Translations under genes and position numbers: made by a program | Notes under the pieces: generated by a model | What the model saw: the letters and a program-made list of their open reading frames with translations, nothing else | Databases searched by the model: none | Told to the model about the DNA's origin: nothing | Source: Hydrogenophaga crocea | GTDB lineage: Bacteria; Pseudomonadota; Gammaproteobacteria; Burkholderiales; Burkholderiaceae_C | Reading direction: 5' to 3' | DNA length: 64,000 nt | NCBI RefSeq assembly: GCF_011388215.1 | Contig: NZ_CP049989.1 | Location: 1,488,001 to 1,552,000, forward strand | Shown: piece by piece, positions 1 to 64,000 of the stretch | Layout of the letters: each line of letters begins with the position of its first letter | How positions within the stretch are numbered: position 1 is the stretch's first letter

Positions 1-562
1 GCTGGTCGTGCGAGAGAGCATGACCCGCCTGCTAGGCGAAATCGGCTTGACCGATGGCGGTGACAACATCCGGGCGATCAAGGCGTGCTTGCTGCGCATG
101 GCAAACGTGACGGTGGTGCTCACCAAGGGAAGCCGGCAAAGGTCTTTTCACCTGATGAGCTATGCCTTCGATGAGGATGACGGACGGCTGTTTGTCGCGT
201 TGAATCCTCAGATTGCAGAGGCGATTCTTGGGCGGCGCCCATATACCCGCATCGAGATGGTCGAGGTGCGGGCGCTGCAAACCGACCCGGCCCGCCTGAT
301 TCACCAACGGCTATGCGGCTGGATCGACCCCGGCAAAGCCGGGCGCGTGGAACTCGATACCCTTGCTGGCTACGTCTGGCCGGACGAGGCGAACGCCGAG
401 GCCATGAAGAAGCGCCGCCAGAAGGCCCGCAAGGCTCTGGCCGAGCTTGCCACCGTGGGATGGAAGGTCAGCGAGTATGCGGCAGGGAAGTGGGAAATTG
501 GCAGGCCGAAGCCCGTAGTAACGTTCCCCAAGCTCCGTAGCAACGTTCCCCTTCACCCGTAG
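1..562 (+). CDS. RepC/RepA-like plasmid replication initiator, 5' end outside window
   Basis: This is the C-terminal ~187 residues of an iteron-binding replication initiator; the frame is already open at the window edge, so the start lies upstream. It resembles the C-terminal half of the IncQ (RSF1010) RepC protein as I remember it: an arginine-rich segment ending in RLCGWIDPGK, a DTLAGYVWP block, a KKRRQKARKAL basic stretch, and a closing KWEIGRPK segment. Such proteins bind iterons at oriV and open the DNA, usually with a plasmid helicase and primase, neither of which is in view. The last codons are themselves made of the 22-bp direct repeats described separately, so the gene's end and the repeat array are one sequence. 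An IncQ-type initiator beside IncP-type transfer genes marks a mosaic backbone. Family assignment is fairly sure; the incompatibility group is not. Confidence 0.8.
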   Translation, partial: LVVRESMTRLLGEIGLTDGGDNIRAIKACLLRMANVTVVLTKGSRQRSFHLMSYAFDEDDGRLFVALNPQIAEAILGRRPYTRIEMVEVRALQTDPARLIHQRLCGWIDPGKAGRVELDTLAGYVWPDEANAEAMKKRRQKARKALAELATVGWKVSEYAAGKWEIGRPKPVVTFPKLRSNVPLHP

Positions 563-573
563 CAACGTTCCCC
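513..573 (+). repeat. Three 22-bp-spaced direct repeats (iterons) at the end of the rep gene
   Basis: A 17-bp unit, CCGTAGYAACGTTCCCC, occurs at 513-529, 535-551 and 557-573, separated by 5-bp spacers, so the period is exactly 22 bp or two helical turns. The first copy has T where the other two have C. The array overlaps the last codons and stop of the initiator gene. Regular spacing next to a rep gene is typical of initiator-binding iterons or copy-control sites; actual binding is inferred. Confidence 0.75.
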
Positions 574-633
574 GCCTCAAACCGGAAAACAGAGCAACGG
601 CGCGGGCTTGCGGCTAGTCCGCAAATTCCATCC

Positions 634-651
634 ATGATCTTCCAAGATCAT
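634..651. repeat. Palindrome downstream of the rep gene
   Basis: ATGATCTT and AAGATCAT form perfect 8-bp arms around CC. It lies 70 bp behind the rep stop codon in a non-coding stretch. It could be a transcription end or a protein-binding site; there is no following T-run, so a classical terminator is not supported. Confidence 0.4.
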
Positions 652-763
652 CCACTAGGCGCGGCACTTGCCGCCGCCCTTTAGGGCGACGCCAAGTCCT
701 TGCCGATGGTCGGCCTGCGGCCGAGTTGTACGCCAGAAGGGCGGTCAGCTCCGGCCGGTTCTT

Positions 764-776
764 TTTAGCGGCTAAA
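764..776. promoter_or_regulatory. KorB operator (first of three)
   Basis: TTTAGCGGCTAAA matches the 13-bp KorB operator consensus of IncP plasmids (TTTAGCSGCTAAA), and one further T and A extend the symmetry. KorB is both a global repressor and the partition ParB protein in IncP plasmids. No korB gene is in view, so it must lie outside the window or be supplied in trans. The site sits directly before the iteron-like repeat and the 34-bp palindrome. Confidence 0.75.
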
Positions 777-783
777 ACGCTGC

Positions 784-798
784 GCCCCTCAAGTGTCA
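784..798 (-). repeat. IncP (TrfA) iteron-like motif, inverted copy 1
   Basis: Read on the minus strand this is TGACACTTGAGGGGC, which matches the IncP-1 oriV iteron core (TGACASWTGAGGGGC) as I recall it. An exact inverted copy lies at 1066-1080, and with flanking bases the two repeats extend to about 22 bp (779-800 and 1064-1085) with two mismatches. The pair brackets the palindrome-rich region. No trfA gene is visible, so these may be relics of an IncP origin or terminal repeats of a small element. Confidence 0.6.
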
Positions 799-811
799 AT
801 AAGATGTTGTA

Positions 812-845
812 TGTTGTATGTTGTAGCGCGCTACAACATACAACA
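812..845. promoter_or_regulatory. Perfect 34-bp palindrome with ATGTTGT repeats
   Basis: Positions 812-828 and 829-845 are perfect reverse complements centred on GCGCGC. The left arm belongs to three tandem ATGTTGT heptamers at 804-824, and the right arm carries the mirror ACAACAT. Seventeen unbroken base pairs per arm in a non-coding region suggest a strong dimer- or tetramer-binding operator, or an extruding hairpin at an origin. The ligand is unknown. Confidence 0.7.
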
Positions 846-912
846 GTTCAATTCAATGCCCTGGCCACGTCATGAGATCGGCCTTTCTTTCGCGCGCTAC
901 GTCGAGCTGCAG

Positions 913-1053
913 CATCGTCATCTCCGGCGAGGCTGGCCATGTCCGGGCCATGGTCGACCATCGCCACGTCCGACGATGCACCGAGGGCCCCATCGCCAGT
1001 TCTGACGATGACGGCCGCCGGCGCTGGAGCTCGCATCGCCACTTCTGACGATG
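913..1053. repeat. Cluster A of 20-bp palindromic repeats
   Basis: Three copies fit CATCGYCAnnnnTSRCGATG-like symmetry: 959-978, 991-1010 and 1034-1053, with a weaker copy at 913-932. The last two share the right half TTCTGACGATG. The same unit recurs in cluster B (5807-5977), and both clusters also contain GTCGAGCTGCAGCAYCGYCA (901-920 and 5946-5965). The arrangement looks like an array of operators or a centromere-like site. Confidence 0.65.
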
Positions 1054-1065
1054 CGATCCTCTCTT

Positions 1066-1080
1066 TGACACTTGAGGGGC
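1066..1080 (+). repeat. IncP (TrfA) iteron-like motif, inverted copy 2
   Basis: TGACACTTGAGGGGC is the exact inverted partner of the motif at 784-798. It lies just behind the last cluster A palindrome. The remaining stretch to 1278 holds an ACTCCG/CGGAGT hairpin near 1230-1249 and presumably the traK promoter; nothing else was recognised there. Confidence 0.6.
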
Positions 1081-1278
1081 CGAGCGGCGGGGATCTCCCG
1101 GCCTACTCCCCTCTTGGCGTTCAATTTTCCGTGCTGAATGAGCTGCCATCCCTGTTTCGATGGGCGTGCCTGTGTCATCGGCTCTATGTCAACCATTTCG
1201 GCCAATTATTGGAATGTTGTGTAGGCCAGCACTCCGTAACCTTCGGAGTAGTTCAGTTGATAACGGAGGTTTACGGAC

Positions 1279-1557
1279 ATGGCGACGACAGAAAGCAGCT
1301 ACCCCGAGGAGCTGGCCGCACGGCTGGCTCTTCAGCAGAAGACCTCGCAAACAAAGCGCAGGGACTACCTGGCCGCTTTCATGGCGGTGCGCTCGGACGT
1401 GAAGGAAGCGATGGAGGCCGGCTACGCGCTCAAGATCATCTGGGAGCACCTGCGCGAGGTCGGGCGCATCCCTTTCCGGTATGAGACGTTCCTGAAGTAC
1501 GTTCGCCAGCACATCACCAATGCGCGGCCTAGCTCAATGGGGCAGGGTACGAAGTAA
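1279..1557 (+). CDS. traK: TraK-like oriT-binding protein
   Basis: The 92-residue product matches the N-terminal part of IncP TraK: an RDYLAAFMAVRSDVKEAMEAG stretch, then IWEHLREVGRIPF, then a YETFLKYVRQHI helix. TraK binds intrinsically bent DNA beside oriT and helps to form the relaxosome. The start ATG has a good ribosome site (ggaggt, 7 bases upstream). RP4 TraK is about 132 residues, so this version lacks the proline- and alanine-rich tail. In RP4 traK reads away from oriT, but here it reads towards oriT and in the same direction as traJ. That orientation is unusual and suggests an inversion or a different plasmid lineage. Confidence 0.85.
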   Translation: MATTESSYPEELAARLALQQKTSQTKRRDYLAAFMAVRSDVKEAMEAGYALKIIWEHLREVGRIPFRYETFLKYVRQHITNARPSSMGQGTK

Positions 1558-1739
1558 GCAAAGTTCCATGCTCAATCGCTGCAAGCGCATGGCTGAAACG
1601 CTGTTACCGGCCTCTTGGATCTCTGCAAGCACGCGGACATTGGCAATTTCCGTTGGTTTTCCCGCTGTTGGCGCGCTGTTGCGAAGCAACGGTGCGGTTA
1701 CAGCGCGAAGTTCGATGAGTCATACGAGGCAAAAACAAC

Positions 1740-1876
1740 GCCGTAAGGCGGGCAGGATGTGTGAAGTAGGCCCACCGGCAAGCCGGTTGTCCTTCTTCAC
1801 TGTCCCTTATTCGCGCGGGGCGCTCAACGGGCATCCTGCTCTGCGAGGCTGCCGGCTACCGCCGGTTGGAGGACAC
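1740..1876. other. oriT: Origin of transfer (RP4/IncP type oriT)
   Basis: The sequence closely follows RP4 oriT: a GGGCAGGAT nic-proximal segment (1750-1758), GTGAAGTAGGCCCACC, an inverted repeat ACCGGC-AA-GCCGGT (1774-1787), CCTTCTTCACTGTCCCTTAT, a CATCCTGCTCTGCGAGGCT block (1833-1851), and a GCCGGCTACCGCCGG dyad just before traJ. By analogy with RP4 the nick would be on the minus strand between 1753 and 1752 (ATCCTG/CC). The rest of the traK-traJ gap (1558-1739) carries short dyads that may be TraK sites. No relaxase gene (traI) is present in the window. Confidence 0.85.
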
Positions 1877-2248
1877 ATGGGTGACGAGAATCGAATCACC
1901 AGGAAGGGCAGCCCGCCGATCAAGGTGTACTGCCTTCCAGAAGAACGCGAACTGATTGAGGCGAACGCCAAGATGGCGGGGATCAGCGTGGCGCGCTATC
2001 TGCGCGACGTAGGCCAGGGCTACCAGGTCAAGGGAGTCATGGACTACCACTACGTACGCGAGCTGGCGCGGGTGAATGGCGACCTTGGCCGGCTGGGCGG
2101 ATTGCTCAAGCTCTGGCTGACCGACGATCCGCGCACTGCCCGTTTCGGCGATGCAACGATTCTCGCCCTGTTGGCTCGGATCGAAGCTACTCAGGATGAA
2201 ATGAGTCGGCTTATGAAATCGGTGGTGCAGCCGAGGGCCGACCGTTGA
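1877..2248 (+). CDS. traJ: TraJ relaxosome protein
   Basis: The 123-residue protein has the same length as RP4 TraJ and is very similar to it: a TRKGSPPIKVYCLPEER start, a ribbon-helix-helix-like N-terminus, and the run INGDLGRLGGLLKLWLTDD (N at the second residue varies) followed by PRTARFGDATILALLA. TraJ binds the inverted repeat of oriT and recruits the TraI relaxase. The ATG follows GGAGGACAC. In IncP plasmids traJ is followed by traI, traH and traG. Here it is followed by a KorB site and then trbJ, so the relaxase and coupling-protein genes are missing from this position. Confidence 0.92.
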   Translation: MGDENRITRKGSPPIKVYCLPEERELIEANAKMAGISVARYLRDVGQGYQVKGVMDYHYVRELARVNGDLGRLGGLLKLWLTDDPRTARFGDATILALLARIEATQDEMSRLMKSVVQPRADR

Positions 2249-2252
2249 GAGT

Positions 2253-2265
2253 TTTAGCGGCTAAA
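2253..2265. promoter_or_regulatory. KorB operator (second)
   Basis: TTTAGCGGCTAAA lies 5 bases behind the traJ stop codon. The 248-bp stretch up to trbJ has no gene. It also holds the inverted repeats TTCGATGAAA (2436-2445) and TTTCATCGAA (2490-2499), and a small CTTGCC-GTG-GGCAAG hairpin between them (2447-2461). Together they could fold into an attenuator-like structure upstream of trbJ. Confidence 0.7.
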
Positions 2266-2513
2266 TTTCCGTGTGCCGGACGCGACACGAGGCACTTCCA
2301 GGCCGCCGGCCTGAGCGTTATCAACTCTCGGGAGGACGCATAAGGCCAGGGACACCCCGTAAGGGCCGAGAGCAGAATCACCGAAGCCCGGGCCTCAGTG
2401 CCAAGGGCGATACCGATTAGCTAGTGGCGTAGCTCTTCGATGAAACCTTGCCGTGGGCAAGCGCGAGCTTGGTCAAGGCATTGCCTTTCTTTCATCGAAT
2501 GGAGATTGCGACC

Positions 2514-3299
2514 ATGAAGCACGTCCGTTTTTTAGCGGCTAAAACCGCGCTCGCCGCCGCTCTGGCCGGCAGCATCATCGTCACCCCGGCGCAGGCCGGC
2601 ATCCCCGTCATCGACGGCGGCAACCTGGTGCAGAACGTCATGACCGCCATTGAGTCGGTGGCGCAGACGCTCAAGCAGATCGAGCAGTACCAGACTCAAT
2701 TGCAGCAGTACGAAAACATGCTGCAAAACACCATGGCTCCGGCCGCCTATATCTGGGACCAGGCGCAGTCCACCATCAATGGACTGATGGCCGCCACCGA
2801 CACGCTGAACTACTACCGGAATCAGCTCGGCAGCATCGATGCGTACCTGGGCAAGTTCCAGGATGTGGCCTATTACCGTGGTTCGCCTTGCTTCTCGGCC
2901 GCTGGGTGCTCGGATGCCGAGCGCGCTGCGATGGAGCAAAACCGCAGCCTGGCGAGCGAGAGTCAGAAGAAGGCGAACGACGCGCTTTTCAAGGGCCTGG
3001 AGCAACAGCAGCGCAACCTTTCCGCCGATGCTCGCCAGCTCGAACGGCTCCAGTCCGCCGCGCAGGGCGCGACCGGGCAGATGCAGGCCATCGGCTACGC
3101 CAACCAGCTCGCCGCCAACCAGGCAAACCAGCTTCTGCAAATCCGTGGCCTGCTGATCGCACAGCAGAACGCCGCGACGGCCAGGATGCAGGCGCAGGCC
3201 GACCTAGAGGCGCAACAGCAGGCCGCCGGCGCGACTTCCCGGGAGTCCAGGATCGAGCGGACGGCCAACCCGAGAAACTGGCTCGAACTGACCCGCTGA
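2514..3299 (+). CDS. trbJ: TrbJ, VirB5-like conjugal transfer protein
   Basis: This 261-residue secreted protein has a signal peptide (about residues 1-28, ending TPAQAG) followed by long alpha-helical, glutamine-rich segments such as TLKQIEQYQTQLQQYENML. These features are typical of the TrbJ/VirB5 pilus-tip family of type IV secretion systems. The ATG at 2514 was chosen over upstream in-frame starts because it begins the signal peptide and has GGAG 10 bases ahead. A KorB operator lies inside the signal-peptide codons. A GSPCFSAAGCSD cysteine pair lies mid-protein. It is the first gene of a trbJ-trbK-trbL run; the upstream IncP genes trbB to trbI are absent here. Confidence 0.88.
   Translation: MKHVRFLAAKTALAAALAGSIIVTPAQAGIPVIDGGNLVQNVMTAIESVAQTLKQIEQYQTQLQQYENMLQNTMAPAAYIWDQAQSTINGLMAATDTLNYYRNQLGSIDAYLGKFQDVAYYRGSPCFSAAGCSDAERAAMEQNRSLASESQKKANDALFKGLEQQQRNLSADARQLERLQSAAQGATGQMQAIGYANQLAANQANQLLQIRGLLIAQQNAATARMQAQADLEAQQQAAGATSRESRIERTANPRNWLELTR
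2531..2543. promoter_or_regulatory. KorB operator (third), inside trbJ
   Basis: TTTAGCGGCTAAA spans codons 6-10 of trbJ and encodes most of FLAAK in the signal peptide. The position allows repression of trbJKL or KorB spreading from within the gene. The motif is an exact consensus match; use as an operator is inferred. Confidence 0.65.
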
Positions 3300-3314
3300 C
3301 GGAGGCCCTGCACC

Positions 3315-3584
3315 ATGAAGAAAACGATGCTGCTTACCGGCCTCGTGGTGGTGCTGGTGGCTGGTTGCGACAACAAGCCGGCCATCCCGCCCATGCCCGA
3401 GGTCAATGACACCAATTGCCAGATCGAGGCGATCAAGAAGATCGAGGACAGGGCCACGCGCGAGAAATTCGCCGGGCTGTGCTCGCGCCGGTCGCCGGCC
3501 GCCGGCGGCATCGCGCCGACCGAGAAGCCCATGAACTGGCTCGAACTGGCCGACCCGAAAGACCAGAAGGAGGCGAAGCCATGA
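3315..3584 (+). CDS. trbK: TrbK entry-exclusion lipoprotein
   Basis: The 89-residue product begins with a short lipoprotein signal, MKKTMLLTGLVVVLVAGC, whose lipobox places the lipidated cysteine at residue 18. The mature part is small and charged, and its two further cysteines (in NCQIEAI and GLCSRR) could form a disulfide. In IncP plasmids TrbK sits on the inner membrane facing the periplasm and prevents uptake of a second related plasmid. It lies between trbJ (13-bp gap) and trbL (4-bp overlap), as in RP4. Confidence 0.85.
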   Translation: MKKTMLLTGLVVVLVAGCDNKPAIPPMPEVNDTNCQIEAIKKIEDRATREKFAGLCSRRSPAAGGIAPTEKPMNWLELADPKDQKEAKP

Positions 3585-5179
3585 AAACACTGCACAAGGC
3601 GGCGCTGATCGGCGTCGCCCTCGCGCTTTACTCCACCGCCGCATCGGCCCAACTCACCAATCAGGGGATGCTTGACCAGGTGGTGACGGAGTTCGCCACG
3701 CGAGCCACGTCCTGGCAGACGGTGGTGATGAATGCCGCGATGTTCCTGTTCTGGACGCTGGGCACGATCTCGCTGGTTTTCACCTTCGGCTTCATGGCGC
3801 TGCGCAAGGCTGACATTGGCGAGTTCTTCGCCGAGTTCATCAGGTTCATCCTGTTCTTCGGCTTCTTCCTCTGGCTATTGCGCAACGGCCCGGCCTTCGC
3901 CAACTCGATCATCCAGTCACTGGCCCGGATCGGCGAGCAGGCGTCCGGGGTGGCGTCGGTGACACCCTCGGGCATTGTGGATATCGGCTTCATGATCTTG
4001 AAGCAGGCATTCAGGAACTCGTCGATCTGGTCGCCCGTGGATAGCTTCATCGGTGTGGCCTTGAGCGTCGGCATCCTGATCCTGCTGGCTGTTGTCGCCG
4101 TGAATATGTTGCTGCTGCTCGTATCAGGCTGGCTGCTGATGTACGCCGGAATCTTCTTCCTCGGCTTCGGTGGAAGCCGTTGGACTTCCGACATGGCGAT
4201 CAACTACTACAAGACCGTGCTGGGCGTGGCCGCGCAGATCATGACGATGGTGCTCCTGGTCGGCATCGGGAACGACCTGCTTTCCAGCTTCTACGCCAGG
4301 ATGAACACCGGCACCCTGAACTTTGAAGAGCTGGGCGTGATGCTGGTGTTCTGCGTGGCGTTGCTCATGCTGGTCAATCGTGTGCCCCCGCTTGTCGCCG
4401 GCATCATCACCGGCTCGGGGATCGGTGGCGCTGGCGGCATTGGCAACTTCGGTGCAGGTGCCGCCATCGGTGCGGCTATGGGCGCGTCGAGTATGGCCGC
4501 CGGAGCGGCCAGCGTGGCTGGCGCGGCCGTGATGGGCGGTGCGGCCTCGGCCGCCGGCGGCATGTCGGCGATTAGGGCGGCGTTCGAGAAAGCAGGGGCT
4601 AGCGCCGGTGGCGAATCGGGCGGAGTGCCCATGTTTGGTGGTGGTGCTGGCGGTGATTCCGATGCTGGACCGTTCGCGCAGGCGGCGGGCTTTGGTGGCG
4701 GCGGTTCCAGTGCCGGCACAAGTACGCCGCTCGGCCAGGCGGCTGGCTTTTACAGCTCTGGAAGCTCCAGCAATTCGGGCGGCAGCGGCGGCGAATCGAG
4801 GGGCGGCGACAAAGCCGGCTCCAGCTCGAAGGGTAGCGGCGATGTCGGCGGCTCGAAGGCCGGCGGCGGCAGCGACGCTGGCGGCCAAGCCGGCCGAGGT
4901 GCGGGAGGCCTTGTCGCTGCGACGGCTGCGAACCTGGTGCAAGGCATTGGCGACGTTGCGCAGGCCAAGGCGGCCAGCATCCGCGACGCCGCCGCCGAAC
5001 GCATCGCCGACACCACCGGAGGGAAGATCGCCGCCGCAATCCGGGCGAGCAGCCAGACAGACCGGGCGGTCGACGATGTGCCCAGCTTCGGCGGCAACAG
5101 CCTGGCAGGGGCCGATTCGGCTGCTGCTGATCCTGATGATGAAGTGGTCGCGTTCGCCAACCGCGACAAGGAGGTATGA
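3581..5179 (+). CDS. trbL: TrbL, VirB6-like inner-membrane transfer protein
   Basis: The 532-residue protein has an N-terminal signal-like helix, then about five to six hydrophobic segments within the first 280 residues (for example FIRFILFFGFFLWLL and VGILILLAVVAVNMLLLLVSGWLL). A long glycine-, serine- and alanine-rich, low-complexity tail follows. This is the VirB6/TrbL architecture of the type IV secretion inner-membrane channel, and the length is close to RP4 TrbL. The start ATG overlaps the trbK stop and has AGGAGG ahead of it. The tail contains the repeated motif STPLGQAAGFYSSGS, which reappears in the next small protein. The high GC of the tail fits its composition and is not evidence of transfer. 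Confidence 0.9.
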   Translation: MKTLHKAALIGVALALYSTAASAQLTNQGMLDQVVTEFATRATSWQTVVMNAAMFLFWTLGTISLVFTFGFMALRKADIGEFFAEFIRFILFFGFFLWLLRNGPAFANSIIQSLARIGEQASGVASVTPSGIVDIGFMILKQAFRNSSIWSPVDSFIGVALSVGILILLAVVAVNMLLLLVSGWLLMYAGIFFLGFGGSRWTSDMAINYYKTVLGVAAQIMTMVLLVGIGNDLLSSFYARMNTGTLNFEELGVMLVFCVALLMLVNRVPPLVAGIITGSGIGGAGGIGNFGAGAAIGAAMGASSMAAGAASVAGAAVMGGAASAAGGMSAIRAAFEKAGASAGGESGGVPMFGGGAGGDSDAGPFAQAAGFGGGGSSAGTSTPLGQAAGFYSSGSSSNSGGSGGESRGGDKAGSSSKGSGDVGGSKAGGGSDAGGQAGRGAGGLVAATAANLVQGIGDVAQAKAASIRDAAAERIADTTGGKIAAAIRASSQTDRAVDDVPSFGGNSLAGADSAAADPDDEVVAFANRDKEV

Positions 5180-5454
5180 CGATGACGCCGAGAGGATTTT
5201 TCGACTGCCTGGACGTTGCCGCTGCCGAGCAGCGCCAGGCGCAGGCGGTTGAGGTTGAGCCGGTCGACGATCAATCGACTGATGCAGACCCGGCGGCAGA
5301 AGTTGCGGCCTTTGTTGATCGACCTGCTCCGCCCGTCATTGAGGCCACCAAGCTGGCGGCCAGGTCGGGCGGCTACGCCAGCAGCTACGGCAGCAGCGCG
5401 AGAAGCACGCCGCTGGCCGAGGCCGCCGGCTTCTACGGCACCGGCAGCCGATAA
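5176..5454 (+). CDS. Small protein sharing the TrbL tail motif
   Basis: I do not recognise this 92-residue product. It starts with an ATGA overlap with trbL (a second ATG six bases on is equally possible), so it is translationally coupled. The N-terminal two thirds are acidic and alanine-rich, without a signal peptide or membrane segment. The C-terminus reads STPLAEAAGFYGTGS, nearly the same as STPLGQAAGFYSSGS in the TrbL tail. Either the gene arose from a duplicated trbL end, or the motif is a shared interaction tag. In RP4 trbM would be expected at this place; this is not TrbM. Confidence 0.6.
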   Translation: MTMTPRGFFDCLDVAAAEQRQAQAVEVEPVDDQSTDADPAAEVAAFVDRPAPPVIEATKLAARSGGYASSYGSSARSTPLAEAAGFYGTGSR

Positions 5455-5516
5455 GCGCGTCGGCCGGCGTGGGGCCGGCCGACACTTCCACAACCCACCT
5501 GTTAGAGAGGTGAATC

Positions 5517-5747
5517 ATGGCAACCCTGAATCCTACCAATGCAACGCAGGCCGTTCATCATGCAGCCGTGCAACTCGCCGCGCTCGACTGGCTAGACCAG
5601 GACGCGGCGCGGCAGCTCGGGCCGCTCGCCGAGGCCGTGGCGAACGCTTTCATGGTCGTGTTTTACCAGGCCGAGACGGGCCAGGCGACACCTGCCGACT
5701 TTCGCGAGGCCCTGGACGCGGTGCGGCAGTCACTCGGCGCCGCGTAG
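5517..5747 (+). CDS. Small helical protein of unknown function
   Basis: The 76-residue product is predicted to be almost entirely alpha-helical, with an alanine-rich sequence and aromatic residues in FMVVFYQAE. It has no signal peptide and no motif I recognise. The ATG follows GAGAGG with good spacing. It lies 62 bp behind the previous gene in the same direction and is followed within 25 bp by a strong hairpin, so it is probably the last gene of the trb operon. Confidence 0.55.
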   Translation: MATLNPTNATQAVHHAAVQLAALDWLDQDAARQLGPLAEAVANAFMVVFYQAETGQATPADFREALDAVRQSLGAA

Positions 5748-5767
5748 GCACGCGCACCAGGAGCAGC

Positions 5768-5790
5768 AAGGGCGGCCATTGGCCGCCCTT
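5768..5790 (+). terminator. Hairpin at the end of the trb operon
   Basis: AAGGGCGGCCA and TGGCCGCCCTT form perfect 11-bp arms with almost no loop, followed by GTCATTT. The position just behind the last gene of the trb run fits an intrinsic, possibly bidirectional, terminator. Confidence 0.7.
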
Positions 5791-5806
5791 GTCATTTCCG
5801 GGCCTG

Positions 5807-5977
5807 CATCGTCAAAGGTGACGATGTGCGCTGGCGTGCTCGAGCATCGCCAGATCGGACGATGACGGCCGCTCTGGCCTTCTCCCTTGGCGTGGATCGC
5901 ATCGTCGCTTCTAGCGATGAGATCCAGCGCACCAGAACGGCGCACGTCGAGCTGCAGCACCGCCAGGAATGGCGATG
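5807..5977. repeat. Cluster B of 20-bp palindromic repeats
   Basis: Four copies occur: 5807-5826 (CATCGTCAAAGGTGACGATG, perfect 8-bp arms), 5845-5864, 5900-5919 and 5958-5977. The second copy and the following GACGGCCGC match cluster A almost exactly. The cluster fills the convergent gap between the trb operon and the two antitoxin-like genes. Confidence 0.7.
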
Positions 5978-5990
5978 CTGGCCAGCTCTC

Positions 5991-6350
5991 CTACTCGATG
6001 CCGTGCATGGCCTTCGCCCGCGCTGCGACGGCCTGTGCGTGTTCGATATAGGCCGGGTCGGCTGTGGCCTCGGCTTCGGCCAGGAAGGTGCTGATCGCCT
6101 CGGCCGAGGTCAGCGTCTCGGCCGGGTCGAAAGGCGTCAGCTCACGGCCAACGGCCGGCGCATCCACCCATTCGCGTTGTTCCGGCGGCAGTGGATACAC
6201 GCCGGCGGCTTCGGCCTCGGCCAGCAGCTCGGCCAGGGTGTAGCGCACCTGGTCAGGCGTGACGGCGCGGGCGGGATCGGCCTTCAAGGCGTCATAGGCC
6301 GGGCCGACCTTCTCATGCAGCCAGTTTTCCAGGTTCTTCGAGCCTGTCAT
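5991..6350 (-). CDS. Chimeric antitoxin-like protein without a DNA-binding domain
   Basis: This 119-residue protein looks like two antitoxin fragments joined. Residues 1-45 (NLENWLHEKVGPAYDALKAD followed by PARAVTPDQV) resemble the toxin-binding tail of ParD/PaaA-type antitoxins. Residues ~75-119 (FDPAETLTSAEAISTFLAEA, then DPAYIEHAQAVAARAKAM) resemble the first half of the COG3636 addiction-module antidote family, cut off exactly where its helix-turn-helix would begin. The start codon overlaps the stop of the upstream gene (ATGA), so the two are co-translated. No toxin gene is adjacent. It could be an anti-addiction decoy or a decayed gene. The family resemblance is from memory and should be tested. 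Confidence 0.6.
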   Translation of the reverse strand: MTGSKNLENWLHEKVGPAYDALKADPARAVTPDQVRYTLAELLAEAEAAGVYPLPPEQREWVDAPAVGRELTPFDPAETLTSAEAISTFLAEAEATADPAYIEHAQAVAARAKAMHGIE

Positions 6351-6715
6351 CGACTGGCCTCATCAAGCATGGATGCCAGGCGCTCCAGGTCATTGACCGA
6401 TTGCGAGCGAAAGCGGCCGGTCAGCAGCTCGTGCAGCGCGGCCGGCGTCAATCCGAGAAGCGTAGCCGCTTGCTCGGTCGACAACTGTCGCGCCTTGATG
6501 GCCTCGCCGATCTTGGTGACGAGTCGGGTCTTGACCAGCATTTCGCCGGCGTCGGGATAGCCCAGGTCGGCATAGACGTTGGCGCTGCCGTGCTGAATGT
6601 TCGGGGTGTCGTCAGCGTTCAGGTCGGCCAGCAGCTCGGCGACTGTGGCGAACCGCCCCGAGACACGGCCGGCGCGGCTGTCTGCAATTGCTTCCTCGGT
6701 TTCCTTCCTGCCCAT
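6347..6715 (-). CDS. XRE-type antitoxin-like protein with a RelB-like start
   Basis: This 122-residue protein has an N-terminal segment (SRAGRVSGRFATVAELLADL) resembling the end of RelB/DinJ antitoxins. It is followed by a HigA-2-like XRE helix-turn-helix region (LVKTRLVTKIGEAIKARQLS, then EQAATLLGLTPAALHELLTG). The ATG at 6715 was chosen because it has GAGGTG five bases upstream; an in-frame upstream start lacks this. It is the first gene of a two-gene minus-strand unit ending at cluster B. No toxin lies next to it. As an HTH protein it could control its own operon, or a toxin encoded elsewhere. Confidence 0.65.
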   Translation of the reverse strand: MGRKETEEAIADSRAGRVSGRFATVAELLADLNADDTPNIQHGSANVYADLGYPDAGEMLVKTRLVTKIGEAIKARQLSTEQAATLLGLTPAALHELLTGRFRSQSVNDLERLASMLDEASR

Positions 6716-6751
6716 CGCACACCTCACGCTGATTTGCCTAGCCCGTCTCAT

Positions 6752-7044
6752 CCAGATGAGGCCACAGAGAGCGCGGCTGTGAAGGCCAAAGAGTACTACG
6801 TTGCGTGTTTTCCCCGGAAGAAGACACGCCGACCACCTTCTTGGCGTAAACCATCTACGACCCGGTGGCTAAAGCACATGGCCTTGCCATCGAGCCGGTG
6901 CCGCGAGCCCGCCGCAACGCATGGCGCCGGCCGAATCCATGGCGTCGCGCACATGAGATTCGGGGTTCACTTGGGTGGATCAGATGGTAAACTTGGCCAA
7001 ACTTTGGAAGACTTCGCCGCGCGACACCAAGCGAGCCGCCTGAC
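6752..7044. other. Intergenic stretch between divergent operons
   Basis: This 293-bp gap separates the minus-strand antitoxin-like pair from the plus-strand defence-like operon, so promoters for both are expected here. I see no convincing gene. A short AAACTTGGCCAAACTTTGG element at about 6989-7008, close to the HTH gene, has partial symmetry and is a possible operator. Confidence 0.4.
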
Positions 7045-7245
7045 ATGAACCAACCTGATAGCGAAATTCTCACGCTGGATGAAGTGGCGGTCTACCTCAA
7101 GGCAGGGAAGAAGACCGTTTACCGGCTGGCCCAGCAGGGGGAGATACCGGGATTCAAGCTGGGCGGCACCTGGCGGTTTCGTCGCAGCGAGCTGGATCGC
7201 TGGATTGCCGCGCAGATAGCCGAGAAAACGCAGGACAAGACATGA
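7045..7245 (+). CDS. Excisionase/MerR-like helix-turn-helix protein
   Basis: The 66-residue product is a single winged helix-turn-helix of the HTH_17 (excisionase family) type: LTLDEVAVYLKAGKKTVYRL, then GEIPGFKLGGTWRFRRSELDRWI. Such small proteins occur as excisionases, or as first genes of restriction and defence operons where they act as regulators. It opens the seven-ORF operon and overlaps the next micro-ORF by ATGA. No integrase is nearby, so a regulatory role is more likely than excision. Confidence 0.75.
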   Translation: MNQPDSEILTLDEVAVYLKAGKKTVYRLAQQGEIPGFKLGGTWRFRRSELDRWIAAQIAEKTQDKT

Positions 7246-7307
7246 GCGCCCCGAAAAACGATAGCAACCAGGCGGCCTCGCCCCGAGAGGGGGCTGCACG
7301 TCCATGA
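7242..7307 (+). CDS. 21-residue micro-ORF coupled to both neighbours
   Basis: An ATG at 7242 opens a 21-codon reading frame ending in TGA at 7305-7307. Both ends are ATGA overlaps: the start overlaps the stop of the HTH gene and the stop overlaps the start of the methyltransferase gene. The peptide is polar (MSAPKNDSNQ at its start) with no motif. It may be a genuine microprotein, or a translated bridge that couples the methyltransferase to the HTH gene. Confidence 0.45.
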   Translation: MSAPKNDSNQAASPREGAARP

Positions 7308-10072
7308 ACGCCGTAGAAATCGAACAAGCCATCACCGACCTCGCGGAGCAGCCGTTCGACCGTGCGGAGTTCCCCTATGCCTTTCTTGAGGCGTTCGGCA
7401 ACAAAGCGACCACCATCAAGCGCCTGCGCGCGGGGGCGTCGAACAAGTCCGACCTCGGCGGTGTTCTCCAGACCAGCAATATCCACATCCTGACCTGCGA
7501 CGTAGGGCGGGTGACACAGACGCTGGCCGCTCTCAAGGCCAGCCCGGCGACGGCCAAGGCCAAGGCGAAGTTCATCCTCGCCACCGACGGTGCGGACTTC
7601 GAGGCCGAAGACCTGGCCAGCGGTGAGACCGTCGCCTGTGCCTTCAAAGACTTTCCCGACCACTTCGGCTTCTTCCTGCCGCTGGCGGGCATCAGTACCG
7701 TCCGCCAGATCAGCGAAAACGCCTTCGACATTCGGGCCACCAGCCGCCTGAACCGTCTGTACGTCGAACTGCTGAAAGACAACCCTGAATGGGGCACGGC
7801 GGAGCGCCGCCACGACATGAACAAGCTCATGGCGCGGCTGATTTTCTGTTTCTTCGCCGAGGACACCGACATTTTCATCGGGAAGGGGCGTTTCACCGAA
7901 ACCGTTGCGCAGATGAGCGCCAAGGACTCGTCCAACACGCACGAGGTCATCGCCACGCTGTTCCGCGCCATGAACACCAAGCGCGAGGACCGGGCTGCCG
8001 CCAAGATTCCTCGATGGGCCGAAGATTTCCCCTACGTCAACGGGGCTTTGTTCTCCGGCGGCGACGAGGTGCCGCGATTCAGCAAGATCGCCCGGTCCTA
8101 CCTGCTGCACGTTGGTGGCCTGGACTGGACCAAGATCAATCCTGACATCTTCGGCTCGATGATCCAGGCCGTGGCCGAAGACGAGGAGCGCGGCGAGCTG
8201 GGGATGCACTACACCAGCGTTCCCAACATTCTGAAGGTGCTCAATCCGCTGTTCCTCGACGACCTGCGGGCGAAGCTGGAGGAGGCGGGCGACAACGCCC
8301 GCGTGTTGCTCAACCTGCGCAAGCGCATTGCCAAGATCAGGGTATTCGACCCGGCCTGCGGCTCGGGCAATTTTCTGGTCATCGCTTATAAGGAAATGCG
8401 CGCCATCGAGGCCGAGATCAATCGGCGGCGCGGCGAGCCGGATCGCGCGTCGGAGATCCCGCTCACCAACTTTCGCGGGATTGAGCTGCGTGACTTCCCG
8501 GCGGAGATTGCCCGCCTTGCGCTGGTCATCGCCGAGTATCAGTGCGACGTGCTGTACCGGGGGCAGAAGCTGGCCCTGGCCGAGTTTCTGCCCCTGCGTA
8601 ACGAGAACTGGATCACCTGCGGCAACGCGCTGCGGCTCGACTGGTTGAGCGTTTGCCCGCCCACCGGGACGGACGTGAAGGTGCTGGCGGATGATCTGTT
8701 TGAGACGCCGCTCGACCAAGCGGAGATTGACTTCGAGAACGAAGGCGGCGAGACGTACATCTGCGGCAATCCGCCGTACCAAGGAAGCGTTGGTCAGACA
8801 GCGCAGCAGAAGGAAGACATGGCGCGAGTCCTCGCGCCCCTTCTAAAGACTTACAAGGATTTGGACTATGTAGCCGCGTTCGTTCTGAAAGCAGCTCAGT
8901 TCAACAATTTTACTGGGGCGGCAAGCGCATTCGTAACGACTAACTCCATCACTCAAGGAGAGCAAGTTGCAATGCTTTGGCCGCTCGTATTTAAAGAGTG
9001 CAACACGATCAACTTTGCGCACACATCGTTCTTGTGGAGCAACCTCGCTAGTAACAAAGCTGCTGTCACGTGTGTGATTCTCGGCCTGACGACCAACCCT
9101 GGCTCTGAAAGGAAACTGTTCGGCGAAGGCACTGTTAGATCATGCGCCAACATTAGTCCGTATCTTGTCGCTGCTGATACCGTGATTGTCACGAAGAGAT
9201 CGAGTGCGCTTTCAGCCATCGGACATATGCAGTCGGGGAATAAGCCGACTGATGGAGGTCATCTGACACCATCTACTGAAGAGAAGGATCAAATAATTGC
9301 AGCGAGTCCAGATGCCAGACGCTTCCTAAAGCGCTACGTTGGATCGCGCGAATTGATAAACGGTGGAGCTCGCTGGTGCATATGGATCGAGGATGACGAT
9401 CTTGAAGAGGTAAATCGCATCGATATTCTTCGTGACCGCCTCGAAAAGGTTCGCGAAATGCGCTTGAGTAGTAACGGAGCTCAAGCCAACGAGAACGCTG
9501 CCACGCCGCATCGCTTCGTTTTCGCCCCTCATAGTCGCCACGCTGCAATCGCAGTTCCGAATGTGTCGTCGGAACGAAGGTTGTTTCTTCCGTGCGAGAT
9601 AACTGGATATGACACCGTTGTCTCCAATCTCGCGTCGGTGATTTACGATGCGCCGCTTTGGAACTTGGCACTGATTGCATCACGCCTGCATCTCGTTTGG
9701 ATCGCCACCGTTTGTGGCAGGCTGAAGACCGATATTCGCTACTCCAATACCCTCGGCTGGAACACCTTCCCCGTGCCCACGCTCACCGACAAGAACAAGG
9801 TCGATCTCACGCGCTGCGCTGAGGATATCTTGCTGGCGCGGGAGCATCACTTCCCCGCGACCATCGCGGACCTGTACGACCCCGAGAACATGCCCGCTGA
9901 CCTGCGTGCCGCACATGATCGCAACGACGAAGTGCTGGAGCGCATCTACATCGGTCGGCGCTTCAAGAACGACACTGAGCGGCTGGAAAAGCTGTTTGAC
10001 CTTTATACCAAGATGACCGCTTCGGCTGCACCGGCCAAGGGCAAGAAACGCAAGGCGGGAGCCAACGCATGA
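7304..10072 (+). CDS. MmeI-like class I DNA (adenine) methyltransferase
   Basis: The 922-residue protein has an N-terminal helical and alpha/beta part (about 1-300), a SAM-dependent methyltransferase core with motif I DPACGSGNFL (residues 349-358) and motif IV NPPY (489-492), and a long C-terminal part that probably recognises the DNA target. The NPPY motif points to N6-adenine methylation. The layout resembles MmeI/type IIL enzymes, but I could not find a clear PD-(D/E)XK nuclease signature in the N-terminal part. Nuclease activity may therefore come from a neighbour such as the GIY-YIG protein. It is coupled by ATGA to the helicase gene. The middle of the gene (about 8,800-9,700) is less GC-rich than its ends, as often seen for exchanged target-recognition regions. 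Confidence 0.85.
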   Translation: MNAVEIEQAITDLAEQPFDRAEFPYAFLEAFGNKATTIKRLRAGASNKSDLGGVLQTSNIHILTCDVGRVTQTLAALKASPATAKAKAKFILATDGADFEAEDLASGETVACAFKDFPDHFGFFLPLAGISTVRQISENAFDIRATSRLNRLYVELLKDNPEWGTAERRHDMNKLMARLIFCFFAEDTDIFIGKGRFTETVAQMSAKDSSNTHEVIATLFRAMNTKREDRAAAKIPRWAEDFPYVNGALFSGGDEVPRFSKIARSYLLHVGGLDWTKINPDIFGSMIQAVAEDEERGELGMHYTSVPNILKVLNPLFLDDLRAKLEEAGDNARVLLNLRKRIAKIRVFDPACGSGNFLVIAYKEMRAIEAEINRRRGEPDRASEIPLTNFRGIELRDFPAEIARLALVIAEYQCDVLYRGQKLALAEFLPLRNENWITCGNALRLDWLSVCPPTGTDVKVLADDLFETPLDQAEIDFENEGGETYICGNPPYQGSVGQTAQQKEDMARVLAPLLKTYKDLDYVAAFVLKAAQFNNFTGAASAFVTTNSITQGEQVAMLWPLVFKECNTINFAHTSFLWSNLASNKAAVTCVILGLTTNPGSERKLFGEGTVRSCANISPYLVAADTVIVTKRSSALSAIGHMQSGNKPTDGGHLTPSTEEKDQIIAASPDARRFLKRYVGSRELINGGARWCIWIEDDDLEEVNRIDILRDRLEKVREMRLSSNGAQANENAATPHRFVFAPHSRHAAIAVPNVSSERRLFLPCEITGYDTVVSNLASVIYDAPLWNLALIASRLHLVWIATVCGRLKTDIRYSNTLGWNTFPVPTLTDKNKVDLTRCAEDILLAREHHFPATIADLYDPENMPADLRAAHDRNDEVLERIYIGRRFKNDTERLEKLFDLYTKMTASAAPAKGKKRKAGANA

Positions 10073-12123
10073 GCGACAAGATCAAGTCCGTACCGTCCGT
10101 TTCCGTCACCTACGCCCGAAACGGCGCATCGACCAAGGCCAATGCTCTTGGGATGCGGCCCATGCAGGAGCGGGCCTACGAGAAGCGGGGCGAGCAATAC
10201 CTGCTTATCAAGTCGCCGCCCGCATCGGGCAAGAGCCGTGCGCTGATGTTCGTGGCACTCGACAAGCTCAAGAACCAAGGCTTGAAGCAGGCCATCATCG
10301 TTGTGCCGGAGAGGTCCATCGGTGCCAGCTTCAACGACGAACCGCTGTCGAAGTACGGCTTCTGGGCGGACTGGCAGGTCGAACCCAAGTGGAACCTGTG
10401 CAATGCGCCAGGCAACGACAACGGCGGCAAGGTCAAGTCGCTGGGCGCATTCCTCGAAGGCGAGGACAAGGTGCTGGTCTGCACCCATGCGACCTTCCGC
10501 TTCGCTGTCGATGCCTACGGCGTCGAGGCGTTCGACGACCGATTGATCGCGGTCGATGAGTTCCACCACGTTTCGGCCAATCCGGACAACAAGCTCGGCT
10601 TGCACCTGGGGCAGTTCTTCGCGCGGGGCAAGACGCACATCGTCGCCATGACCGGCTCCTACTTCCGTGGCGACGCCGAGGCCGTGCTCGCGCCGCAGGA
10701 TGAGTCGAAGTTCGATACCGTCACCTACACCTACTACGAGCAGCTCAACGGCTACGAGTACCTCAAGCAACTCGACATCGGCTACTTCTTCTACAGCGGG
10801 CCTTACGTCGACGACATCCTCAATGTCCTCGATCCCGCCGAGAAGACCATCATCCACATCCCGAATGTCAATTCGCGCGAGAGCACGAAGGACAAGATGC
10901 GGGAAGTGGAGCACATCATCGAGGCGCTGGGTGAATGGCAAGGCATCGACCCTGCGACCGGCTTCCAACGTGTCAAGCGCCCCGATGGCCGCGTGCTGCG
11001 GATCGCCGATCTCGTCGATGACGATGCCGCCAAGCGCGACCGCGTGTCCGCCGCGCTCAAAGACCCGGCGCAGAAGAACAGCCGCGACCATGTGGACATC
11101 ATCATCGCGCTGGGCATGGCGAAGGAAGGCTTCGATTGGATTTGGTGCGAACATGCACTGACCGTGGGCTACCGCGCCAGCCTGACCGAGATCGTGCAGA
11201 TCATCGGCCGAGCTACCCGCGACGCGCCCGGCAAGACCCGCGCGAGGTTCACCAACCTGATCGCCGAGCCGGACGCAGCCGAGGAAGCTGTCACCGAGGC
11301 CGTTAACGATACGTTAAAGGCCATCGCGGCGAGCCTGCTGATGGAGCAGGTTCTTGCTCCGCGCTTCGAGTTCAAGCCCAAGAACCCCGACAGTGGCCCG
11401 GTGCCGGGTTTTAACTACGGCGAGGGTGGCTACGACCCGGATCGCTGCAACATCGGCGTCAATGAGCAGACAGGGGCGTACCAAATCGAGATCAAGGGCA
11501 TCGCCGAGCCCAAGAGCAAGGAGGCGGCGCGAATCTGTCAGGAAGACCTGAACGAAGTCATCGCGGCCTTCGTGCAGGACAAGCCCACCATTGAGCGCGG
11601 CCTGTTCGATGAGGAGTTGGTGCCCGAGGAGCTGACGCAGGTTCGCATGGGCAAGATCATCAAGGACAAGTATCCCGAGCTTGACGCCGAAGATCAGGAG
11701 GCCGTGCGCCAGCATGCCATCGCCGCCCTCAACCTGACGCAACAGGCCAAGCGGCTTGTCACCGAAGGCGAGAGCGACGGGTCGCCCAACACCGCCCTGA
11801 TCGACGGCGTGCGCCGCTTCGCGATGGACGTGCGCGAGCTGGACATTGACCTCATCGACCGCATCAACCCCTTTGGCGAAGCCTACGCCATCCTCGCCAA
11901 GACCATGAGCGAGGACAGCTTGAAGCAGGTCGCGGCGGCCATCTCGGCGAAGCGCACGAGTCTGACGCCGGACGAGGCGAAGGAGATGGCTGTTCGCGCC
12001 GTTCAGTTCAAGAAGGAGCGCGGACGCATTCCTGCACTCGATTCCCAGGATGCCTGGGAGCGACGCATGGCCGAAGGCGCGGCCGCCTTTATGCGATTCA
12101 AGGCGGAGGGGCGCTATGAGTAA
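10069..12123 (+). CDS. SF2 DEAD/DEAH-box-type helicase
   Basis: The 684-residue protein has Walker A PPASGKSR (GKS at 54-56), a DEFH box at 163-166, a TGSY motif III and a QIIGRATRD motif VI (377-385), so it is a superfamily 2 helicase or translocase. The C-terminal 250 residues have no motif I know. Its start overlaps the methyltransferase stop by 4 bases, and its end overlaps the GIY-YIG gene by 8 bases. In restriction-like systems such helicases move along DNA from a recognition site. That role is inferred from context. Confidence 0.85.
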   Translation: MSDKIKSVPSVSVTYARNGASTKANALGMRPMQERAYEKRGEQYLLIKSPPASGKSRALMFVALDKLKNQGLKQAIIVVPERSIGASFNDEPLSKYGFWADWQVEPKWNLCNAPGNDNGGKVKSLGAFLEGEDKVLVCTHATFRFAVDAYGVEAFDDRLIAVDEFHHVSANPDNKLGLHLGQFFARGKTHIVAMTGSYFRGDAEAVLAPQDESKFDTVTYTYYEQLNGYEYLKQLDIGYFFYSGPYVDDILNVLDPAEKTIIHIPNVNSRESTKDKMREVEHIIEALGEWQGIDPATGFQRVKRPDGRVLRIADLVDDDAAKRDRVSAALKDPAQKNSRDHVDIIIALGMAKEGFDWIWCEHALTVGYRASLTEIVQIIGRATRDAPGKTRARFTNLIAEPDAAEEAVTEAVNDTLKAIAASLLMEQVLAPRFEFKPKNPDSGPVPGFNYGEGGYDPDRCNIGVNEQTGAYQIEIKGIAEPKSKEAARICQEDLNEVIAAFVQDKPTIERGLFDEELVPEELTQVRMGKIIKDKYPELDAEDQEAVRQHAIAALNLTQQAKRLVTEGESDGSPNTALIDGVRRFAMDVRELDIDLIDRINPFGEAYAILAKTMSEDSLKQVAAAISAKRTSLTPDEAKEMAVRAVQFKKERGRIPALDSQDAWERRMAEGAAAFMRFKAEGRYE

Positions 12124-13327
12124 CTCCGATCTTGACGAACTCGCTGCGGAGCTTGCCGAGTTCGCACCGCCCGAGGCGAAGGCCGGACGGCCGGCCAGTG
12201 AGGAGCGCGTCATCGCGGGCTTCGAGGAAATCCAACGCTTCACCGAGAAGCACGGGCGTGCGCCGCAGCATGGTGAGGATCGCGATATTTTCGAGCGCCT
12301 CTATGCCGTGCGCCTGGACCGCTTGCGTGCGCTCCCGGACTGCCGCGCCCTGCTGGAGCCGCTGGACCATCAGGGCTTGCTTGCCGGGGCGCCTACCGTT
12401 GCCGCTTCGGCAGATGAAGCCATCGACATCGACGACCTGGCCGCCGAGCTGGCGGGCGTAGCCGACGCAGACGACATCACGGTCCTACGCCATGTCCGCA
12501 CCAGCGCCGACAAGCGCGCCGCCGAGGAGATCGCGGATCGCAAGCCTTGCGAAGACTTCGAGGCGTTCAAGCCACTGTTCGAGCGCGTAGCGACGGAAGT
12601 CAAGACCGGATTGCGCCAGTCCCAGCCCATAGAGGCGGGCCGCCGCGCGATTGAGGCCGGGGACTTTTTCGTTCTCGATGGAATCACGCTCTACGTCGCA
12701 GACGTCGGCGAACCGCTGAGAACCACCGCCGGGGAAGTGGACCGCCGCCTGCGCCTCATCTTCTCCAACGGCACCGAAAGCAATCTGCTGTTGCGCTCGC
12801 TCCAGCGCGCTTTCTACAACGACCCCGCCGCGCGGCGGCTGGCCTCGCCCGAGAGCGGACAACTCTCCTTCGGCGGCGAGCTTGAGGCCGATGATGTCGA
12901 AAGCGGCACGATCTACGTCCTGCGCTCCCTCTCCGATCATCCCTATGTCGCGCAGCACCGCGACATCATCCACAAGATGGGCGTGACCGGGGGCAGGGTG
13001 GAGACGCGCATTGCCAACGCCGAACACGACTCCACCTACCTGCTGGCGAAGGTCGAAGTGGTAGCGACCTACAAGCTCGCGGGCGTCAACCGCACCCGGA
13101 TGGAGAACCTGTTCCACAGACTGTTCGCGCCCGCGCGGTTGAACATCACGATCAACGACCGCTTCGGTCATCCTGTGCAGCCTGAGGAATGGTTCCTAGT
13201 GCCACTTCATGTGATCGACGAGGCGGTTCAGCGCATTCGAGATGGATCGATCACCGAGTTTATCTATGACCCGCAGACCGCTCGACTGGTGGGCTACGCG
13301 CGGACTAACTATAAGGATGAACCATGA
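12116..13327 (+). CDS. GIY-YIG (T5orf172-like) nuclease-domain protein
   Basis: The 403-residue protein starts at the ATG inside the helicase stop region. Its C-terminal half contains TIYVLRS (IYV at 266-268) and, 20 residues on, HKMGVTGGRVETRI (from 286), the pattern of a GIY-YIG nuclease with IYV and HKMG in place of the canonical triads. An NRTRMENLFHRLF helix supplies a possible catalytic glutamate, and the domain ends near WFLVPLHVIDEAV, as in the T5orf172 family. The N-terminal half is acidic and unknown. It could be the cutting subunit of the system. Catalytic competence should be checked, because the first motif is variant. Confidence 0.75.
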   Translation: MSNSDLDELAAELAEFAPPEAKAGRPASEERVIAGFEEIQRFTEKHGRAPQHGEDRDIFERLYAVRLDRLRALPDCRALLEPLDHQGLLAGAPTVAASADEAIDIDDLAAELAGVADADDITVLRHVRTSADKRAAEEIADRKPCEDFEAFKPLFERVATEVKTGLRQSQPIEAGRRAIEAGDFFVLDGITLYVADVGEPLRTTAGEVDRRLRLIFSNGTESNLLLRSLQRAFYNDPAARRLASPESGQLSFGGELEADDVESGTIYVLRSLSDHPYVAQHRDIIHKMGVTGGRVETRIANAEHDSTYLLAKVEVVATYKLAGVNRTRMENLFHRLFAPARLNITINDRFGHPVQPEEWFLVPLHVIDEAVQRIRDGSITEFIYDPQTARLVGYARTNYKDEP

Positions 13328-15993
13328 TGGAAAGTCTGCGACCGAAGCAGTCAGAGGCTCGATCCATGGTCTTTGCAGAAGGGGCGCAGTGGGTCCGTGC
13401 TGACTTTCATCTGCATACCCGAGCGGACCGAGAATTCAAGTTCACGGGCGATGACAACTTCTACAACAGCAACTATGTGGATGCGTTGGAGAAAGCGGAC
13501 ATCCGATTGGGCGTCATTACCAACCACAACAAGTTCGACTTCGAAGAATTCAAAGCACTGCGCAAGACGGCCCAGAAGAAGGGTATTGCGCTGCTGCCAG
13601 GCGTTGAGTTGTCGGTCAATGACGGGGCTAATGGCATCCACACGCTTGTTGTGTTCTCCGACGAATGGATCGATGAACACAATTACATCAACCCCTTTCT
13701 GACCAGCGCATTCGAAGGTAAAACGCCCGCGCAGTACGAGCAGGAGAACGGGCGCACTTCATGGTCGCTTCTGGAGACCATCAAGAAGCTGGAAGGCTAT
13801 CACCGGGACTTCTTCCTTGTCTTCGCCCATGTCGAAGCCCCGAGTGGCCTGTGGGCGGAGCTGGATGGCGGCCGGCTTACTGAGTTGGGGCAAAACGAGT
13901 TCTTCCGACGCAGAACGCTGGCTTTTCAGAAGGTACGCACGCACGACGGCGCAGGCAAAGACAAACCCTGCCGCACCAAGATTCAAAGCTGGCTACAGAG
14001 CTGGTACCCCGCCGAACTGGAAGGCAGCGACCCTAAGAGTGTCGATGAAATCGGTCGAGGCAAAGCCAGCTACCTGAAGCTGGGCGAACTGTCCTTCGAG
14101 GCGGTCAAGTTTGCCTTGAGCGATCCCGCTGGGCGGGTAGCCATGGAGCCGCCCAAACATCAAGCGTCGCACATCCGCAGCATCCGCTTCGACGGCGGCA
14201 TCCTCGATGGGCAAGTGCTGCATTTCTCTTCCGAACTCAACACGTTGATCGGCATCCGGGGCAGCGGCAAATCGTCCATCCTGGAGGCAGTACGCTACGC
14301 CCTCGACATTCCACGCGGCGAGAAGGCGCAGGACACCAAGTACAAGGATGAGTTGATCCGCCATACCCTTGGCAGCGGCGGCAAGGTGACGCTGACAGCA
14401 TGTGACGTGTACGGACAGGAGTTCACCATCTCCCGCATCTTCCGCGAAGCCCCGAATGTCTATTTGGGCGGCAAGTTGCAACCCGGCGTGTCGATCCGGG
14501 AAACCGTACTGCGCCGTCCGATCTACTTCGGCCAGAAGGACCTTTCCAGCACCGGCGAAGGCTTCGAGACCGATCTGGTGGAAAAGCTGGTTGGCGAGAA
14601 GCTGCGTGTGCTGCGTGACGAAATAGAGGTTCAACGCCAGCGCGTGCGTGACGCTGCTCAGCGCTGGCTCAAGCTCAGCAACACGGCCGAACTCAAGCGC
14701 GACTTCGAGACCCAACTAAATGATGCCAACTTCCGTCTGACCAAGTTCGCGGAGCACGGTGTCGCCGATAAGCTCCAAAAGCGACTTGGCTTCCAGCAGG
14801 ACGCCACAGCGCTCGCGCGCATGATGGAGCGGGCAGACAGCTTCATCCTCGCTCTAGGAAGTCTGATTGCCGAGCATGAGGACGAGCTGCGGAACGCAAC
14901 GAGCTACGTTTCCAAGCAGAACCCGGATTTCTTCACGGCCTACTACGCTGAGTTCTCCAGCCTCGTTGCCAAGGTCGATCAGCTCAAGCAGATCGAGCGA
15001 GAAGCGAACGTCATTGCAGCTCGCCTCAAGACCAAACAGGGCGAATTTGAAGGCGCAAGCAGGAGCCTTCAGGAGGAGTTCGCACAAGTCGAGCGCCAAC
15101 TGGCTCAGGAGCTCAAGCAAACCGGCATGACTGCCATCCAGCCGGACGACTTCCTGGCCCAGCAGCAGCGCAAAACCAAGGCGGAGCAAATGCTGGAGGC
15201 GCTGGCCAAGCAGGAATCACAGCAGACCAGCATCCGCGACGCGCTGTTTGCCGAGATCGACAAACTCAATGAACTATGGCTGCGCGAGTTCAATACCATC
15301 AAGGTAGAGCTGGACCGCGTGAACGCTGGCCACACCGCCCTGCAGATCGAAGCGGACTTCAAGGGCGACAAGGAAGCCGCCATCAGCTTCATGCAGCAGC
15401 TCTTCAAGGGCAGCAACATTCGCGAAACCACGCTGCGCGCAGTGATGGAGGACTATGCCGATTTTGGCGGCCTCCTACGTGCCTTGCCGGGAGCCTTGGC
15501 GAAGGCCGGCAGCACCCCCGAGGTCTTCGAAAAGACCTTCATGCAGAACCTGACCGATTTCGTCACCTGGCAGGTGCCCAACCGCTTCGTCATCCGCTAT
15601 CGCGGCAAAGAGTTGAAGCACCACTCTCTCGGGCAGCGCGCTTCGGCGCTGTTGCTGTACGTGCTCAGTCAACGCCAGAACGACGTGATCATCATCGACC
15701 AACCGGAAGACGATCTGGACAACCAGACCATTTACGACGATGTGATCAAGCTGCTACGGGAAATGAAGCCTCACGCCCAATTCATCTTCGCCACCCACAA
15801 CGCCAACTTCCCGGTGCTGGGTGACGCGGAACAGGTGCACGCCTGCCAATACCAGGACGAGAAGGTCGCCACGCGAAGCGGCAGCATCGACGCCCGCCCG
15901 GTGCAGGACGCCATCATCAACATCATGGAAGGAGGCCAGGAAGCCTTCAACCGTCGCAAAGAGGTCTACAACCTATGGAAACCACAGAGCTGA
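13324..15993 (+). CDS. TrlF-like PHP-domain and SMC-type ATPase
   Basis: The 889-residue protein starts with a PHP phosphoesterase domain: DFHLHTRAD with metal-ligand histidines 29 and 31, an ITNHNKFDFEEF segment, and LLPGVELSV. It continues with an ABC/SMC-type ATPase whose Walker A is GIRGSGKSS (310-318). A long coiled-coil region (about 420-680) precedes the C-terminal ABC signature-like HHSLGQRASALLL and Walker B IIIDQPEDDLDN (D792). This architecture matches the TrlF family found in defence islands. PHP domains can cleave nucleic acid or nucleotides. The gene overlaps both neighbours, so the protein is very likely part of the same machine. Confidence 0.85.
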   Translation: MMESLRPKQSEARSMVFAEGAQWVRADFHLHTRADREFKFTGDDNFYNSNYVDALEKADIRLGVITNHNKFDFEEFKALRKTAQKKGIALLPGVELSVNDGANGIHTLVVFSDEWIDEHNYINPFLTSAFEGKTPAQYEQENGRTSWSLLETIKKLEGYHRDFFLVFAHVEAPSGLWAELDGGRLTELGQNEFFRRRTLAFQKVRTHDGAGKDKPCRTKIQSWLQSWYPAELEGSDPKSVDEIGRGKASYLKLGELSFEAVKFALSDPAGRVAMEPPKHQASHIRSIRFDGGILDGQVLHFSSELNTLIGIRGSGKSSILEAVRYALDIPRGEKAQDTKYKDELIRHTLGSGGKVTLTACDVYGQEFTISRIFREAPNVYLGGKLQPGVSIRETVLRRPIYFGQKDLSSTGEGFETDLVEKLVGEKLRVLRDEIEVQRQRVRDAAQRWLKLSNTAELKRDFETQLNDANFRLTKFAEHGVADKLQKRLGFQQDATALARMMERADSFILALGSLIAEHEDELRNATSYVSKQNPDFFTAYYAEFSSLVAKVDQLKQIEREANVIAARLKTKQGEFEGASRSLQEEFAQVERQLAQELKQTGMTAIQPDDFLAQQQRKTKAEQMLEALAKQESQQTSIRDALFAEIDKLNELWLREFNTIKVELDRVNAGHTALQIEADFKGDKEAAISFMQQLFKGSNIRETTLRAVMEDYADFGGLLRALPGALAKAGSTPEVFEKTFMQNLTDFVTWQVPNRFVIRYRGKELKHHSLGQRASALLLYVLSQRQNDVIIIDQPEDDLDNQTIYDDVIKLLREMKPHAQFIFATHNANFPVLGDAEQVHACQYQDEKVATRSGSIDARPVQDAIINIMEGGQEAFNRRKEVYNLWKPQS

Positions 15994-17150
15994 TCGACCT
16001 GCTCAGCCGGGGCGAGGACAGTCGGCAGCAGTTCAAGACGGACATCAACAATGCCGACGCCTTGGCAGCAGAGATCGTTGCCTTCAGCAACACCGCTGGT
16101 GGTCGCATCTTCATTGGGGTGAACGACGACGGTTCGGTGCGCGGTCTATCCGGCGCCGACGTTGCTCGTCTCAACATGCTCATCGCCAACGTGGCCTCGC
16201 AGGTCGTGCGTCCCGCCGTGAACCCGCTCACGGAAAACGTGCCTCACCCGGCAGGCACGGTGCTGGTGCTCTCTATCGCTGAGGGCGTCAACAAGCCCTA
16301 CATGGACAAGAACGGCGCGATTTGGGTGAAGAACGGCTCGGACAAGCGCCGCGCCACCTCGCGCGAGGAATTGCAGCGCCTGTTCCAGCAGGCGGGTTTG
16401 GTGCACGCCGACGAAACGCCCGTAGCGGGCTTGAGCGCGGGCGATGTGGACATGCCCTATTTCGAAACCTTCTTCGAGCAGCAATTCGGTGAGCCGCTCG
16501 CCCAGCATAACCAGCCGCTGCCGCAGTTGCTGACCAACATGAACCTGATGAACCAGGGGCAGCTCAACGTGGCGGGCGGTCTGCTGTTCGCCAAATCACC
16601 GCACTACGCGCTACCCGCCTTCGTCGTCAAGGCCGTCGCCTTTGTCGGCACCCAGATTGAGGACGAACGCTACATCGACAGCCGCGACATCGTCGGCAAG
16701 CTGGCCGACGTGTTCCAGCAGACGTTGGGCTTTATCGTCGCTAACACCCGCGCCGCGCAGGGCGAGCAGGGCTTCAACTCCCAGGGGCAGCCTGAGATTC
16801 CCCGCATCGTCTGGGAAGAACTGGTCGCCAACGCCCTCATTCACCGCGACTACTTCGTCAGCGCGCCGATCCGCGTACTGGTCTTCGCGGATCGTGTCGA
16901 GATCATCAGCCCTGGCCACCTGCCCAACAACCTGACTATCGAGAACATCAAGGCCGGCAACTCCAATATGCGCAACCCCATCCTGGCGTCCTTTGCCGCC
17001 AAGCTCCTGCCTTATCGCGGATTGGGTAGCGGCCTGCTGCGCTCACTGAGGGCATGGCCGCAGATCGAACTCATCGATGATCGGTCCGCCAATCTGTTCA
17101 AGGCTATCGTGGCGCGTCCCAGCTTGCTGGAGCCGGCCGGAAGTTCTTGA
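15975..17150 (+). CDS. AlbA_2 (Schlafen-like) and GHKL-type ATP-binding protein
   Basis: The 391-residue protein has an N-terminal AlbA_2 divergent AAA_4/Schlafen-like domain (FSNTAGGRIFIGVNDDG at 38-53, PYMDKNGAIWVKNGSDKRRA further on). The C-terminal half resembles the HATPase_c_4 domain of RecG-like proteins: WEELVANALIHRDYF (N286), then a GLGSGLLRSL loop. Such proteins may bind RNA or DNA, or act as transcription regulators; several belong to phage-defence operons. The start overlaps the TrlF gene by 19 bases. The stop codon lies two bases before the terminal repeat of the transposon, so the insertion just missed this gene. Confidence 0.8.
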   Translation: METTELIDLLSRGEDSRQQFKTDINNADALAAEIVAFSNTAGGRIFIGVNDDGSVRGLSGADVARLNMLIANVASQVVRPAVNPLTENVPHPAGTVLVLSIAEGVNKPYMDKNGAIWVKNGSDKRRATSREELQRLFQQAGLVHADETPVAGLSAGDVDMPYFETFFEQQFGEPLAQHNQPLPQLLTNMNLMNQGQLNVAGGLLFAKSPHYALPAFVVKAVAFVGTQIEDERYIDSRDIVGKLADVFQQTLGFIVANTRAAQGEQGFNSQGQPEIPRIVWEELVANALIHRDYFVSAPIRVLVFADRVEIISPGHLPNNLTIENIKAGNSNMRNPILASFAAKLLPYRGLGSGLLRSLRAWPQIELIDDRSANLFKAIVARPSLLEPAGSS

Positions 17151-17152
17151 CT
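17147..17152. repeat. TTGACT, left flank of the ~37-kb transposon
   Basis: TTGACT lies directly against the left terminal repeat, and the same six bases lie directly behind the outer right terminal repeat at 54106-54111. Tn3-family elements normally duplicate 5 bp, so a 6-bp repeat is slightly unusual. The exact adjacency at both ends is nonetheless hard to explain by chance. The left copy overlaps the AlbA_2 stop codon. Confidence 0.7.
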
Positions 17153-17190
17153 GGGGTCGTCTCAGAAAACGGAAAATAAAGCACGCTAAG
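17153..17190 (+). repeat. Left terminal inverted repeat (38 bp)
   Basis: The repeat begins GGGGTCGTCTCAGAAAACGG and ends GCACGCTAAG; its exact inverse is at 25347-25384. The stop codon of merR (17186-17188) lies inside it. Confidence 0.95.
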
Positions 17191-17620
17191 GCATAGCCGA
17201 ACCTGCCAAGCTTGCTCCACCCTGTAGTGACGCGATCAGCGGGCAGGAAACGTTCCCCCTTCGCGCATGGCAGGCGCACACCAACTCAGACAGCACGGCC
17301 TCCATGCGCGCCAGGTCAGCCATTTTCTCGCGCACGTCCTTGAGCTTGTGCTCGGCCAGACTGCTGGCTTCCTCGCAATGGGTGCCATCCTCCAGCCGCA
17401 GCAGCTCGGCGATCTCATCCAGGCTGAAGCCCAGCCGCTGGGCTGATTTCACGAAGCGCACCCGCGTTACATCCGCCTCGCCATAGCGGCGGATGCTGCC
17501 ATAGGGCTTGTCAGGCTCCAGCAACAAGCCCTTGCGCTGATAGAAACGGATGGTCTCCACATTGACCCCGGCCGCCTTGGCGAAAACGCCAATGGTCAGG
17601 TTCTCCAAATTGTTTTCCAT
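17186..17620 (-). CDS. merR: MerR mercury-responsive regulator
   Basis: The 144-residue protein appears essentially identical to Tn501 MerR as I remember it. It has an N-terminal winged helix-turn-helix ([20 protein letters not shown]), a dimerisation helix, and the three Hg(II)-binding cysteines at 82, 117 and 126. MerR holds the merT promoter in a closed complex and, when it binds Hg(II), twists the DNA to activate it. The start at 17620 gives the family length; it lies next to the shared operator, facing away from merT. The end runs into the terminal repeat. Confidence 0.97.
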
Positions 17621-17625
17621 ATCGC

Positions 17626-17656
17626 TTGACTCCGTACATGAGTACGGAAGTAAGGT
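17626..17656 (+). promoter_or_regulatory. merT promoter and MerR operator
   Basis: The -35 box TTGACT (17626-17631) and -10 box TAAGGT (17651-17656) are separated by 19 bp, the overlong spacer typical of MerR-controlled promoters. The dyad TCCGTAC-ATGA-GTACGGA (17631-17648) fills the spacer. MerR bound there represses without mercury and activates with it. Confidence 0.95.
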
Positions 17657-17691
17657 TACGCTATCCAATTTCAATTCGAAAGGACAAGCGC

Positions 17692-18042
17692 ATGTCTGAA
17701 CCAAAAACCGGGCGCGGCGCGCTCTTCACTGGAGGGCTTGCCGCCATCCTCGCCTCGGCTTGCTGCCTCGGGCCGTTGGTTCTGATCGCCTTGGGGTTCA
17801 GCGGCGCTTGGATCGGCAACTTGGCGGTGTTGGAACCCTATCGCCCCATCTTTATCGGCGTGGCGCTGGTGGCGTTGTTCTTCGCCTGGCGGCGCATCTA
17901 CCGGCAGGCAGCGGCCTGCAAACCGGGTGAGGTCTGCGCGATTCCCCAAGTGCGAGCTACTTACAAGCTCATTTTCTGGATCGTGGCCGCGCTGGTTCTG
18001 GTCGCGCTCGGATTTCCCTACGTCATGCCATTTTTCTACTGA
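17692..18042 (+). CDS. merT: MerT mercuric ion transporter
   Basis: The 116-residue inner-membrane protein has three hydrophobic helices. A vicinal cysteine pair lies in the first ([10 protein letters not shown]) and a second cysteine pair in the cytoplasmic loop ([13 protein letters not shown]). MerT takes Hg(II) from periplasmic MerP and passes it to cytoplasmic MerA. The ATG follows AAAGGACAAGCGC. It is the first gene of the mercury operon. Confidence 0.96.
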
Positions 18043-18054
18043 TCGGAGTTCACC

Positions 18055-18330
18055 ATGAAGAAACTGTTTGCCTCCCTCGCCCTCGCCGCCGTTGTTGCCC
18101 CCGTCTGGGCCGCCACCCAGACCGTCACGCTGTCCGTACCGGGCATGACCTGCTCCGCCTGCCCGATCACTGTCAAGAAGGCGATTTCCAAGGTCGAAGG
18201 CGTCAGCAAAGTTGACGTGACTTTCGAGACACGCCAAGCGGTCGTCACCTTCGACGATGCCAAGACCAGCGTGCAGAAGCTGACCAAGGCAACCGCAGAC
18301 GCGGGCTATCCGTCCAGCGTCAAGCAGTGA
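18055..18330 (+). CDS. merP: MerP periplasmic mercury-binding protein
   Basis: The 91-residue protein has a signal peptide (about 1-19, ending PVWA) and a heavy-metal-associated fold with the GMTCSAC motif that binds Hg(II) through two cysteines. It scavenges mercury in the periplasm and delivers it to MerT. It lies 12 bp behind merT. Confidence 0.96.
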   Translation: MKKLFASLALAAVVAPVWAATQTVTLSVPGMTCSACPITVKKAISKVEGVSKVDVTFETRQAVVTFDDAKTSVQKLTKATADAGYPSSVKQ

Positions 18331-18389
18331 GTCACTGAAAACGGCACCGCAGCACAACGGACGTCATTGTCTGGCGCCACAAACGATAA

Positions 18390-20087
<1,698 letters not shown>

Positions 20088-20104
20088 GAAAAAGGAGGTG
20101 TTCA

Positions 20105-20470
20105 ATGAACGCCTACACGGTGTCCCGGCTGGCTCTTGATGCCGGGGTGAGCGTGCATATCGTGCGCGACTACCTGCTGCGCGGATTGCTGCGCCCGGTG
20201 GCGTGCACACCAGGCGGCTACGGCTTGTTCGATGACGCCGCCTTGCAACGGCTGTGCTTCGTGCGGGCGGCCTTCGAGGCGGGCATCGGCCTCGACGCGC
20301 TGGCGCGGCTGTGCCGGGCGCTGGATGCGGCGGACGGCGACGAAGCGGCCGCGCAGCTTGCCCTGCTGCGTCAGTTCGTCGAGCGTCGGCGCGAAGCGTT
20401 GGCCGATCTGGAAGTGCAGTTGGCCACCCTGCCGACCGAGCCGGCACAGCACGCGGAGAGTCTGCCATGA
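20105..20470 (+). CDS. merD: MerD co-regulator
   Basis: The 121-residue MerR-like protein starts [20 protein letters not shown] with a helix-turn-helix, but it lacks the cysteine set of MerR. MerD is thought to displace activated MerR and switch the operon off. The ATG has AGGAGG ahead of it, which decided it over an upstream in-frame GTG. It overlaps merE by ATGA. Confidence 0.95.
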
Positions 20471-20703
20471 ACAACCCCGAGCGCTTGCCGTCCGAGACGC
20501 ACAAACCGATCACCGGCTACCTGTGGGGCGGACTGGCTGTGCTGACTTGCCCCTGCCACCTGCCCATCCTCGCTGTCGTGCTGGCCGGCACAACCGCCGG
20601 TGCTTTCCTCGGCGAGCATTGGGTCATCGCGGCGCTCGGTTTGACCGGCCTGTTCCTTCTGTCCCTGTCGCGGGCGTTGCGGGCATTCAGGGAAAGAGAA
20701 TGA
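20467..20703 (+). CDS. merE: MerE mercury transporter
   Basis: The 78-residue membrane protein has two hydrophobic helices and a cysteine pair in [10 protein letters not shown]. MerE is a broad mercury (inorganic and methylmercury) importer. It overlaps merD before it and the EAL gene after it. Confidence 0.93.
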
Positions 20704-21689
20704 GCGCTTTCCGGCCGGATGGATGGACGACGCCGGAACTGGCCCAAGCGGTCGAGCGCGGGCAGCTTGAACTGCACTACCAGCCCGTCGTCGATCTGCG
20801 CAGTGGTGGGATTGTCGGCGCGGAAGCCCTGTTGCGCTGGCGTCATCCGACGCTTGGACTATTGCCACCGGGCCAGTTCCTGCCCGTGGTCGAATCGTCC
20901 GGCCTGATGCCTGAAATCGGCGCTTGGGTGCTGGGCGAAGCCTGCCGCCAGATGCGTGACTGGCGAATGCTGGCATGGCGACCGTTCCGGCTGGCCGTCA
21001 ATGTTTCGGCGAGCCAAGTGGGACCGGACTTCGACGGGTGGGTAAAGGGCGTGCTGGCTGATGCCGAGTTGCCCGCCGAGTATCTCGAAATCGAGCTGAC
21101 CGAATCGGTCGCGTTTGGTGATCCGGCGATCTTCCCCGCCCTGGACGCCTTGCGGCAGATCGGTGTGCGCTTCGCCGCCGATGACTTCGGGACGGGGTAT
21201 TCCTGTCTGCAACATCTGAAGTGCTGCCCAATCAGCACGCTCAAGATCGACCAATCGTTTGTCGCCGGGCTCGCCAACGACCGCCGCGACCAAACCATCG
21301 TGCACACCGTGATTCAGCTTGCGCACGGGCTGGGCATGGATGTGGTGGCTGAAGGCGTGGAAACATCGGCGAGTCTTGATCTATTGCGACAAGCGGACTG
21401 CGACACAGGACAAGGCTTCCTGTTCGCGAAGCCAATGCCGGCGGCGGCATTCGCCGTCTTCGTCAGTCAATGGAGGGGTGCCACCATGAATGCAAGTGAC
21501 TCGACCACCACCAGTTGCTGCGTGTGCTGCAAGGAAATCCCGCTCGATGCCGCCTTCACCCCGGAAGGCGCGGAATACGTCGAGCACTTCTGCGGGTTGG
21601 AGTGTTATCAACGCTTCGAAGCGCGTGCCAAGACAGGGAACGAAACCGATGCCGATCCGAACGCCTGCGACTCGCTACCGTCAGATTGA
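20700..21689 (+). CDS. EAL-domain protein with DUF3330 tail (urf2 of mer transposons)
   Basis: This 329-residue protein is the urf2 product common in Tn501- and Tn21-type mercury transposons. Residues ~12-255 form an EAL phosphodiesterase-like domain: EALLRW, NVSASQ, EITE-like [15 protein letters not shown] and KIDQSF are recognisable. The first motif reads EALLRW where canonical enzymes have EALLR or EALVR, so cyclic-di-GMP hydrolysis is possible. The last 66 residues, behind an internal methionine (codon at 21486), form a DUF3330 domain with cysteine pairs (SCCVCC, FCGLEC) that may bind metal. The start overlaps the merE stop. Confidence 0.88.
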
Positions 21690-21818
21690 GGCATACCCTA
21701 ACCGGATGTCAGGGTAGACTGCCTCACAACGTCAGAATAGAGTCGGTTGTGTTATTTATTGACACTAGCTGAAAAAGGTCATAGATTTCTTCCTGACATT
21801 TTCGTCCAGGGAGGCATC
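21690..21818. promoter_or_regulatory. res: res recombination site of the mercury transposon
   Basis: The 129 bp between the EAL gene and tnpR carry degenerate inverted blocks such as GCATACCCTAACCGGATGTC, ATTTATTGACACTAGC and TTCCTGACATTTTCGTCC. This is the layout of the three-part res site of Tn501/Tn21. TnpR binds here to resolve cointegrates and to control tnpR and tnpA expression. Exact subsite limits were not assigned. Confidence 0.75.
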
Positions 21819-22379
21819 TTGCAGGGTCAACGCATCGGCTACGTCCGGGTCAGCAGCTTCGACCAGAACCCGGAACGGCAACTTGAACACGTCGAAGTCG
21901 GCAAGGTGTTCACCGACAAGGCGTCGGGCAAGGACACCCAGCGGCCCGAGCTTGATTCGCTGCTGGCCTTCGTGCGCGAAGGCGACACCGTGGTGGTTCA
22001 CAGCATGGATCGCTTGGCGCGCAACCTCGATGACTTGCGCCGCCTCGTGCAAAAGCTCACCAAGCGCGGCGTGCGCATCGAGTTCGTCAAGGAGAGCCTG
22101 ACCTTCACCGGCGAGGATTCGCCGATGGCGAACCTGATGCTGTCGGTCATGGGGGCGTTCGCTGAATTCGAGCGGGCCTTGATCCGCGAGCGGCAGAGGG
22201 AAGGCATCGCGCTCGCCAAGCAACGCGGAGCCTACCGGGGCCGCAAGAAAGCGCTGTCGCCCGAACAGGTAGCCGATCTGCGGCAGCGGGCCGCCGCCGG
22301 CGAACAAAAAGCGAAGCTGGCCCGCGAGTTTGGTGTCAGCCGGGAGACCCTGTATCAATACTTGAGAGCGGATCAGTAA
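21819..22379 (+). CDS. tnpR: TnpR serine resolvase
   Basis: The 186-residue protein starts at TTG (21819), giving the usual Tn501 length. It has the serine-recombinase start [14 protein letters not shown] with the catalytic serine in [14 protein letters not shown], the helix E segment, and a C-terminal helix-turn-helix ([17 protein letters not shown]). It resolves cointegrates formed by TnpA at the adjacent res site. It lies 2 bp before tnpA. Confidence 0.95.
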
Positions 22380-22381
22380 AT

Positions 22382-25351
22382 ATGCCACGTCGTTCCATTC
22401 TGTCCGCCGCCGAGCGGGAAAGCCTGTTGGCGTTGCCGGATACCAAGGACGACTTGATCCGATACTACACGTTCAGCGATACCGACCTCTCCATCATCCG
22501 GCAACGGCGCGGGCCTGCGAACCGCTTGGGCTTTGCAGTTCAGCTCTGCTACCTGCGCTTTCCCGGCATCCTCCTTGGCGTCGATGAGCCGCCGTTTCCG
22601 CCCTTGCTGAAACTGGTCGCCGACCAGCTCAAGGTCAGTGTCGAAAGCTGGGGCGAGTACGGGCAGCGGGAGCAGACCCGGCGCGAGCATCTGGTCGAGT
22701 TGCAAACGGTGTTCGGCTTCCAGCCCTTCACCATGAGCCACTACCGGCAGGCCGTCCACACGCTGACCGAGCTGGCCATGCAAACCGACAAGGGCATTGT
22801 GCTGGCCAGCGCCTTGATCGAGCATCTGCGGCGGCAGTCGGTCATTCTGCCTGCCCTCAACGCCGTCGAGCGGGCGAGCGCCGAAGCGATCACCCGCGCC
22901 AACCGGCGCATCTACTACGCCTTGGCCGAACCACTGTCGGACGCGCATCGCCGCCGCCTCGACGATCTGCTCAAGCGCCGGGACAACGGCAAGACGACTT
23001 GGCTGGCCTGGCTGCGCCAGTCACCCGTCAAGCCCAATTCGCGGCATATGCTGGAGCACATCGAACGACTCAAGGCATGGCAGGCGCTCGATCTGCCTAC
23101 CGGCATCGAGCGGCTGATCCACCAAAACCGGCTGCTCAAGATCGCCCGCGAGGGCGGCCAGATGACACCCGCCGACCTGGCCAAGTTCGAGGCGCAGCGG
23201 CGCTACGCGACCCTGGTGGCGCTCGCCATTGAAGGCATGGCCACCGTCACCGACGAAATCATCGACCTGCACGACCGCATCCTGGGCAAGCTGTTCAACG
23301 CCGCCAAGAACAAGCATCAGCAGCAGTTCCAGGCGTCCGGCAAGGCGATCAACGCCAAGGTGCGGCTGTTCGGGCGTATCGGTCAGGCACTGATCGAGGC
23401 CAAGCAATCGGGCCGCGATCCGTTTGCCGCCATCGAGGCCGTCATGTCCTGGGACGCCTTCGCCGAGAGCGTCACCGAAGCGCAGAAGCTCGCGCAGCCC
23501 GAGGACTTCGATTTCCTGCACCGCATCGGCGAGAGCTACGCCACGCTGCGTCGCTACGCGCCGGAATTCCTCGCCGTGCTCAAGCTGCGGGCCGCGCCCG
23601 CTGCCAAGGATGTGCTGGAGGCCATCGAAGTGCTGCGCAACATGAACAGCGACAACGCCCGCAAGGTGCCCGCCGACGCGCCAACCGATTTCATCAAGCC
23701 GCGCTGGCAGAAGCTGGTGATGACCGACACCGGCATCGATCGGCGCTACTACGAACTGTGCGCGCTGTCGGAGATGAAAAACGCCCTGCGCTCCGGCGAC
23801 ATCTGGGTGCAGGGATCGCGCCAGTTCAAGGACTTCGAGGACTACCTGGTGCCACCCGCGAAATTCGCCAGCCTCAAGCAGGCCAGCGAATTGCCGCTGG
23901 CCGTGGCCACCGATTGCGACCAGTACCTGCATGACCGGCTGACGCTGCTGGAAACGCAGCTCGCCACCGTCAACCGCATGGCGCTGGCCAACGAGCTGCC
24001 GGACGCCATCATCACGGAGTCGGGCCTGAAGATCACGCCGCTCGATGCGGCGGTGCCCGACACCGCGCAGGCGCTGATCGACCAGACAGCAATGATCCTG
24101 CCGCACGTCAAGATCACCGAACTGCTGCTGGAGGTAGACGAATGGACAGGCTTCACCCGGCACTTCGCGCACCTGAAATCGGGCGACCTGGCCAAGGACA
24201 AGAACCTGCTGCTGACCACGATCCTGGCCGACGCCATCAACCTGGGTCTGACCAAGATGGCGGAGTCCTGCCCCGGAACGACCTACGCCAAGCTCGCCTG
24301 GCTCCAAGCCTGGCATACCCGCGACGAAACCTATTCGTCGGCGCTGGCCGAACTGGTCAATGCGCAGTTCCGGCATCCCTTCGCCGAGCACTGGGGCGAC
24401 GGCACCACGTCATCGTCGGACGGCCAGAATTTCCGAACCGGCAGCAAGGCCGAGAGCACTGGCCACATCAACCCGAAATATGGCAGCAGTCCTGGGCGGA
24501 CTTTCTACACCCACATCTCCGACCAGTACGCGCCATTCCACACCAAGGTGGTCAATGTCGGCGTGCGCGACTCGACCTATGTGCTCGACGGCTTGCTGTA
24601 CCACGAGTCCGACCTGCGCATCGAGGAGCACTACACCGATACGGCAGGATTCACCGATCATGTATTTGGCCTGATGCACCTGCTGGGCTTCCGCTTTGCG
24701 CCGCGCATCCGCGACCTGGGCGACACCAAGCTGTTCATCCCCAAGGGCGACACCGTCTACGACGCGCTCAAGCCGATGATTAGCAGCGACAGACTGAACA
24801 TCAAGGCTATTCGCGCCCATTGGGATGAAATTCTACGGCTGGCCACGTCGATCAAGCAGGGCACGGTGACGGCTTCGCTGATGCTGCGCAAGCTCGGCAG
24901 CTATCCGCGCCAGAACGGCCTGGCCGTGGCCCTGCGCGAGCTGGGGCGTATCGAGCGCACGCTGTTCATCCTGGATTGGTTGCAAAGCGTGGAGCTGCGC
25001 CGTCGCGTGCACGCTGGGCTGAACAAGGGCGAAGCCCGCAATGCGCTGGCCCGCGCCGTGTTCTTCAACCGTCTGGGTGAAATCCGCGACCGCAGCTTTG
25101 AGCAGCAGCGCTACCGTGCCAGCGGCCTCAACCTGGTGACGGCGGCCGTCGTGCTATGGAACACGGTCTATCTGGAACGGGCTGCGCACGCGCTGCGGGG
25201 CAACGGCCACGCCGTCGATGACGCGCTGTTGCAGTACCTGTCGCCGCTCGGCTGGGAGCACATCAACCTGACCGGCGATTACCTCTGGCGCAGCAGCGCC
25301 AAGATCGGCGCGGGCAAGTTCAGGCCGCTGCGGCCGTTGCAACCTGCTTAG
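22382..25351 (+). CDS. tnpA: TnpA transposase, Tn501/Tn21 type
   Basis: The 989-residue Tn3-family transposase is full length for the Tn21 subgroup. The DDE catalytic residues are recognisable in [24 protein letters not shown] and [15 protein letters not shown]. It joins the 38-bp ends to new targets replicatively. The stop codon lies inside the right terminal repeat. A second, DNA-divergent copy of its last 79 codons is present at 53833-54072. Confidence 0.96.
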
Positions 25352-25384
25352 CGTGCTTTATTTTCCGTTTTCTGAGACGACCCC
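25347..25384 (-). repeat. Inner right terminal inverted repeat (38 bp)
   Basis: This is an exact inverse of the left repeat at 17153-17190, ending in GACGACCCC. The following five bases AGGTA do not match the left flank. Confidence 0.95.
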
Positions 25385-26268
25385 AGGTAGCCCACGGCGC
25401 CTGGCTCGCCATCCACAGGGTACTTGCCTTCACCAAAGTTCAGCAGCGTGTTGGTGGTGCCGCGCCAGCCGAGCTTGTGGTTCAGGCCCGCCAGGGCCAC
25501 GTCGTTGCGCACGCCAGTCAGTTGGCCTTCGGCATCCACCAGTTTCTTGGGCACGATGAACAGCGAGATGCCCTTGGTGCCCGGCACCAGCTTGCCGTCC
25601 GGCCCCGGGATCTTGGCCAGCACCAGGTGCACGATGTTTTCGGTCAGCTCGTGGTCGCCGGAACTGATCCACATCTTGTTGCCTTTGAGGCGATAGCGCG
25701 GGCCCAGCGGGTCGCTCTCAAAGCCCTCGCCATCCGGCACGGCGCGCGTGGCCACGTCGGACAGGGACGAGCCCGCCTGCGGCTCCGACAGGCACATGGT
25801 GCCCGACCAGCGGCCGTTGAATTCGTTGAGCGCAAACACCTGCTTTTGCAGATCGGTGCCATGCACCATGAGCAGGTTGGCGTTGCCCGAGGTGAGCAGG
25901 TTGGACCCAATGCTGATCGACGCGGCCGCAAAAAAGCTGTTGGCCGCAGCCTCCACCGTGTAGGGCAGCTGCATGCCGCCAATGTCGTAGTCCTGCGCCG
26001 CGCTGAGCATGCCCGAGGCGGCGTAGGCGTCATACGCATCCTTGGTGGCCTGCGGCAGCGTGACGCGTTCACCATCGAAATGCGGCTCGTGCGTGTCCAC
26101 CGTGCGGTTGAACGGCGCGTACTTCTCGCGCGCGATGCGCTCGCAGGTGTCGAGCACCGCGTCAAACGTCTCGCGCGAATGGTCGGCAAAGCGCTCGCGT
26201 GTGTTCAGCGTTTCGGCTTGCAGCCAGTTGTAAAGCAGGAAATCGAGGGTGGAGCGCAGGGTCGTCAT
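25385..26268 (-). pseudogene. Truncated FadE-like acyl-CoA dehydrogenase
   Basis: Only the first ~295 residues remain, from the ATG at 26268 to the transposon end. The sequence starts with LDFLLYNWLQAE and carries the FAD-domain motif LSEPQAGSSLSD and the LKGNKMWISSGDHEL segment of the large (about 600-residue) acyl-CoA dehydrogenases. The catalytic C-terminal part is missing, so it should be inactive. It is divergent from chnC and probably belonged to the original chn neighbourhood before the mercury unit, or a deletion next to it, removed its 3' end. Confidence 0.88.
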
Positions 26269-26541
26269 GCGGGAAATTATGGGTGTGCACATCCCGTCGG
26301 GCATGTCCGTTGCGCGACGCGGCGAGGAGGGTGACCCAGGCCGACCGCTCCCGCACATTACTGCGGCCACACCCCTGCTGTGGCAATGGAATGCCATTGG
26401 CTCCGTAAATCCCGGGGGTTTACCCGTAGAACCATCCGTCACTGCGCATTTTCTACAACGCGCGTGCGCAGGACCTTCAATACGGGAGGGCAATGCCTCC
26501 GAATAATCAGTCGCTGCTCACCACAACCGAAGGAGACATGC
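26269..26541. promoter_or_regulatory. Divergent promoter region upstream of the chn operon
   Basis: The 273-bp gap between the truncated acyl-CoA dehydrogenase gene and chnC has several short dyads: TGGCA/TGCCA (26381-26396), GTAAA/TTTAC around CCCGGGG (26405-26423) and GGAGG/CCTCC (26485-26500). It must hold the chn operon promoter and plausibly the ChnR sites. No individual box could be assigned with confidence. Confidence 0.5.
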
Positions 26542-27444
26542 ATGGGTACTTCACCCCAATCCGATTTTCTGCGCGCGCTGTACCAGTCCTGGTCAGACCG
26601 CATGGCCGCCAACCCCGCGATGACCCTCGCCGACCTGCGCAGCCTGTTCGACGAGTGGCATCAACCCACGCTCGAGCCTGAAGGCGTGACCTACAAGTCG
26701 GACGTGCTCGCCGGCGTGGAAGCCATCTGGGCCCTGCCCCATGGCGCAGACACCAAGAAGGTCATCCTGTACACGCACGGCGGCGGCTTTGCCGTGGGCT
26801 CGGCCGCCAGCCATCGCAAGCTGGCCGGTCACCTGGCCAAGCATCTGGGCGCGACCGCGGTGGTGATCGACTACCGCCGGGCGCCCGAGCATCCGTATCC
26901 GGCCCAGATCGAGGATTCGACGGCTGTCTACAAAGAACTGCTGGCGCGTGGCTTCAAAGCAGCCGACATCGTCACCAGCGGCGACTCGGCGGGCGGCAAC
27001 CTGGCCATCTCCACGGTGCTGAAGCTGCGCCAGGACGGCGTGGCGCTGCCGGGCGCGGTGATTGCCTTTTCGCCCTGGCTCGACATGGAGCATGTCGGCA
27101 AGACGCTGCAGACCAACGCGGCCACCGACGCCCTGGTCAGCAAGGCCGTTCTGGAGGGCATGTCGGGCATGTTCCTGGGCGAGAAGGGCTCACGCACCGA
27201 CCCGCTGGCCAATCCGCTGAAGGCCGACTACACGGGCTTTCCGCGCCTGTACATCAACGCCGGCAGTGCCGAAACCCTGCTGGACAACGCGCAAGACCTG
27301 GAGCGCATCGCCAAGGCGGCGGGCGTGAACGTCACGCTATCGGTGGTGGACGGCATGCAGCACGTCTTCCCGTTCCTGGCGGGTCGCGCCCCCGAGGCCG
27401 ACGACGAGCTGCGGCGCATTGCCCAGTGGTTCAAGGGCGCCTGA
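26542..27444 (+). CDS. chnC: ChnC, epsilon-caprolactone hydrolase
   Basis: The 300-residue alpha/beta hydrolase belongs to the hormone-sensitive-lipase family. It has the oxyanion HGGG (79-82), the nucleophile motif GDSAGG (Ser149), an Asp-bearing DPLANPL segment and the catalytic His in DGMQHVFP. In chn clusters this enzyme opens caprolactone to 6-hydroxyhexanoate, and its place directly before the cyclohexanone monooxygenase gene supports that role. The ATG at 26542 follows AGGAGA; upstream in-frame codons lack a ribosome site. It is the first gene of the chn operon. Confidence 0.88.
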   Translation: MGTSPQSDFLRALYQSWSDRMAANPAMTLADLRSLFDEWHQPTLEPEGVTYKSDVLAGVEAIWALPHGADTKKVILYTHGGGFAVGSAASHRKLAGHLAKHLGATAVVIDYRRAPEHPYPAQIEDSTAVYKELLARGFKAADIVTSGDSAGGNLAISTVLKLRQDGVALPGAVIAFSPWLDMEHVGKTLQTNAATDALVSKAVLEGMSGMFLGEKGSRTDPLANPLKADYTGFPRLYINAGSAETLLDNAQDLERIAKAAGVNVTLSVVDGMQHVFPFLAGRAPEADDELRRIAQWFKGA

Positions 27445-27461
27445 GCTCCAGTTAGCCAAGA

Positions 27462-27485
27462 CCCCGAGGCCGAGGAGCCTTGGGG
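27462..27485 (+). terminator. Possible hairpin between chnC and chnB
   Basis: CCCCGAGGC and GCCTTGGGG pair with one G-T and are followed by AAATTTTCC. It may be a weak terminator or processing site that lowers read-through from chnC to chnB. Confidence 0.4.
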
Positions 27486-27564
27486 AAATTTTCCTCATTG
27501 CAACAACGCAGGCCACTACGTCGCCGCCAGGCGCAGCTGTGGCCGCAACTTAGAGAGACTCACC

Positions 27565-29160
27565 ATGAAAAACACCAAACATCTGGACGCAATCGTCATC
27601 GGCGCCGGCTTTGGCGGCATGTACATGCTGAAAAAGCTGCGCGACGAGCAGGGCCTGAAAGTGCGCGTCTTCGACAAGGCCGGCGGCGTGGGCGGCACCT
27701 GGTACTGGAACCGCTACCCCGGCGCGCTGTCGGACACCGAGACCTTTGTTTACTGCTATTCGTGGGATAAAGAGCTGCTGCAGGAGATGCACATCACCAC
27801 GCGCTATGTGACGCAGCCGCAAATCCTGTCGTATCTGGAGCATGTGGCCGACCGCTACAACCTGCGCCCCGACATTCAGCTGAACACCGGCGTCACGGCC
27901 GCGCACTTCAACGAAACCACCAACCTGTGGGAAGTGAAAACCGACACCGGCGAGGCCTACACCGCCAAGTTTTTGGTGACCGCGCTGGGCCTGCTGTCGG
28001 CCACCAACGTCCCCAAGATCAAGGGCCTGGACACCTTCCAGGGCGAGTGGCTGCACACCGGCAACTGGCCCGAAGGCGTGCAATACGACGGCAAGCGCGT
28101 GGGCGTGATTGGCACGGGCTCCACCGGCACCCAGGTCATCACCGCCATTGCGCCCAAGGTGGGCCATCTGACGGTGTTCCAACGCTCGCCCCAGTACAGC
28201 GTGCCCGTGGGCAACGGCCCGGTCACGCCCGAATACGTGGCAGAGGTGAAGAAGAACTACGACGAGATCTGGGAGCAGGTGAAGGGCTCGGTGGTGGCCT
28301 TTGGCTTCAAGGAGAGCACCGTGTCGGCCATGAGCGTGTCGGAAGAAGAGCGCCAGGCCGTGTTCCAGAAAGCCTGGGACAACGGCGGCGGTTTCCGCTT
28401 CATGTTCGAAACCTTCTGCGACATCGCCACCGATGAGCGCGCCAACAAGGCGGCGCAAGACTTCATCCGCGGCAAGATTGCCGAAATCGTCAAGGACCCC
28501 GAGACGGCGCGCAAGCTCATGCCGCAAGACCTGTACGCCAAGCGCCCTTTGTGCGACAGCGGCTACTACGCCACCTACAACCGGCCCAATGTCGATCTGG
28601 TCGATGTCAAGGCCAACCCGATTGTCGAAATCACCCCCAAGGGCGTGAAAACCACCGATGGCGTGGAGCACGAACTGGACATGCTGATTTTTGCCACCGG
28701 CTTTGATGCGGTGGATGGCAACTACACCAAGATCGACATCCGTGGCCGCAATGGCCTGACGATTCAAGAGCAATGGAAATCGGGCCCCAGCAGCTACATG
28801 GGCGTGGCCAATGCCAACTTCCCCAACATGTTCATGGTGCTGGGCCCCAACGGCCCGTTCACCAACCTGCCGCCGTCGATTGAGAGCCAGGTCGAGTGGA
28901 TTGCCGCGCTGATCAAGGATGTGAACGCCAAGGATCTGAAAACCGTGGAAGCCACCACCGAGGCCGAAGCCGGTTGGACCAAAACCTGCCACGACATCGC
29001 CCACATGACGCTGTTCCCCAAGGCCGACTCCTGGATTTTTGGCGCCAACATCCCGGGCAAAACCAACACCGTGTATTTCTACATGGCCGGCCTCGGCGCT
29101 TACCGGCAAGAGCTGTCTGCAGTGCAAAACAAGGGCTACGAGGGTTTCGTATTCCAGTAA
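27565..29160 (+). CDS. chnB: ChnB, cyclohexanone monooxygenase
   Basis: The 531-residue flavin-dependent Baeyer-Villiger monooxygenase inserts oxygen into cyclohexanone to give epsilon-caprolactone, using NADPH and O2. It has the FAD site GAGFGG (13-18), the family fingerprint FQGEWLHTGNWP (158-169) and the NADPH site GVIGTGSTG (about 180-188). Long stretches agree with the Acinetobacter enzyme, for example KLMPQDLYAKRPLCDSGYY and MFMVLGPNGPFTNLPPSIES. It is about 12 residues shorter at the C-terminus than that enzyme, which is not expected to matter. Confidence 0.95.
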   Translation: MKNTKHLDAIVIGAGFGGMYMLKKLRDEQGLKVRVFDKAGGVGGTWYWNRYPGALSDTETFVYCYSWDKELLQEMHITTRYVTQPQILSYLEHVADRYNLRPDIQLNTGVTAAHFNETTNLWEVKTDTGEAYTAKFLVTALGLLSATNVPKIKGLDTFQGEWLHTGNWPEGVQYDGKRVGVIGTGSTGTQVITAIAPKVGHLTVFQRSPQYSVPVGNGPVTPEYVAEVKKNYDEIWEQVKGSVVAFGFKESTVSAMSVSEEERQAVFQKAWDNGGGFRFMFETFCDIATDERANKAAQDFIRGKIAEIVKDPETARKLMPQDLYAKRPLCDSGYYATYNRPNVDLVDVKANPIVEITPKGVKTTDGVEHELDMLIFATGFDAVDGNYTKIDIRGRNGLTIQEQWKSGPSSYMGVANANFPNMFMVLGPNGPFTNLPPSIESQVEWIAALIKDVNAKDLKTVEATTEAEAGWTKTCHDIAHMTLFPKADSWIFGANIPGKTNTVYFYMAGLGAYRQELSAVQNKGYEGFVFQ

Positions 29161-29196
29161 ATGCGCATTTTTTAAAAAACCAACCAAGGAGACAAC

Positions 29197-29949
29197 ATGA
29201 AACGCGTAGAAAACAAAGTGATTTTGGTGACCGGCGGTGCCATGGGCATGGGCCGCTCGCACAGCGAGCTGCTGGCAGCGCAAGGCGCCTGGGTGTTCGT
29301 GGCCGACGTGAACGCAGCCGAAGGGCAAGCCACCGTGGACAGCATCCGCAAAAACGGTGGCAAGGCCGACTTTTTGCAGCTGGATGTGACACAAGAAGCC
29401 CAATGGAACGCCGCGCTGGCGCAAATCACAGAGCGTGCAGGCCGTCTGGATGTGCTGGTGAACAACGCCGGCATTCTGATCCTCAAGCCCATGCAAGACA
29501 CGACCAACGACGAGTGGGATCGCGTCTTCGATGTGAACGTGCGCGGCCTGTTCATCGGCACCCGTGCGGCGGTGCCGCTGATGCAAAAGGCCGGCGGCGG
29601 CACCATCGTCAACGTGTCGTCGATTTACGGCCTGGTCGGTGCCCCCGGTGCCAGCGCCTATGAAGCCTCCAAGGGCGCGGTCCGCCTGTTCACCAAGTCT
29701 TGCGCCGTGGATCTGGCACCGTTCAATATCCGCGTCAACTCGGTGCACCCCGGCGTGATTGAGACCCAGATGACCAAGGCCATGCTGGACGACCCGGTCA
29801 TCCGCCCGGCACTGCTCGGCCCCACGCTGCTCAAGCGCCCCGCGCAACCGATCGAGGTGTCACAGGCCGTGCTGTTCCTGGCCTCGGACGAATCATCGTT
29901 CGTGCATGGCGCAGAACTGGTCGTTGACGGCGGCTACACGGCCAATTGA
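29197..29949 (+). CDS. chnA: ChnA, cyclohexanol dehydrogenase (SDR family)
   Basis: The 250-residue short-chain dehydrogenase has the cofactor motif TGGAMGMG (12-19), an acidic residue in VADVN that favours NAD, NNAG, and the catalytic Ser-Tyr-Lys set with Y155 and K159 in YEASK. In this operon the likely reaction is cyclohexanol to cyclohexanone, the substrate of ChnB. The substrate rests on context; the family has many activities. It starts 36 bp behind chnB with AAGGAGA ahead. Confidence 0.85.
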   Translation: MKRVENKVILVTGGAMGMGRSHSELLAAQGAWVFVADVNAAEGQATVDSIRKNGGKADFLQLDVTQEAQWNAALAQITERAGRLDVLVNNAGILILKPMQDTTNDEWDRVFDVNVRGLFIGTRAAVPLMQKAGGGTIVNVSSIYGLVGAPGASAYEASKGAVRLFTKSCAVDLAPFNIRVNSVHPGVIETQMTKAMLDDPVIRPALLGPTLLKRPAQPIEVSQAVLFLASDESSFVHGAELVVDGGYTAN

Positions 29950-30038
29950 TCGTCAACCGCAACGCGCCGGACTCAAGCCGCGAGCGGGTAGTCCGGGGCG
30001 TCGCTGCAAGCACAAGACCCCCATCAGGAGACAAACCA

Positions 30039-30929
30039 ATGAAGCAATTTTTCAAGCGACTGGCACCCCTGGCCACCGCACTGGCTGCCCTCGCGCAGGC
30101 CGGCACGGCCAGCGCCATCGAACTTGACGCCGGTGACTACACACCGCTGCCGGCCGGCACCACCGCGCTGGTGGTCTATGGCCAGCACACCACGCGCGAC
30201 AAGCTATACAGCCAGGGCAACCGGCAGGCGATCAACCCGCAGCTGGACTCCACCGTGGGCATCTTGCGCGGTGTGCGCTTCATGGAAGTGGGCGGCCTCA
30301 TCATCGACCCGCAGTTTCTGCTGCCCTTTGGCCGGCTCAGCGCCAAGGACGACATTGCGGGCCTGGGCTCGAAAAGCAGCGTGGGCGACCTGATCCTCGC
30401 GTCCGCAATCTGGTTCACCAAACCCGGTGACAAGAACCACTTCGCCATCACGCCTTACCTGTGGCTGCCGACCGGCTCGTATGACCGCAACCAGTCTTTG
30501 GGCCTGGGCGAAAACCGCTACAAGTTTGCGCTGCAGGCTGGCGGCATCGTGCAACTGGCGCCCGGCATCCACTGGGACTACGCCGGTGACGTGACGCTCT
30601 TTGGCAAGAACGACGACTTCAACAACGGCGCGGGCGGCAGAACCGAGATGAAGCAAAAGCCGCTGTACCAGCTGCAGACCCATTTGCGCTACCAGCTCAG
30701 CCCGACGCTGGACCTGCGCGCTGCCCTGTTCCACACCTTCGGTGGCGAGACCAAGGTGGGCGGCGTGGACCAGAACAACCGCCAGTCCACCACCAAGTTC
30801 AACGTGGGCACCGCGTGGTTCATGCAGCCCGACCTGCAGTTGATCGCCACCTATGGCCGCGACATCCATGTGCGCGAAGGCTTCAAGGCCAACAACCAGA
30901 TCAACCTGCGCCTGCTGAAGCTGTATTGA
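30039..30929 (+). CDS. MetA-pathway phenol degradation-like outer-membrane protein
   Basis: The 296-residue protein has a signal peptide (about 1-26, ending GTASA) and the beta-rich pattern of the Phenol_MetA_deg/COG4313 family, ending in the aromatic residue typical of outer-membrane barrels (LLKLY). Such proteins often accompany hydrophobic-substrate catabolic genes and may let substrate cross the outer membrane. The start at 30039 was chosen because it begins the signal peptide and follows AGGAGA. A divergent fragment of a second copy lies at 39392-39838. Confidence 0.8.
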   Translation: MKQFFKRLAPLATALAALAQAGTASAIELDAGDYTPLPAGTTALVVYGQHTTRDKLYSQGNRQAINPQLDSTVGILRGVRFMEVGGLIIDPQFLLPFGRLSAKDDIAGLGSKSSVGDLILASAIWFTKPGDKNHFAITPYLWLPTGSYDRNQSLGLGENRYKFALQAGGIVQLAPGIHWDYAGDVTLFGKNDDFNNGAGGRTEMKQKPLYQLQTHLRYQLSPTLDLRAALFHTFGGETKVGGVDQNNRQSTTKFNVGTAWFMQPDLQLIATYGRDIHVREGFKANNQINLRLLKLY

Positions 30930-31069
30930 TCGCGCAGGCGGCCGCCGGGCACCGACGGCCGCCTGAAGAATTGGATGGCTCAGTTATAGCAAGCTGCCAT
31001 TAGGCGATGGCCGCTGCGATGTAGCGTCTGCCATTTTTTGAAATCCAGATACTCAAGGAAACACACACC

Positions 31070-32122
31070 ATGCGCTGTTATTGCGTGATGCACCATTCAA
31101 AGCCGCTTGAACTCGTCGAGCGTGAGACTCCGCAGCCCGTGGAAACCGAGGTGCTTGTGCGGGTGAAGGCCGCTGGCCTTTGCCACACGGACCTGCACAT
31201 CTGGGAGGGCTTTTACGACCTGGGAGGCGGCAAGCGGCTGAACCTGGCGGACCGGGGCATCAAGCCGCCCATCATCCTCAGCCACGAAATCTGTGGCGAG
31301 GTGGTATCGGCCGGTGCGGACGCTGGTGAGGTCAAGGTGGGTGGCCGCTTCCTGATCCATCCCTGGATCGGTTGCGGTGAATGCCCCACCTGCCTGCGCG
31401 GCGACGAGAATCTCTGCCTGAAGGGCCGCGCCCTTGGCGTGGCACGCCCCGGTGGTTTTGCCGACTACGTGATCGTTCCCCACCCGCGCTACCTGGTCAA
31501 CATCGACGGCCTGGACGAGGCCGAGGCAGCGCCTCTGGCCTGCGCGGGCGTGACGACCTACAGCGCCATCAAGAAGCTGGGCGACGGCATCCACCATGAG
31601 CCCGTCGTCATCATCGGTGCCGGCGGCCTGGGCCTGATGGCCATCGAGGTGCTCAAGGCCCTGGGAGGCAAAGGCGCCATCGTGGTGGACATCGACCCTG
31701 CCAAGCGCGAAGCCGCATTGGCCGCTGGCGCGCTGTCGGTGATCGACGGCAAGGCGGCCGATGCGGCCAGCCAGATCATCGCGGCGACCGAAGGCGGTGC
31801 CGGCCAGATTCTGGACCTGGTGGGCTCGGCCCCGACTGTCTCGCTGGCGATGCAAAGTGCCCGCCGCGGCGGACACATCGTCATCTGCGGGCTTATGGGT
31901 GGTGACCTGACCATCTCGCTGGCGACCATCCCGCTGCGCCCGCTGTGCATCGAGGGCAGCTACGTCGGCACCCTGTCCGAACTGCGAGAGCTGGTGGAAC
32001 TGGTCAAGCGCAGCGGCATGAAGTCGATTCCGGTGTCGCGCCGCCCGATGGCCCAGGTGAACCAGGCCATTGACGACCTGCACCACGGCAAGGTGATCGG
32101 GCGTGCCGTACTGATCCCATGA
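31070..32122 (+). CDS. chnD: ChnD, 6-hydroxyhexanoate dehydrogenase (zinc ADH)
   Basis: The 350-residue medium-chain alcohol dehydrogenase has the catalytic zinc ligands in GLCHTDLH and SHE, four structural zinc cysteines in GCGECPTCLRGDENLC, and the NAD site GAGGLGLMA. In the chn pathway it oxidises 6-hydroxyhexanoate to 6-oxohexanoate. It lies 140 bp behind the outer-membrane protein gene and 31 bp before chnE. Confidence 0.9.
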   Translation: MRCYCVMHHSKPLELVERETPQPVETEVLVRVKAAGLCHTDLHIWEGFYDLGGGKRLNLADRGIKPPIILSHEICGEVVSAGADAGEVKVGGRFLIHPWIGCGECPTCLRGDENLCLKGRALGVARPGGFADYVIVPHPRYLVNIDGLDEAEAAPLACAGVTTYSAIKKLGDGIHHEPVVIIGAGGLGLMAIEVLKALGGKGAIVVDIDPAKREAALAAGALSVIDGKAADAASQIIAATEGGAGQILDLVGSAPTVSLAMQSARRGGHIVICGLMGGDLTISLATIPLRPLCIEGSYVGTLSELRELVELVKRSGMKSIPVSRRPMAQVNQAIDDLHHGKVIGRAVLIP

Positions 32123-32153
32123 CTGATCCCATGAGTTTCTGAAAGAGCACACC

Positions 32154-33584
32154 ATGTATCCCCAACTCAGCCTCTACATTGACGGACAAATGCTGCGCGG
32201 CGAAGGCCGCCGCGAGCAGGATGTACTGAACCCCGCCAACAACCAGGTGATCGGCCAGCTGCCGCATGCCACCCAGGCCGACCTGGACATGGCGCTGGCA
32301 GCGGCACAGCGCGCCTTCGCGTCGTGGCGCAGCAGCACGGCGATGCAGCGCGCGCAGGTGCTGAAAGCCGTCGCAGGATTGATTCGCGAACGTGCGCCGC
32401 AAATCGGCCGCAATCTCACCCTGGAGCAGGGCAAGCCCCTGGCCGAGGGCGTGGGCGAAGTGGCGGTCTGCGCCGAGCACGCCGAGTGGCATGCCGAGGA
32501 ATGCCGGCGCATCTATGGCCGCCTCATTCCACCCCGCGATGCCAGCGTGCAGCAGACGGTGCTGCGTGAACCCATCGGCGTGTGCGTGGCCTTCTCGCCC
32601 TGGAACTTCCCGTTCAGCCAAGCCTTTCGCAAGGTGGTCGCGGCCATTGGCGCGGGGTGCACTGTCATCCTCAAAGGTTCCAGCGACACACCGGCCTCGG
32701 TGCTGGCAATTGCCCAGCTGTTTCATGACGCCGGCTTGCCGCCGGGCGTGCTGAATGTGGTGTCGGGCGATTCCGGAATGATCTCGGACTACCTGATCCG
32801 CTCTCCCATCGTGCGTAAGATTTCCTTCACGGGCTCCACACCTGTGGGGCAGCAGCTGGCAGCGCTGGCCGGTGCGAACATGAAGCGCAGCACCATGGAG
32901 CTGGGCGGCCACGCGCCCGTGATCGTGTGTGACGATGCGGACATCGACCGCGCGGCAGACGTGCTGTCGGGCTTCAAGTTCCGCAACGCGGGACAGGTGT
33001 GCATCTCCCCCACGCGCTTTTATGTGCAGGACGGCGTGTATGACCGTTTCGTCGAACGATTTGCGCAGCGGGCACAGGCACTGGCGGTCGGAGACGGGCT
33101 GGTTGAAACCAACCGCATGGGGCCGTTGGCGCAACCGCGCCGCGTCGCTGCCATGGAGGGTTTCGTGGAAGACGCCCGCCAGCGCGGCGCCAAGATCGTA
33201 ACGGGCGGCCATCGGCTGCAAGGCGACGGCAACTTCTTCGCCCCCACGGTGCTGGCCGACCTGCCCGACGACTCGCGCTTCATGACCGAAGAGCCCTTCG
33301 GCCCGATGGCCGGCATGGTGCGATTCAAGACCGTGGAAGAAGTGCTTTCGCGCGCCAACAGCCTGCCCTTTGGCCTGGCGTCGTATGCCTTCACCACGTC
33401 ACTGAAGAACGCGCACCAGATCTCGCGCGGGCTGGAAGCCGGCATGGTGTCCATCAACCACATCGGGCTTGCGCTGGCCGAGACACCGTTTGGCGGCATC
33501 AAGGAAAGCGGCTATGGCAGCGAGGGCGGCAGTGAAACCTTCGACGGCTACCTGACCACCAAGTTCGTGTCGCAACTCAATTAA
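32154..33584 (+). CDS. chnE: ChnE, 6-oxohexanoate dehydrogenase (ALDH family)
   Basis: The 476-residue aldehyde dehydrogenase has the catalytic Cys283 in FRNAGQVC and the general-base Glu249 in MELGGHAP. It also has the FTGSTPVG cofactor loop and EPFGP near the end. In this pathway it oxidises 6-oxohexanoate to adipate. It is the last gene of the plus-strand chn operon. Confidence 0.92.
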   Translation: MYPQLSLYIDGQMLRGEGRREQDVLNPANNQVIGQLPHATQADLDMALAAAQRAFASWRSSTAMQRAQVLKAVAGLIRERAPQIGRNLTLEQGKPLAEGVGEVAVCAEHAEWHAEECRRIYGRLIPPRDASVQQTVLREPIGVCVAFSPWNFPFSQAFRKVVAAIGAGCTVILKGSSDTPASVLAIAQLFHDAGLPPGVLNVVSGDSGMISDYLIRSPIVRKISFTGSTPVGQQLAALAGANMKRSTMELGGHAPVIVCDDADIDRAADVLSGFKFRNAGQVCISPTRFYVQDGVYDRFVERFAQRAQALAVGDGLVETNRMGPLAQPRRVAAMEGFVEDARQRGAKIVTGGHRLQGDGNFFAPTVLADLPDDSRFMTEEPFGPMAGMVRFKTVEEVLSRANSLPFGLASYAFTTSLKNAHQISRGLEAGMVSINHIGLALAETPFGGIKESGYGSEGGSETFDGYLTTKFVSQLN

Positions 33585-33591
33585 GGCGCAA

Positions 33592-33621
33592 AGACTGCCA
33601 ATCCACAAAAATGGGCAGTCT
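33592..33621. terminator. Hairpin between convergent chnE and chnR
   Basis: AGACTGCC and GGCAGTCT pair across a 14-base A-rich loop directly behind chnE. It could end transcription from chnE; a clear T-run is missing. Confidence 0.45.
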
Positions 33622-33747
33622 CACTGAAGCGCAGGCTGCCATTGCCCGCCAGCAGCACCCCATGGCGGCGCGGGCGTGTCGCGAACGGGCAGCTGACATT
33701 GGTACTCGTCAATTATTGATATTGCACGGTTTATTGCTGAGACATAA

Positions 33748-33791
33748 CCCCGTTCAACCTGTGCTTGTCGAAGGGCTCAGCCCGAACGGGG
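33748..33791. repeat. REP-like dyad
   Basis: CCCCGTTC and GAACGGGG enclose CTTGTCGAAGGGCTCAGCCC, the layout of the short extragenic palindromes common in Comamonadaceae-type genomes. The 319-bp convergent gap 33585-33903 holds only this and the preceding hairpin. Confidence 0.5.
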
Positions 33792-33903
33792 TTGGCGAAT
33801 AAATCCCGCCGGATCAACAGATCGCCCCCAGGCCCCGCTTGGCGCGTGCCACATGGATGAGGACCCTGACCTCGTCCATCGTCGGGTTTGACCAGCAGGC
33901 CGC

Positions 33904-34827
33904 TCAGTTGATGAAATTTTCGGTCGCGCGCAGCGCCGCCGCGTTCACCGTGCTGCGGTACTCCACGGGCGTTTGCTTGAAAGCCCGCTTGAAGTGGCGC
34001 ACCAGATGGCTCTGGTCGGAGAAGCCGCAGTCCATGGCAATGCACTTCAGCGGCACAGCCACCGGACGGCTGAGCAGGCGCCGGGCGCGCTCCAGGCGCT
34101 GGCGCAAAACATAGGCGTGCGGTGCGCAGCCAAACTCTGCATGGAACTTGCGGATCAGCCCGGACACACTCACGCCCGCCTCGCGCGCCATCTCATCGAG
34201 CTTGAGGTTGCGATCCAGGTTGTCCTCGACATACTGCACAAGGCGCCGCCGCTGCCAATCTGCCATGCGGCCGGCCAGCGGCACCTCGCGCACGCCGGCC
34301 TTGGCATAGCGGCGAAGCAGATGAACGCAAAGCTGATTCACCAGCGACGACCGGTACAGCCCGCCGCCAAGCCCGCCGCTTTCCAACTCGGACTCGAAGG
34401 CGGACATTAGGCCGGGCAGGATGTCGTCCTGGGCACGCACGCAGTCTTCCATGCCCACATCACTCACGCTTCGCTCAAAAACTTCTTCGGCGACACGGCA
34501 CAGCTCGGTGTGCGCCAGGTAGATGTGCGTGACGTCAATCGGGCGGTCCCACTTCCACTGAGACGACTCGCCGCGCGTCAGCAGCGAACACACGCCCCGC
34601 CCCACCCGCTCGCTGCGCCAAGCGCCACCTGCGCGCCGGCTCATGACCGCGTCATCGCACTTGTAACGCACGAGCATGTAGTCGCGCATGGAGGGAATTT
34701 CAACGTCAAGGGACGTGTACTGATAGCCCTTGAGCGTCACCTGATCCCAACCGACCGGCACGCTGTCAAGCGTCAGCTGGCCGGGTATCCAGCGGGGAAC
34801 TTCATCAGGCGCAACAAGTTGACTCAT
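33904..34827 (-). CDS. chnR: ChnR, AraC/XylS-type activator of the chn operon
   Basis: The 307-residue protein has a ligand/dimer domain (residues ~1-190) and a C-terminal AraC double helix-turn-helix (LDRNLKLDEMAREAGVSVSG, then DCGFSDQSHLVRHFKRAFKQ and TPVEYR). In known chn clusters ChnR activates chnB transcription with cyclohexanone. The start at 34827 was chosen because MSQLVAPDEVPRWIPG aligns with the start of the second regulator at 40037 and has GGAG upstream. It is convergent to chnE. Confidence 0.87.
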   Translation of the reverse strand: MSQLVAPDEVPRWIPGQLTLDSVPVGWDQVTLKGYQYTSLDVEIPSMRDYMLVRYKCDDAVMSRRAGGAWRSERVGRGVCSLLTRGESSQWKWDRPIDVTHIYLAHTELCRVAEEVFERSVSDVGMEDCVRAQDDILPGLMSAFESELESGGLGGGLYRSSLVNQLCVHLLRRYAKAGVREVPLAGRMADWQRRRLVQYVEDNLDRNLKLDEMAREAGVSVSGLIRKFHAEFGCAPHAYVLRQRLERARRLLSRPVAVPLKCIAMDCGFSDQSHLVRHFKRAFKQTPVEYRSTVNAAALRATENFIN

Positions 34828-35125
34828 AAACAGCAACTCCGGCAGGCCCATATGCAGGCCAAAGGTTTGATTTTCATCAAAGCAACCGGCGCCTACATCG
34901 GGGTTAACCCCATTTGCGGACTGCGCTCTGAGAACGAGCAAGATTGGACGTGGCCTTCATGCGGTCGAGCGGCGCGCACCCTTGGCATCTCCTCTGCGCG
35001 ACACAGCGCGACGAAGCTGCGTTGTCAACTTGAAGCCGCCCGTTGGCAGGCCGTTCCACCCCCGACTGTGGAAGGCTGGCGTCCGGCCTGCGCAGGGCGT
35101 GTTCGCTTCAACCCGTCGTCAGCAA
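34828..35125. other. Intergenic region upstream of chnR
   Basis: This 298-bp stretch lies between chnR and the thiolase fragment, both on the minus strand. It should hold the chnR promoter. I see no gene and no clear promoter boxes. Confidence 0.4.
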
Positions 35126-36187
35126 CTACAACACTTCAAACACGCCCGCCGCGCCCATGCCGCCGCCAATGCACATGGTCACGCAGACTTTCTTTGCCCC
35201 GCGGCGCTTGCCTTCGATCAGCGCATGGCCCGTGAGGCGCTGGCCCGACACACCATAGGGGTGGCCCAGGGCGATGGCGCCGCCGTTCACGTTCAGGCGG
35301 TCCGCCGGGATGCCCAGCTTGTCGCGGCAGTACAGCACCTGCACGGCAAAAGCCTCGTTCAGCTCCCACAGGTCGATGTCCTGCACCGTCAGGCCCAGCT
35401 TCTTGAGCACCTTGGGCACGGCGAACACGGGGCCAATGCCCATTTCGTCAGGCTCGCAGCCGGCCACCGCAAAGCCGAGGAAACGGCCCAGAGGCTTCAG
35501 GCCCTTCTTGCTGGCGTACTCTTCGCTGGCCACCACGCAGGCGCCAGCGCCATCGCTGAACTGGCTGGCGTTGCCAGCAGAGATCAGACCACCCGGCAGT
35601 GCCGAGCGCAGGCCGCTGATGGCATCCACCGTGGTGCCTTCCCGCGTGCCTTCGTCCTTGCTCACCGTGACCTGCTTGGTGATCAGGCCCAGCGTCTTGT
35701 CAGCCACGCCGGCCGTCACGGTGATGGGGGCGATTTCGGCATCGAACAGGCCGGCGGCCTGGGCAGCGCAGGCCTTTTGCTGGCTGCCCGCACCGTACTC
35801 GTCCATGGCTTCGCGGCCGATGTTGTAGCGCTTGGCCACCTGCTCGGCAGTCTGCAGCATGCTCCAGTAGATCTCGGGCTTTTGCTTGGCCAGGGCCAGG
35901 TCCTGGATCATGTGCAGATTCATCTCCTGCTGCACGCAGGAGATGCTTTCGACGCCCCCGGCCACAAACACATCGGCCTCGCCCGCGATGATGCGCTGGG
36001 CAGCCATGGCGATGGTCTGCAGGCCCGACGAACAGAAGCGGTTGACGGTCACGCCCGATGCCGTGATGGGCAGGCCGGCCTTCAGCGCGATCTGGCGTGC
36101 GATGTTGCTGCCCGTGGCGCCTTCGGGCGTAGCGCAACCCATGATGACGTCGTCCACGTCAGCGGCGTCGATGCCGGCGCGCTGTAC
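35126..36187 (-). pseudogene. FadA-type acetyl-CoA acyltransferase, N-terminus removed by IS1071
   Basis: About 354 C-terminal residues of a ~390-residue thiolase remain, running into the left end of IS1071. The nucleophile cysteine segment [28 protein letters not shown] and [13 protein letters not shown] are present. Roughly the first 40 residues and the start codon are lost. It is of the fatty-acid FadA type and differs from the intact thiolase at 47519. Probably it once followed the chn genes to degrade acyl-CoA products. Confidence 0.88.
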
Positions 36188-39100
36188 GGGGTCTCCTCGT
36201 TTTCAGTGCAATAAGTGACGGTACGCAAAGCTAGCACTGGCGCGGGGGTGGTCTGGGTAGACCGTTGATTTCATTGACTTTCCTGTTCGCTTTGTAAACG
36301 GGTATGGTGGCCTCCCACTTTTGAGGTTCACGATGCAGGGTTGGCACACAACGTTTTTGGGGATGCGTGGGCTCCCCCGCGATATCAGCGACTTCGAGAT
36401 GAAGGCATTTTTCACCCTCGATGGTGCCGAGCGCGACGCAATCAATGCACGCCGAGGTGATTCCCACAAGCTTGGTCTGGCGCTCCATATTGGTTTCCTG
36501 CGCATGAGTGGGCGTTTGCTCGGTGCCTTTCGGGTAATTCCAGTAGCCTTGTGGCGCCACCTTGGCAACGAGCTTGGCATTGCAGCACCAGAAGTCGCCT
36601 CGCTGAGAGCCATGTATGAACGCGGGCGCACGCTATTCGATCACCAACAAGTAGCCTGCACGGTCCTTGGATTCCAGTGGATGAGCGAGCACCAGCGCCG
36701 CTCACTGGTACGTGAACTGCGCGACGAAGTGGCGCGCTGCGCCGACCGCGATCAGCTACTCGTGCGGGCGCGTCAATGGCTGTACAAGAACAAGCTGGTG
36801 ATCGTGCACGAGCGGGCAATTCGGACACTGATTGCGGCGGCACTTGCCCAGCTTGAAGTTGAAACAGGCACCGCCATCGCCGCCAGCGTTGATCCAGCAA
36901 CACTTGATCGCTGGCGAGCCTCAGTTTCAGAGCTGCGCCCAGATGGACAAACCCAGCAGAGTTGGCTATGGGCTGCACCGGCGAAACACTCAACCCGCCA
37001 AATCAGCGAGGTACTGGAGCGCATCGACCTGCTTTACACGCTGGACGTTCATAAGCACCTGGCAGACATCCCCGATCTCATCTTGCGCCGCTACGCGCGC
37101 CGACTTGTCTCCAGGCCGCCCTCAGCCGGAGCCAAGATCAAAGAGCCAGCGCGCACCGTGGAGGTCGCATGCTTTCTTCGGTATTGCCTGTTCACCACCA
37201 CAGACCAGTTGATCCTTATGGTGCAGCGCCGGATCGCCGATCTGTGGCGTCAGGCTGCCGCCGATGTCCCCGCTACCGTCAATTGGGCCGCAATGTACAA
37301 AACGCTGCTCGGCGAACTTGTTGCCTTGAGCGCGCAAGGTGCGGTGCCAGATGCTGAGTTGCGTGCCCGTCTTGAAGCCTTGATCACCGAAACCCAGAAA
37401 CGCAAACCACCGAGCAGGGCCTCCCTGGTCCGCGAGGGATTGATTGATGGAATTCGCCCCGTGCGGTCGTTGCTCGTCGCCATTGCAAAGCTGCCCTGGC
37501 AGGCCACCGGCGAGCATCCTGCCATCGAGTACCTTGCCAAGCTGCAAGCTTTATATCTCAAAGGATCCAGAAAGCTGCCAGTTGAAGTGGTGGCACCAAG
37601 TCTGGGAATGATCTGGCAGGTTTCGATCTCCAGCCCAGACCGGGAACGGGCGTTTCAGGCGTTGGAGGTGGCCACCCTGTTTGCCCTGCGCCGCGCGGTG
37701 CGCAATGGCTCGGTCTGGATTGAGCACAGCCTGAGCTTTCGGGGTCGTGCGCGCTTGTTCTTCACGGACGAGCGTTGGCAGGCAGAGTCCAAGAAACACT
37801 ATGCCCGTCTATCGTTACCCAGCAAGGCTGCCACTTTCTTGAAGCCTTTGCTGGCCAGAGTAACTGCCGGTGTCGATGCGGTGGCCGCTGCAGCCCGCAG
37901 TGGCGTACTGCGCGTGGATGATGAACTCCATTTGTCGCCATTGCCCGCAGAGGACGAAGACCCAGAAGTGACCAAGCTGCGCGCGGCTTTGGATCACCGC
38001 ATCGGTGAGGTTCAATTGCCGGAAGTGATTCTGGCCGTTGACGCCCAGGTGCGCTTTAGCTGGATCATGCTCGGACGTGAGCCGCGCTCTACCGACGAGC
38101 TGCTGATGGTCTATGCCGGCATCATGGCCCACGGCACCAGTCTGACTGCGGTCGAATGCGCGCGCATGATTCCGCAATTGTCTGCCACCAGCATTCGCCA
38201 GGCCATGCGCTGGGCGCGGGACGAACGGCGTCTGAGCCAGGCCTGCCAGGCTGTGCTGGAATTCATGCAGCGACACCCGATTGCCGCCACCTGGGGGCGG
38301 TCCGATTTGGCATCTTCTGACATGATGACCATGGAGACCACCAAACGGGTGTGGCAAGCCCGGCTTGATCCTCGGCGCAACACACCTTCCATTGGAATCT
38401 ACTCCCATGTAAAAGACCGGTGGGGCATCTTCCATGCGCAGCCCTTTGTGCTCAATGAGCGCCAGGCGGGCGTGGCCATTGAAGGTGTCATCCGCCAAGA
38501 AAAGCTGGAGACCAGCCAGCTTGCTGTGGATACCCATGGCTACACCGACTTTGCCATGTCACATGCCCGTTTGCTTGGTTTTGATCTTTGCCCGCGGTTG
38601 AAGGAACTCAAACAGCGCCACCTCTTTGTGCCACGCGGCACCAAAGTGCCCGCAGAAATCGCTGCGGTGTGCGAAGCCAATGTCGACGTCGCTTTGATCG
38701 AAAAGCATTGGGATAGTCTGGTGCACCTGGCAGCCTCGGTCATGAGCGGACATGCCAGTGCGGTGGCAGCTCTTGCGCGGTTCGGTTCTGCCGCCCAGGG
38801 CGATCCAATCTATGAGGCTGGCGTGCAATTGGGGCGGTTGCTGCGTACGGCGTTTTTGGCTGACTACTTTGTCAAGGACGCTTTCAGGAACGAGTTGCGC
38901 CGGGTGCTCAATCGGGGCGAGGCTGTTAACGCCCTCAAGCGCGCCATTTATACCGGCCGGATCAGCCCGGCGCAGGCCAAACGTATCGATGAAATGCAGG
39001 CTGTGGCCGATGCGTTGAGCCTGATGGCCAACATCGTGATGGCGTGGAATACCTCACAGATGCAGGCGGTCCTGGATCGCTGGTCGAACCGCCGCCAGGT

Positions 39101-39391
39101 CATTCCACCGGAACTGATCGGGAAGATTGCGCCCACCAGGCTGGAGAGCATCAACTTGCGGGGTGTGTTTCGCTTCCCGGTTGACCGCTATGCTGACCAA
39201 ATCCTGCCTTCGCGGCCAAATGCATCGATAACTGGCACCAATGGATGAAACCGACCACGGTTTGACGCCACGAATCGCAGATTTGAAAGTGAACAGGAAA
39301 GTCAATGAAATCAACGATCTACCAACACCACCTCCGCGCCAGTGCTAGCTTTTCGTACCGTCACTTATTGCACTGAAAACGAGGAGACCCC
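36188..39391 (+). mobile_element. IS1071, copy 1
   Basis: The element is exactly 3,204 bp, the published size of IS1071 as I recall it. It has ~110-bp inverted repeats (36188-36297 and 39282-39391, starting GGGGTCTCCTCGTTTTCAGT) and a single transposase gene without a resolvase. The direct flanks TGTAC and GACTA do not match, so it is not a simple insertion. Copy 2 has the same orientation at 50629. IS1071 commonly brackets catabolic genes in Comamonadaceae plasmids. Confidence 0.95.
36333..39248 (+). CDS. tnpA: IS1071 transposase TnpA
   Basis: The 971-residue Tn3-family transposase has the catalytic acidic residues in LAVDAQVRFSW, VDTHGYTDFAM and LNRGEAVNALKRAI. The ATG at 36333 gives the known length. 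It is only distantly related to the mercury-unit transposase, so the two systems should not mobilise each other's ends. The predicted protein is identical to that of copy 2. Confidence 0.95.
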   Translation: MQGWHTTFLGMRGLPRDISDFEMKAFFTLDGAERDAINARRGDSHKLGLALHIGFLRMSGRLLGAFRVIPVALWRHLGNELGIAAPEVASLRAMYERGRTLFDHQQVACTVLGFQWMSEHQRRSLVRELRDEVARCADRDQLLVRARQWLYKNKLVIVHERAIRTLIAAALAQLEVETGTAIAASVDPATLDRWRASVSELRPDGQTQQSWLWAAPAKHSTRQISEVLERIDLLYTLDVHKHLADIPDLILRRYARRLVSRPPSAGAKIKEPARTVEVACFLRYCLFTTTDQLILMVQRRIADLWRQAAADVPATVNWAAMYKTLLGELVALSAQGAVPDAELRARLEALITETQKRKPPSRASLVREGLIDGIRPVRSLLVAIAKLPWQATGEHPAIEYLAKLQALYLKGSRKLPVEVVAPSLGMIWQVSISSPDRERAFQALEVATLFALRRAVRNGSVWIEHSLSFRGRARLFFTDERWQAESKKHYARLSLPSKAATFLKPLLARVTAGVDAVAAAARSGVLRVDDELHLSPLPAEDEDPEVTKLRAALDHRIGEVQLPEVILAVDAQVRFSWIMLGREPRSTDELLMVYAGIMAHGTSLTAVECARMIPQLSATSIRQAMRWARDERRLSQACQAVLEFMQRHPIAATWGRSDLASSDMMTMETTKRVWQARLDPRRNTPSIGIYSHVKDRWGIFHAQPFVLNERQAGVAIEGVIRQEKLETSQLAVDTHGYTDFAMSHARLLGFDLCPRLKELKQRHLFVPRGTKVPAEIAAVCEANVDVALIEKHWDSLVHLAASVMSGHASAVAALARFGSAAQGDPIYEAGVQLGRLLRTAFLADYFVKDAFRNELRRVLNRGEAVNALKRAIYTGRISPAQAKRIDEMQAVADALSLMANIVMAWNTSQMQAVLDRWSNRRQVIPPELIGKIAPTRLESINLRGVFRFPVDRYADQILPSRPNASITGTNG

Positions 39392-39838
39392 GACTACGAC
39401 ACAGGTCAGACACTAAACATTGGAGAGAACCGATGGAAAGCCATTTTCCAGTTCGGTGGCACGTATCAATTGAGCCAACAGCTTGATGCGGAGGGAGCTG
39501 TCGACGCAACCCTGTTTGGGAAGAACAAGAAATTTGGTGCCTCCGGAGCGGACACGCTTCAACAAAAAGCCCTCTACCAACTGCAGGGTTCTCTGAACTG
39601 GCACCAAGGCCCAGGCACCTTGTTGGCGGCAGGTCTGTCGCACACCTTTGGTGGTATTCAGAGAGTGAACGGTGTGTCCCTGGAAAACGAGATCACCACC
39701 ACGAAAGCGACACTGACAGCATCAACTTTTGTGAGCCCTTCGTTGCAAGTACTGGTGTCTGTCGGTCGCGATCTGAAGGTCGGCAACGGGTTCAAAGAGT
39801 CCAGTCGACTGAACGTGAGGTTGCTCCAAGTATTTTGA
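39392..39838 (+). pseudogene. 3' fragment of a second MetA-like outer-membrane protein
   Basis: The frame is open from the IS1071 end and encodes ~148 C-terminal residues. They align with the outer-membrane protein of the chn operon: LNIGENRWK against LGLGENRYK, DATLFGKN against DVTLFGKN, LSHTFGG against LFHTFGG, and an aromatic end LLQVF. The identity is moderate, so this is a paralogue from another chn-like locus. The 5' half was cut off at the IS1071 junction. Confidence 0.85.
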
Positions 39839-40036
39839 CTTGGTAGTGCTTGCCCTAACAAACAATCATCGATTTTTGCAGTGTCGACGGTTGGGTGTGA
39901 GCGCTGCAGCCGATAGGCATTGACTGTCTTAGCCGTTGGAATATTCGGCACTGACTGCACAGCATGGGTAAACCCTAGGGGCGGTCTCGCCGGGAAACGG
40001 TAATTTGGCCAGTTGGTGAACGTGGAGCACCGGTGT

Positions 40037-40927
40037 ATGAACTCATTGATCACGCCCGACGAAGTGCCGCGCTGGATCCCCGGCCGGCTCACTCTGGATA
40101 GCTCACCTCTTGGGTGGGAAGAAACCATTTTGAAGGGTTATCGCTACGACAGCCTCGACGTTGAGATACCCACAATGCGTGATTACATGATCGTCGTGTA
40201 TCGGAGTGGGGTGGCAGAGATGAGCCGGCGAAGCGGGGGGCCCTGGCAGTCCGCGAGGGTCGAACCAGGCGTTGTTTCCGTTTTGACCCGTGCCGAACAA
40301 TCACAGTGGCGTTGGGACAAAGGGATCAATGTGTCTCATCTCTACCTTTCCCAAAGCGCTGTCGCTCGTGTCGCAGGCGAGGTTTTCGACAAAGACGTGA
40401 GGGATGTGGAGATGCAGGACATGGTTCGATCCGAAGATCCAGTTCTGCCGGCTTTAGTCTCCCTGTTTGAGAACGAACTGAAATGCGGATTGGTTGGCGG
40501 TCAGATTTATGTGGACGCTCTTAAGGCTCAGCTATGCATTCATATGCTGCGCCAATATGCAAAAGTCGTTTTTCGGGATTACCGCAACTATGGTCGGCTG
40601 TCTCGTGCCCAATGTCGACTGGTGGTTCAGTACATAGAAGAACACCTTGATAAGAACATTTCGCTGCAGGATCTGGCCAGCCTTTCCCAATTGAGCGTCT
40701 TCGCCTTCATGCGAAAGTTTCGGGCTGATTTCCAGTGTGCACCGCACGCCTACGTACTGGCCCAGCGTGTCAAGCGAGCACAACAACAACTTGCGCGCCC
40801 TGACATTCCGCTCAAGGTGGTTGCCGCAAACTGCGGATTTTCTGATCAGAGCCACATGACCCGCGTTTTTCGACGCATGCTGAATGTGACACCTGCCGAA
40901 TACCGGCGGTCTTCGTCCACCGCATGA
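40037..40927 (+). CDS. ChnR-like AraC-family regulator (second copy)
   Basis: The 296-residue protein aligns with ChnR over its full length, starting SLITPDEVPRWIPG. It ends in an AraC domain (LDKNISLQDLASLSQLSVFA, then NCGFSDQSHMTRVFRRMLNV and TPAEYR). It is intact. Together with the preceding outer-membrane fragment it looks like the remains of a second, diverged chn-type locus. It may still bind chn promoters or similar inducers. It is convergent with the LysR gene, 17 bp away. Confidence 0.85.
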   Translation: MNSLITPDEVPRWIPGRLTLDSSPLGWEETILKGYRYDSLDVEIPTMRDYMIVVYRSGVAEMSRRSGGPWQSARVEPGVVSVLTRAEQSQWRWDKGINVSHLYLSQSAVARVAGEVFDKDVRDVEMQDMVRSEDPVLPALVSLFENELKCGLVGGQIYVDALKAQLCIHMLRQYAKVVFRDYRNYGRLSRAQCRLVVQYIEEHLDKNISLQDLASLSQLSVFAFMRKFRADFQCAPHAYVLAQRVKRAQQQLARPDIPLKVVAANCGFSDQSHMTRVFRRMLNVTPAEYRRSSSTA

Positions 40928-40944
40928 CAATCCAGGCCCCTGCA

Positions 40945-41838
40945 TCACCGCCAGCGTGAAGCTTTCTCGATGACGAAATCGATGAAAGTTCGCACCGCCT
41001 GGGTCTGGTAGCGCCCTGGCATGCGCAGCAAAAACAGCCGGGTTCCGAAGATGCTCAGGCGCCAGTTGTTCAGCGCGGTCACAACACGGCCGGTGTTCAC
41101 GTCTTCCTGAACCACATAGCTCGGCACCAGACCAACCCCCAGCCCCGACAGGATGGCCTCTCGCAGAAACTGGAAGTTCTCGGAAGCCAGCGTCGGGCTC
41201 AGTGTGACTTCCTGACGCACCTGATCCTTGTAGGCCGAAAGCCTGAGTTCCCGTCCAACCACCGACGAGGTGATCAGCGGCATGCGCCGCAGGTCTTCCA
41301 GATCATCCGGCAGACCGTGTATGCGGGTGAACACGTCCGAGGCACACGCCACGTATCGCACCTGCGCCAGTTCTCTGGCCACAAGTGCTTCCGGTGGCTC
41401 GGACATCACCCGAATCGCCACATCCACCTCGTCGCGCAGCAGGTCGTCCACCCGGTTCTCGAACAGCAACTCCAGACTGATGTCGGGGTATTGGCGCTTG
41501 AATTCCAGCAGCCAGCCGGTCATGACCAGTTGCCCGAAGCCGGTGGGCACGCTGACCCGCACGGCGCCGTGCAGGCCGCGACCCAGGGAGTCTATGGCTT
41601 CCCTGGCGGCGGTCAGTTCGTCTCGGATGGCGCGTCCGTGGCGGTAGAGCGTTTGACCGATCTCCGTCGGTTCGATGCGCCGGGTGGTGCGCCGCACCAG
41701 CTGCGCGCCCACCGATTTCTCCAGCTGCTGCAGGTGGTAGCTCACGTTGGCGCGGCTGACTTTGAGTTTGCGCGCCGCGCTGCTCAGGTTGCCGGCATCG
41801 AGGATGTCCACCAGCAGCACCAGTCCGGTCAGGTCCAT
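40945..41838 (-). CDS. LysR-family regulator
   Basis: The 297-residue protein has the LysR helix-turn-helix at the N-terminus (GNLSSAARKLKVSRANVSYH) and an effector-binding domain of the usual length. It is transcribed away from the acyl-CoA dehydrogenase operon across a gap that contains a perfect dyad, the usual place for control of the neighbouring operon. The effector might be adipate or its CoA ester; this is inference. Confidence 0.88.
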   Translation of the reverse strand: MDLTGLVLLVDILDAGNLSSAARKLKVSRANVSYHLQQLEKSVGAQLVRRTTRRIEPTEIGQTLYRHGRAIRDELTAAREAIDSLGRGLHGAVRVSVPTGFGQLVMTGWLLEFKRQYPDISLELLFENRVDDLLRDEVDVAIRVMSEPPEALVARELAQVRYVACASDVFTRIHGLPDDLEDLRRMPLITSSVVGRELRLSAYKDQVRQEVTLSPTLASENFQFLREAILSGLGVGLVPSYVVQEDVNTGRVVTALNNWRLSIFGTRLFLLRMPGRYQTQAVRTFIDFVIEKASRWR

Positions 41839-41846
41839 GGGATGAC

Positions 41847-41865
41847 TGTCAAACAGCGTTTGACA
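41847..41865. promoter_or_regulatory. Probable LysR operator
   Basis: TGTCAAAC and GTTTGACA form perfect 8-bp arms around AGC, 8 bp upstream of the LysR start codon and about 105 bp before the acyl-CoA dehydrogenase start. The location in the divergent gap fits an autoregulatory and activating site. Confidence 0.65.
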
Positions 41866-41969
41866 GAGTGTTAAACATTGATCGGATTGTCAAGTCAATG
41901 TGCGATCAACACAATCCCCCAACCCCAAACAGCCCTGATCCCAGGGCCCTCTTCGGAAATTCAAATCAC

Positions 41970-43130
41970 ATGGCACTCGACACGGAAACCTTCTCCCTGC
42001 TCAAGGACAGCGTGCAACGCTTCATTCGCGAGCGTCTGGTCCCCTCTGAAAACAGCGTGGAAGAGCACGACGACGTTCCCTCGGACATCGTGGATGACAT
42101 GAAAGAGCTGGGCCTGTTTGGCCTGTCGATCCCGGAAGAGTTCGGCGGTATCGGCCTGTCGATGGCGCAAGAGTGCGAGGTGGCCTTCGAGCTGGGGCAG
42201 ACCGCGCTGGCGTTCCGCTCGGTGGTGGGCACCAACATCGGCATCGGGTCGCAGGGCATCCTGATGGACGGGACGGCCGAGCAGAAAGCCGAGTACCTGC
42301 CTCGTATCGCCAGTGGCGAGCTGATCATTTCGTTCGCGCTGACCGAGCCCAACGCCGGTTCGGACGCCGCAGCCCTGCAGACCCGTGGCGTGCGCGACGG
42401 TGACGACTACCTGCTCAGCGGCAGCAAGCGCTACATCACCAACGCACCGCGCGCCGGCGCCTTCACGCTGATGGCGCGCACCGACGGCCCGGGGGCCGGC
42501 GGCATCTCGGCCTTTATCGTGCCCTCGGACCTGCCCGGCATCACCCTGGGCAAGCCGGACAAGAAGATGGGCCAGCGCGGCACCAAGACCTGCGATGTCA
42601 ACCTGGACAACGTGCGGGTGCCGGCGTCCCACATCATCGGCGGCGTACCCGGCAAGGGCTTCAAGACGGCCATGAAGGTGCTGGACCGCGGACGGCTGCA
42701 CGTCTCGGCCCTGGCTTGCGGCATGGCCCAGCGCATCCTGAACGAGTCTGTCGCCTATGCCCAGGAGCGCAAACAGTTCGGGCAACGCATCGGTGACTTT
42801 CAGCTGGTGCAGGCCATGCTGGCCGACAGCCAGGCCGAGCTGCTGGCGGGTTGGTCCATGGTGCAGGCGGTGGCGCAGCGCTACGACGCCAAGCCCTTTA
42901 GTGTGACCGATCCGGCGGTGAGCATGCAGGCCTCGTGCACCAAGCTCTTCACGACAGAGATGGTGGGCCGCGTGGCCGACCGTGGTGTGCAGATCCATGG
43001 CGGCGCGGGCTACATCAACGAATACAAGGTTGAGCGCTTCTACCGCGACGTTCGCCTGCTGCGACTGTATGAGGGCACGACCCAGATCCAGCAGCTCATC
43101 ATTGGCAAGCAGCTGATGCGTCAAGACTGA
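41970..43130 (+). CDS. Acyl-CoA dehydrogenase (adipyl-CoA type, inferred)
   Basis: The 386-residue FAD enzyme has standard acyl-CoA dehydrogenase motifs: FALTEPNAGSDAAAL, the RYITNAPRAG segment and a C-terminal YEGTTQIQQLIIG with the catalytic glutamate. It introduces the 2,3 double bond and passes electrons to EtfAB, encoded at the end of the same operon. The start at 41970 gives the family length; upstream in-frame codons would add a non-homologous stretch. With a CoA-transferase and 3-oxoadipyl-CoA-type thiolase downstream, adipyl-CoA is the likely substrate. Confidence 0.88.
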   Translation: MALDTETFSLLKDSVQRFIRERLVPSENSVEEHDDVPSDIVDDMKELGLFGLSIPEEFGGIGLSMAQECEVAFELGQTALAFRSVVGTNIGIGSQGILMDGTAEQKAEYLPRIASGELIISFALTEPNAGSDAAALQTRGVRDGDDYLLSGSKRYITNAPRAGAFTLMARTDGPGAGGISAFIVPSDLPGITLGKPDKKMGQRGTKTCDVNLDNVRVPASHIIGGVPGKGFKTAMKVLDRGRLHVSALACGMAQRILNESVAYAQERKQFGQRIGDFQLVQAMLADSQAELLAGWSMVQAVAQRYDAKPFSVTDPAVSMQASCTKLFTTEMVGRVADRGVQIHGGAGYINEYKVERFYRDVRLLRLYEGTTQIQQLIIGKQLMRQD

Positions 43131-43172
43131 TCCGAGACCGCCATTTCGCATTCCAAACACCGGAGACACACC

Positions 43173-44162
43173 ATGTCCAGACCACACGATCCCAGCATCA
43201 ATCGTCGCCAGATCCTGACCCTGACAGCCATGACTCTGGCAGTGCCCACTTGGGCACAAACGGGTTATCCGAGCAAACCGATCACCATGCTGGTGCCTTT
43301 CCCGGCTGGTGGAACCACCGACATTCTGGGGCGTCTAGTCGGCCGCCATCTGGCCACCCGCCTCGGAGGCACCGTGGTGGTCGAAAACAAGCCAGGCGCT
43401 GGTGGCGCCGTGGGATCCGCCCTGGTAGCGAAGGCTGCGGGGGACGGTCACGCCCTGCTGATGGGAACCATTGGGACCCATGCCATCAACCAGTATCTCT
43501 ACAAAAAGCTGGCCTACGATCCGTTCAAGGACTTTTCCCCAATCAGCCTGGTCGCCATGGTCCCGAACGTGCTGGTGGTTAATGCATCCTCACCAATCAA
43601 GACGGTGAAGGATCTGATCGCTGCCGCCAAGGCCGAACCTGGAAAGCTGAGCTATGCATCAGCCGGCAATGGGACCTCGATACACCTGTGCGGGGCGCTG
43701 TTCGAGCAGATGGCGCAGGTTTCCATGGCGCACGTACCCTATCGGGGGAGTGCCCCAGCCATCACGGATCTGCTGGGAGGTCAGACCACCTGCATGTTCG
43801 ACAACCTGCCGTCGGCTATGCCGCACATCAGATCCGGCGCATTGCGTGCTGTAGCGGTAACGACAGTCCGGCGTTCCGCTGCGCTGCCCGATGTGCCCAC
43901 CATCGCAGAGGCCGGTGTGGCGGGCTATGACGCCAGTTCATGGTTTGGAATCTGGGCACCCGCGTCGACGTCCGCAAGCCTGGTCAGCCGTCTGAATGAG
44001 GAAATCAGACAGATCCTGGCCCAGCCCGATGTCAGGCAGACATTGAAGGAGCAGGGGGCAGAAGCCGCACCCGATAGTCCGTCGCAGTTCGCAGCCTTCA
44101 TCCAGGCAGAGGCTGCCAAGTGGGCGAAGGTGGTTAAAACGGCCAACGTGCAACTGGACTGA
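43173..44162 (+). CDS. Bug/TctC periplasmic binding protein
   Basis: The 329-residue protein has a signal peptide with a twin-arginine-like NRRQILTL start, cleaved about residue 28 (PTWAQ), and the Bug fold motifs YPSKPITMLVPFPAGGTTD, GAGGAVGS and VPYRGSAPA. Such proteins bind carboxylates and feed tripartite TctAB carriers, which are not encoded nearby. Within this operon dicarboxylate (adipate) binding is the most sensible guess. Confidence 0.85.
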   Translation: MSRPHDPSINRRQILTLTAMTLAVPTWAQTGYPSKPITMLVPFPAGGTTDILGRLVGRHLATRLGGTVVVENKPGAGGAVGSALVAKAAGDGHALLMGTIGTHAINQYLYKKLAYDPFKDFSPISLVAMVPNVLVVNASSPIKTVKDLIAAAKAEPGKLSYASAGNGTSIHLCGALFEQMAQVSMAHVPYRGSAPAITDLLGGQTTCMFDNLPSAMPHIRSGALRAVAVTTVRRSAALPDVPTIAEAGVAGYDASSWFGIWAPASTSASLVSRLNEEIRQILAQPDVRQTLKEQGAEAAPDSPSQFAAFIQAEAAKWAKVVKTANVQLD

Positions 44163-44166
44163 AGAC

Positions 44167-45387
44167 ATGGGAGCCCTCAGCCACATTCGGGTGCTGGACC
44201 TGACGCGGGTCCTGGCAGGCCCCTGGTGCACGCAGACGTTGGCCGACCTAGGTGCCGACGTGATCAAGATCGAACGTCCTGGCCAGGGCGACGACACACG
44301 GCAATGGGGGCCGCCCTATGCGCGCGATGCGCATGGGCAGGACACCACCGAGGCCGCGTACTACCTGGCGGTGAACCGCAACAAGCGGTCCGTCACGCTC
44401 GACATCGCCACCGCCGAGGGCCAGGACCTGGTCCGCCGCCTGGTGGCCCAATGCGATGTGCTGGTCGAGAACTTCAAGGTGGGCGACATGCAGCGTTACG
44501 GGCTCGACCACGAAAGCCTGCGCCGCGAGCACCCCGGTCTCATCTACTGCTCCATCACCGGCTTCGGCCAGACCGGTCCGTACGCGCCGCGCGCCGGCTA
44601 CGACTTCATCGTGCAGGGCATGGGCGGCTTCATGAGCGTCACCGGGGAGCGCGACGGCCAGCCTGGCGCGTCGCCCCAGAAGGCCGGTGTCGCGATCGCC
44701 GACCTGTTCACCGGGGCGCACGCCACCATCGCCATCCTGGCGGCGTTGAACCACAAGGAGCGCACCGGCGAAGGCCAGCACCTGGACATCTGCCTGCTGG
44801 ACACCCAGGTGGCCATGATGGCCAACATGGCCACAAACTACCTGGCCACGGGAAAGCCGCCCACGCGCTGGGGCAACGCGCACCCCAACATCGTCCCTTA
44901 CCAGGTGTTCAAGGTGGCGGATGGCTGGGTCATCGTCGCCTGTGGCAACGACAGCCAGTTCCGCAAGCTGACCCAGGTCGCAGGGCAGCCGGAACTGGCC
45001 GACGACCCTCGTTTCGCCACCAACCCCGCCCGGGTGCGGCACCGCGACCAGCTGGTGCCCTTGCTGGAGGTGCTGATGCAGCAGCGCCCTCGCGACGAGT
45101 GGATCCGTCTGCTGGAAGCGGTGGGCGTGCCCTGTGGGCCCATCAACGACATGGCCGACGTGTTCCGCGACCCGCAGGTGCTGGCCCGCGACATGCGCCA
45201 GGAACTTCCCCATCCCACCGCCGGGCAGGTCAGCGTGCCGGGCAGCGCGCTCAAGCTCTCGGCCACGCCCGTGACCTACCGCAGCGCGCCGCCGCTGCTG
45301 GGCCAGCACACACAGGAAGTGCTGCAGTCGCTCGCTGCCCTGTCGGTGGACGAGCTGGACGCCTTGAAGAACCGACAGATCATCTGA
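44167..45387 (+). CDS. Class III (CaiB/BaiF) acyl-CoA transferase
   Basis: The 406-residue protein starts with LSHIRVLDLTRVLAGPWCTQ and has GADVIKIERPG, VTLDIATAEGQ and NFKVGDMQRYGL, the typical CaiB series including the catalytic aspartate (in the LLDTQVAMMANM region). It would move CoA from a donor such as succinyl-CoA to the free acid, here probably adipate, without ATP. It begins 4 bp after the Bug gene, so the two are coupled. Confidence 0.88.
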   Translation: MGALSHIRVLDLTRVLAGPWCTQTLADLGADVIKIERPGQGDDTRQWGPPYARDAHGQDTTEAAYYLAVNRNKRSVTLDIATAEGQDLVRRLVAQCDVLVENFKVGDMQRYGLDHESLRREHPGLIYCSITGFGQTGPYAPRAGYDFIVQGMGGFMSVTGERDGQPGASPQKAGVAIADLFTGAHATIAILAALNHKERTGEGQHLDICLLDTQVAMMANMATNYLATGKPPTRWGNAHPNIVPYQVFKVADGWVIVACGNDSQFRKLTQVAGQPELADDPRFATNPARVRHRDQLVPLLEVLMQQRPRDEWIRLLEAVGVPCGPINDMADVFRDPQVLARDMRQELPHPTAGQVSVPGSALKLSATPVTYRSAPPLLGQHTQEVLQSLAALSVDELDALKNRQII

Positions 45388-45403
45388 ACCCGTGAACCAT
45401 CCC

Positions 45404-47467
45404 ATGAGCCAGCCCTTACCGACAGCGCTTCGCGTCGAACGCATCGAACTCAATGCCCCTCCCGTCAACAGCCTGGGTATCGCGCTGCGAAGGCACATCG
45501 TCGACGCGGTGCGCGCCGCCGAGGCAGATCCCGAAGTCGCGGCGATCGTGCTCATCGGCAACGACAAAGCCTTCTCGGCTGGTGCCGACGTTTCCGAGTT
45601 CGGCACGCCGCTGCAGTTTGAAACACCCATGCTGCGCGATGTCATCGCCACCCTGGAAGGCTGCTCGAAGCCGGTGGTGGCCGCCATCTCGGGTGTCGCC
45701 CTGGGTGGTGGGCTGGAGCTGGCCCTGGGCTGCCATGCCCGCGTGGCCCTGGCATCGGCCCGCCTGGGCACGCCGGAAATCCAGCTGGGCCTGATCCCCG
45801 GTTCGGGGGCGACCCAGAAGCTGCCGCGGCTGATGGGGCCCGAGAAAGCCCTGGCGATGATGCTCTCGGGCCAGCCCCAGGCGGCCGCCGACCTCTCGGC
45901 CTCCGGCCTGCTGGACCAAGTGGTGTCGCAAGATCTGTGGGCAGCGGCCTCCGCACTGGCCCTGGCGCTGGCACAGGACGGCAAGGTCCTGCCTCGGGCA
46001 CGGGACCGCAGCGTCGATGCCGCGGCCTGCCAGGCCGCGGTCGATCAGGCGTCCGCCCGCTTCAACCCGCGCCAGCGCGCCCAGCCTTCCTACCAGGCCC
46101 TGCTGGACGCGGTGCAGGCCAGCGCGCTGCCGTTCGACGCCGGCATGCAGCGCGAGCGCGAACTGTTCCTCTCGCTGATGCAGAGCGGCGAAGCCGCCGC
46201 CTTGCGCTACCAGTTCCGGGTCCAGCGCGAATCGGCCAAACTGCCAGCCCACCTTTCGGCCGAGCCCCGTGCGTTGGAGCGCGTGGCCGTCATCGGCGCC
46301 GGCACCATGGGCTCGGGCATCGCCATCGCCGCGCTGGAAGCCGGCTTGCAGGTCTGCCTGCTGGAGCAGTCGGGCGATGCGCTGGCGCGCGGTTCGGCGC
46401 GCATCGCCGAGCACTTCGCCTCGCGCGTGAAGGCCGGCAAGGTGGACTCGGCCAAAGCCGAGCGCCTGCTGGGCTGCCTGACGGCGACGCTGGAGTGGTC
46501 GGCGCTGCAGGCAACCGATGTGGTGATCGAGGCGGTTTTTGAAGACCTGGCGGTCAAGCAGTCGGTGTTCCGTCAGATCGACCAGCACGCCCGGCCGGGT
46601 GCGGTGCTGGCCACCAACACCTCGTACCTCGACATTGATGCGATTGCCTCGGCCACTGCCCGGGCCCAGGACGTGGTGGGCTTGCACTTTTTCAGTCCGG
46701 CCAACGTCATGAAGTTGCTGGAGGTGGTGCAAGGCCGCGACAGCGCGCCCGACGTCATCGCCACCGGCATGGCCCTGGGGCGCCAGCTCAAGAAGACGCC
46801 CATCCTCTGTGGCAACGCCTTCGGCTTCATTGGCAACCGCATCTACAACGCTTACCGCAAGCAGTGCGAGTTCATGCTGGAAGACGGTGCCTGGCCCGAG
46901 GACGTGGACCGCGCCCTGACCGATTTCGGCTTTGCCATGGGACCGTTTGCCGTGGCCGATCTGTCGGGGCTGGACATCGCGTGGCGCATGCGGCAGGCCA
47001 ACGCGGCCTCCCGCGACCCACGGGAGCGCTATGTGCACATCCTGGACCGCCTGTGCGAGATGGGGCGCATGGGCCGCAAAACCCAGGCGGGCTATTACAG
47101 CTACGCCGACGGCAAGCCCAGCCCCGCAACCGATGAGGTGGTGCGCGAAGTCATCGTCCAGGCCGCGGCCGAGCGCGGCATCGTGCGTGTGCCGCTGGAG
47201 GCCGGCGCGATCCAGCGCCGTGCGCTGCTGGCCATGGTGAACGAGGCCGCGCTGCTGTTCAGCGAAGGTGTCGCGCACCGGGCTGGCGACATCGATGTGG
47301 TGCTGGTCAACGGCTACGGTTTTCCGTCCTGGGTGGGCGGCCCCGTGCACTGGGCCCGGACTCAGCCCCGCGCCCGTCTGGAGCAGGAGCTTGACCAGCT
47401 CATCGCAGCCAACGGCTTTGGCGCGGTGCGCGCCACGCCGGCCATGCTGGTCCGCCTGCTCGATTGA
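45404..47467 (+). CDS. FadB-like enoyl-CoA hydratase/3-hydroxyacyl-CoA dehydrogenase
   Basis: The 687-residue bifunctional enzyme has an N-terminal crotonase domain (FSAGADVSEFG, GVALGGGLELALGCHARVA, GLIPGSGATQKLPRL). It is followed by an NAD-binding 3-hydroxyacyl-CoA dehydrogenase (AVIGAGTMGSGIAIAAL, about residue 290) and two C-terminal domains (CGNAFGFIGNRIYNAY). It would convert 2,3-dehydroadipyl-CoA to 3-oxoadipyl-CoA in two steps. The ATG at 45404 was preferred over a GTG at 45392. Confidence 0.88.
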   Translation: MSQPLPTALRVERIELNAPPVNSLGIALRRHIVDAVRAAEADPEVAAIVLIGNDKAFSAGADVSEFGTPLQFETPMLRDVIATLEGCSKPVVAAISGVALGGGLELALGCHARVALASARLGTPEIQLGLIPGSGATQKLPRLMGPEKALAMMLSGQPQAAADLSASGLLDQVVSQDLWAAASALALALAQDGKVLPRARDRSVDAAACQAAVDQASARFNPRQRAQPSYQALLDAVQASALPFDAGMQRERELFLSLMQSGEAAALRYQFRVQRESAKLPAHLSAEPRALERVAVIGAGTMGSGIAIAALEAGLQVCLLEQSGDALARGSARIAEHFASRVKAGKVDSAKAERLLGCLTATLEWSALQATDVVIEAVFEDLAVKQSVFRQIDQHARPGAVLATNTSYLDIDAIASATARAQDVVGLHFFSPANVMKLLEVVQGRDSAPDVIATGMALGRQLKKTPILCGNAFGFIGNRIYNAYRKQCEFMLEDGAWPEDVDRALTDFGFAMGPFAVADLSGLDIAWRMRQANAASRDPRERYVHILDRLCEMGRMGRKTQAGYYSYADGKPSPATDEVVREVIVQAAAERGIVRVPLEAGAIQRRALLAMVNEAALLFSEGVAHRAGDIDVVLVNGYGFPSWVGGPVHWARTQPRARLEQELDQLIAANGFGAVRATPAMLVRLLD

Positions 47468-47518
47468 AACGTTCGAACCCATTTTTCCGCTGTTGTCCCT
47501 TTTCCTTTCTGCATTGCC

Positions 47519-48727
47519 ATGACCATGTCCCATGCCTTCATCTGCGACGCGATCCGCACCCCGTTTGGCCGCTATGGCGGCGCCCTCAGTTCTGTCCGGG
47601 CCGACGACCTGGGCGCCGTCCCGCTGCGCGCGCTGATGGCGCGCAACCCAGGCGCGGATTGGGCCGCCGTAACCGACATCATCTTCGGCTGCGCCAACCA
47701 GGCCGGTGAAGACAACCGCAACGTGGCGCGCATGAGCGGCCTGCTCGCCGGTCTGCCGATGGAGGTGCCCGGCAGTACAGTCAACCGACTGTGCGGCTCG
47801 GGCCTGGACGCCATCGGTACCGCTGCGCGTGCCATCAAGTCAGGCGAAGCCGGGCTGATGATCGCCGGCGGTGTGGAGAGCATGAGCCGCGCCCCCTTCG
47901 TCATGCCCAAGGCCGAGAGCGCCTTCAGCCGCGCCAACGCCGTCTACGACACCACCATCGGCTGGCGCTTCGTCAACAAACTCATGAAGGCGCAGTACGG
48001 CGTGGACTCCATGCCAGAGACGGCCGAGAACGTGGCGACCGATTTCAAGGTCGAGCGTGAGGCGCAGGACCGCATGGCCCTGGCCAGCCAGATGAAGGCC
48101 GTGGCGGCGATCAAGGCTGGCCACCTGGCGCGCGAGATCTGCGCGGTGAGCATTCCGCAGAAGAAGGGCGATGCCCTGATCGTCGACACCGACGAACACC
48201 CGCGTGAGACCAGCCTGGAAGCCCTGGCCAAGCTCAAGGGCGTGGTGCGTCCGGACGGCACGGTGACCGCGGGCAACGCCAGCGGCGTCAACGATGGTGC
48301 CTGCGCACTGCTGCTGGCCGACGAGGCCACGGCGGCGAAGAACGGCCTGACGCCCAAGGCTCGTATCGTCGGCATGGCGACGGCCGGTGTGGCGCCCCGC
48401 ATCATGGGCATCGGCCCGGCCCCGGCGACGCAGAAGGTGCTGGCGTTGACCGGCCTCACGCTCGAACAGCTGGACGTGATCGAACTCAACGAAGCCTTTG
48501 CCGCGCAAGGCCTGGCTGTGCTGCGCCAGCTGGGCTTGCAGGACGACGATGCACGCGTCAACGCCTGGGGTGGCGCCATCGCCCTGGGCCATCCGCTGGG
48601 CGCCAGCGGCGCGCGGCTGGCCACCACCGCCATCAACCGCCTGCACGCCACCGGCGGCCGCTACGCGCTGTGCACCATGTGCATTGGGGTGGGGCAGGGC
48701 ATTGCCTTGATCATCGAACGCGTCTGA
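47519..48727 (+). CDS. 3-oxoadipyl-CoA thiolase-like acetyl-CoA acyltransferase
   Basis: The 402-residue thiolase has the nucleophile in [12 protein letters not shown], the histidine in [18 protein letters not shown] and the second cysteine in [11 protein letters not shown]. The sequence style ([37 protein letters not shown]) is that of the PcaF/PaaJ group, which splits 3-oxoadipyl-CoA into succinyl-CoA and acetyl-CoA. This fits the last step of adipate degradation. A second ATG two codons on is an alternative start. Confidence 0.9.
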
Positions 48728-48740
48728 AGGGAGTCGCACC

Positions 48741-49490
48741 ATGAGAATCCTCGTCCCCGTCAAACGTGTGGTGGACTACAACGTCAAGGTGCGCGTCAAG
48801 AGCGACGGCACCGGTGTGGACATCGCCAACGTCAAGATGAGCATGAACCCGTTTGACGAAATCGCGGTGGAAGAAGCCGTGCGCCTGAAGGAAAAGGGCG
48901 CGGCCACCGAGGTGATCGCCGTCTCCTGCGGCGTGGCCCAGTGCCAGGAAACCCTGCGCACGGCCATGGCCATCGGTGCCGACCGCGCCATCCTGGTCGA
49001 GACCGATGTCGAACTGCAGCCCCTGGCCGTGGCCAAGCTGCTCAAGGCCCTGGTGGACAAGGAACAGCCGGGTCTGGTGATCCTGGGCAAGCAGGCCATC
49101 GACGACGACGCCAACCAGACCGGCCAGATGCTGGCGGCCCTGGCCGACCTGCCGCAGGCCACCTTCGCCTCGAAAGTGGAAGTGGCCGGTGACAAAGCCA
49201 AAGTCACCCGCGAAATCGACGGCGGCCTGGAAACCCTGGAAGTGAGCCTGCCGGCTGTCGTCACCACCGACCTGCGCCTGAACGAGCCGCGTTACGTGAC
49301 GCTGCCCAACATCATGAAGGCCAAGAAGAAGCCGCTGGAGACGGTCAAGCCGGCGGACCTGGGGGTGGATGTGACACCGCGCCTGAAGACGCTCAAGGTC
49401 GCCGAGCCGGCCAAGCGCGGTGCCGGCATCAAGGTTCCTGACGTGGCTGCCCTGGTGGACAAGCTGAAAAACGAAGCCAAAGTGATCTGA
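48741..49490 (+). CDS. etfB: Electron-transfer flavoprotein beta subunit
   Basis: The 249-residue protein starts [20 protein letters not shown] and has the ETF-beta signature [20 protein letters not shown] and the [20 protein letters not shown] segment. With EtfA it takes electrons from the acyl-CoA dehydrogenase and passes them to ETF-quinone oxidoreductase. It lies 13 bp behind the thiolase gene. A dedicated EtfBA in the mobile operon makes the pathway less dependent on the host. Confidence 0.95.
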
Positions 49491-49502
49491 GGAAGAAACA
49501 CC

Positions 49503-50432
49503 ATGACCGCACTCGTCATTGCCGAACACGACAACGCCTCTATCAAAGGCGCGACCCTCAACACCGTGACCGCTGCCGCCCAGTGCGGGGGTGATGTGCA
49601 CGTCCTGGTCGCCGGCCACAACGCCGGCGCCGCCGCCGCACAAGCTGCCCAGATCGCCGGCGTGGCCAAGGTGATCCACGCCGACGCCGAAGGCTTCGCC
49701 CACGGCCTGGCCGAGAACGTCGCCGCCCAGGTGCTGGCCATTGCCGGCGGCTACAGCCACATCCTGTTCCCCGCCACGGCCGGCGGCAAGAACGTGGCCC
49801 CGCGCGTGGCCGCCAAACTCGACGTTGCGCAGATCAGCGACATCACCAAGGTGATCAGCGCCGATACCTTCGAACGCCCGATCTACGCCGGCAACGCCAT
49901 CGCCACCGTGCAGAGCGGTGACGCCACCAAGGTCATCACCGTGCGCACCACCGGCTTCGACCCGGCCGGCCAGGGCGGTTCCGCCGCCGTGGAAACGGTC
50001 GCGGCAGCAGCCGGCAACGGCAAGAGCGCCTACCTGGGCAGCGAGATCGCCAAGAACGACCGCCCCGAACTGACCGCCGCCAAGATCATCGTCAGCGGTG
50101 GCCGCGCGCTGGGCAGCAGCGAGAAGTTCAACGAAGTCATGACCCCGCTGGCCGACAAGCTGGGCGCGGCCATCGGCGCCAGCCGCGCGGCAGTCGATGC
50201 GGGCTACGCGCCCAACGACCTGCAGGTGGGCCAGACCGGCAAGATCGTGGCGCCGCAGCTGTACATCGCCGCGGGCATCTCCGGGGCCATCCAGCATCTG
50301 GCGGGCATGAAGGATTCGAAGGTGATCGTGGCGATCAACAAGGACCCCGAGGCCCCGATCTTCTCCGTCGCCGACTACGGCCTGGAGGCTGACCTGTTCT
50401 CAGCGGTGCCGGAACTGTCGGCTGCACTCTGA
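49503..50432 (+). CDS. etfA: Electron-transfer flavoprotein alpha subunit
   Basis: The 309-residue protein has the ETF-alpha C-terminal FAD signature ([20 protein letters not shown], then [14 protein letters not shown]) and the SGGRALGS loop. It partners EtfB and lies 12 bp behind it. It is the last gene of the operon and is followed by a strong terminator. Confidence 0.95.
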
Positions 50433-50453
50433 AAGCGCCTGCCCCTGAACGAC

Positions 50454-50476
50454 AAGGGCGCCCACGGGGCGCCCTT
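50454..50476 (+). terminator. Terminator behind etfA
   Basis: AAGGGCGCCC and GGGCGCCCTT form perfect 10-bp arms around ACG, followed by TTGTGTGTGG. The hairpin lies 21 bp behind the etfA stop codon, between it and the convergent truncated gene. Confidence 0.75.
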
Positions 50477-50495
50477 TGTGTGTGGTGGGCGAGGC

Positions 50496-50628
50496 TCAGT
50501 CCAGAGACCAGGTGGCCGTCATTTCCGGGCGCTGGCCGTAGGTGGCGTACCAGTCGGCCACGTGGGGATGCCGCTCTCGCCAGCCCCAGTCGGCAAAGCG
50601 CAGGTCCAGGTACCACAGCGCACAACCC
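50496..50628 (-). pseudogene. C-terminal fragment of a glutathione S-transferase-like gene
   Basis: About 43 residues remain, reading from the IS1071 junction: an ALWYLDLRFADWGWRERHPH segment and a WYATYGQRPEMTAT end, typical of the last helices of GST-family proteins. All of the N-terminal glutathione-binding part was removed at the IS1071 junction. It is convergent with etfA. Confidence 0.65.
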
Positions 50629-53600
50629 GGGGTCTCCTCGTTTTCAGTGCAATAAGTGACGGTACGCAAAGCTAGCACTGGCGCGGGGGTGGTCTGGGTA
50701 GACCGTTGATTTCATTGACTTTCCTGTTCGCTTTGTAAACGGGTATGGTGGCCTCCCACTTTTGAGGTTCACGATGCAGGGTTGGCACACAACGTTTTTG
50801 GGGATGCGTGGGCTCCCCCGCGATATCAGCGACTTCGAGATGAAGGCATTTTTCACCCTCGATGGTGCCGAGCGCGACGCAATCAATGCACGCCGAGGTG
50901 ATTCCCACAAGCTTGGTCTGGCGCTCCATATTGGTTTCCTGCGCATGAGTGGGCGTTTGCTCGGTGCCTTTCGGGTAATTCCAGTAGCCTTGTGGCGCCA
51001 CCTTGGCAACGAGCTTGGCATTGCAGCACCAGAAGTCGCCTCGCTGAGAGCCATGTATGAACGCGGGCGCACGCTATTCGATCACCAACAAGTAGCCTGC
51101 ACGGTCCTTGGATTCCAGTGGATGAGCGAGCACCAGCGCCGCTCACTGGTACGTGAACTGCGCGACGAAGTGGCGCGCTGCGCCGACCGCGATCAGCTAC
51201 TCGTGCGGGCGCGTCAATGGCTGTACAAGAACAAGCTGGTGATCGTGCACGAGCGGGCAATTCGGACACTGATTGCGGCGGCACTTGCCCAGCTTGAAGT
51301 TGAAACAGGCACCGCCATCGCCGCCAGCGTTGATCCAGCAACACTTGATCGCTGGCGAGCCTCAGTTTCAGAGCTGCGCCCAGATGGACAAACCCAGCAG
51401 AGTTGGCTATGGGCTGCACCGGCGAAACACTCAACCCGCCAAATCAGCGAGGTACTGGAGCGCATCGACCTGCTTTACACGCTGGACGTTCATAAGCACC
51501 TGGCAGACATCCCCGATCTCATCTTGCGCCGCTACGCGCGCCGACTTGTCTCCAGGCCGCCCTCAGCCGGAGCCAAGATCAAAGAGCCAGCGCGCACCGT
51601 GGAGGTCGCATGCTTTCTTCGGTATTGCCTGTTCACCACCACAGACCAGTTGATCCTTATGGTGCAGCGCCGGATCGCCGATCTGTGGCGTCAGGCTGCC
51701 GCCGATGTCCCCGCTACCGTCAATTGGGCCGCAATGTACAAAACGCTGCTCGGCGAACTTGTTGCCTTGAGCGCGCAAGGTGCGGTGCCAGATGCTGAGT
51801 TGCGTGCCCGTCTTGAAGCCTTGATCACCGAAACCCAGAAACGCAAACCACCGAGCAGGGCCTCCCTGGTCCGCGAGGGATTGATTGATGGAATTCGCCC
51901 CGTGCGGTCGTTGCTCGTCGCCATTGCAAAGCTGCCCTGGCAGGCCACCGGCGAGCATCCTGCCATCGAGTACCTTGCCAAGCTGCAAGCTTTATATCTC
52001 AAAGGATCCAGAAAGCTGCCAGTTGAAGTGGTGGCACCAAGTCTGGGAATGATCTGGCAGGTTTCGATCTCCAGCCCAGACCGGGAACGGGCGTTTCAGG
52101 CGTTGGAGGTGGCCACCCTGTTTGCCCTGCGCCGCGCGGTGCGCAATGGCTCGGTCTGGATTGAGCACAGCCTGAGCTTTCGGGGTCGTGCGCGCTTGTT
52201 CTTCACGGACGAGCGTTGGCAGGCAGAGTCCAAGAAACACTATGCCCGTCTATCGTTACCCAGCAAGGCTGCCACTTTCTTGAAGCCTTTGCTGGCCAGA
52301 GTAACTGCCGGTGTCGATGCGGTGGCCGCTGCAGCCCGCAGTGGCGTACTGCGCGTGGATGATGAACTCCATTTGTCGCCATTGCCCGCAGAGGACGAAG
52401 ACCCAGAAGTGACCAAGCTGCGCGCGGCTTTGGATCACCGCATCGGTGAGGTTCAATTGCCGGAAGTGATTCTGGCCGTTGACGCCCAGGTGCGCTTTAG
52501 CTGGATCATGCTCGGACGTGAGCCGCGCTCTACCGACGAGCTGCTGATGGTCTATGCCGGCATCATGGCCCACGGCACCAGTCTGACTGCGGTCGAATGC
52601 GCGCGCATGATTCCGCAATTGTCTGCCACCAGCATTCGCCAGGCCATGCGCTGGGCGCGGGACGAACGGCGTCTGAGCCAGGCCTGCCAGGCTGTGCTGG
52701 AATTCATGCAGCGACACCCGATTGCCGCCACCTGGGGGCGGTCCGATTTGGCATCTTCTGACATGATGACCATGGAGACCACCAAACGGGTGTGGCAAGC
52801 CCGGCTTGATCCTCGGCGCAACACACCTTCCATTGGAATCTACTCCCATGTAAAAGACCGGTGGGGCATCTTCCATGCGCAGCCCTTTGTGCTCAATGAG
52901 CGCCAGGCGGGCGTGGCCATTGAAGGTGTCATCCGCCAAGAAAAGCTGGAGACCAGCCAGCTTGCTGTGGATACCCATGGCTACACCGACTTTGCCATGT
53001 CACATGCCCGTTTGCTTGGTTTTGATCTTTGCCCGCGGTTGAAGGAACTCAAACAGCGCCACCTCTTTGTGCCACGCGGCACCAAAGTGCCCGCAGAAAT
53101 CGCTGCGGTGTGCGAAGCCAATGTCGACGTCGCTTTGATCGAAAAGCATTGGGATAGTCTGGTGCACCTGGCAGCCTCGGTCATGAGCGGACATGCCAGT
53201 GCGGTGGCAGCTCTTGCGCGGTTCGGTTCTGCCGCCCAGGGCGATCCAATCTATGAGGCTGGCGTGCAATTGGGGCGGTTGCTGCGTACGGCGTTTTTGG
53301 CTGACTACTTTGTCAAGGACGCTTTCAGGAACGAGTTGCGCCGGGTGCTCAATCGGGGCGAGGCTGTTAACGCCCTCAAGCGCGCCATTTATACCGGCCG
53401 GATCAGCCCGGCGCAGGCCAAACGTATCGATGAAATGCAGGCTGTGGCCGATGCGTTGAGCCTGATGGCCAACATCGTGATGGCGTGGAATACCTCACAG
53501 ATGCAGGCGGTCCTGGATCGCTGGTCGAACCGCCGCCAGGTCATTCCACCGGAACTGATCGGGAAGATTGCGCCCACCAGGCTGGAGAGCATCAACTTGC

Positions 53601-53832
53601 GGGGTGTGTTTCGCTTCCCGGTTGACCGCTATGCTGACCAAATCCTGCCTTCGCGGCCAAATGCATCGATAACTGGCACCAATGGATGAAACCGACCACG
53701 GTTTGACGCCACGAATCGCAGATTTGAAAGTGAACAGGAAAGTCAATGAAATCAACGATCTACCAACACCACCTCCGCGCCAGTGCTAGCTTTTCGTACC
53801 GTCACTTATTGCACTGAAAACGAGGAGACCCC
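50629..53832 (+). mobile_element. IS1071, copy 2
   Basis: This copy is again exactly 3,204 bp, with the same ends (inverted repeats 50629-50738 and 53723-53832) and the same orientation as copy 1. The flanks AACCC and TACCG do not match each other or those of copy 1. With copy 1 it brackets 11.2 kb of adipate and regulatory genes. Recombination between the direct copies would delete that segment. Confidence 0.95.
50774..53689 (+). CDS. tnpA: IS1071 transposase TnpA (copy 2)
   Basis: The predicted 971-residue protein is identical to that of copy 1, with the same catalytic motifs. Identical copies suggest recent duplication or gene conversion, in contrast to the divergent DNA around them. Confidence 0.95.
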   Translation: MQGWHTTFLGMRGLPRDISDFEMKAFFTLDGAERDAINARRGDSHKLGLALHIGFLRMSGRLLGAFRVIPVALWRHLGNELGIAAPEVASLRAMYERGRTLFDHQQVACTVLGFQWMSEHQRRSLVRELRDEVARCADRDQLLVRARQWLYKNKLVIVHERAIRTLIAAALAQLEVETGTAIAASVDPATLDRWRASVSELRPDGQTQQSWLWAAPAKHSTRQISEVLERIDLLYTLDVHKHLADIPDLILRRYARRLVSRPPSAGAKIKEPARTVEVACFLRYCLFTTTDQLILMVQRRIADLWRQAAADVPATVNWAAMYKTLLGELVALSAQGAVPDAELRARLEALITETQKRKPPSRASLVREGLIDGIRPVRSLLVAIAKLPWQATGEHPAIEYLAKLQALYLKGSRKLPVEVVAPSLGMIWQVSISSPDRERAFQALEVATLFALRRAVRNGSVWIEHSLSFRGRARLFFTDERWQAESKKHYARLSLPSKAATFLKPLLARVTAGVDAVAAAARSGVLRVDDELHLSPLPAEDEDPEVTKLRAALDHRIGEVQLPEVILAVDAQVRFSWIMLGREPRSTDELLMVYAGIMAHGTSLTAVECARMIPQLSATSIRQAMRWARDERRLSQACQAVLEFMQRHPIAATWGRSDLASSDMMTMETTKRVWQARLDPRRNTPSIGIYSHVKDRWGIFHAQPFVLNERQAGVAIEGVIRQEKLETSQLAVDTHGYTDFAMSHARLLGFDLCPRLKELKQRHLFVPRGTKVPAEIAAVCEANVDVALIEKHWDSLVHLAASVMSGHASAVAALARFGSAAQGDPIYEAGVQLGRLLRTAFLADYFVKDAFRNELRRVLNRGEAVNALKRAIYTGRISPAQAKRIDEMQAVADALSLMANIVMAWNTSQMQAVLDRWSNRRQVIPPELIGKIAPTRLESINLRGVFRFPVDRYADQILPSRPNASITGTNG

Positions 53833-54072
53833 TACCGGGCTAGCGGCCTCAATCTGGTAACGGCTGCCGTCGTGTTGTGGAACACGGTCTATCTGGAACG
53901 GGCTGCGCACGCGCTGCGTGGCAACGGCCATGCCGTTGATGACGCGCTGTTGCAGTACCTGTCGCCGCTCGGTTGGGAGCACATCAACCTCACCGGCGAT
54001 TACCTCTGGCGCAGCAGCGCCAAGATCGGCGCGGGCAAGTTCAGGCCGCTACGACCGCTGCAACCGGCTTAG
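53833..54072 (+). pseudogene. 3' remnant of a second Tn501-like transposase gene
   Basis: The frame is open from the IS1071 end and encodes the last 79 residues of a TnpA. The protein is identical or nearly identical to the mercury-unit TnpA end ([20 protein letters not shown]), while the DNA differs at scattered mostly third-codon positions. It therefore comes from a related but separate element. It ends inside the outer right terminal repeat. Confidence 0.9.
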
Positions 54073-54105
54073 CGTGCTTTATTTTCCGTTTTCTGAGGCG
54101 ACCCC
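54068..54105 (-). repeat. Outer right terminal inverted repeat
   Basis: CTTAGCGTGC at its start and GAGGCGACCCC at its end make it the inverse of the left repeat at 17153-17190 with a single mismatch (G for A). TTGACT follows immediately, as it precedes the left repeat. Confidence 0.92.
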
Positions 54106-54111
54106 TTGACT
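54106..54111. repeat. TTGACT, right flank of the ~37-kb transposon
   Basis: This is the partner of the left flank at 17147-17152. Removing 17153-54105 together with one TTGACT would restore a continuous sequence running from the AlbA_2 stop codon into this region. Confidence 0.7.
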
Positions 54112-54171
54112 GATCGGCTGGGAGGGAGGTGGATAGACTTCTGGTTTTTAGAACGTCGCTATGGTGTCAGC

Positions 54172-54369
54172 ATGAAACTGAACGAAGAAAACGAACCGTT
54201 CTTCATCACCGAGGACATGGCCGCCGAGATGGCTGCTGCCGGCTACGAGTTCAAGCCTCCCGGCCATGCCAGAACGAAGAGCGTCCGCGACCTGTACGGA
54301 TGGCAGCCTGGGGAGACTCTGGAGCAGGCCATTGCCCGTCAACAGCGAAGGCAGTGTTCATCCTCTTGA
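54172..54369 (+). CDS. Small protein of unknown function behind the transposon
   Basis: The 65-residue product is acidic in its first half (KLNEENEPFFITEDMAAEMA) and ends basic. It has a GYEFKPPGHARTKSVRDLYGW middle and no signal peptide, membrane segment or motif I recognise. No strong ribosome site is visible, so it is only moderately supported. Without the transposon its start would lie about 62 bp behind the AlbA_2 stop codon in the same direction. It may thus be the last gene of the defence-like operon or an independent backbone gene. Confidence 0.5.
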   Translation: MKLNEENEPFFITEDMAAEMAAAGYEFKPPGHARTKSVRDLYGWQPGETLEQAIARQQRRQCSSS

Positions 54370-54480
54370 TCTGAGCATGGCATTATTCATGGCATTAGTT
54401 GGTTGCCGTATTGTAAGTCATTGATATTTAACATGGTTTTGTGACTATAGATAATCGAGTGGGAGTGAGCCGGCCCGCGC
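54370..54480. other. AT-rich junction between backbone and GC-rich region
   Basis: The stretch is much richer in A and T than both sides. It carries a 10-bp direct repeat CATGGCATTA at 54376-54385 and 54388-54397. Behind it the sequence changes to very high GC with different gene content, so a junction or attachment site may lie here. No integrase gene is visible. Confidence 0.4.
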
Positions 54481-55299
54481 TCAGGGCCTGCGCCCCTTGA
54501 CCGCGGTCGCGCGGGCCCGCAGCACCAGCGGCTGCCCTTCGCGCGCGCCGAGTTGATCGCGCACCCGCGCCTGCAGGCGTTCGCGCGCCTCGGGGGCGAG
54601 CGAGGCGAAGAGGGCGCGCAGGCGCGGGTTGCCCTGGGCGCTGCGCCAGACCTGATCGGTGCTGTCGAAGGCCCGTTGCACCTCGAAGCAGGCCGTCTGC
54701 ACGCCGACCAGGCCGGCCTCGCGCCAGAGCGTTTGCGAGGCCTCGGGCGATGACACCCAGTTGCTCGGCGGCGGCGGCAGCCCGTGCCCGTCGGCGCGCA
54801 CCGCGTCGAGGATGGCCTGCAGCGGAAAGCCGCCGCCGGCCATGTCCCAGTGGTAGGCGGCGATGGTGCCGCCCGGGCGCACCACCCGCACCAGCTCGCG
54901 CAGGCCCAGCGCCGGATCGGGCAGAAAGAACAGCACCAGGGCCATCACGGCCGCGTCCACGCTGGCGTCGGGCAGGGGCAGCGCCTGGGCGTCGCCCGCG
55001 TGCCAGCGCGCACCGGGCAGGCCCGGCCGCTCGCGCGCATACGCCAGTTGCGCGGGCGAAGGGTCCACCCCCACCAGCGAGGCTGGCCGCTGGCGGCGCG
55101 CCAGCACCTCGGTGAAGCTGCCGTTGCCGCAGCCGTCGTCGAGCCAGTCGAGGCCCGGGGGCAGCGCCAGCCAGTCGAGAAAAGGGTCCGCGACCCGCGC
55201 GCTCCAGCGGCCCATCATCTCTTCGTAGGCCACGCCGTCGTCGAACAGGAAGCGCGGCGGGCCGCTGCCGTTCGTGGTTGCCAAGGGCTGCTCGCTCAC
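54481..55299 (-). CDS. SAM-dependent methyltransferase (UbiE-like)
   Basis: The 272-residue protein has the class I methyltransferase motifs LDDGCGNGSFTEVLA (motif I), VGVDPSP, HAGDAQALPLPDASVDAAV and an LVRVVRPGGTIAAYHW segment. It belongs to the Methyltransf_11 group; the substrate is unknown. It starts 17 bp from the divergent LysR gene, which may control it. Confidence 0.82.
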   Translation of the reverse strand: MSEQPLATTNGSGPPRFLFDDGVAYEEMMGRWSARVADPFLDWLALPPGLDWLDDGCGNGSFTEVLARRQRPASLVGVDPSPAQLAYARERPGLPGARWHAGDAQALPLPDASVDAAVMALVLFFLPDPALGLRELVRVVRPGGTIAAYHWDMAGGGFPLQAILDAVRADGHGLPPPPSNWVSSPEASQTLWREAGLVGVQTACFEVQRAFDSTDQVWRSAQGNPRLRALFASLAPEARERLQARVRDQLGAREGQPLVLRARATAVKGRRP

Positions 55300-55316
55300 G
55301 CCACACTCCTTTCATC

Positions 55317-56324
55317 ATGGACAAGCTCAAGGCGATCCAGTACTTCCTGGCCGCGGCGCAAACGGGCAGCCTGTCGGCGGCGGCGCGCCAGCAGGGCGTC
55401 AGCCTGCAGGCCGTGGCCAAGCTTGTGGGCGCCCTTGAGGCACAACTGGGCACGCCTTTGTTCCAGCGCGGCAGCCGGGGCCTGCGGCTCACCGCCGATG
55501 GGGCGCAGTACGCCGAAGCCTGCGCACCGCTGCTTGCCCAGTTGCAGGCGGCCGACGAGGGCCTGCGCCAAGCCCGGCTGCGTCCGCAGGGCACCCTGGT
55601 GGTGGGCGGCACGCCCTTTCTGATCCAGCACTGCATCGTGCCGGCGCTGCCGGCCTTTCACGCCGCCTACCCCGATCTCACGCTCGATCTGCGCACGGTG
55701 CTTCACCTCGAAGAGTCGGCCAGCAAGGACTGCGATCTGCTGCTGCTGCACGGCTGGTTCGAGGCCGGCAGCTGGGTGCGGCGCGAGCTGCCGGTGATGG
55801 CGCAGGTCACCGCGGCCACGCCGGGATACTGGAAGCGCCACGGCACGCCACGCCACCCGCGCGATCTCACCGACCACATCTGCCTGAGCTACCGCAACCC
55901 TTACGGCAAGCTGCTCGATCTGTGGCGCTACCGCCAGGCCGGGGCGCAAGGCGACCAGATCGAGGAGGTGGTGGTTCGCGGGTGGCTCAGTTCGAACCAC
56001 CGCGACAACCTGCTCGAACTGGCGCTGGCCGATGGGGGCGTGATGCGCATCGCCTACGCCACCGCCCAGCCCGAGCTGGCGAGCGGCCGTCTGGTGCCGG
56101 TGCTGCCCGATTGGGAGCTCATGGACCCGCCGCCGCTGGCCATGTATTTCCGGCCGGCATTGCGGCGTGCCTTGCGCCTGCGCGTGTTTGCCGACTTCGT
56201 CGCGGCCCACTGCGCCGACCTGTCGCGCCTCACCAGCGCCAAGGGCGAGTCGAGCGTCGACGGTCGCCCCGCCTGGCACCACGGCAACAGCCGCCGCGCC
56301 TCGAGCTGGCTCGCCCATCGCTAG
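55317..56324 (+). CDS. LysR-family regulator
   Basis: The 335-residue protein has the LysR helix-turn-helix (LSAAARQQGVSLQAVAKLVG) and an effector domain, with a longer than usual polar tail. The ATG at 55317 is chosen because the homologous start MDKLKAIQYFLAAAQ follows it. It is divergent from the methyltransferase gene and converges on the Bug protein gene. Confidence 0.86.
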   Translation: MDKLKAIQYFLAAAQTGSLSAAARQQGVSLQAVAKLVGALEAQLGTPLFQRGSRGLRLTADGAQYAEACAPLLAQLQAADEGLRQARLRPQGTLVVGGTPFLIQHCIVPALPAFHAAYPDLTLDLRTVLHLEESASKDCDLLLLHGWFEAGSWVRRELPVMAQVTAATPGYWKRHGTPRHPRDLTDHICLSYRNPYGKLLDLWRYRQAGAQGDQIEEVVVRGWLSSNHRDNLLELALADGGVMRIAYATAQPELASGRLVPVLPDWELMDPPPLAMYFRPALRRALRLRVFADFVAAHCADLSRLTSAKGESSVDGRPAWHHGNSRRASSWLAHR

Positions 56325-56334
56325 CCTGCGCGCA

Positions 56335-57318
56335 TCAGTCGATGCTGGCGCCGGTTTCGCGCACGAACTGCACGTACTGCGCCTCGGCCTGTTGCATGAG
56401 CTCGCGTGTCTCGGCCGGCGAGCGGGCGTTGCCCACGATCATCAGCCGCTCCATCTCCTGGCGGAACTCGGGCGTCTGGGCGGCCTGGCGGGCCGCGCTG
56501 GCGAGCCGCTCGACGATGTCTGCGGGCAGCCGGGGCGGGCCGAGCACGAAATGCGCCGTGATCAGCGGCGGCACCGCCACGCCGGCCTCGGCCAGGGTGG
56601 GCACGGTGGGCAGCGCTGCGATGCGCTCGGACATGCTGCAGCCGAGCATCACGAGCTTGCCGGCCCGCACGTGCGGCACGCTGGCCCCCACGGGCAGCAC
56701 CGCGGCCTGGATGCGTCCTTCGAGCAGGTCGGGCAGCAATTGCGGCGCGCCCTTGTAGGGCACGCGGTCGAGCGCGAATCCGAGCGCCGAGGTGACCTGT
56801 CCGGCCACCATGTCTTCCGACACGTTGTTGGAGCCGCGCAGCAGCGGTCGGGGGCTGGCCTTGGCGTGGGCCGCGAACTCGGCGAGCGTGCGCACCGCCA
56901 GGCCGGCCGGCACCACCAGGCATTGCGTGTTGCCGCCGATGGCCGCGATCGGCGTGAACTCTGCCAGCGACCTGTAGGGCGAGGCCTTGCTCAGGTGGGG
57001 CAGGCCGGCGTTGGAGGCCAGCGCAAAGAACAGGGTGTGGCCATCGGCAACGGCATTGAGCACGGCCGCGGCACCGATGCCGGTGTTGCCACCGGGGCGG
57101 TTGTCCACCACAACCTCCTGGCCGAGCGTGGCGCCCATGCCCTTGGCCAGCGCGCGGGCCGCGGCGTCGCTCGGGCCACCGGCCGGTGTGGGCACGATCA
57201 GGCGCACCGGCCTGGCGGGAAAGGCCACCTGCGCGAGCGCAGAGGCGGTGCACAGCGCGAGCGCGGCCCACACGATCAGGCGGCGGGTCGGGCGGATCAT
57301 TTGCGGCGTCGGGTGCAT
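56335..57318 (-). CDS. Bug/TctC periplasmic binding protein
   Basis: The 327-residue protein has a signal peptide (about 1-29, ending ASALAQ) and the Bug motifs FPARPVRLIVPTPAGGPSDA, NRPGGNTGIGA and VPYKGAPQ. It probably binds a small organic acid in the periplasm. The ATG at 57318 follows AGGAG. The sequence is not closely similar to the Bug protein in the adipate operon. No TctAB genes are adjacent. Confidence 0.87.
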   Translation of the reverse strand: MHPTPQMIRPTRRLIVWAALALCTASALAQVAFPARPVRLIVPTPAGGPSDAAARALAKGMGATLGQEVVVDNRPGGNTGIGAAAVLNAVADGHTLFFALASNAGLPHLSKASPYRSLAEFTPIAAIGGNTQCLVVPAGLAVRTLAEFAAHAKASPRPLLRGSNNVSEDMVAGQVTSALGFALDRVPYKGAPQLLPDLLEGRIQAAVLPVGASVPHVRAGKLVMLGCSMSERIAALPTVPTLAEAGVAVPPLITAHFVLGPPRLPADIVERLASAARQAAQTPEFRQEMERLMIVGNARSPAETRELMQQAEAQYVQFVRETGASID

Positions 57319-57443
57319 CTGCGGCTCCTGAGGGGGAATGGGCGCAGTGTGGCCGTGCGGGGCAGCCCTTGGGAAGGCACGCGCGTGCGCAGGCAGCCTG
57401 AACTTTCGGTTCAGGCTGGCCGGGTGGGCGGGTGCCGCCCGGC

Positions 57444-58223
57444 TCAGCAGAAGCTGAGGTTCGCCCCCAGCCGCCCGTTGCGGATGCGCGCCGCCGTGAT
57501 GAGCTGGTGCGGCAGCTCCACGAAGGGGATGTCGGCGTTCACCAGCACGGTGTCGATCGCCTCCACCATGTGCGATCCCTTGCGTGCCAGCACCACGTCG
57601 GTCCAGTCGGTGTTGGTCATGGCCACGGGCACGAAATCGCTGCGCTTGATGAAGCTGCCCAGGGCTTCGAGCACGCCCAGGTTCTGGCGCGCGCCTTTCT
57701 CGCTGTGGCAGCAGTCGTTGAGCATGAGCAGGCCGTCGGGGCGCACCAGGTCCTGGTAGGTCATGAGGTCGCGCAGCACGTATTCGTACTGGTGGTTCGC
57801 GTCCACGTAGAGCAGGTCGAGCCCGCGGCCGGCCACGCGCTGGCGCACGGTTTCGTAGGCGCTGTAAGAGTCCTGGCGGATCAGGCTCACCTCGCTGTGG
57901 CCTTCGAACTTGCTCGCGCAGCTCTGGTACAGGCGCTCCCAGGTCTGCGGGTCGTCCATCGGCCCGCCGTAGTAGTAGGCGTACTCGGCCACCGGCGTGA
58001 CCCAGGGCGGCAGTTGTTCGAAGGGGCAGTAGGCGGCGTTCGACGCGGCGCTCCAGGCGTCCACCAGCAGCAGTTGCTCGGGGCGCAGGGCCTGGTGCAG
58101 TTGCAGCGCGTTGTCGCCCTTGAGCACGCCGAGTTCGGCCACGGTGGGCACGCGGTCGAAGGCGTCGAACACGGCGGCCAGCACCTGGTACAGGCCTTCG
58201 CGCGGGGTGATGCAGATCTTCAT
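57444..58223 (-). CDS. Class I SAM-dependent methyltransferase
   Basis: The 259-residue protein has a motif I-like VAELGVLKGDNALQL and LLLVDAWSA, and LDLLYVDANHQYEYVLRDL with LVRPDGLLMLNDCCH. This is the Methyltransf_24/TylF-like layout with metal-site acidic and histidine residues. Such enzymes methylate small molecules or sugars. The ATG at 58223 has a weak upstream site. Target unknown; nearby envelope and glycan-type genes hint at a surface glycan or metabolite. Confidence 0.75.
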   Translation of the reverse strand: MKICITPREGLYQVLAAVFDAFDRVPTVAELGVLKGDNALQLHQALRPEQLLLVDAWSAASNAAYCPFEQLPPWVTPVAEYAYYYGGPMDDPQTWERLYQSCASKFEGHSEVSLIRQDSYSAYETVRQRVAGRGLDLLYVDANHQYEYVLRDLMTYQDLVRPDGLLMLNDCCHSEKGARQNLGVLEALGSFIKRSDFVPVAMTNTDWTDVVLARKGSHMVEAIDTVLVNADIPFVELPHQLITAARIRNGRLGANLSFC

Positions 58224-58348
58224 GCGGGGAGCTCGGGTGTGGGCATGCCACGAGGCTACCGGCTGCGCCCGACGGCGATGCGCCGAAAAGCCCGGCGATT
58301 CGCGCGCAAACCGCCGGCGCGGGCCAGACCCGCAGCTATCCTGCGGCC

Positions 58349-59134
58349 ATGACCGCACGCGCCCCCTGGATCGACGCCCTCCACAGCCGCCTCGGCCTGT
58401 GGCGCTCGCTGCTGATCTACCACGGCATTCCGGGGCGGCGCGCGCGGCTGCGGCGCTTCTACCGCCGCTTCGTGCCCGCGGGCGGGCTGGCCTTCGACGT
58501 CGGCGCGCACACGGGCAACCGCCTGCAGGCCTTTCTCGAGCTGGGCGCGCGCGTGGTCGCGGTGGAGCCGCAGCCCGCACTCTCGGCGCGGCTGGCGCGG
58601 CGTTTTGCGCCCGCGGTGCAGGCCGGCCGGGTGGTGCTGTTCGAGGGTGCGCTGGGCCGCGCCGAAGGCCGTGCGCCCCTGTTCGCGAGCCCGCGCACGC
58701 CCACGGTGGCCACGCTGTCGGGCGACTTCGTGGCGCGCGCCGGGGCGAGCGCGTCGTTTCGCGGCGTGCGCTGGCAGCCCGGGCCCTCGGTGGCGGTGGG
58801 CACGCTCGACGCGCTCATCGCGCAGCACGGCGTGCCCGACTTCGTGAAGATCGACGTCGAGGGTTTCGAGCCCGAGGTGCTCATGGGCCTGAGCCAGGCG
58901 CTGCCCGCGCTGTCCTTCGAATTCGTGCCCGCGGTGCGCGACCTGGCGCTGGCCTGCGTGGACCGGCTCGAAGCACTCGCCGGCCCCGGCCGCTACCGCT
59001 ATGCGGTCTCGCTGGGCGAGCAGTTGCGGCTGCGCCCGCCCGAAGGCCTGAACGCCGCAGCCCTGCGCGCCTGGCTAGGTGCCTTGCCCGAGGGCGCGCC
59101 GTCGGGCGACGTGCATGCCTGGCTCGCCGGGTGA
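58349..59134 (+). CDS. FkbM-family methyltransferase
   Basis: The 261-residue protein has FDVGAHTGNRLQAFLELGA (motif I), VVAVEPQPALSARL and the FkbM signature VPDFVKIDVEGFEPEVLMGL. FkbM enzymes O-methylate sugars or small molecules. The 3' end overlaps the convergent sulfatase-like gene by 60 bp. GC is very high, as in all genes of this region. Confidence 0.85.
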   Translation: MTARAPWIDALHSRLGLWRSLLIYHGIPGRRARLRRFYRRFVPAGGLAFDVGAHTGNRLQAFLELGARVVAVEPQPALSARLARRFAPAVQAGRVVLFEGALGRAEGRAPLFASPRTPTVATLSGDFVARAGASASFRGVRWQPGPSVAVGTLDALIAQHGVPDFVKIDVEGFEPEVLMGLSQALPALSFEFVPAVRDLALACVDRLEALAGPGRYRYAVSLGEQLRLRPPEGLNAAALRAWLGALPEGAPSGDVHAWLAG

Positions 59135-60772
59135 GTCGGCGTCGTCGGGCGGCTGCGGCGCATCGAAGGCGTCGAGCAGCACGCGCGTGAGGCGGTGCAG
59201 GGGCCCGAGGCTTTGCGCCGGCGGCGTGAGGCCGGGCACGAAGCCTTCGTCGATCAGGTGCTGGCGCAGCGCACCGCGCGCGCCCACCACGTGCACCGGC
59301 ACCTCCCAGGGCGCGCCGCGCCCGCTCACCGCACCGGGCGGCTGGTGGTCGCCCACCACGATCAGCAGCTGCGGCGCGGCCCGCGGCTGGCGCAGGTGCT
59401 GCGCGAGCCAGGCGTACTGGCCGCGCAGGCTGTCGAGGTAGGGCGCGAGCGGATCGCGCAGCGCGAGCGGCGCGGCCAGCGCGCGGGCCGCCTCGTCGGC
59501 GCTGTAGGCCTGCGGACCGGTGAGGCGCTGCACCTCGTCCACGAAGGGCGCGAGCGGGTGGAAGGGCGCGTGCGTGCTGGTGGTGGGAAACACCACGAAG
59601 CGCGGCCGCGCGTCGTCGGCGCGCGCGGGCGCATCGAGCTCCTGCGCGCGCAGCAGCGCCATCGCGGCCTGGTCGGGGATGCGCCAGTAACCGAAGTCGG
59701 GCCCCTGGTAGCCGATGCCGGCGTCGTCGGCGAGGCGCTCGAAGCCGTAGAAGCGGCCCTCGGGCCAGGGGCGTTTGAGGCCCGGCATCCAGCCCACGGT
59801 GCGGTAGCCGTGGTTCGCGAAATGCCGAACGAGTGTGGGCCGATCGCTGGTGAGCAGCAGGTCGTGGTCGGCCGGGTCGTGCGTGTCCACGCCCGCGAGC
59901 AGCCCCGCGTGGGCGAGCCAGGAAGCGCCGCCGAAGGTGGGCGAGCCCACGCGCGCGCTCAGCACCTCCAGGCCTTGCGCGCGAGCCGTGGCCTCGAAGG
60001 CCGCGCGCGCGCCGGCCAGGGCCGCGGCCTGATCGGGCCGGTCGAAGGCCACCATGCCGTACGACTCGGCGAACACCAGCAGCACGTCGCCCGGCCCCTG
60101 CGGCGTGGCCAGGGCCTGCAGGCCGCCGTCGAAGGCCGGGCTCTCGCCCAGGCCGTCGTGCTGGGCGGGCAGCACCACGCGCGCCAGCAGCCCGGCCTGC
60201 TGCCACAGCGTGGGCGTGACCGGCAGCGAAAAGAACCAGCGCGTGTCGCGCTCGCCCGGCACGTAGGCCGCGAAGCTCGCGCTGAGCGCGGCCACCCCGG
60301 CCAGCAGCCAGGGCCGCGGGCGCGGCGCCTGCAAGGCCTGCGCGAGCACCGCGATCAGCGCGCGCACGGCGAGCACGAGCAGCGCGCCGCCGAGCAGCAG
60401 GGCGGCTGCGGCCGCCGCCACCTGCCACGCGGGCACCGAGCCCGCGGCCACGCGCAGCAGCTCCAGCGCGTGCCGGCCGTCCCAATAGAGATTCACCGGG
60501 CGCCCGAGCAGCGCGGGCGCGGTCACGTTGGCGTAGCGCACCAGCACCAGCGCCACGAAGCCCAGCGCGAGCAGCGTCAGCGCACGCCGGCCCGGCAGGC
60601 CGCGCCAGGCCATCCAGGCCAGCAGCGCGGCCAGGCCCAGGCAGAGCTCGAACGACAGCCGCGGCATGGCGTGCACGCCGAGACCGGGCCAGCGGTTCTC
60701 GAAGGTGAGCAGGGCGTTGAGCAGCGCGAACGCGCCGCCGAAGCGCAGCAGCCAGGCCAGGCCTGGCGTCAC
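59075..60772 (-). CDS. LTA synthase-like sulfatase (membrane phosphoglycerol/phosphoethanolamine transferase type)
   Basis: The 565-residue protein has about five N-terminal membrane helices (for example LELCLGLAALLAWMAW and VAAAAAALLLGGALLVLAV), then a sulfatase-fold domain with LLVFAESYGM. The middle residue where LTA-synthase-type enzymes carry the threonine or serine nucleophile reads S here. It continues with VVFPTTSTHAPFHPL and IVVGDHQPPG, which hold metal ligands. Such enzymes transfer phosphoglycerol or related groups to envelope glycans. It overlaps YceI by 4 bp, so the three genes 62153-59075 form one unit. Confidence 0.8.
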   Translation of the reverse strand: MTPGLAWLLRFGGAFALLNALLTFENRWPGLGVHAMPRLSFELCLGLAALLAWMAWRGLPGRRALTLLALGFVALVLVRYANVTAPALLGRPVNLYWDGRHALELLRVAAGSVPAWQVAAAAAALLLGGALLVLAVRALIAVLAQALQAPRPRPWLLAGVAALSASFAAYVPGERDTRWFFSLPVTPTLWQQAGLLARVVLPAQHDGLGESPAFDGGLQALATPQGPGDVLLVFAESYGMVAFDRPDQAAALAGARAAFEATARAQGLEVLSARVGSPTFGGASWLAHAGLLAGVDTHDPADHDLLLTSDRPTLVRHFANHGYRTVGWMPGLKRPWPEGRFYGFERLADDAGIGYQGPDFGYWRIPDQAAMALLRAQELDAPARADDARPRFVVFPTTSTHAPFHPLAPFVDEVQRLTGPQAYSADEAARALAAPLALRDPLAPYLDSLRGQYAWLAQHLRQPRAAPQLLIVVGDHQPPGAVSGRGAPWEVPVHVVGARGALRQHLIDEGFVPGLTPPAQSLGPLHRLTRVLLDAFDAPQPPDDADSPGEPGMHVARRRALGQGT

Positions 60773-61371
60773 TGGCGCACCGCCTCGAACTCGATGATCA
60801 GCGGCACCTCGTCGCCCACCCAGCCGTTGGCCACGGCGTAGTTCATGCCGTAGGCGCTGCGCTTGAAGCTGCCGCGCGCGGACACGCCCATCACATAGGG
60901 CTTGCGGCCGAAGCCGCCGGCCACGGGCGACTCGCCGCTCTTGTTCCAGGTGGCCTGCAAGGTGAGCGGCTGCGACTTGCCCAGCAGCTCGAGCTGGCCC
61001 GCGATCTCGAACTGCCGATCGCCCGTGCGTTTGGCGCTGCTGGCGGTGAACACCATGCGCGGGAACTCACTGCTGTTGAGGAAGTCGGGGCCCTTGAGGT
61101 GCTCGTCGCGCTTGCGCTGGTTGGTGAACACGCTCGCGGTTTCCACTTCGATGCGCACGTCCGACAGCGCGCCCGTGGCCTCGTCGAAGCGGTAGCTGCC
61201 GCGCGCCGAGCGGAACAGGCCCAGCACCTTGGCGTAACCCACGTGGTCCACCAGGAAGCCGATGGAGATGTGGTCGGGGTCGAGCTCGTAGCGCGCGGGC
61301 TGGGCCTGGGCGGCGGGGGTGGCCAGGGCCAGCGCGAGGGCGGCCGTGGCGAGCAGGGCAGGGGTCTTCAT
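60769..61371 (-). CDS. YceI-family periplasmic lipid-binding protein
   Basis: The 200-residue protein has a signal peptide (about 1-23, ending AAQAQ) and the YceI beta-barrel pattern: YELDPDHISIGFLVDHVGYA, LKGPDFLNSSEFPRMVFTAS and a closing VPLIIEFEAV. YceI proteins bind isoprenoid or fatty-acid chains. It lies between the CDP-alcohol phosphatidyltransferase and the sulfatase-like genes with 4-bp overlaps on both sides. Confidence 0.88.
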   Translation of the reverse strand: MKTPALLATAALALALATPAAQAQPARYELDPDHISIGFLVDHVGYAKVLGLFRSARGSYRFDEATGALSDVRIEVETASVFTNQRKRDEHLKGPDFLNSSEFPRMVFTASSAKRTGDRQFEIAGQLELLGKSQPLTLQATWNKSGESPVAGGFGRKPYVMGVSARGSFKRSAYGMNYAVANGWVGDEVPLIIEFEAVRQ

Positions 61372-62153
61372 GGCGCGGTCTCCGGTGAGGCCCGGTGCTG
61401 CCGGGCCAGGTAACGCACGTCCACGGCGAACGAGGCCGTGAGCAGCAGCAGGCTGAGCGCCGCGATGGCCGTGGCCAGCGGCGCGGGCACGATGGGCCCC
61501 AGGCACACGATGAGCGCGGTGATCTGCACCACGCACACGGTCTGGCGGCGTTTGCTGGGCGGCAGCGGGCCATTGAGCCAGGGCCACAGCGCCGCCGCGG
61601 CCACGAAGGCGTAGCGCATCAGGCCCGAGGCCAGCACCCAGGGCCCCGCCTGCCCGGCCTGCCACACCAGCGCACTCAGCACCAGGGTGAAGGCGGCGTC
61701 GGTCTCCATGTCGAAGCGCGCGCCGAAGCGGCTCGCCAAGCCTTCGCGCCGCGCGAGGTGGCCGTCGAGCAGGTCGAGCACGGCGATCAGCGTGGCGAAG
61801 CCGATCAGGGCCCAGCCCGCCGGCCCCTGGGCCAGCGGCAGGCCGTCGCCCACCAGCCCCGCCACCAGCGCCATACCGGCCAGGCGCAGCAGCGTCACGC
61901 GGTTGGCCGCGCCGAAGCGCGCGTGCGGGTGCGCGCCGCCGGCCAGCCCGCGCCACACCAGCAGCGCGCCGATCGAATAGGCCGCCAGCGCCTTGAGCAC
62001 GTGGTCGGCCCCGAGGCCGAACACCGCATCCAGCGCGGCCGTCGCGGCCGCCAGCAGCAGGCCCACGGCCAGCAGCGCACGCGCGGCCTCGCGCCGCAGC
62101 GCGCGGGCCGGTGCGTCGGCGGGGGCATGGTCGGGTGCGAGGGTGGGATTCAT
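61368..62153 (-). CDS. CDP-alcohol phosphatidyltransferase family protein
   Basis: The 261-residue membrane protein has the family signature D-G-x2-A-R-x8-G-x3-D-x3-D in LLDGHLARREGLASRFGARF followed by DMETD, and about six hydrophobic helices. It would join a CDP-activated alcohol or lipid to another alcohol, as in phosphatidylglycerol- or phosphatidylinositol-phosphate synthesis. The product is unknown. It is the first gene of the minus-strand unit with YceI and the sulfatase-like protein, and divergent from the dehydrogenase gene. Confidence 0.85.
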   Translation of the reverse strand: MNPTLAPDHAPADAPARALRREAARALLAVGLLLAAATAALDAVFGLGADHVLKALAAYSIGALLVWRGLAGGAHPHARFGAANRVTLLRLAGMALVAGLVGDGLPLAQGPAGWALIGFATLIAVLDLLDGHLARREGLASRFGARFDMETDAAFTLVLSALVWQAGQAGPWVLASGLMRYAFVAAAALWPWLNGPLPPSKRRQTVCVVQITALIVCLGPIVPAPLATAIAALSLLLLTASFAVDVRYLARQHRASPETAP

Positions 62154-62269
62154 GGCGGGTCGCGGAGCGGGTCGCGGTCAGGCCTTCTAAGATGCGTGCA
62201 GCCCCCCGAGGTTGCGCGGCTTGGCCGCGCGGCGCAAGTCGGCGCCCCGAATAACCCCAACCCAGGCCC

Positions 62270-63271
62270 GTGACCGCTCCTTCGCCCCCCGACGCCCCCA
62301 TGGCCGCGCTGGCCTGCTGGATCACCGGTCCTTCGCGGGCCGAGATCCGCGCCGAAACCCTGGGCCCGCTGCGCGAGGGCGAGGTGCGCGTGCGCTGCCT
62401 GCACAGCGGCGTGAGCCGCGGCACCGAAGGCCTGGTGTTCCGCCACGAGGTGCCCGCGAGCGAGGCGCAGCGCATGCGCGCCCCCTTCCAGGTGGGCGAT
62501 TTCCCTTCGCCCGTGAAGTACGGCTATGTGAGCGTGGGCCGCGTGGAGGCCGGGCCCGCCGATCTGCTCGGCCGCGTGGTGTTCTGCCTGCACCCGCACC
62601 AGACCGTGTTCCAGGTGCCCGCGGCCGCGGTCACGCCGCTGCCCGAGGGCGTGCCGCCCGCGCGCGCCGTGCTCGCGGCGAACCTGGAGACCGCGGTCAA
62701 CGCGCTGTGGGACGCGCCCCCGCGCGTCGGCGACCGCGTGAGCGTGGTGGGCGGCGGCACGCTGGGCCTGCTGGTGGCCTGGCTCGCGGCGCGCATGCCG
62801 GGCTGCGCGGTGCAGGTCGTGGACACGAACCCCGGCCGCGCCGCGCTCGCGCAGGCGCTGGGCGCGGACTTTGCACTGCCCGAGGCCGCGCGCGGCGAGG
62901 CCGACCTCGTCGTGCACGCGAGCGGGCACCCGGCGGGCCTGGCCACGGCGCTGCGGCTCGCGGGCTTCGAGGCCACGGTGCTCGAACTGAGCTGGTACGG
63001 CACGCGCTCGGTGCCGTTGCCGCTGGGCGAGGCCTTTCACGCGCAGCGCCTCACGCTGCGCAGCTCGCAGGTGGGGCAGGTGGCCACGGCGCAGCGCGCG
63101 CGCTGGACGCATGGCCGCCGGCTCGCGCTGGCCCTGTCGCTGCTGACCGACCCGGCGCTCGACCGCCTCATCACCCACCACGCGCCGTTTCACGAACTGC
63201 CCCAGGTGCTGGCGCGCCTGGCCGCGGGCGACCGCGACACGCTGTGCCAGCGCATCGACCACCCCGCCTGA
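62270..63271 (+). CDS. MDR-type zinc-dependent dehydrogenase-like protein
   Basis: The ~333-residue protein starts at GTG 62270 or, equally well, at ATG 62300. It has the medium-chain dehydrogenase Rossmann motif [17 protein letters not shown] and [20 protein letters not shown]. It lacks the structural zinc cysteines, and the catalytic zinc ligands are not clear ([11 protein letters not shown] replaces the usual GxCHxDxH). It belongs to a group often found next to PTPS-type genes. It lies 22 bp before the PTPS gene. Confidence 0.78.
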
Positions 63272-63293
63272 GACCGACACCCGAGACCTCCGC

Positions 63294-63719
63294 ATGTACA
63301 GCGTCACCGTCCGAGACCACTTCATGATCGCGCACAGCTTCCGCGGCGCGGTCTTCGGCCCCGCCCAGGCCCTGCACGGCGCCACCTACGTGGTCGATAT
63401 CGAACTGCGCCGGCCCGCGCTCGACCCCGACGGCATCGTGGTCGACATCGGCCTGGCCACGCAGGTGCTGCACGAAGAACTGGGCCGCCTGAACTTCCGC
63501 AACCTCGACGAGCTGCCCGAGTTCGCGGGCCGCAACACCACCACCGAATTCCTCGCGCGCGTGGTGTTCGACCGCCTCGCACAGCGCATCGCTGCGGGCG
63601 ATCTGGGCCCGCACGCGGTGCCGGGCAGCGCCACCGGCGGGCTCACGGCCCTGCGCGTGTCCTTGCAGGAATCGCACGTGGCCTGGGCGGCCTACGAAGG
63701 CCCGCTCGTGGCGGCATGA
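63294..63719 (+). CDS. 6-pyruvoyl-tetrahydropterin synthase/QueD-family enzyme
   Basis: The 141-residue protein has the PTPS features FMIAHSFRG with the first zinc histidine, [13 protein letters not shown] with a further histidine, [15 protein letters not shown] and a C-terminal [15 protein letters not shown] with catalytic histidine and glutamate. The usual histidine pair HGHNY reads HGATY, so one zinc ligand may be different. The family converts dihydroneopterin triphosphate to tetrahydropterins or carboxy-tetrahydropterin. It overlaps the next gene by ATGA. Confidence 0.85.
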
Positions 63720-64000
63720 GTGCGCGCGCGCCCTGGGTGCTGCTGGTGCCGGGCGATCTGCACACGCCCACGGGCGGCTACGCGTACGACCGCCGGCTGC
63801 TCCAGGCCTGGCGCGCGCAGGGCCGGGCGGTGGACGTGCTGCGCCTGGACGGCGACTGGCCGCACCCCGACGCCGTGGCGCTGGCGCGCGCTGCGGCTGC
63901 GCTGGCCGCGCTGCCCGATGGCGCCTGCGTGGTGGCCGACGGCCTGGCCTTCGGCGTGCTGGCCGCGCAGGTGGCGCCGCACGCGCAGCGCCTGCGCTGG
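63716..64000 (+). CDS. Probable glycosyltransferase, N-terminal part
   Basis: Only the first 95 codons are inside the window. The protein starts [20 protein letters not shown], followed by GYAYDRRLL and a basic, alanine-rich region. This GxLxTPTGGYxYDR start is typical of GT4-type glycosyltransferases that bind an activated sugar with a C-terminal domain, not seen here. Coupling to the PTPS gene suggests a pterin or related glycoside, but this is inference from context. Confidence 0.65.

Follow-up and report, generated by a model that had tools for sequence, protein, structure and literature searches.

A probable composite restriction operon in Hydrogenophaga crocea, with a DnmA-YeeB-YeeC core and a separable TrlF-AlbA_2 cassette

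The operon at positions 7045-17150 (+ strand) of the window, by which we mean the whole 64,000-nucleotide stretch of Hydrogenophaga crocea DNA analysed here, is best read as a composite of a known core and a separable cassette, in a combination that we did not find described. The methyltransferase, the helicase and the GIY-YIG protein are, by gene order and kind, the described DnmA(YeeA)-YeeB-YeeC cluster, and we consider it likely that the whole is a restriction-modification (R-M) operon of this split MmeI-like type with a MAD1-type HTH regulator, which captured a TrlF-AlbA_2 pair behind YeeC. What is new in the comparative evidence is the exchange of a block within the methyltransferase and the slot modularity of the operon.

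Operon layout and the DnmA-YeeB-YeeC core

The window sits within a single 4.56-Mb contig, and the operon consists of six genes for proteins and a micro-ORF of 21 codons, with open frames throughout and consecutive overlaps of 4, 4, 4, 8, 4 and 19 bp; all genes named in an earlier sequence-only reading, and the overlapping layout of 4 to 19 bp that it gave, were recovered. At the head of the operon lies the gene (7045..7245, + strand, as for all operon features given below) for a MAD1-type HTH_17 DNA-binding protein, a probable regulator, which scored 68.6 bits with HTH_17 in Pfam and 82.4 bits with the MAD1 model NF047737 in NCBIfam (cut-off 80). It is followed by a putative micro-ORF (7242..7307), read from the sequence, which overlaps the HTH and methyltransferase genes by 4 bp each and probably provides translational coupling between them. 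The HTH gene was present upstream of the methyltransferase in 20 of the 67 testable relatives, and in 17 of these 20 the spacing of the two genes, taken from coordinates, was 59 bp as in the window. This spacing, along with a gene order repeated in other genera, indicates that the arrangement did not arise by chance.

The first gene of the core (7304..10072) encodes a predicted N6-adenine methyltransferase of the DnmA type (MmeI-like) that includes a target-recognition domain. Five MmeI Pfam domains were found in the protein, and it matched MmeI in the PDB (5hr4, E 4.9e-148). The motifs FDPACGSGNF and NPPY lie at residues 348 and 489, respectively, and the target-recognition domain covers residues 624-827 in Pfam. 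The nuclease motif D-x(7-20)-[DEQ]xK was absent from residues 1-130 in 66 of 67 methyltransferases, that of the window included, and a fitting string was found in the remaining one, at locus L082. Despite the missing nuclease motif, the PADLOC type IIG model matched the methyltransferase with 955 bits, so that such loci may be mis-called. The second gene (10069..12123) encodes a YeeB-type SF2 helicase (DEAD, 27.6 bits with a Pfam cut-off of 26), and the third (12116..13327) a YeeC-type GIY-YIG (T5orf172/MUG113) nuclease, the presumed cutter (MUG113 47.6 bits, T5orf172 42.7 bits), the start of which was set at the ATG at 12116, the ORF list giving an upstream ATG at 12050.

Conservation of the core was assessed in the best 80 of 453 YeeC relatives from GTDB genomes, a sample skewed to close relatives, in which L028 shares a genome with L032, and L060 with L079. 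The triad was complete in 71 of the 80 loci; among the other nine, all without a methyltransferase match, L056 had no helicase match, L024 had a truncated helicase, and in seven a contig end lay shortly upstream of the helicase. Residues G263, Y266, K286, G288, R297 and E329 of YeeC were invariant in all 85 sequences (position 342 varies), and ten motif residues of YeeB (GKS, DEFH, GR..R) were invariant in all 79. The intact GIY-YIG site argues for cutting, and a role of this protein as the DNA cutter is plausible. PDB sequence searches gave no match for either YeeB or YeeC. The AlphaFold models were too poor (mean pLDDT 67.8 for YeeC and 53.3 for YeeB) to show subunit contacts or an N-terminal fold, and nothing matched the YeeC model in Foldseek at E <= 0.001.

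Excerpts of two papers (PMC7261158, PMC9973331) describe DnmA as a relative of MmeI without an endonuclease motif, with helicase and putative nuclease genes downstream, and a type I-like system was once proposed for the cluster (PMC7261158). In B. subtilis, according to the excerpt of PMC9973331, deletions of dnmA-yeeB-yeeC left transformation and phage infection unchanged, the DnmA site was not avoided in phages, and the cluster, whose YeeB and YeeC are without some stretches, was judged a non-functional restriction relic. The same excerpt reports that Vibrio crassostreae became more sensitive to some phages upon deletion of dnmA and yeeB.

Block exchange in the methyltransferase

A specificity block at 8780..9643, corresponding to methyltransferase residues about 492-780, was delimited by the gap in DNA matches to relatives and has been exchanged. 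In comparison with L008, the window DNA was 95% identical over 4001-8779 and 98% identical over 9644-17153, with nothing matching between; across L008, L011 and G328/L100 the block DNA was unmatched between flanks of 89% to 98% identity, and similar gaps were seen in L009 and L010. The block spans from just behind the NPPY motif through most of the target-recognition domain. The methyltransferases of the five closest TrlF-bearing copies (L008-L011 and L100) were 39% to 46% identical to that of the window in the block in comparison to 96% to 97% in the rest of the protein, and in L008-L011 the helicase was 97% to 99% and YeeC 95% to 99% identical. Some copies have a block in common, namely L009, L010 and L017 on the one hand and, on the other, L008 and L100, whose methyltransferases are identical in the compared stretches and which may be one strain.

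The same pattern was observed in the wider sample of 68 methyltransferases, those in pieces being left out. Single-linkage clustering at 60%, 70%, 80% and 90% identity gave 41, 46, 53 and 56 clusters for the block (residues 500-780) in comparison to 1, 1, 2 and 23 clusters for the rest (residues 1-450 plus 830-900), and the mean pairwise identity over 2278 pairs was 43% for the block and 84% for the rest.

Since the helicase and nuclease stay constant while the block changes, target choice probably lies in the methyltransferase, and restriction specificity, if restriction occurs, would probably come from this protein. Where copies agree to about 96% outside the block, its wholesale exchange is difficult to account for unless selection was at work, and we infer from the sequences that this selection was for new DNA specificity. 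A block that differs completely between near-identical copies also suggests a working, target-changing defence rather than a relic. Such natural allele pairs provide a test of whether an MmeI-like methyltransferase steers a separate helicase and GIY-YIG nuclease.

The TrlF-AlbA_2 cassette and the two cargo slots

Behind YeeC, the operon continues with the genes for TrlF (13324..15993), in which a PHP phosphoesterase domain is joined to an ATPase resembling Rad50/SMC (NF045780, 585.2 bits with a cut-off of 350), and for a Schlafen AlbA_2 + HATPase_c_4 protein (15975..17150; SLFN_AlbA_2 72.3 bits with a cut-off of 25.3, HATPase_c_4 48.9 bits). The TrlF motifs DFHLHT, TNHN, GVELSV, FAHVEA and GSGKSS, at residues 27, 66, 93, 167 and 313, were conserved across nine close sequences aligned, and PDB sequence searches matched TrlF to an SMC protein and the AlbA_2 protein to 3lmm.

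TrlF was found behind YeeC in only 8 of the 80 loci (best 80 of 453 relatives). Six of these are complete with AlbA_2 (L008-L011, L017 and L066), while L013 ends at a contig edge and L035 holds a stub of 32 matched residues; genome G328 carries a further copy, with 98.0% identity over 9644-17153. The YeeC/TrlF junction was alike in all eight loci, and with one shared junction a single capture of TrlF-AlbA_2 is the simplest explanation. Of window positions 4001-20000, only the operon matched L017 and L066, with breaks at the block and at inserts between methyltransferase and helicase, which indicates that the unit moved between backgrounds. The proposal of the sequence-only reading that the full gene set forms an undescribed system thus stands in part: no named system with the complete set was found in the literature searched, and the full set co-occurs in the six further complete copies, but its parts are already described, the three core enzymes as DnmA-YeeB-YeeC in the excerpts cited above (PMC7261158, PMC9973331), and TrlF and AlbA_2 are separable from them.

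The extent of the movable cassette, 13309..17119, was taken from DNA homology to two plasmids, L006 over 13309-17110 and L007 over 13369-17119. L006, a plasmid of Pseudomonas amygdali, carries TrlF-AlbA_2 without the core (91% and 86% identical, respectively), and in L007, the IncC plasmid pNDM-1_Dok01, the pair (88% and 86% identical) lies inside the arrangement HTH-HsdR-TrlF-AlbA_2-HsdS-AAA-HsdM. A search of 398 genomes of the window's phylum gave 33 of 45 TrlF matches above the cut-off, the 12 below it being excluded, while none of 14 control genomes matched; in 398 genomes of this phylum, a TrlF protein search at E <= 1e-50 found only G000 (the window's genome) and G328. We examined 30 of the 33 loci, the other three being two in G000 and one in G328. 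An AlbA_2 homologue lay directly behind TrlF, by coordinates, in 20 of these 30, and no R-M gene matched near the 20 pairs with a small R-M query set, so the pair may function without any restriction link. Neighbours among the 20 pair loci included SNF2-like genes (L108, L111), an AIPR-like gene (L130) and a YhcG-like gene (L110). At L114, another of the 30 loci, TrlF is flanked by HsdM-like and HsdR-like genes.

The acidic site ExxxxExK ... D of Schlafen/AlbA_2 proteins is presumably catalytic, as in Slfn13. In the window, this site reads E14, Q19 and K21, i.e., ExxxxQxK, and the second Glu is likewise replaced by Gln in L006-L011, L017, L066 and L093, while all 20 remote TrlF partners have Glu (ExxxxExK). 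With Gln in place of the second Glu, the AlbA_2 protein here may bind rather than cut, and the PHP site of TrlF would be the likelier cutter. AlbA_2/Schlafen proteins fused to a minimal histidine kinase are presumed to be back-up RNases in BREX loci, according to an excerpt of PMC12839542.

Other TrlF genes also adjoin defence-type genes. The window's genome holds a second TrlF (G000:C1:2463874-2466933; L099 7872-10970, - strand) in the order SNF2 helicase - TrlF - AIPR - N6_N4 methyltransferase - ResIII, the last two being a type III-like restriction pair. On plasmids, the TrlF relatives L094 (Vibrio tubiashii) and L095 (E. coli) lie next to a run of genes that includes BrxL and to SIR2 + DUF87 genes, respectively.

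The place behind YeeC is one of two cargo slots of the operon, the other being the gap between methyltransferase and helicase. In this gap (slot 1), the two genes lay within 20 bp of each other in 30 of the 71 complete loci and more than 300 bp apart in 40, with one intermediate, and at least 31 of the 40 wide gaps hold an ORF on the same strand that is 200 aa or longer, the slot counts being minima, as slot ORFs were picked greedily. The occupants, assigned by BLAST to representatives and in some loci two together, were RhuM (10 loci), YhcG (6), a PLD-like protein whose match is below the Pfam cut-off (5), AlbA_2 (4) and unnamed families of 260 aa (7), 450 aa (3) and 287 aa (2), with AAA_21, GmrSD and a 277-aa protein occurring once each. 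The 260-, 450-, 287- and 277-aa proteins (L003 8222-9004, L034 5526-6878, L072 6067-6930 and L017 5183-6016, respectively) had no match in Pfam at E 0.01 or PADLOC at E 0.001, and we regard them as candidate new defence genes. In slot 2, at least 23 of the 80 loci have an ORF of this minimum length, again on the same strand, within 150 bp behind YeeC, while none was counted in 56 and one locus ends there. Representatives of slot 2 include OLD-like + UvrD pairs (L012, L060), AAA_13 (L036) and Mrr (L016), and somewhat farther behind YeeC lie the AAA_13 of L018 and a reverse-transcriptase pair in L083. Defence embedded within another defence is an established idea in the excerpts of PMC12255303 and PMC12707154; for this operon type, including RhuM + YhcG within R-M, no report of it was found in the literature searched. 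In a broader reading, DnmA-YeeB-YeeC in Pseudomonadota would be an active restriction hub that swaps targets through the methyltransferase block. Two insertion slots would be dedicated to exchangeable cargo (RhuM, YhcG, AlbA_2, TrlF-AlbA_2, OLD+UvrD, AAA_13 and RT pairs), and this cargo would serve as fail-safe effectors with a functional link to the methyltransferase or the helicase. We consider this reading possible but rather doubtful.

The operon is probably located on a mobile element. A segment of about 37 kb (window 17154-54104) looks inserted directly behind the AlbA_2 stop; in L008-L011 the operon end is followed immediately by sequence that corresponds to the window from 54105 on. 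Inverted repeats that match each other are present at the ends of the segment, as is a direct repeat of 6 bp (TTGACT), and inside the segment are three Tn3-type transposases, two of them in identical 3205-bp repeats (36187-39391 and 50628-53832); the genes at 17186-20087 resemble mercury-resistance genes by eye. Similarity to L008-L011 stops at 54469-54474, the G+C content is above 0.70 from about 55 kb, and the right end of the mobile element possibly lies near 54470. Upstream of the operon, two opposite-strand ORFs of 119 and 134 aa (5991-6751, -), overlapping by 4 bp, are possibly toxin-antitoxin-like; the 119-aa ORF had no Pfam match at E 0.001, and the 134-aa ORF resembles an HTH protein by eye.

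Mechanistic reading and comparison with known systems

The prediction of a restriction or defence operon, made already from the sequence alone, is well supported by the gene set and the families to which the genes belong. In the mechanism that we propose, a single chain, the methyltransferase, would combine modification with target recognition and would mark host DNA at a non-palindromic site. Where DNA is unmarked, its recognition domain would also guide the helicase YeeB, driven by ATP, and the GIY-YIG nuclease YeeC to cut or nick the invading DNA, in a manner comparable to the use of HsdR in type I systems. The TrlF-AlbA_2 pair would come into play as a second layer if restriction is blocked or DNA ends accumulate, the Rad50-like ATPase sensing DNA, the AlbA_2 protein binding nucleic acid and the PHP site cleaving it. 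That the core proteins form a complex, cut DNA and defend against phage appears likely to us, while the role and trigger assigned to the TrlF-AlbA_2 add-on are tentative and somewhat short of an even chance. Observations that weigh against this picture include the B. subtilis deletions, which gave neither a restriction nor a phage phenotype, and the Glu lacking from the acidic site of the AlbA_2 protein.

TrlF and AlbA_2 might instead be obligate parts of one integrated, undescribed restriction machine, as the sequence-only reading had it. The 4-bp and 19-bp overlaps at the two genes, the recurrence of the combined unit with different specificity blocks in the six further copies, and the presence of the unit in L017 and L066, where the neighbouring window DNA is lacking, are consistent with this view. 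We consider it improbable, however, given that 72 of the 80 YeeC loci (best 80 of 453, some ending near YeeC) have no TrlF, that L006, L007 and the 20 sampled loci carry the pair but not the core, and that the one common junction points to a single capture. We would also give little credence to a regulatory relic, in which an orphan methyltransferase alters gene expression and the helicase, nuclease and cargo are passengers: no variation was seen in the helicase and nuclease motifs of the sample, and repeated block exchange is not expected to be needed by a fixed regulator, although this is the reading given for B. subtilis in the excerpt of PMC9973331. In a BREX- or MADS-like arrangement, the methyltransferase would mark self, and the helicase and ATPase would block phage DNA replication without cutting. 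Weak PglX-like methyltransferase matches and the MAD1-type HTH point in this direction, but PglZ, BrxC and other MADS members were not recognised among the matches listed, MAD2 scored only 12.7 bits against a cut-off of 720, and the intact GIY-YIG site favours cutting, which makes such blocking very improbable. The composite of a restriction core and a captured cassette is thus the reading that we prefer.

None of MADS, DISARM and BREX was supported by the matches listed. MADS comprises mad1-mad8, of which the window has the MAD1 HTH, and weak mad2 and mad3 rows are among the PADLOC matches listed. DISARM comprises DrmA, DrmB and DrmC with DrmM, and only DrmMI rows, on the methyltransferase, were among those matches. 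For BREX, whose hallmarks are PglZ/BrxZ and BrxC (excerpt of PMC11974810), only PglX rows were listed, far below the NCBIfam cut-offs. Type I R-M was rejected, with no HsdR, HsdM or HsdS model above the cut-off in Pfam and NCBIfam and only a weak MTase_I row in PADLOC, and the earlier remark that no classical restriction subunit is visible was borne out, as no HsdR/Res model passed its cut-off and there is also no MmeI-type nuclease motif. The likeness to Hma, raised in the sequence-only reading, was not upheld: Hma consists of a helicase, an m5C methyltransferase (HmaB) and an ATPase (excerpt of PMC8565338), while the window enzyme is MmeI-type with NPPY, and no Hma model was among the PADLOC matches listed (best 25 of 38 for the methyltransferase and best 25 of 46 for TrlF). 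A paper on YprA helicases (PMC12458937) does not mention GIY-YIG, PHP, MmeI, Hma, YeeB or MADS.

Among the systems that share features with the operon, MmeI is homologous to the methyltransferase over most of its length and has an identical domain set; a classical type IIL/IIG MmeI enzyme was nonetheless rejected, as the N-terminal PD-(D/E)XK nuclease with its D..ExK motif is absent from the methyltransferase chain and the helicase and nuclease are separate genes. Ppl, a PHP-ATPase anti-phage protein, combines a PHP domain and an SMC-like ATPase like TrlF, but TrlF scored 152.4 bits with NF042955 against a cut-off of 1000 and belongs to a separate family with an AlbA_2 partner here. PrrC and DarTG2 are accessory effectors within type I R-M loci in the excerpts of PMC12707154 and PMC12255303, with another R-M type and different effector proteins. 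The closest likeness of the core is to DnmA-YeeB-YeeC, which has the same MmeI-like methyltransferase without the nuclease motif, followed by a helicase and a T5orf172/GIY-YIG gene. The window operon differs in having the HTH gene and micro-ORF in front and TrlF-AlbA_2 behind, and in the block exchange found for it; its likeness to the Bacillus and Vibrio clusters is drawn from their published description. As for the cassette, a pair of TrlF and an 'RNA-binding protein' inside type I R-M has already been reported (excerpt of PMC12255303) and, judged by the names, is most likely of the same kind as TrlF-AlbA_2; L007 has the same two genes in the same order. The host operon is type I R-M in those cases and DnmA-YeeB-YeeC here, so that TrlF-AlbA_2, a pair that has received little study, is now found in restriction operons of two kinds.
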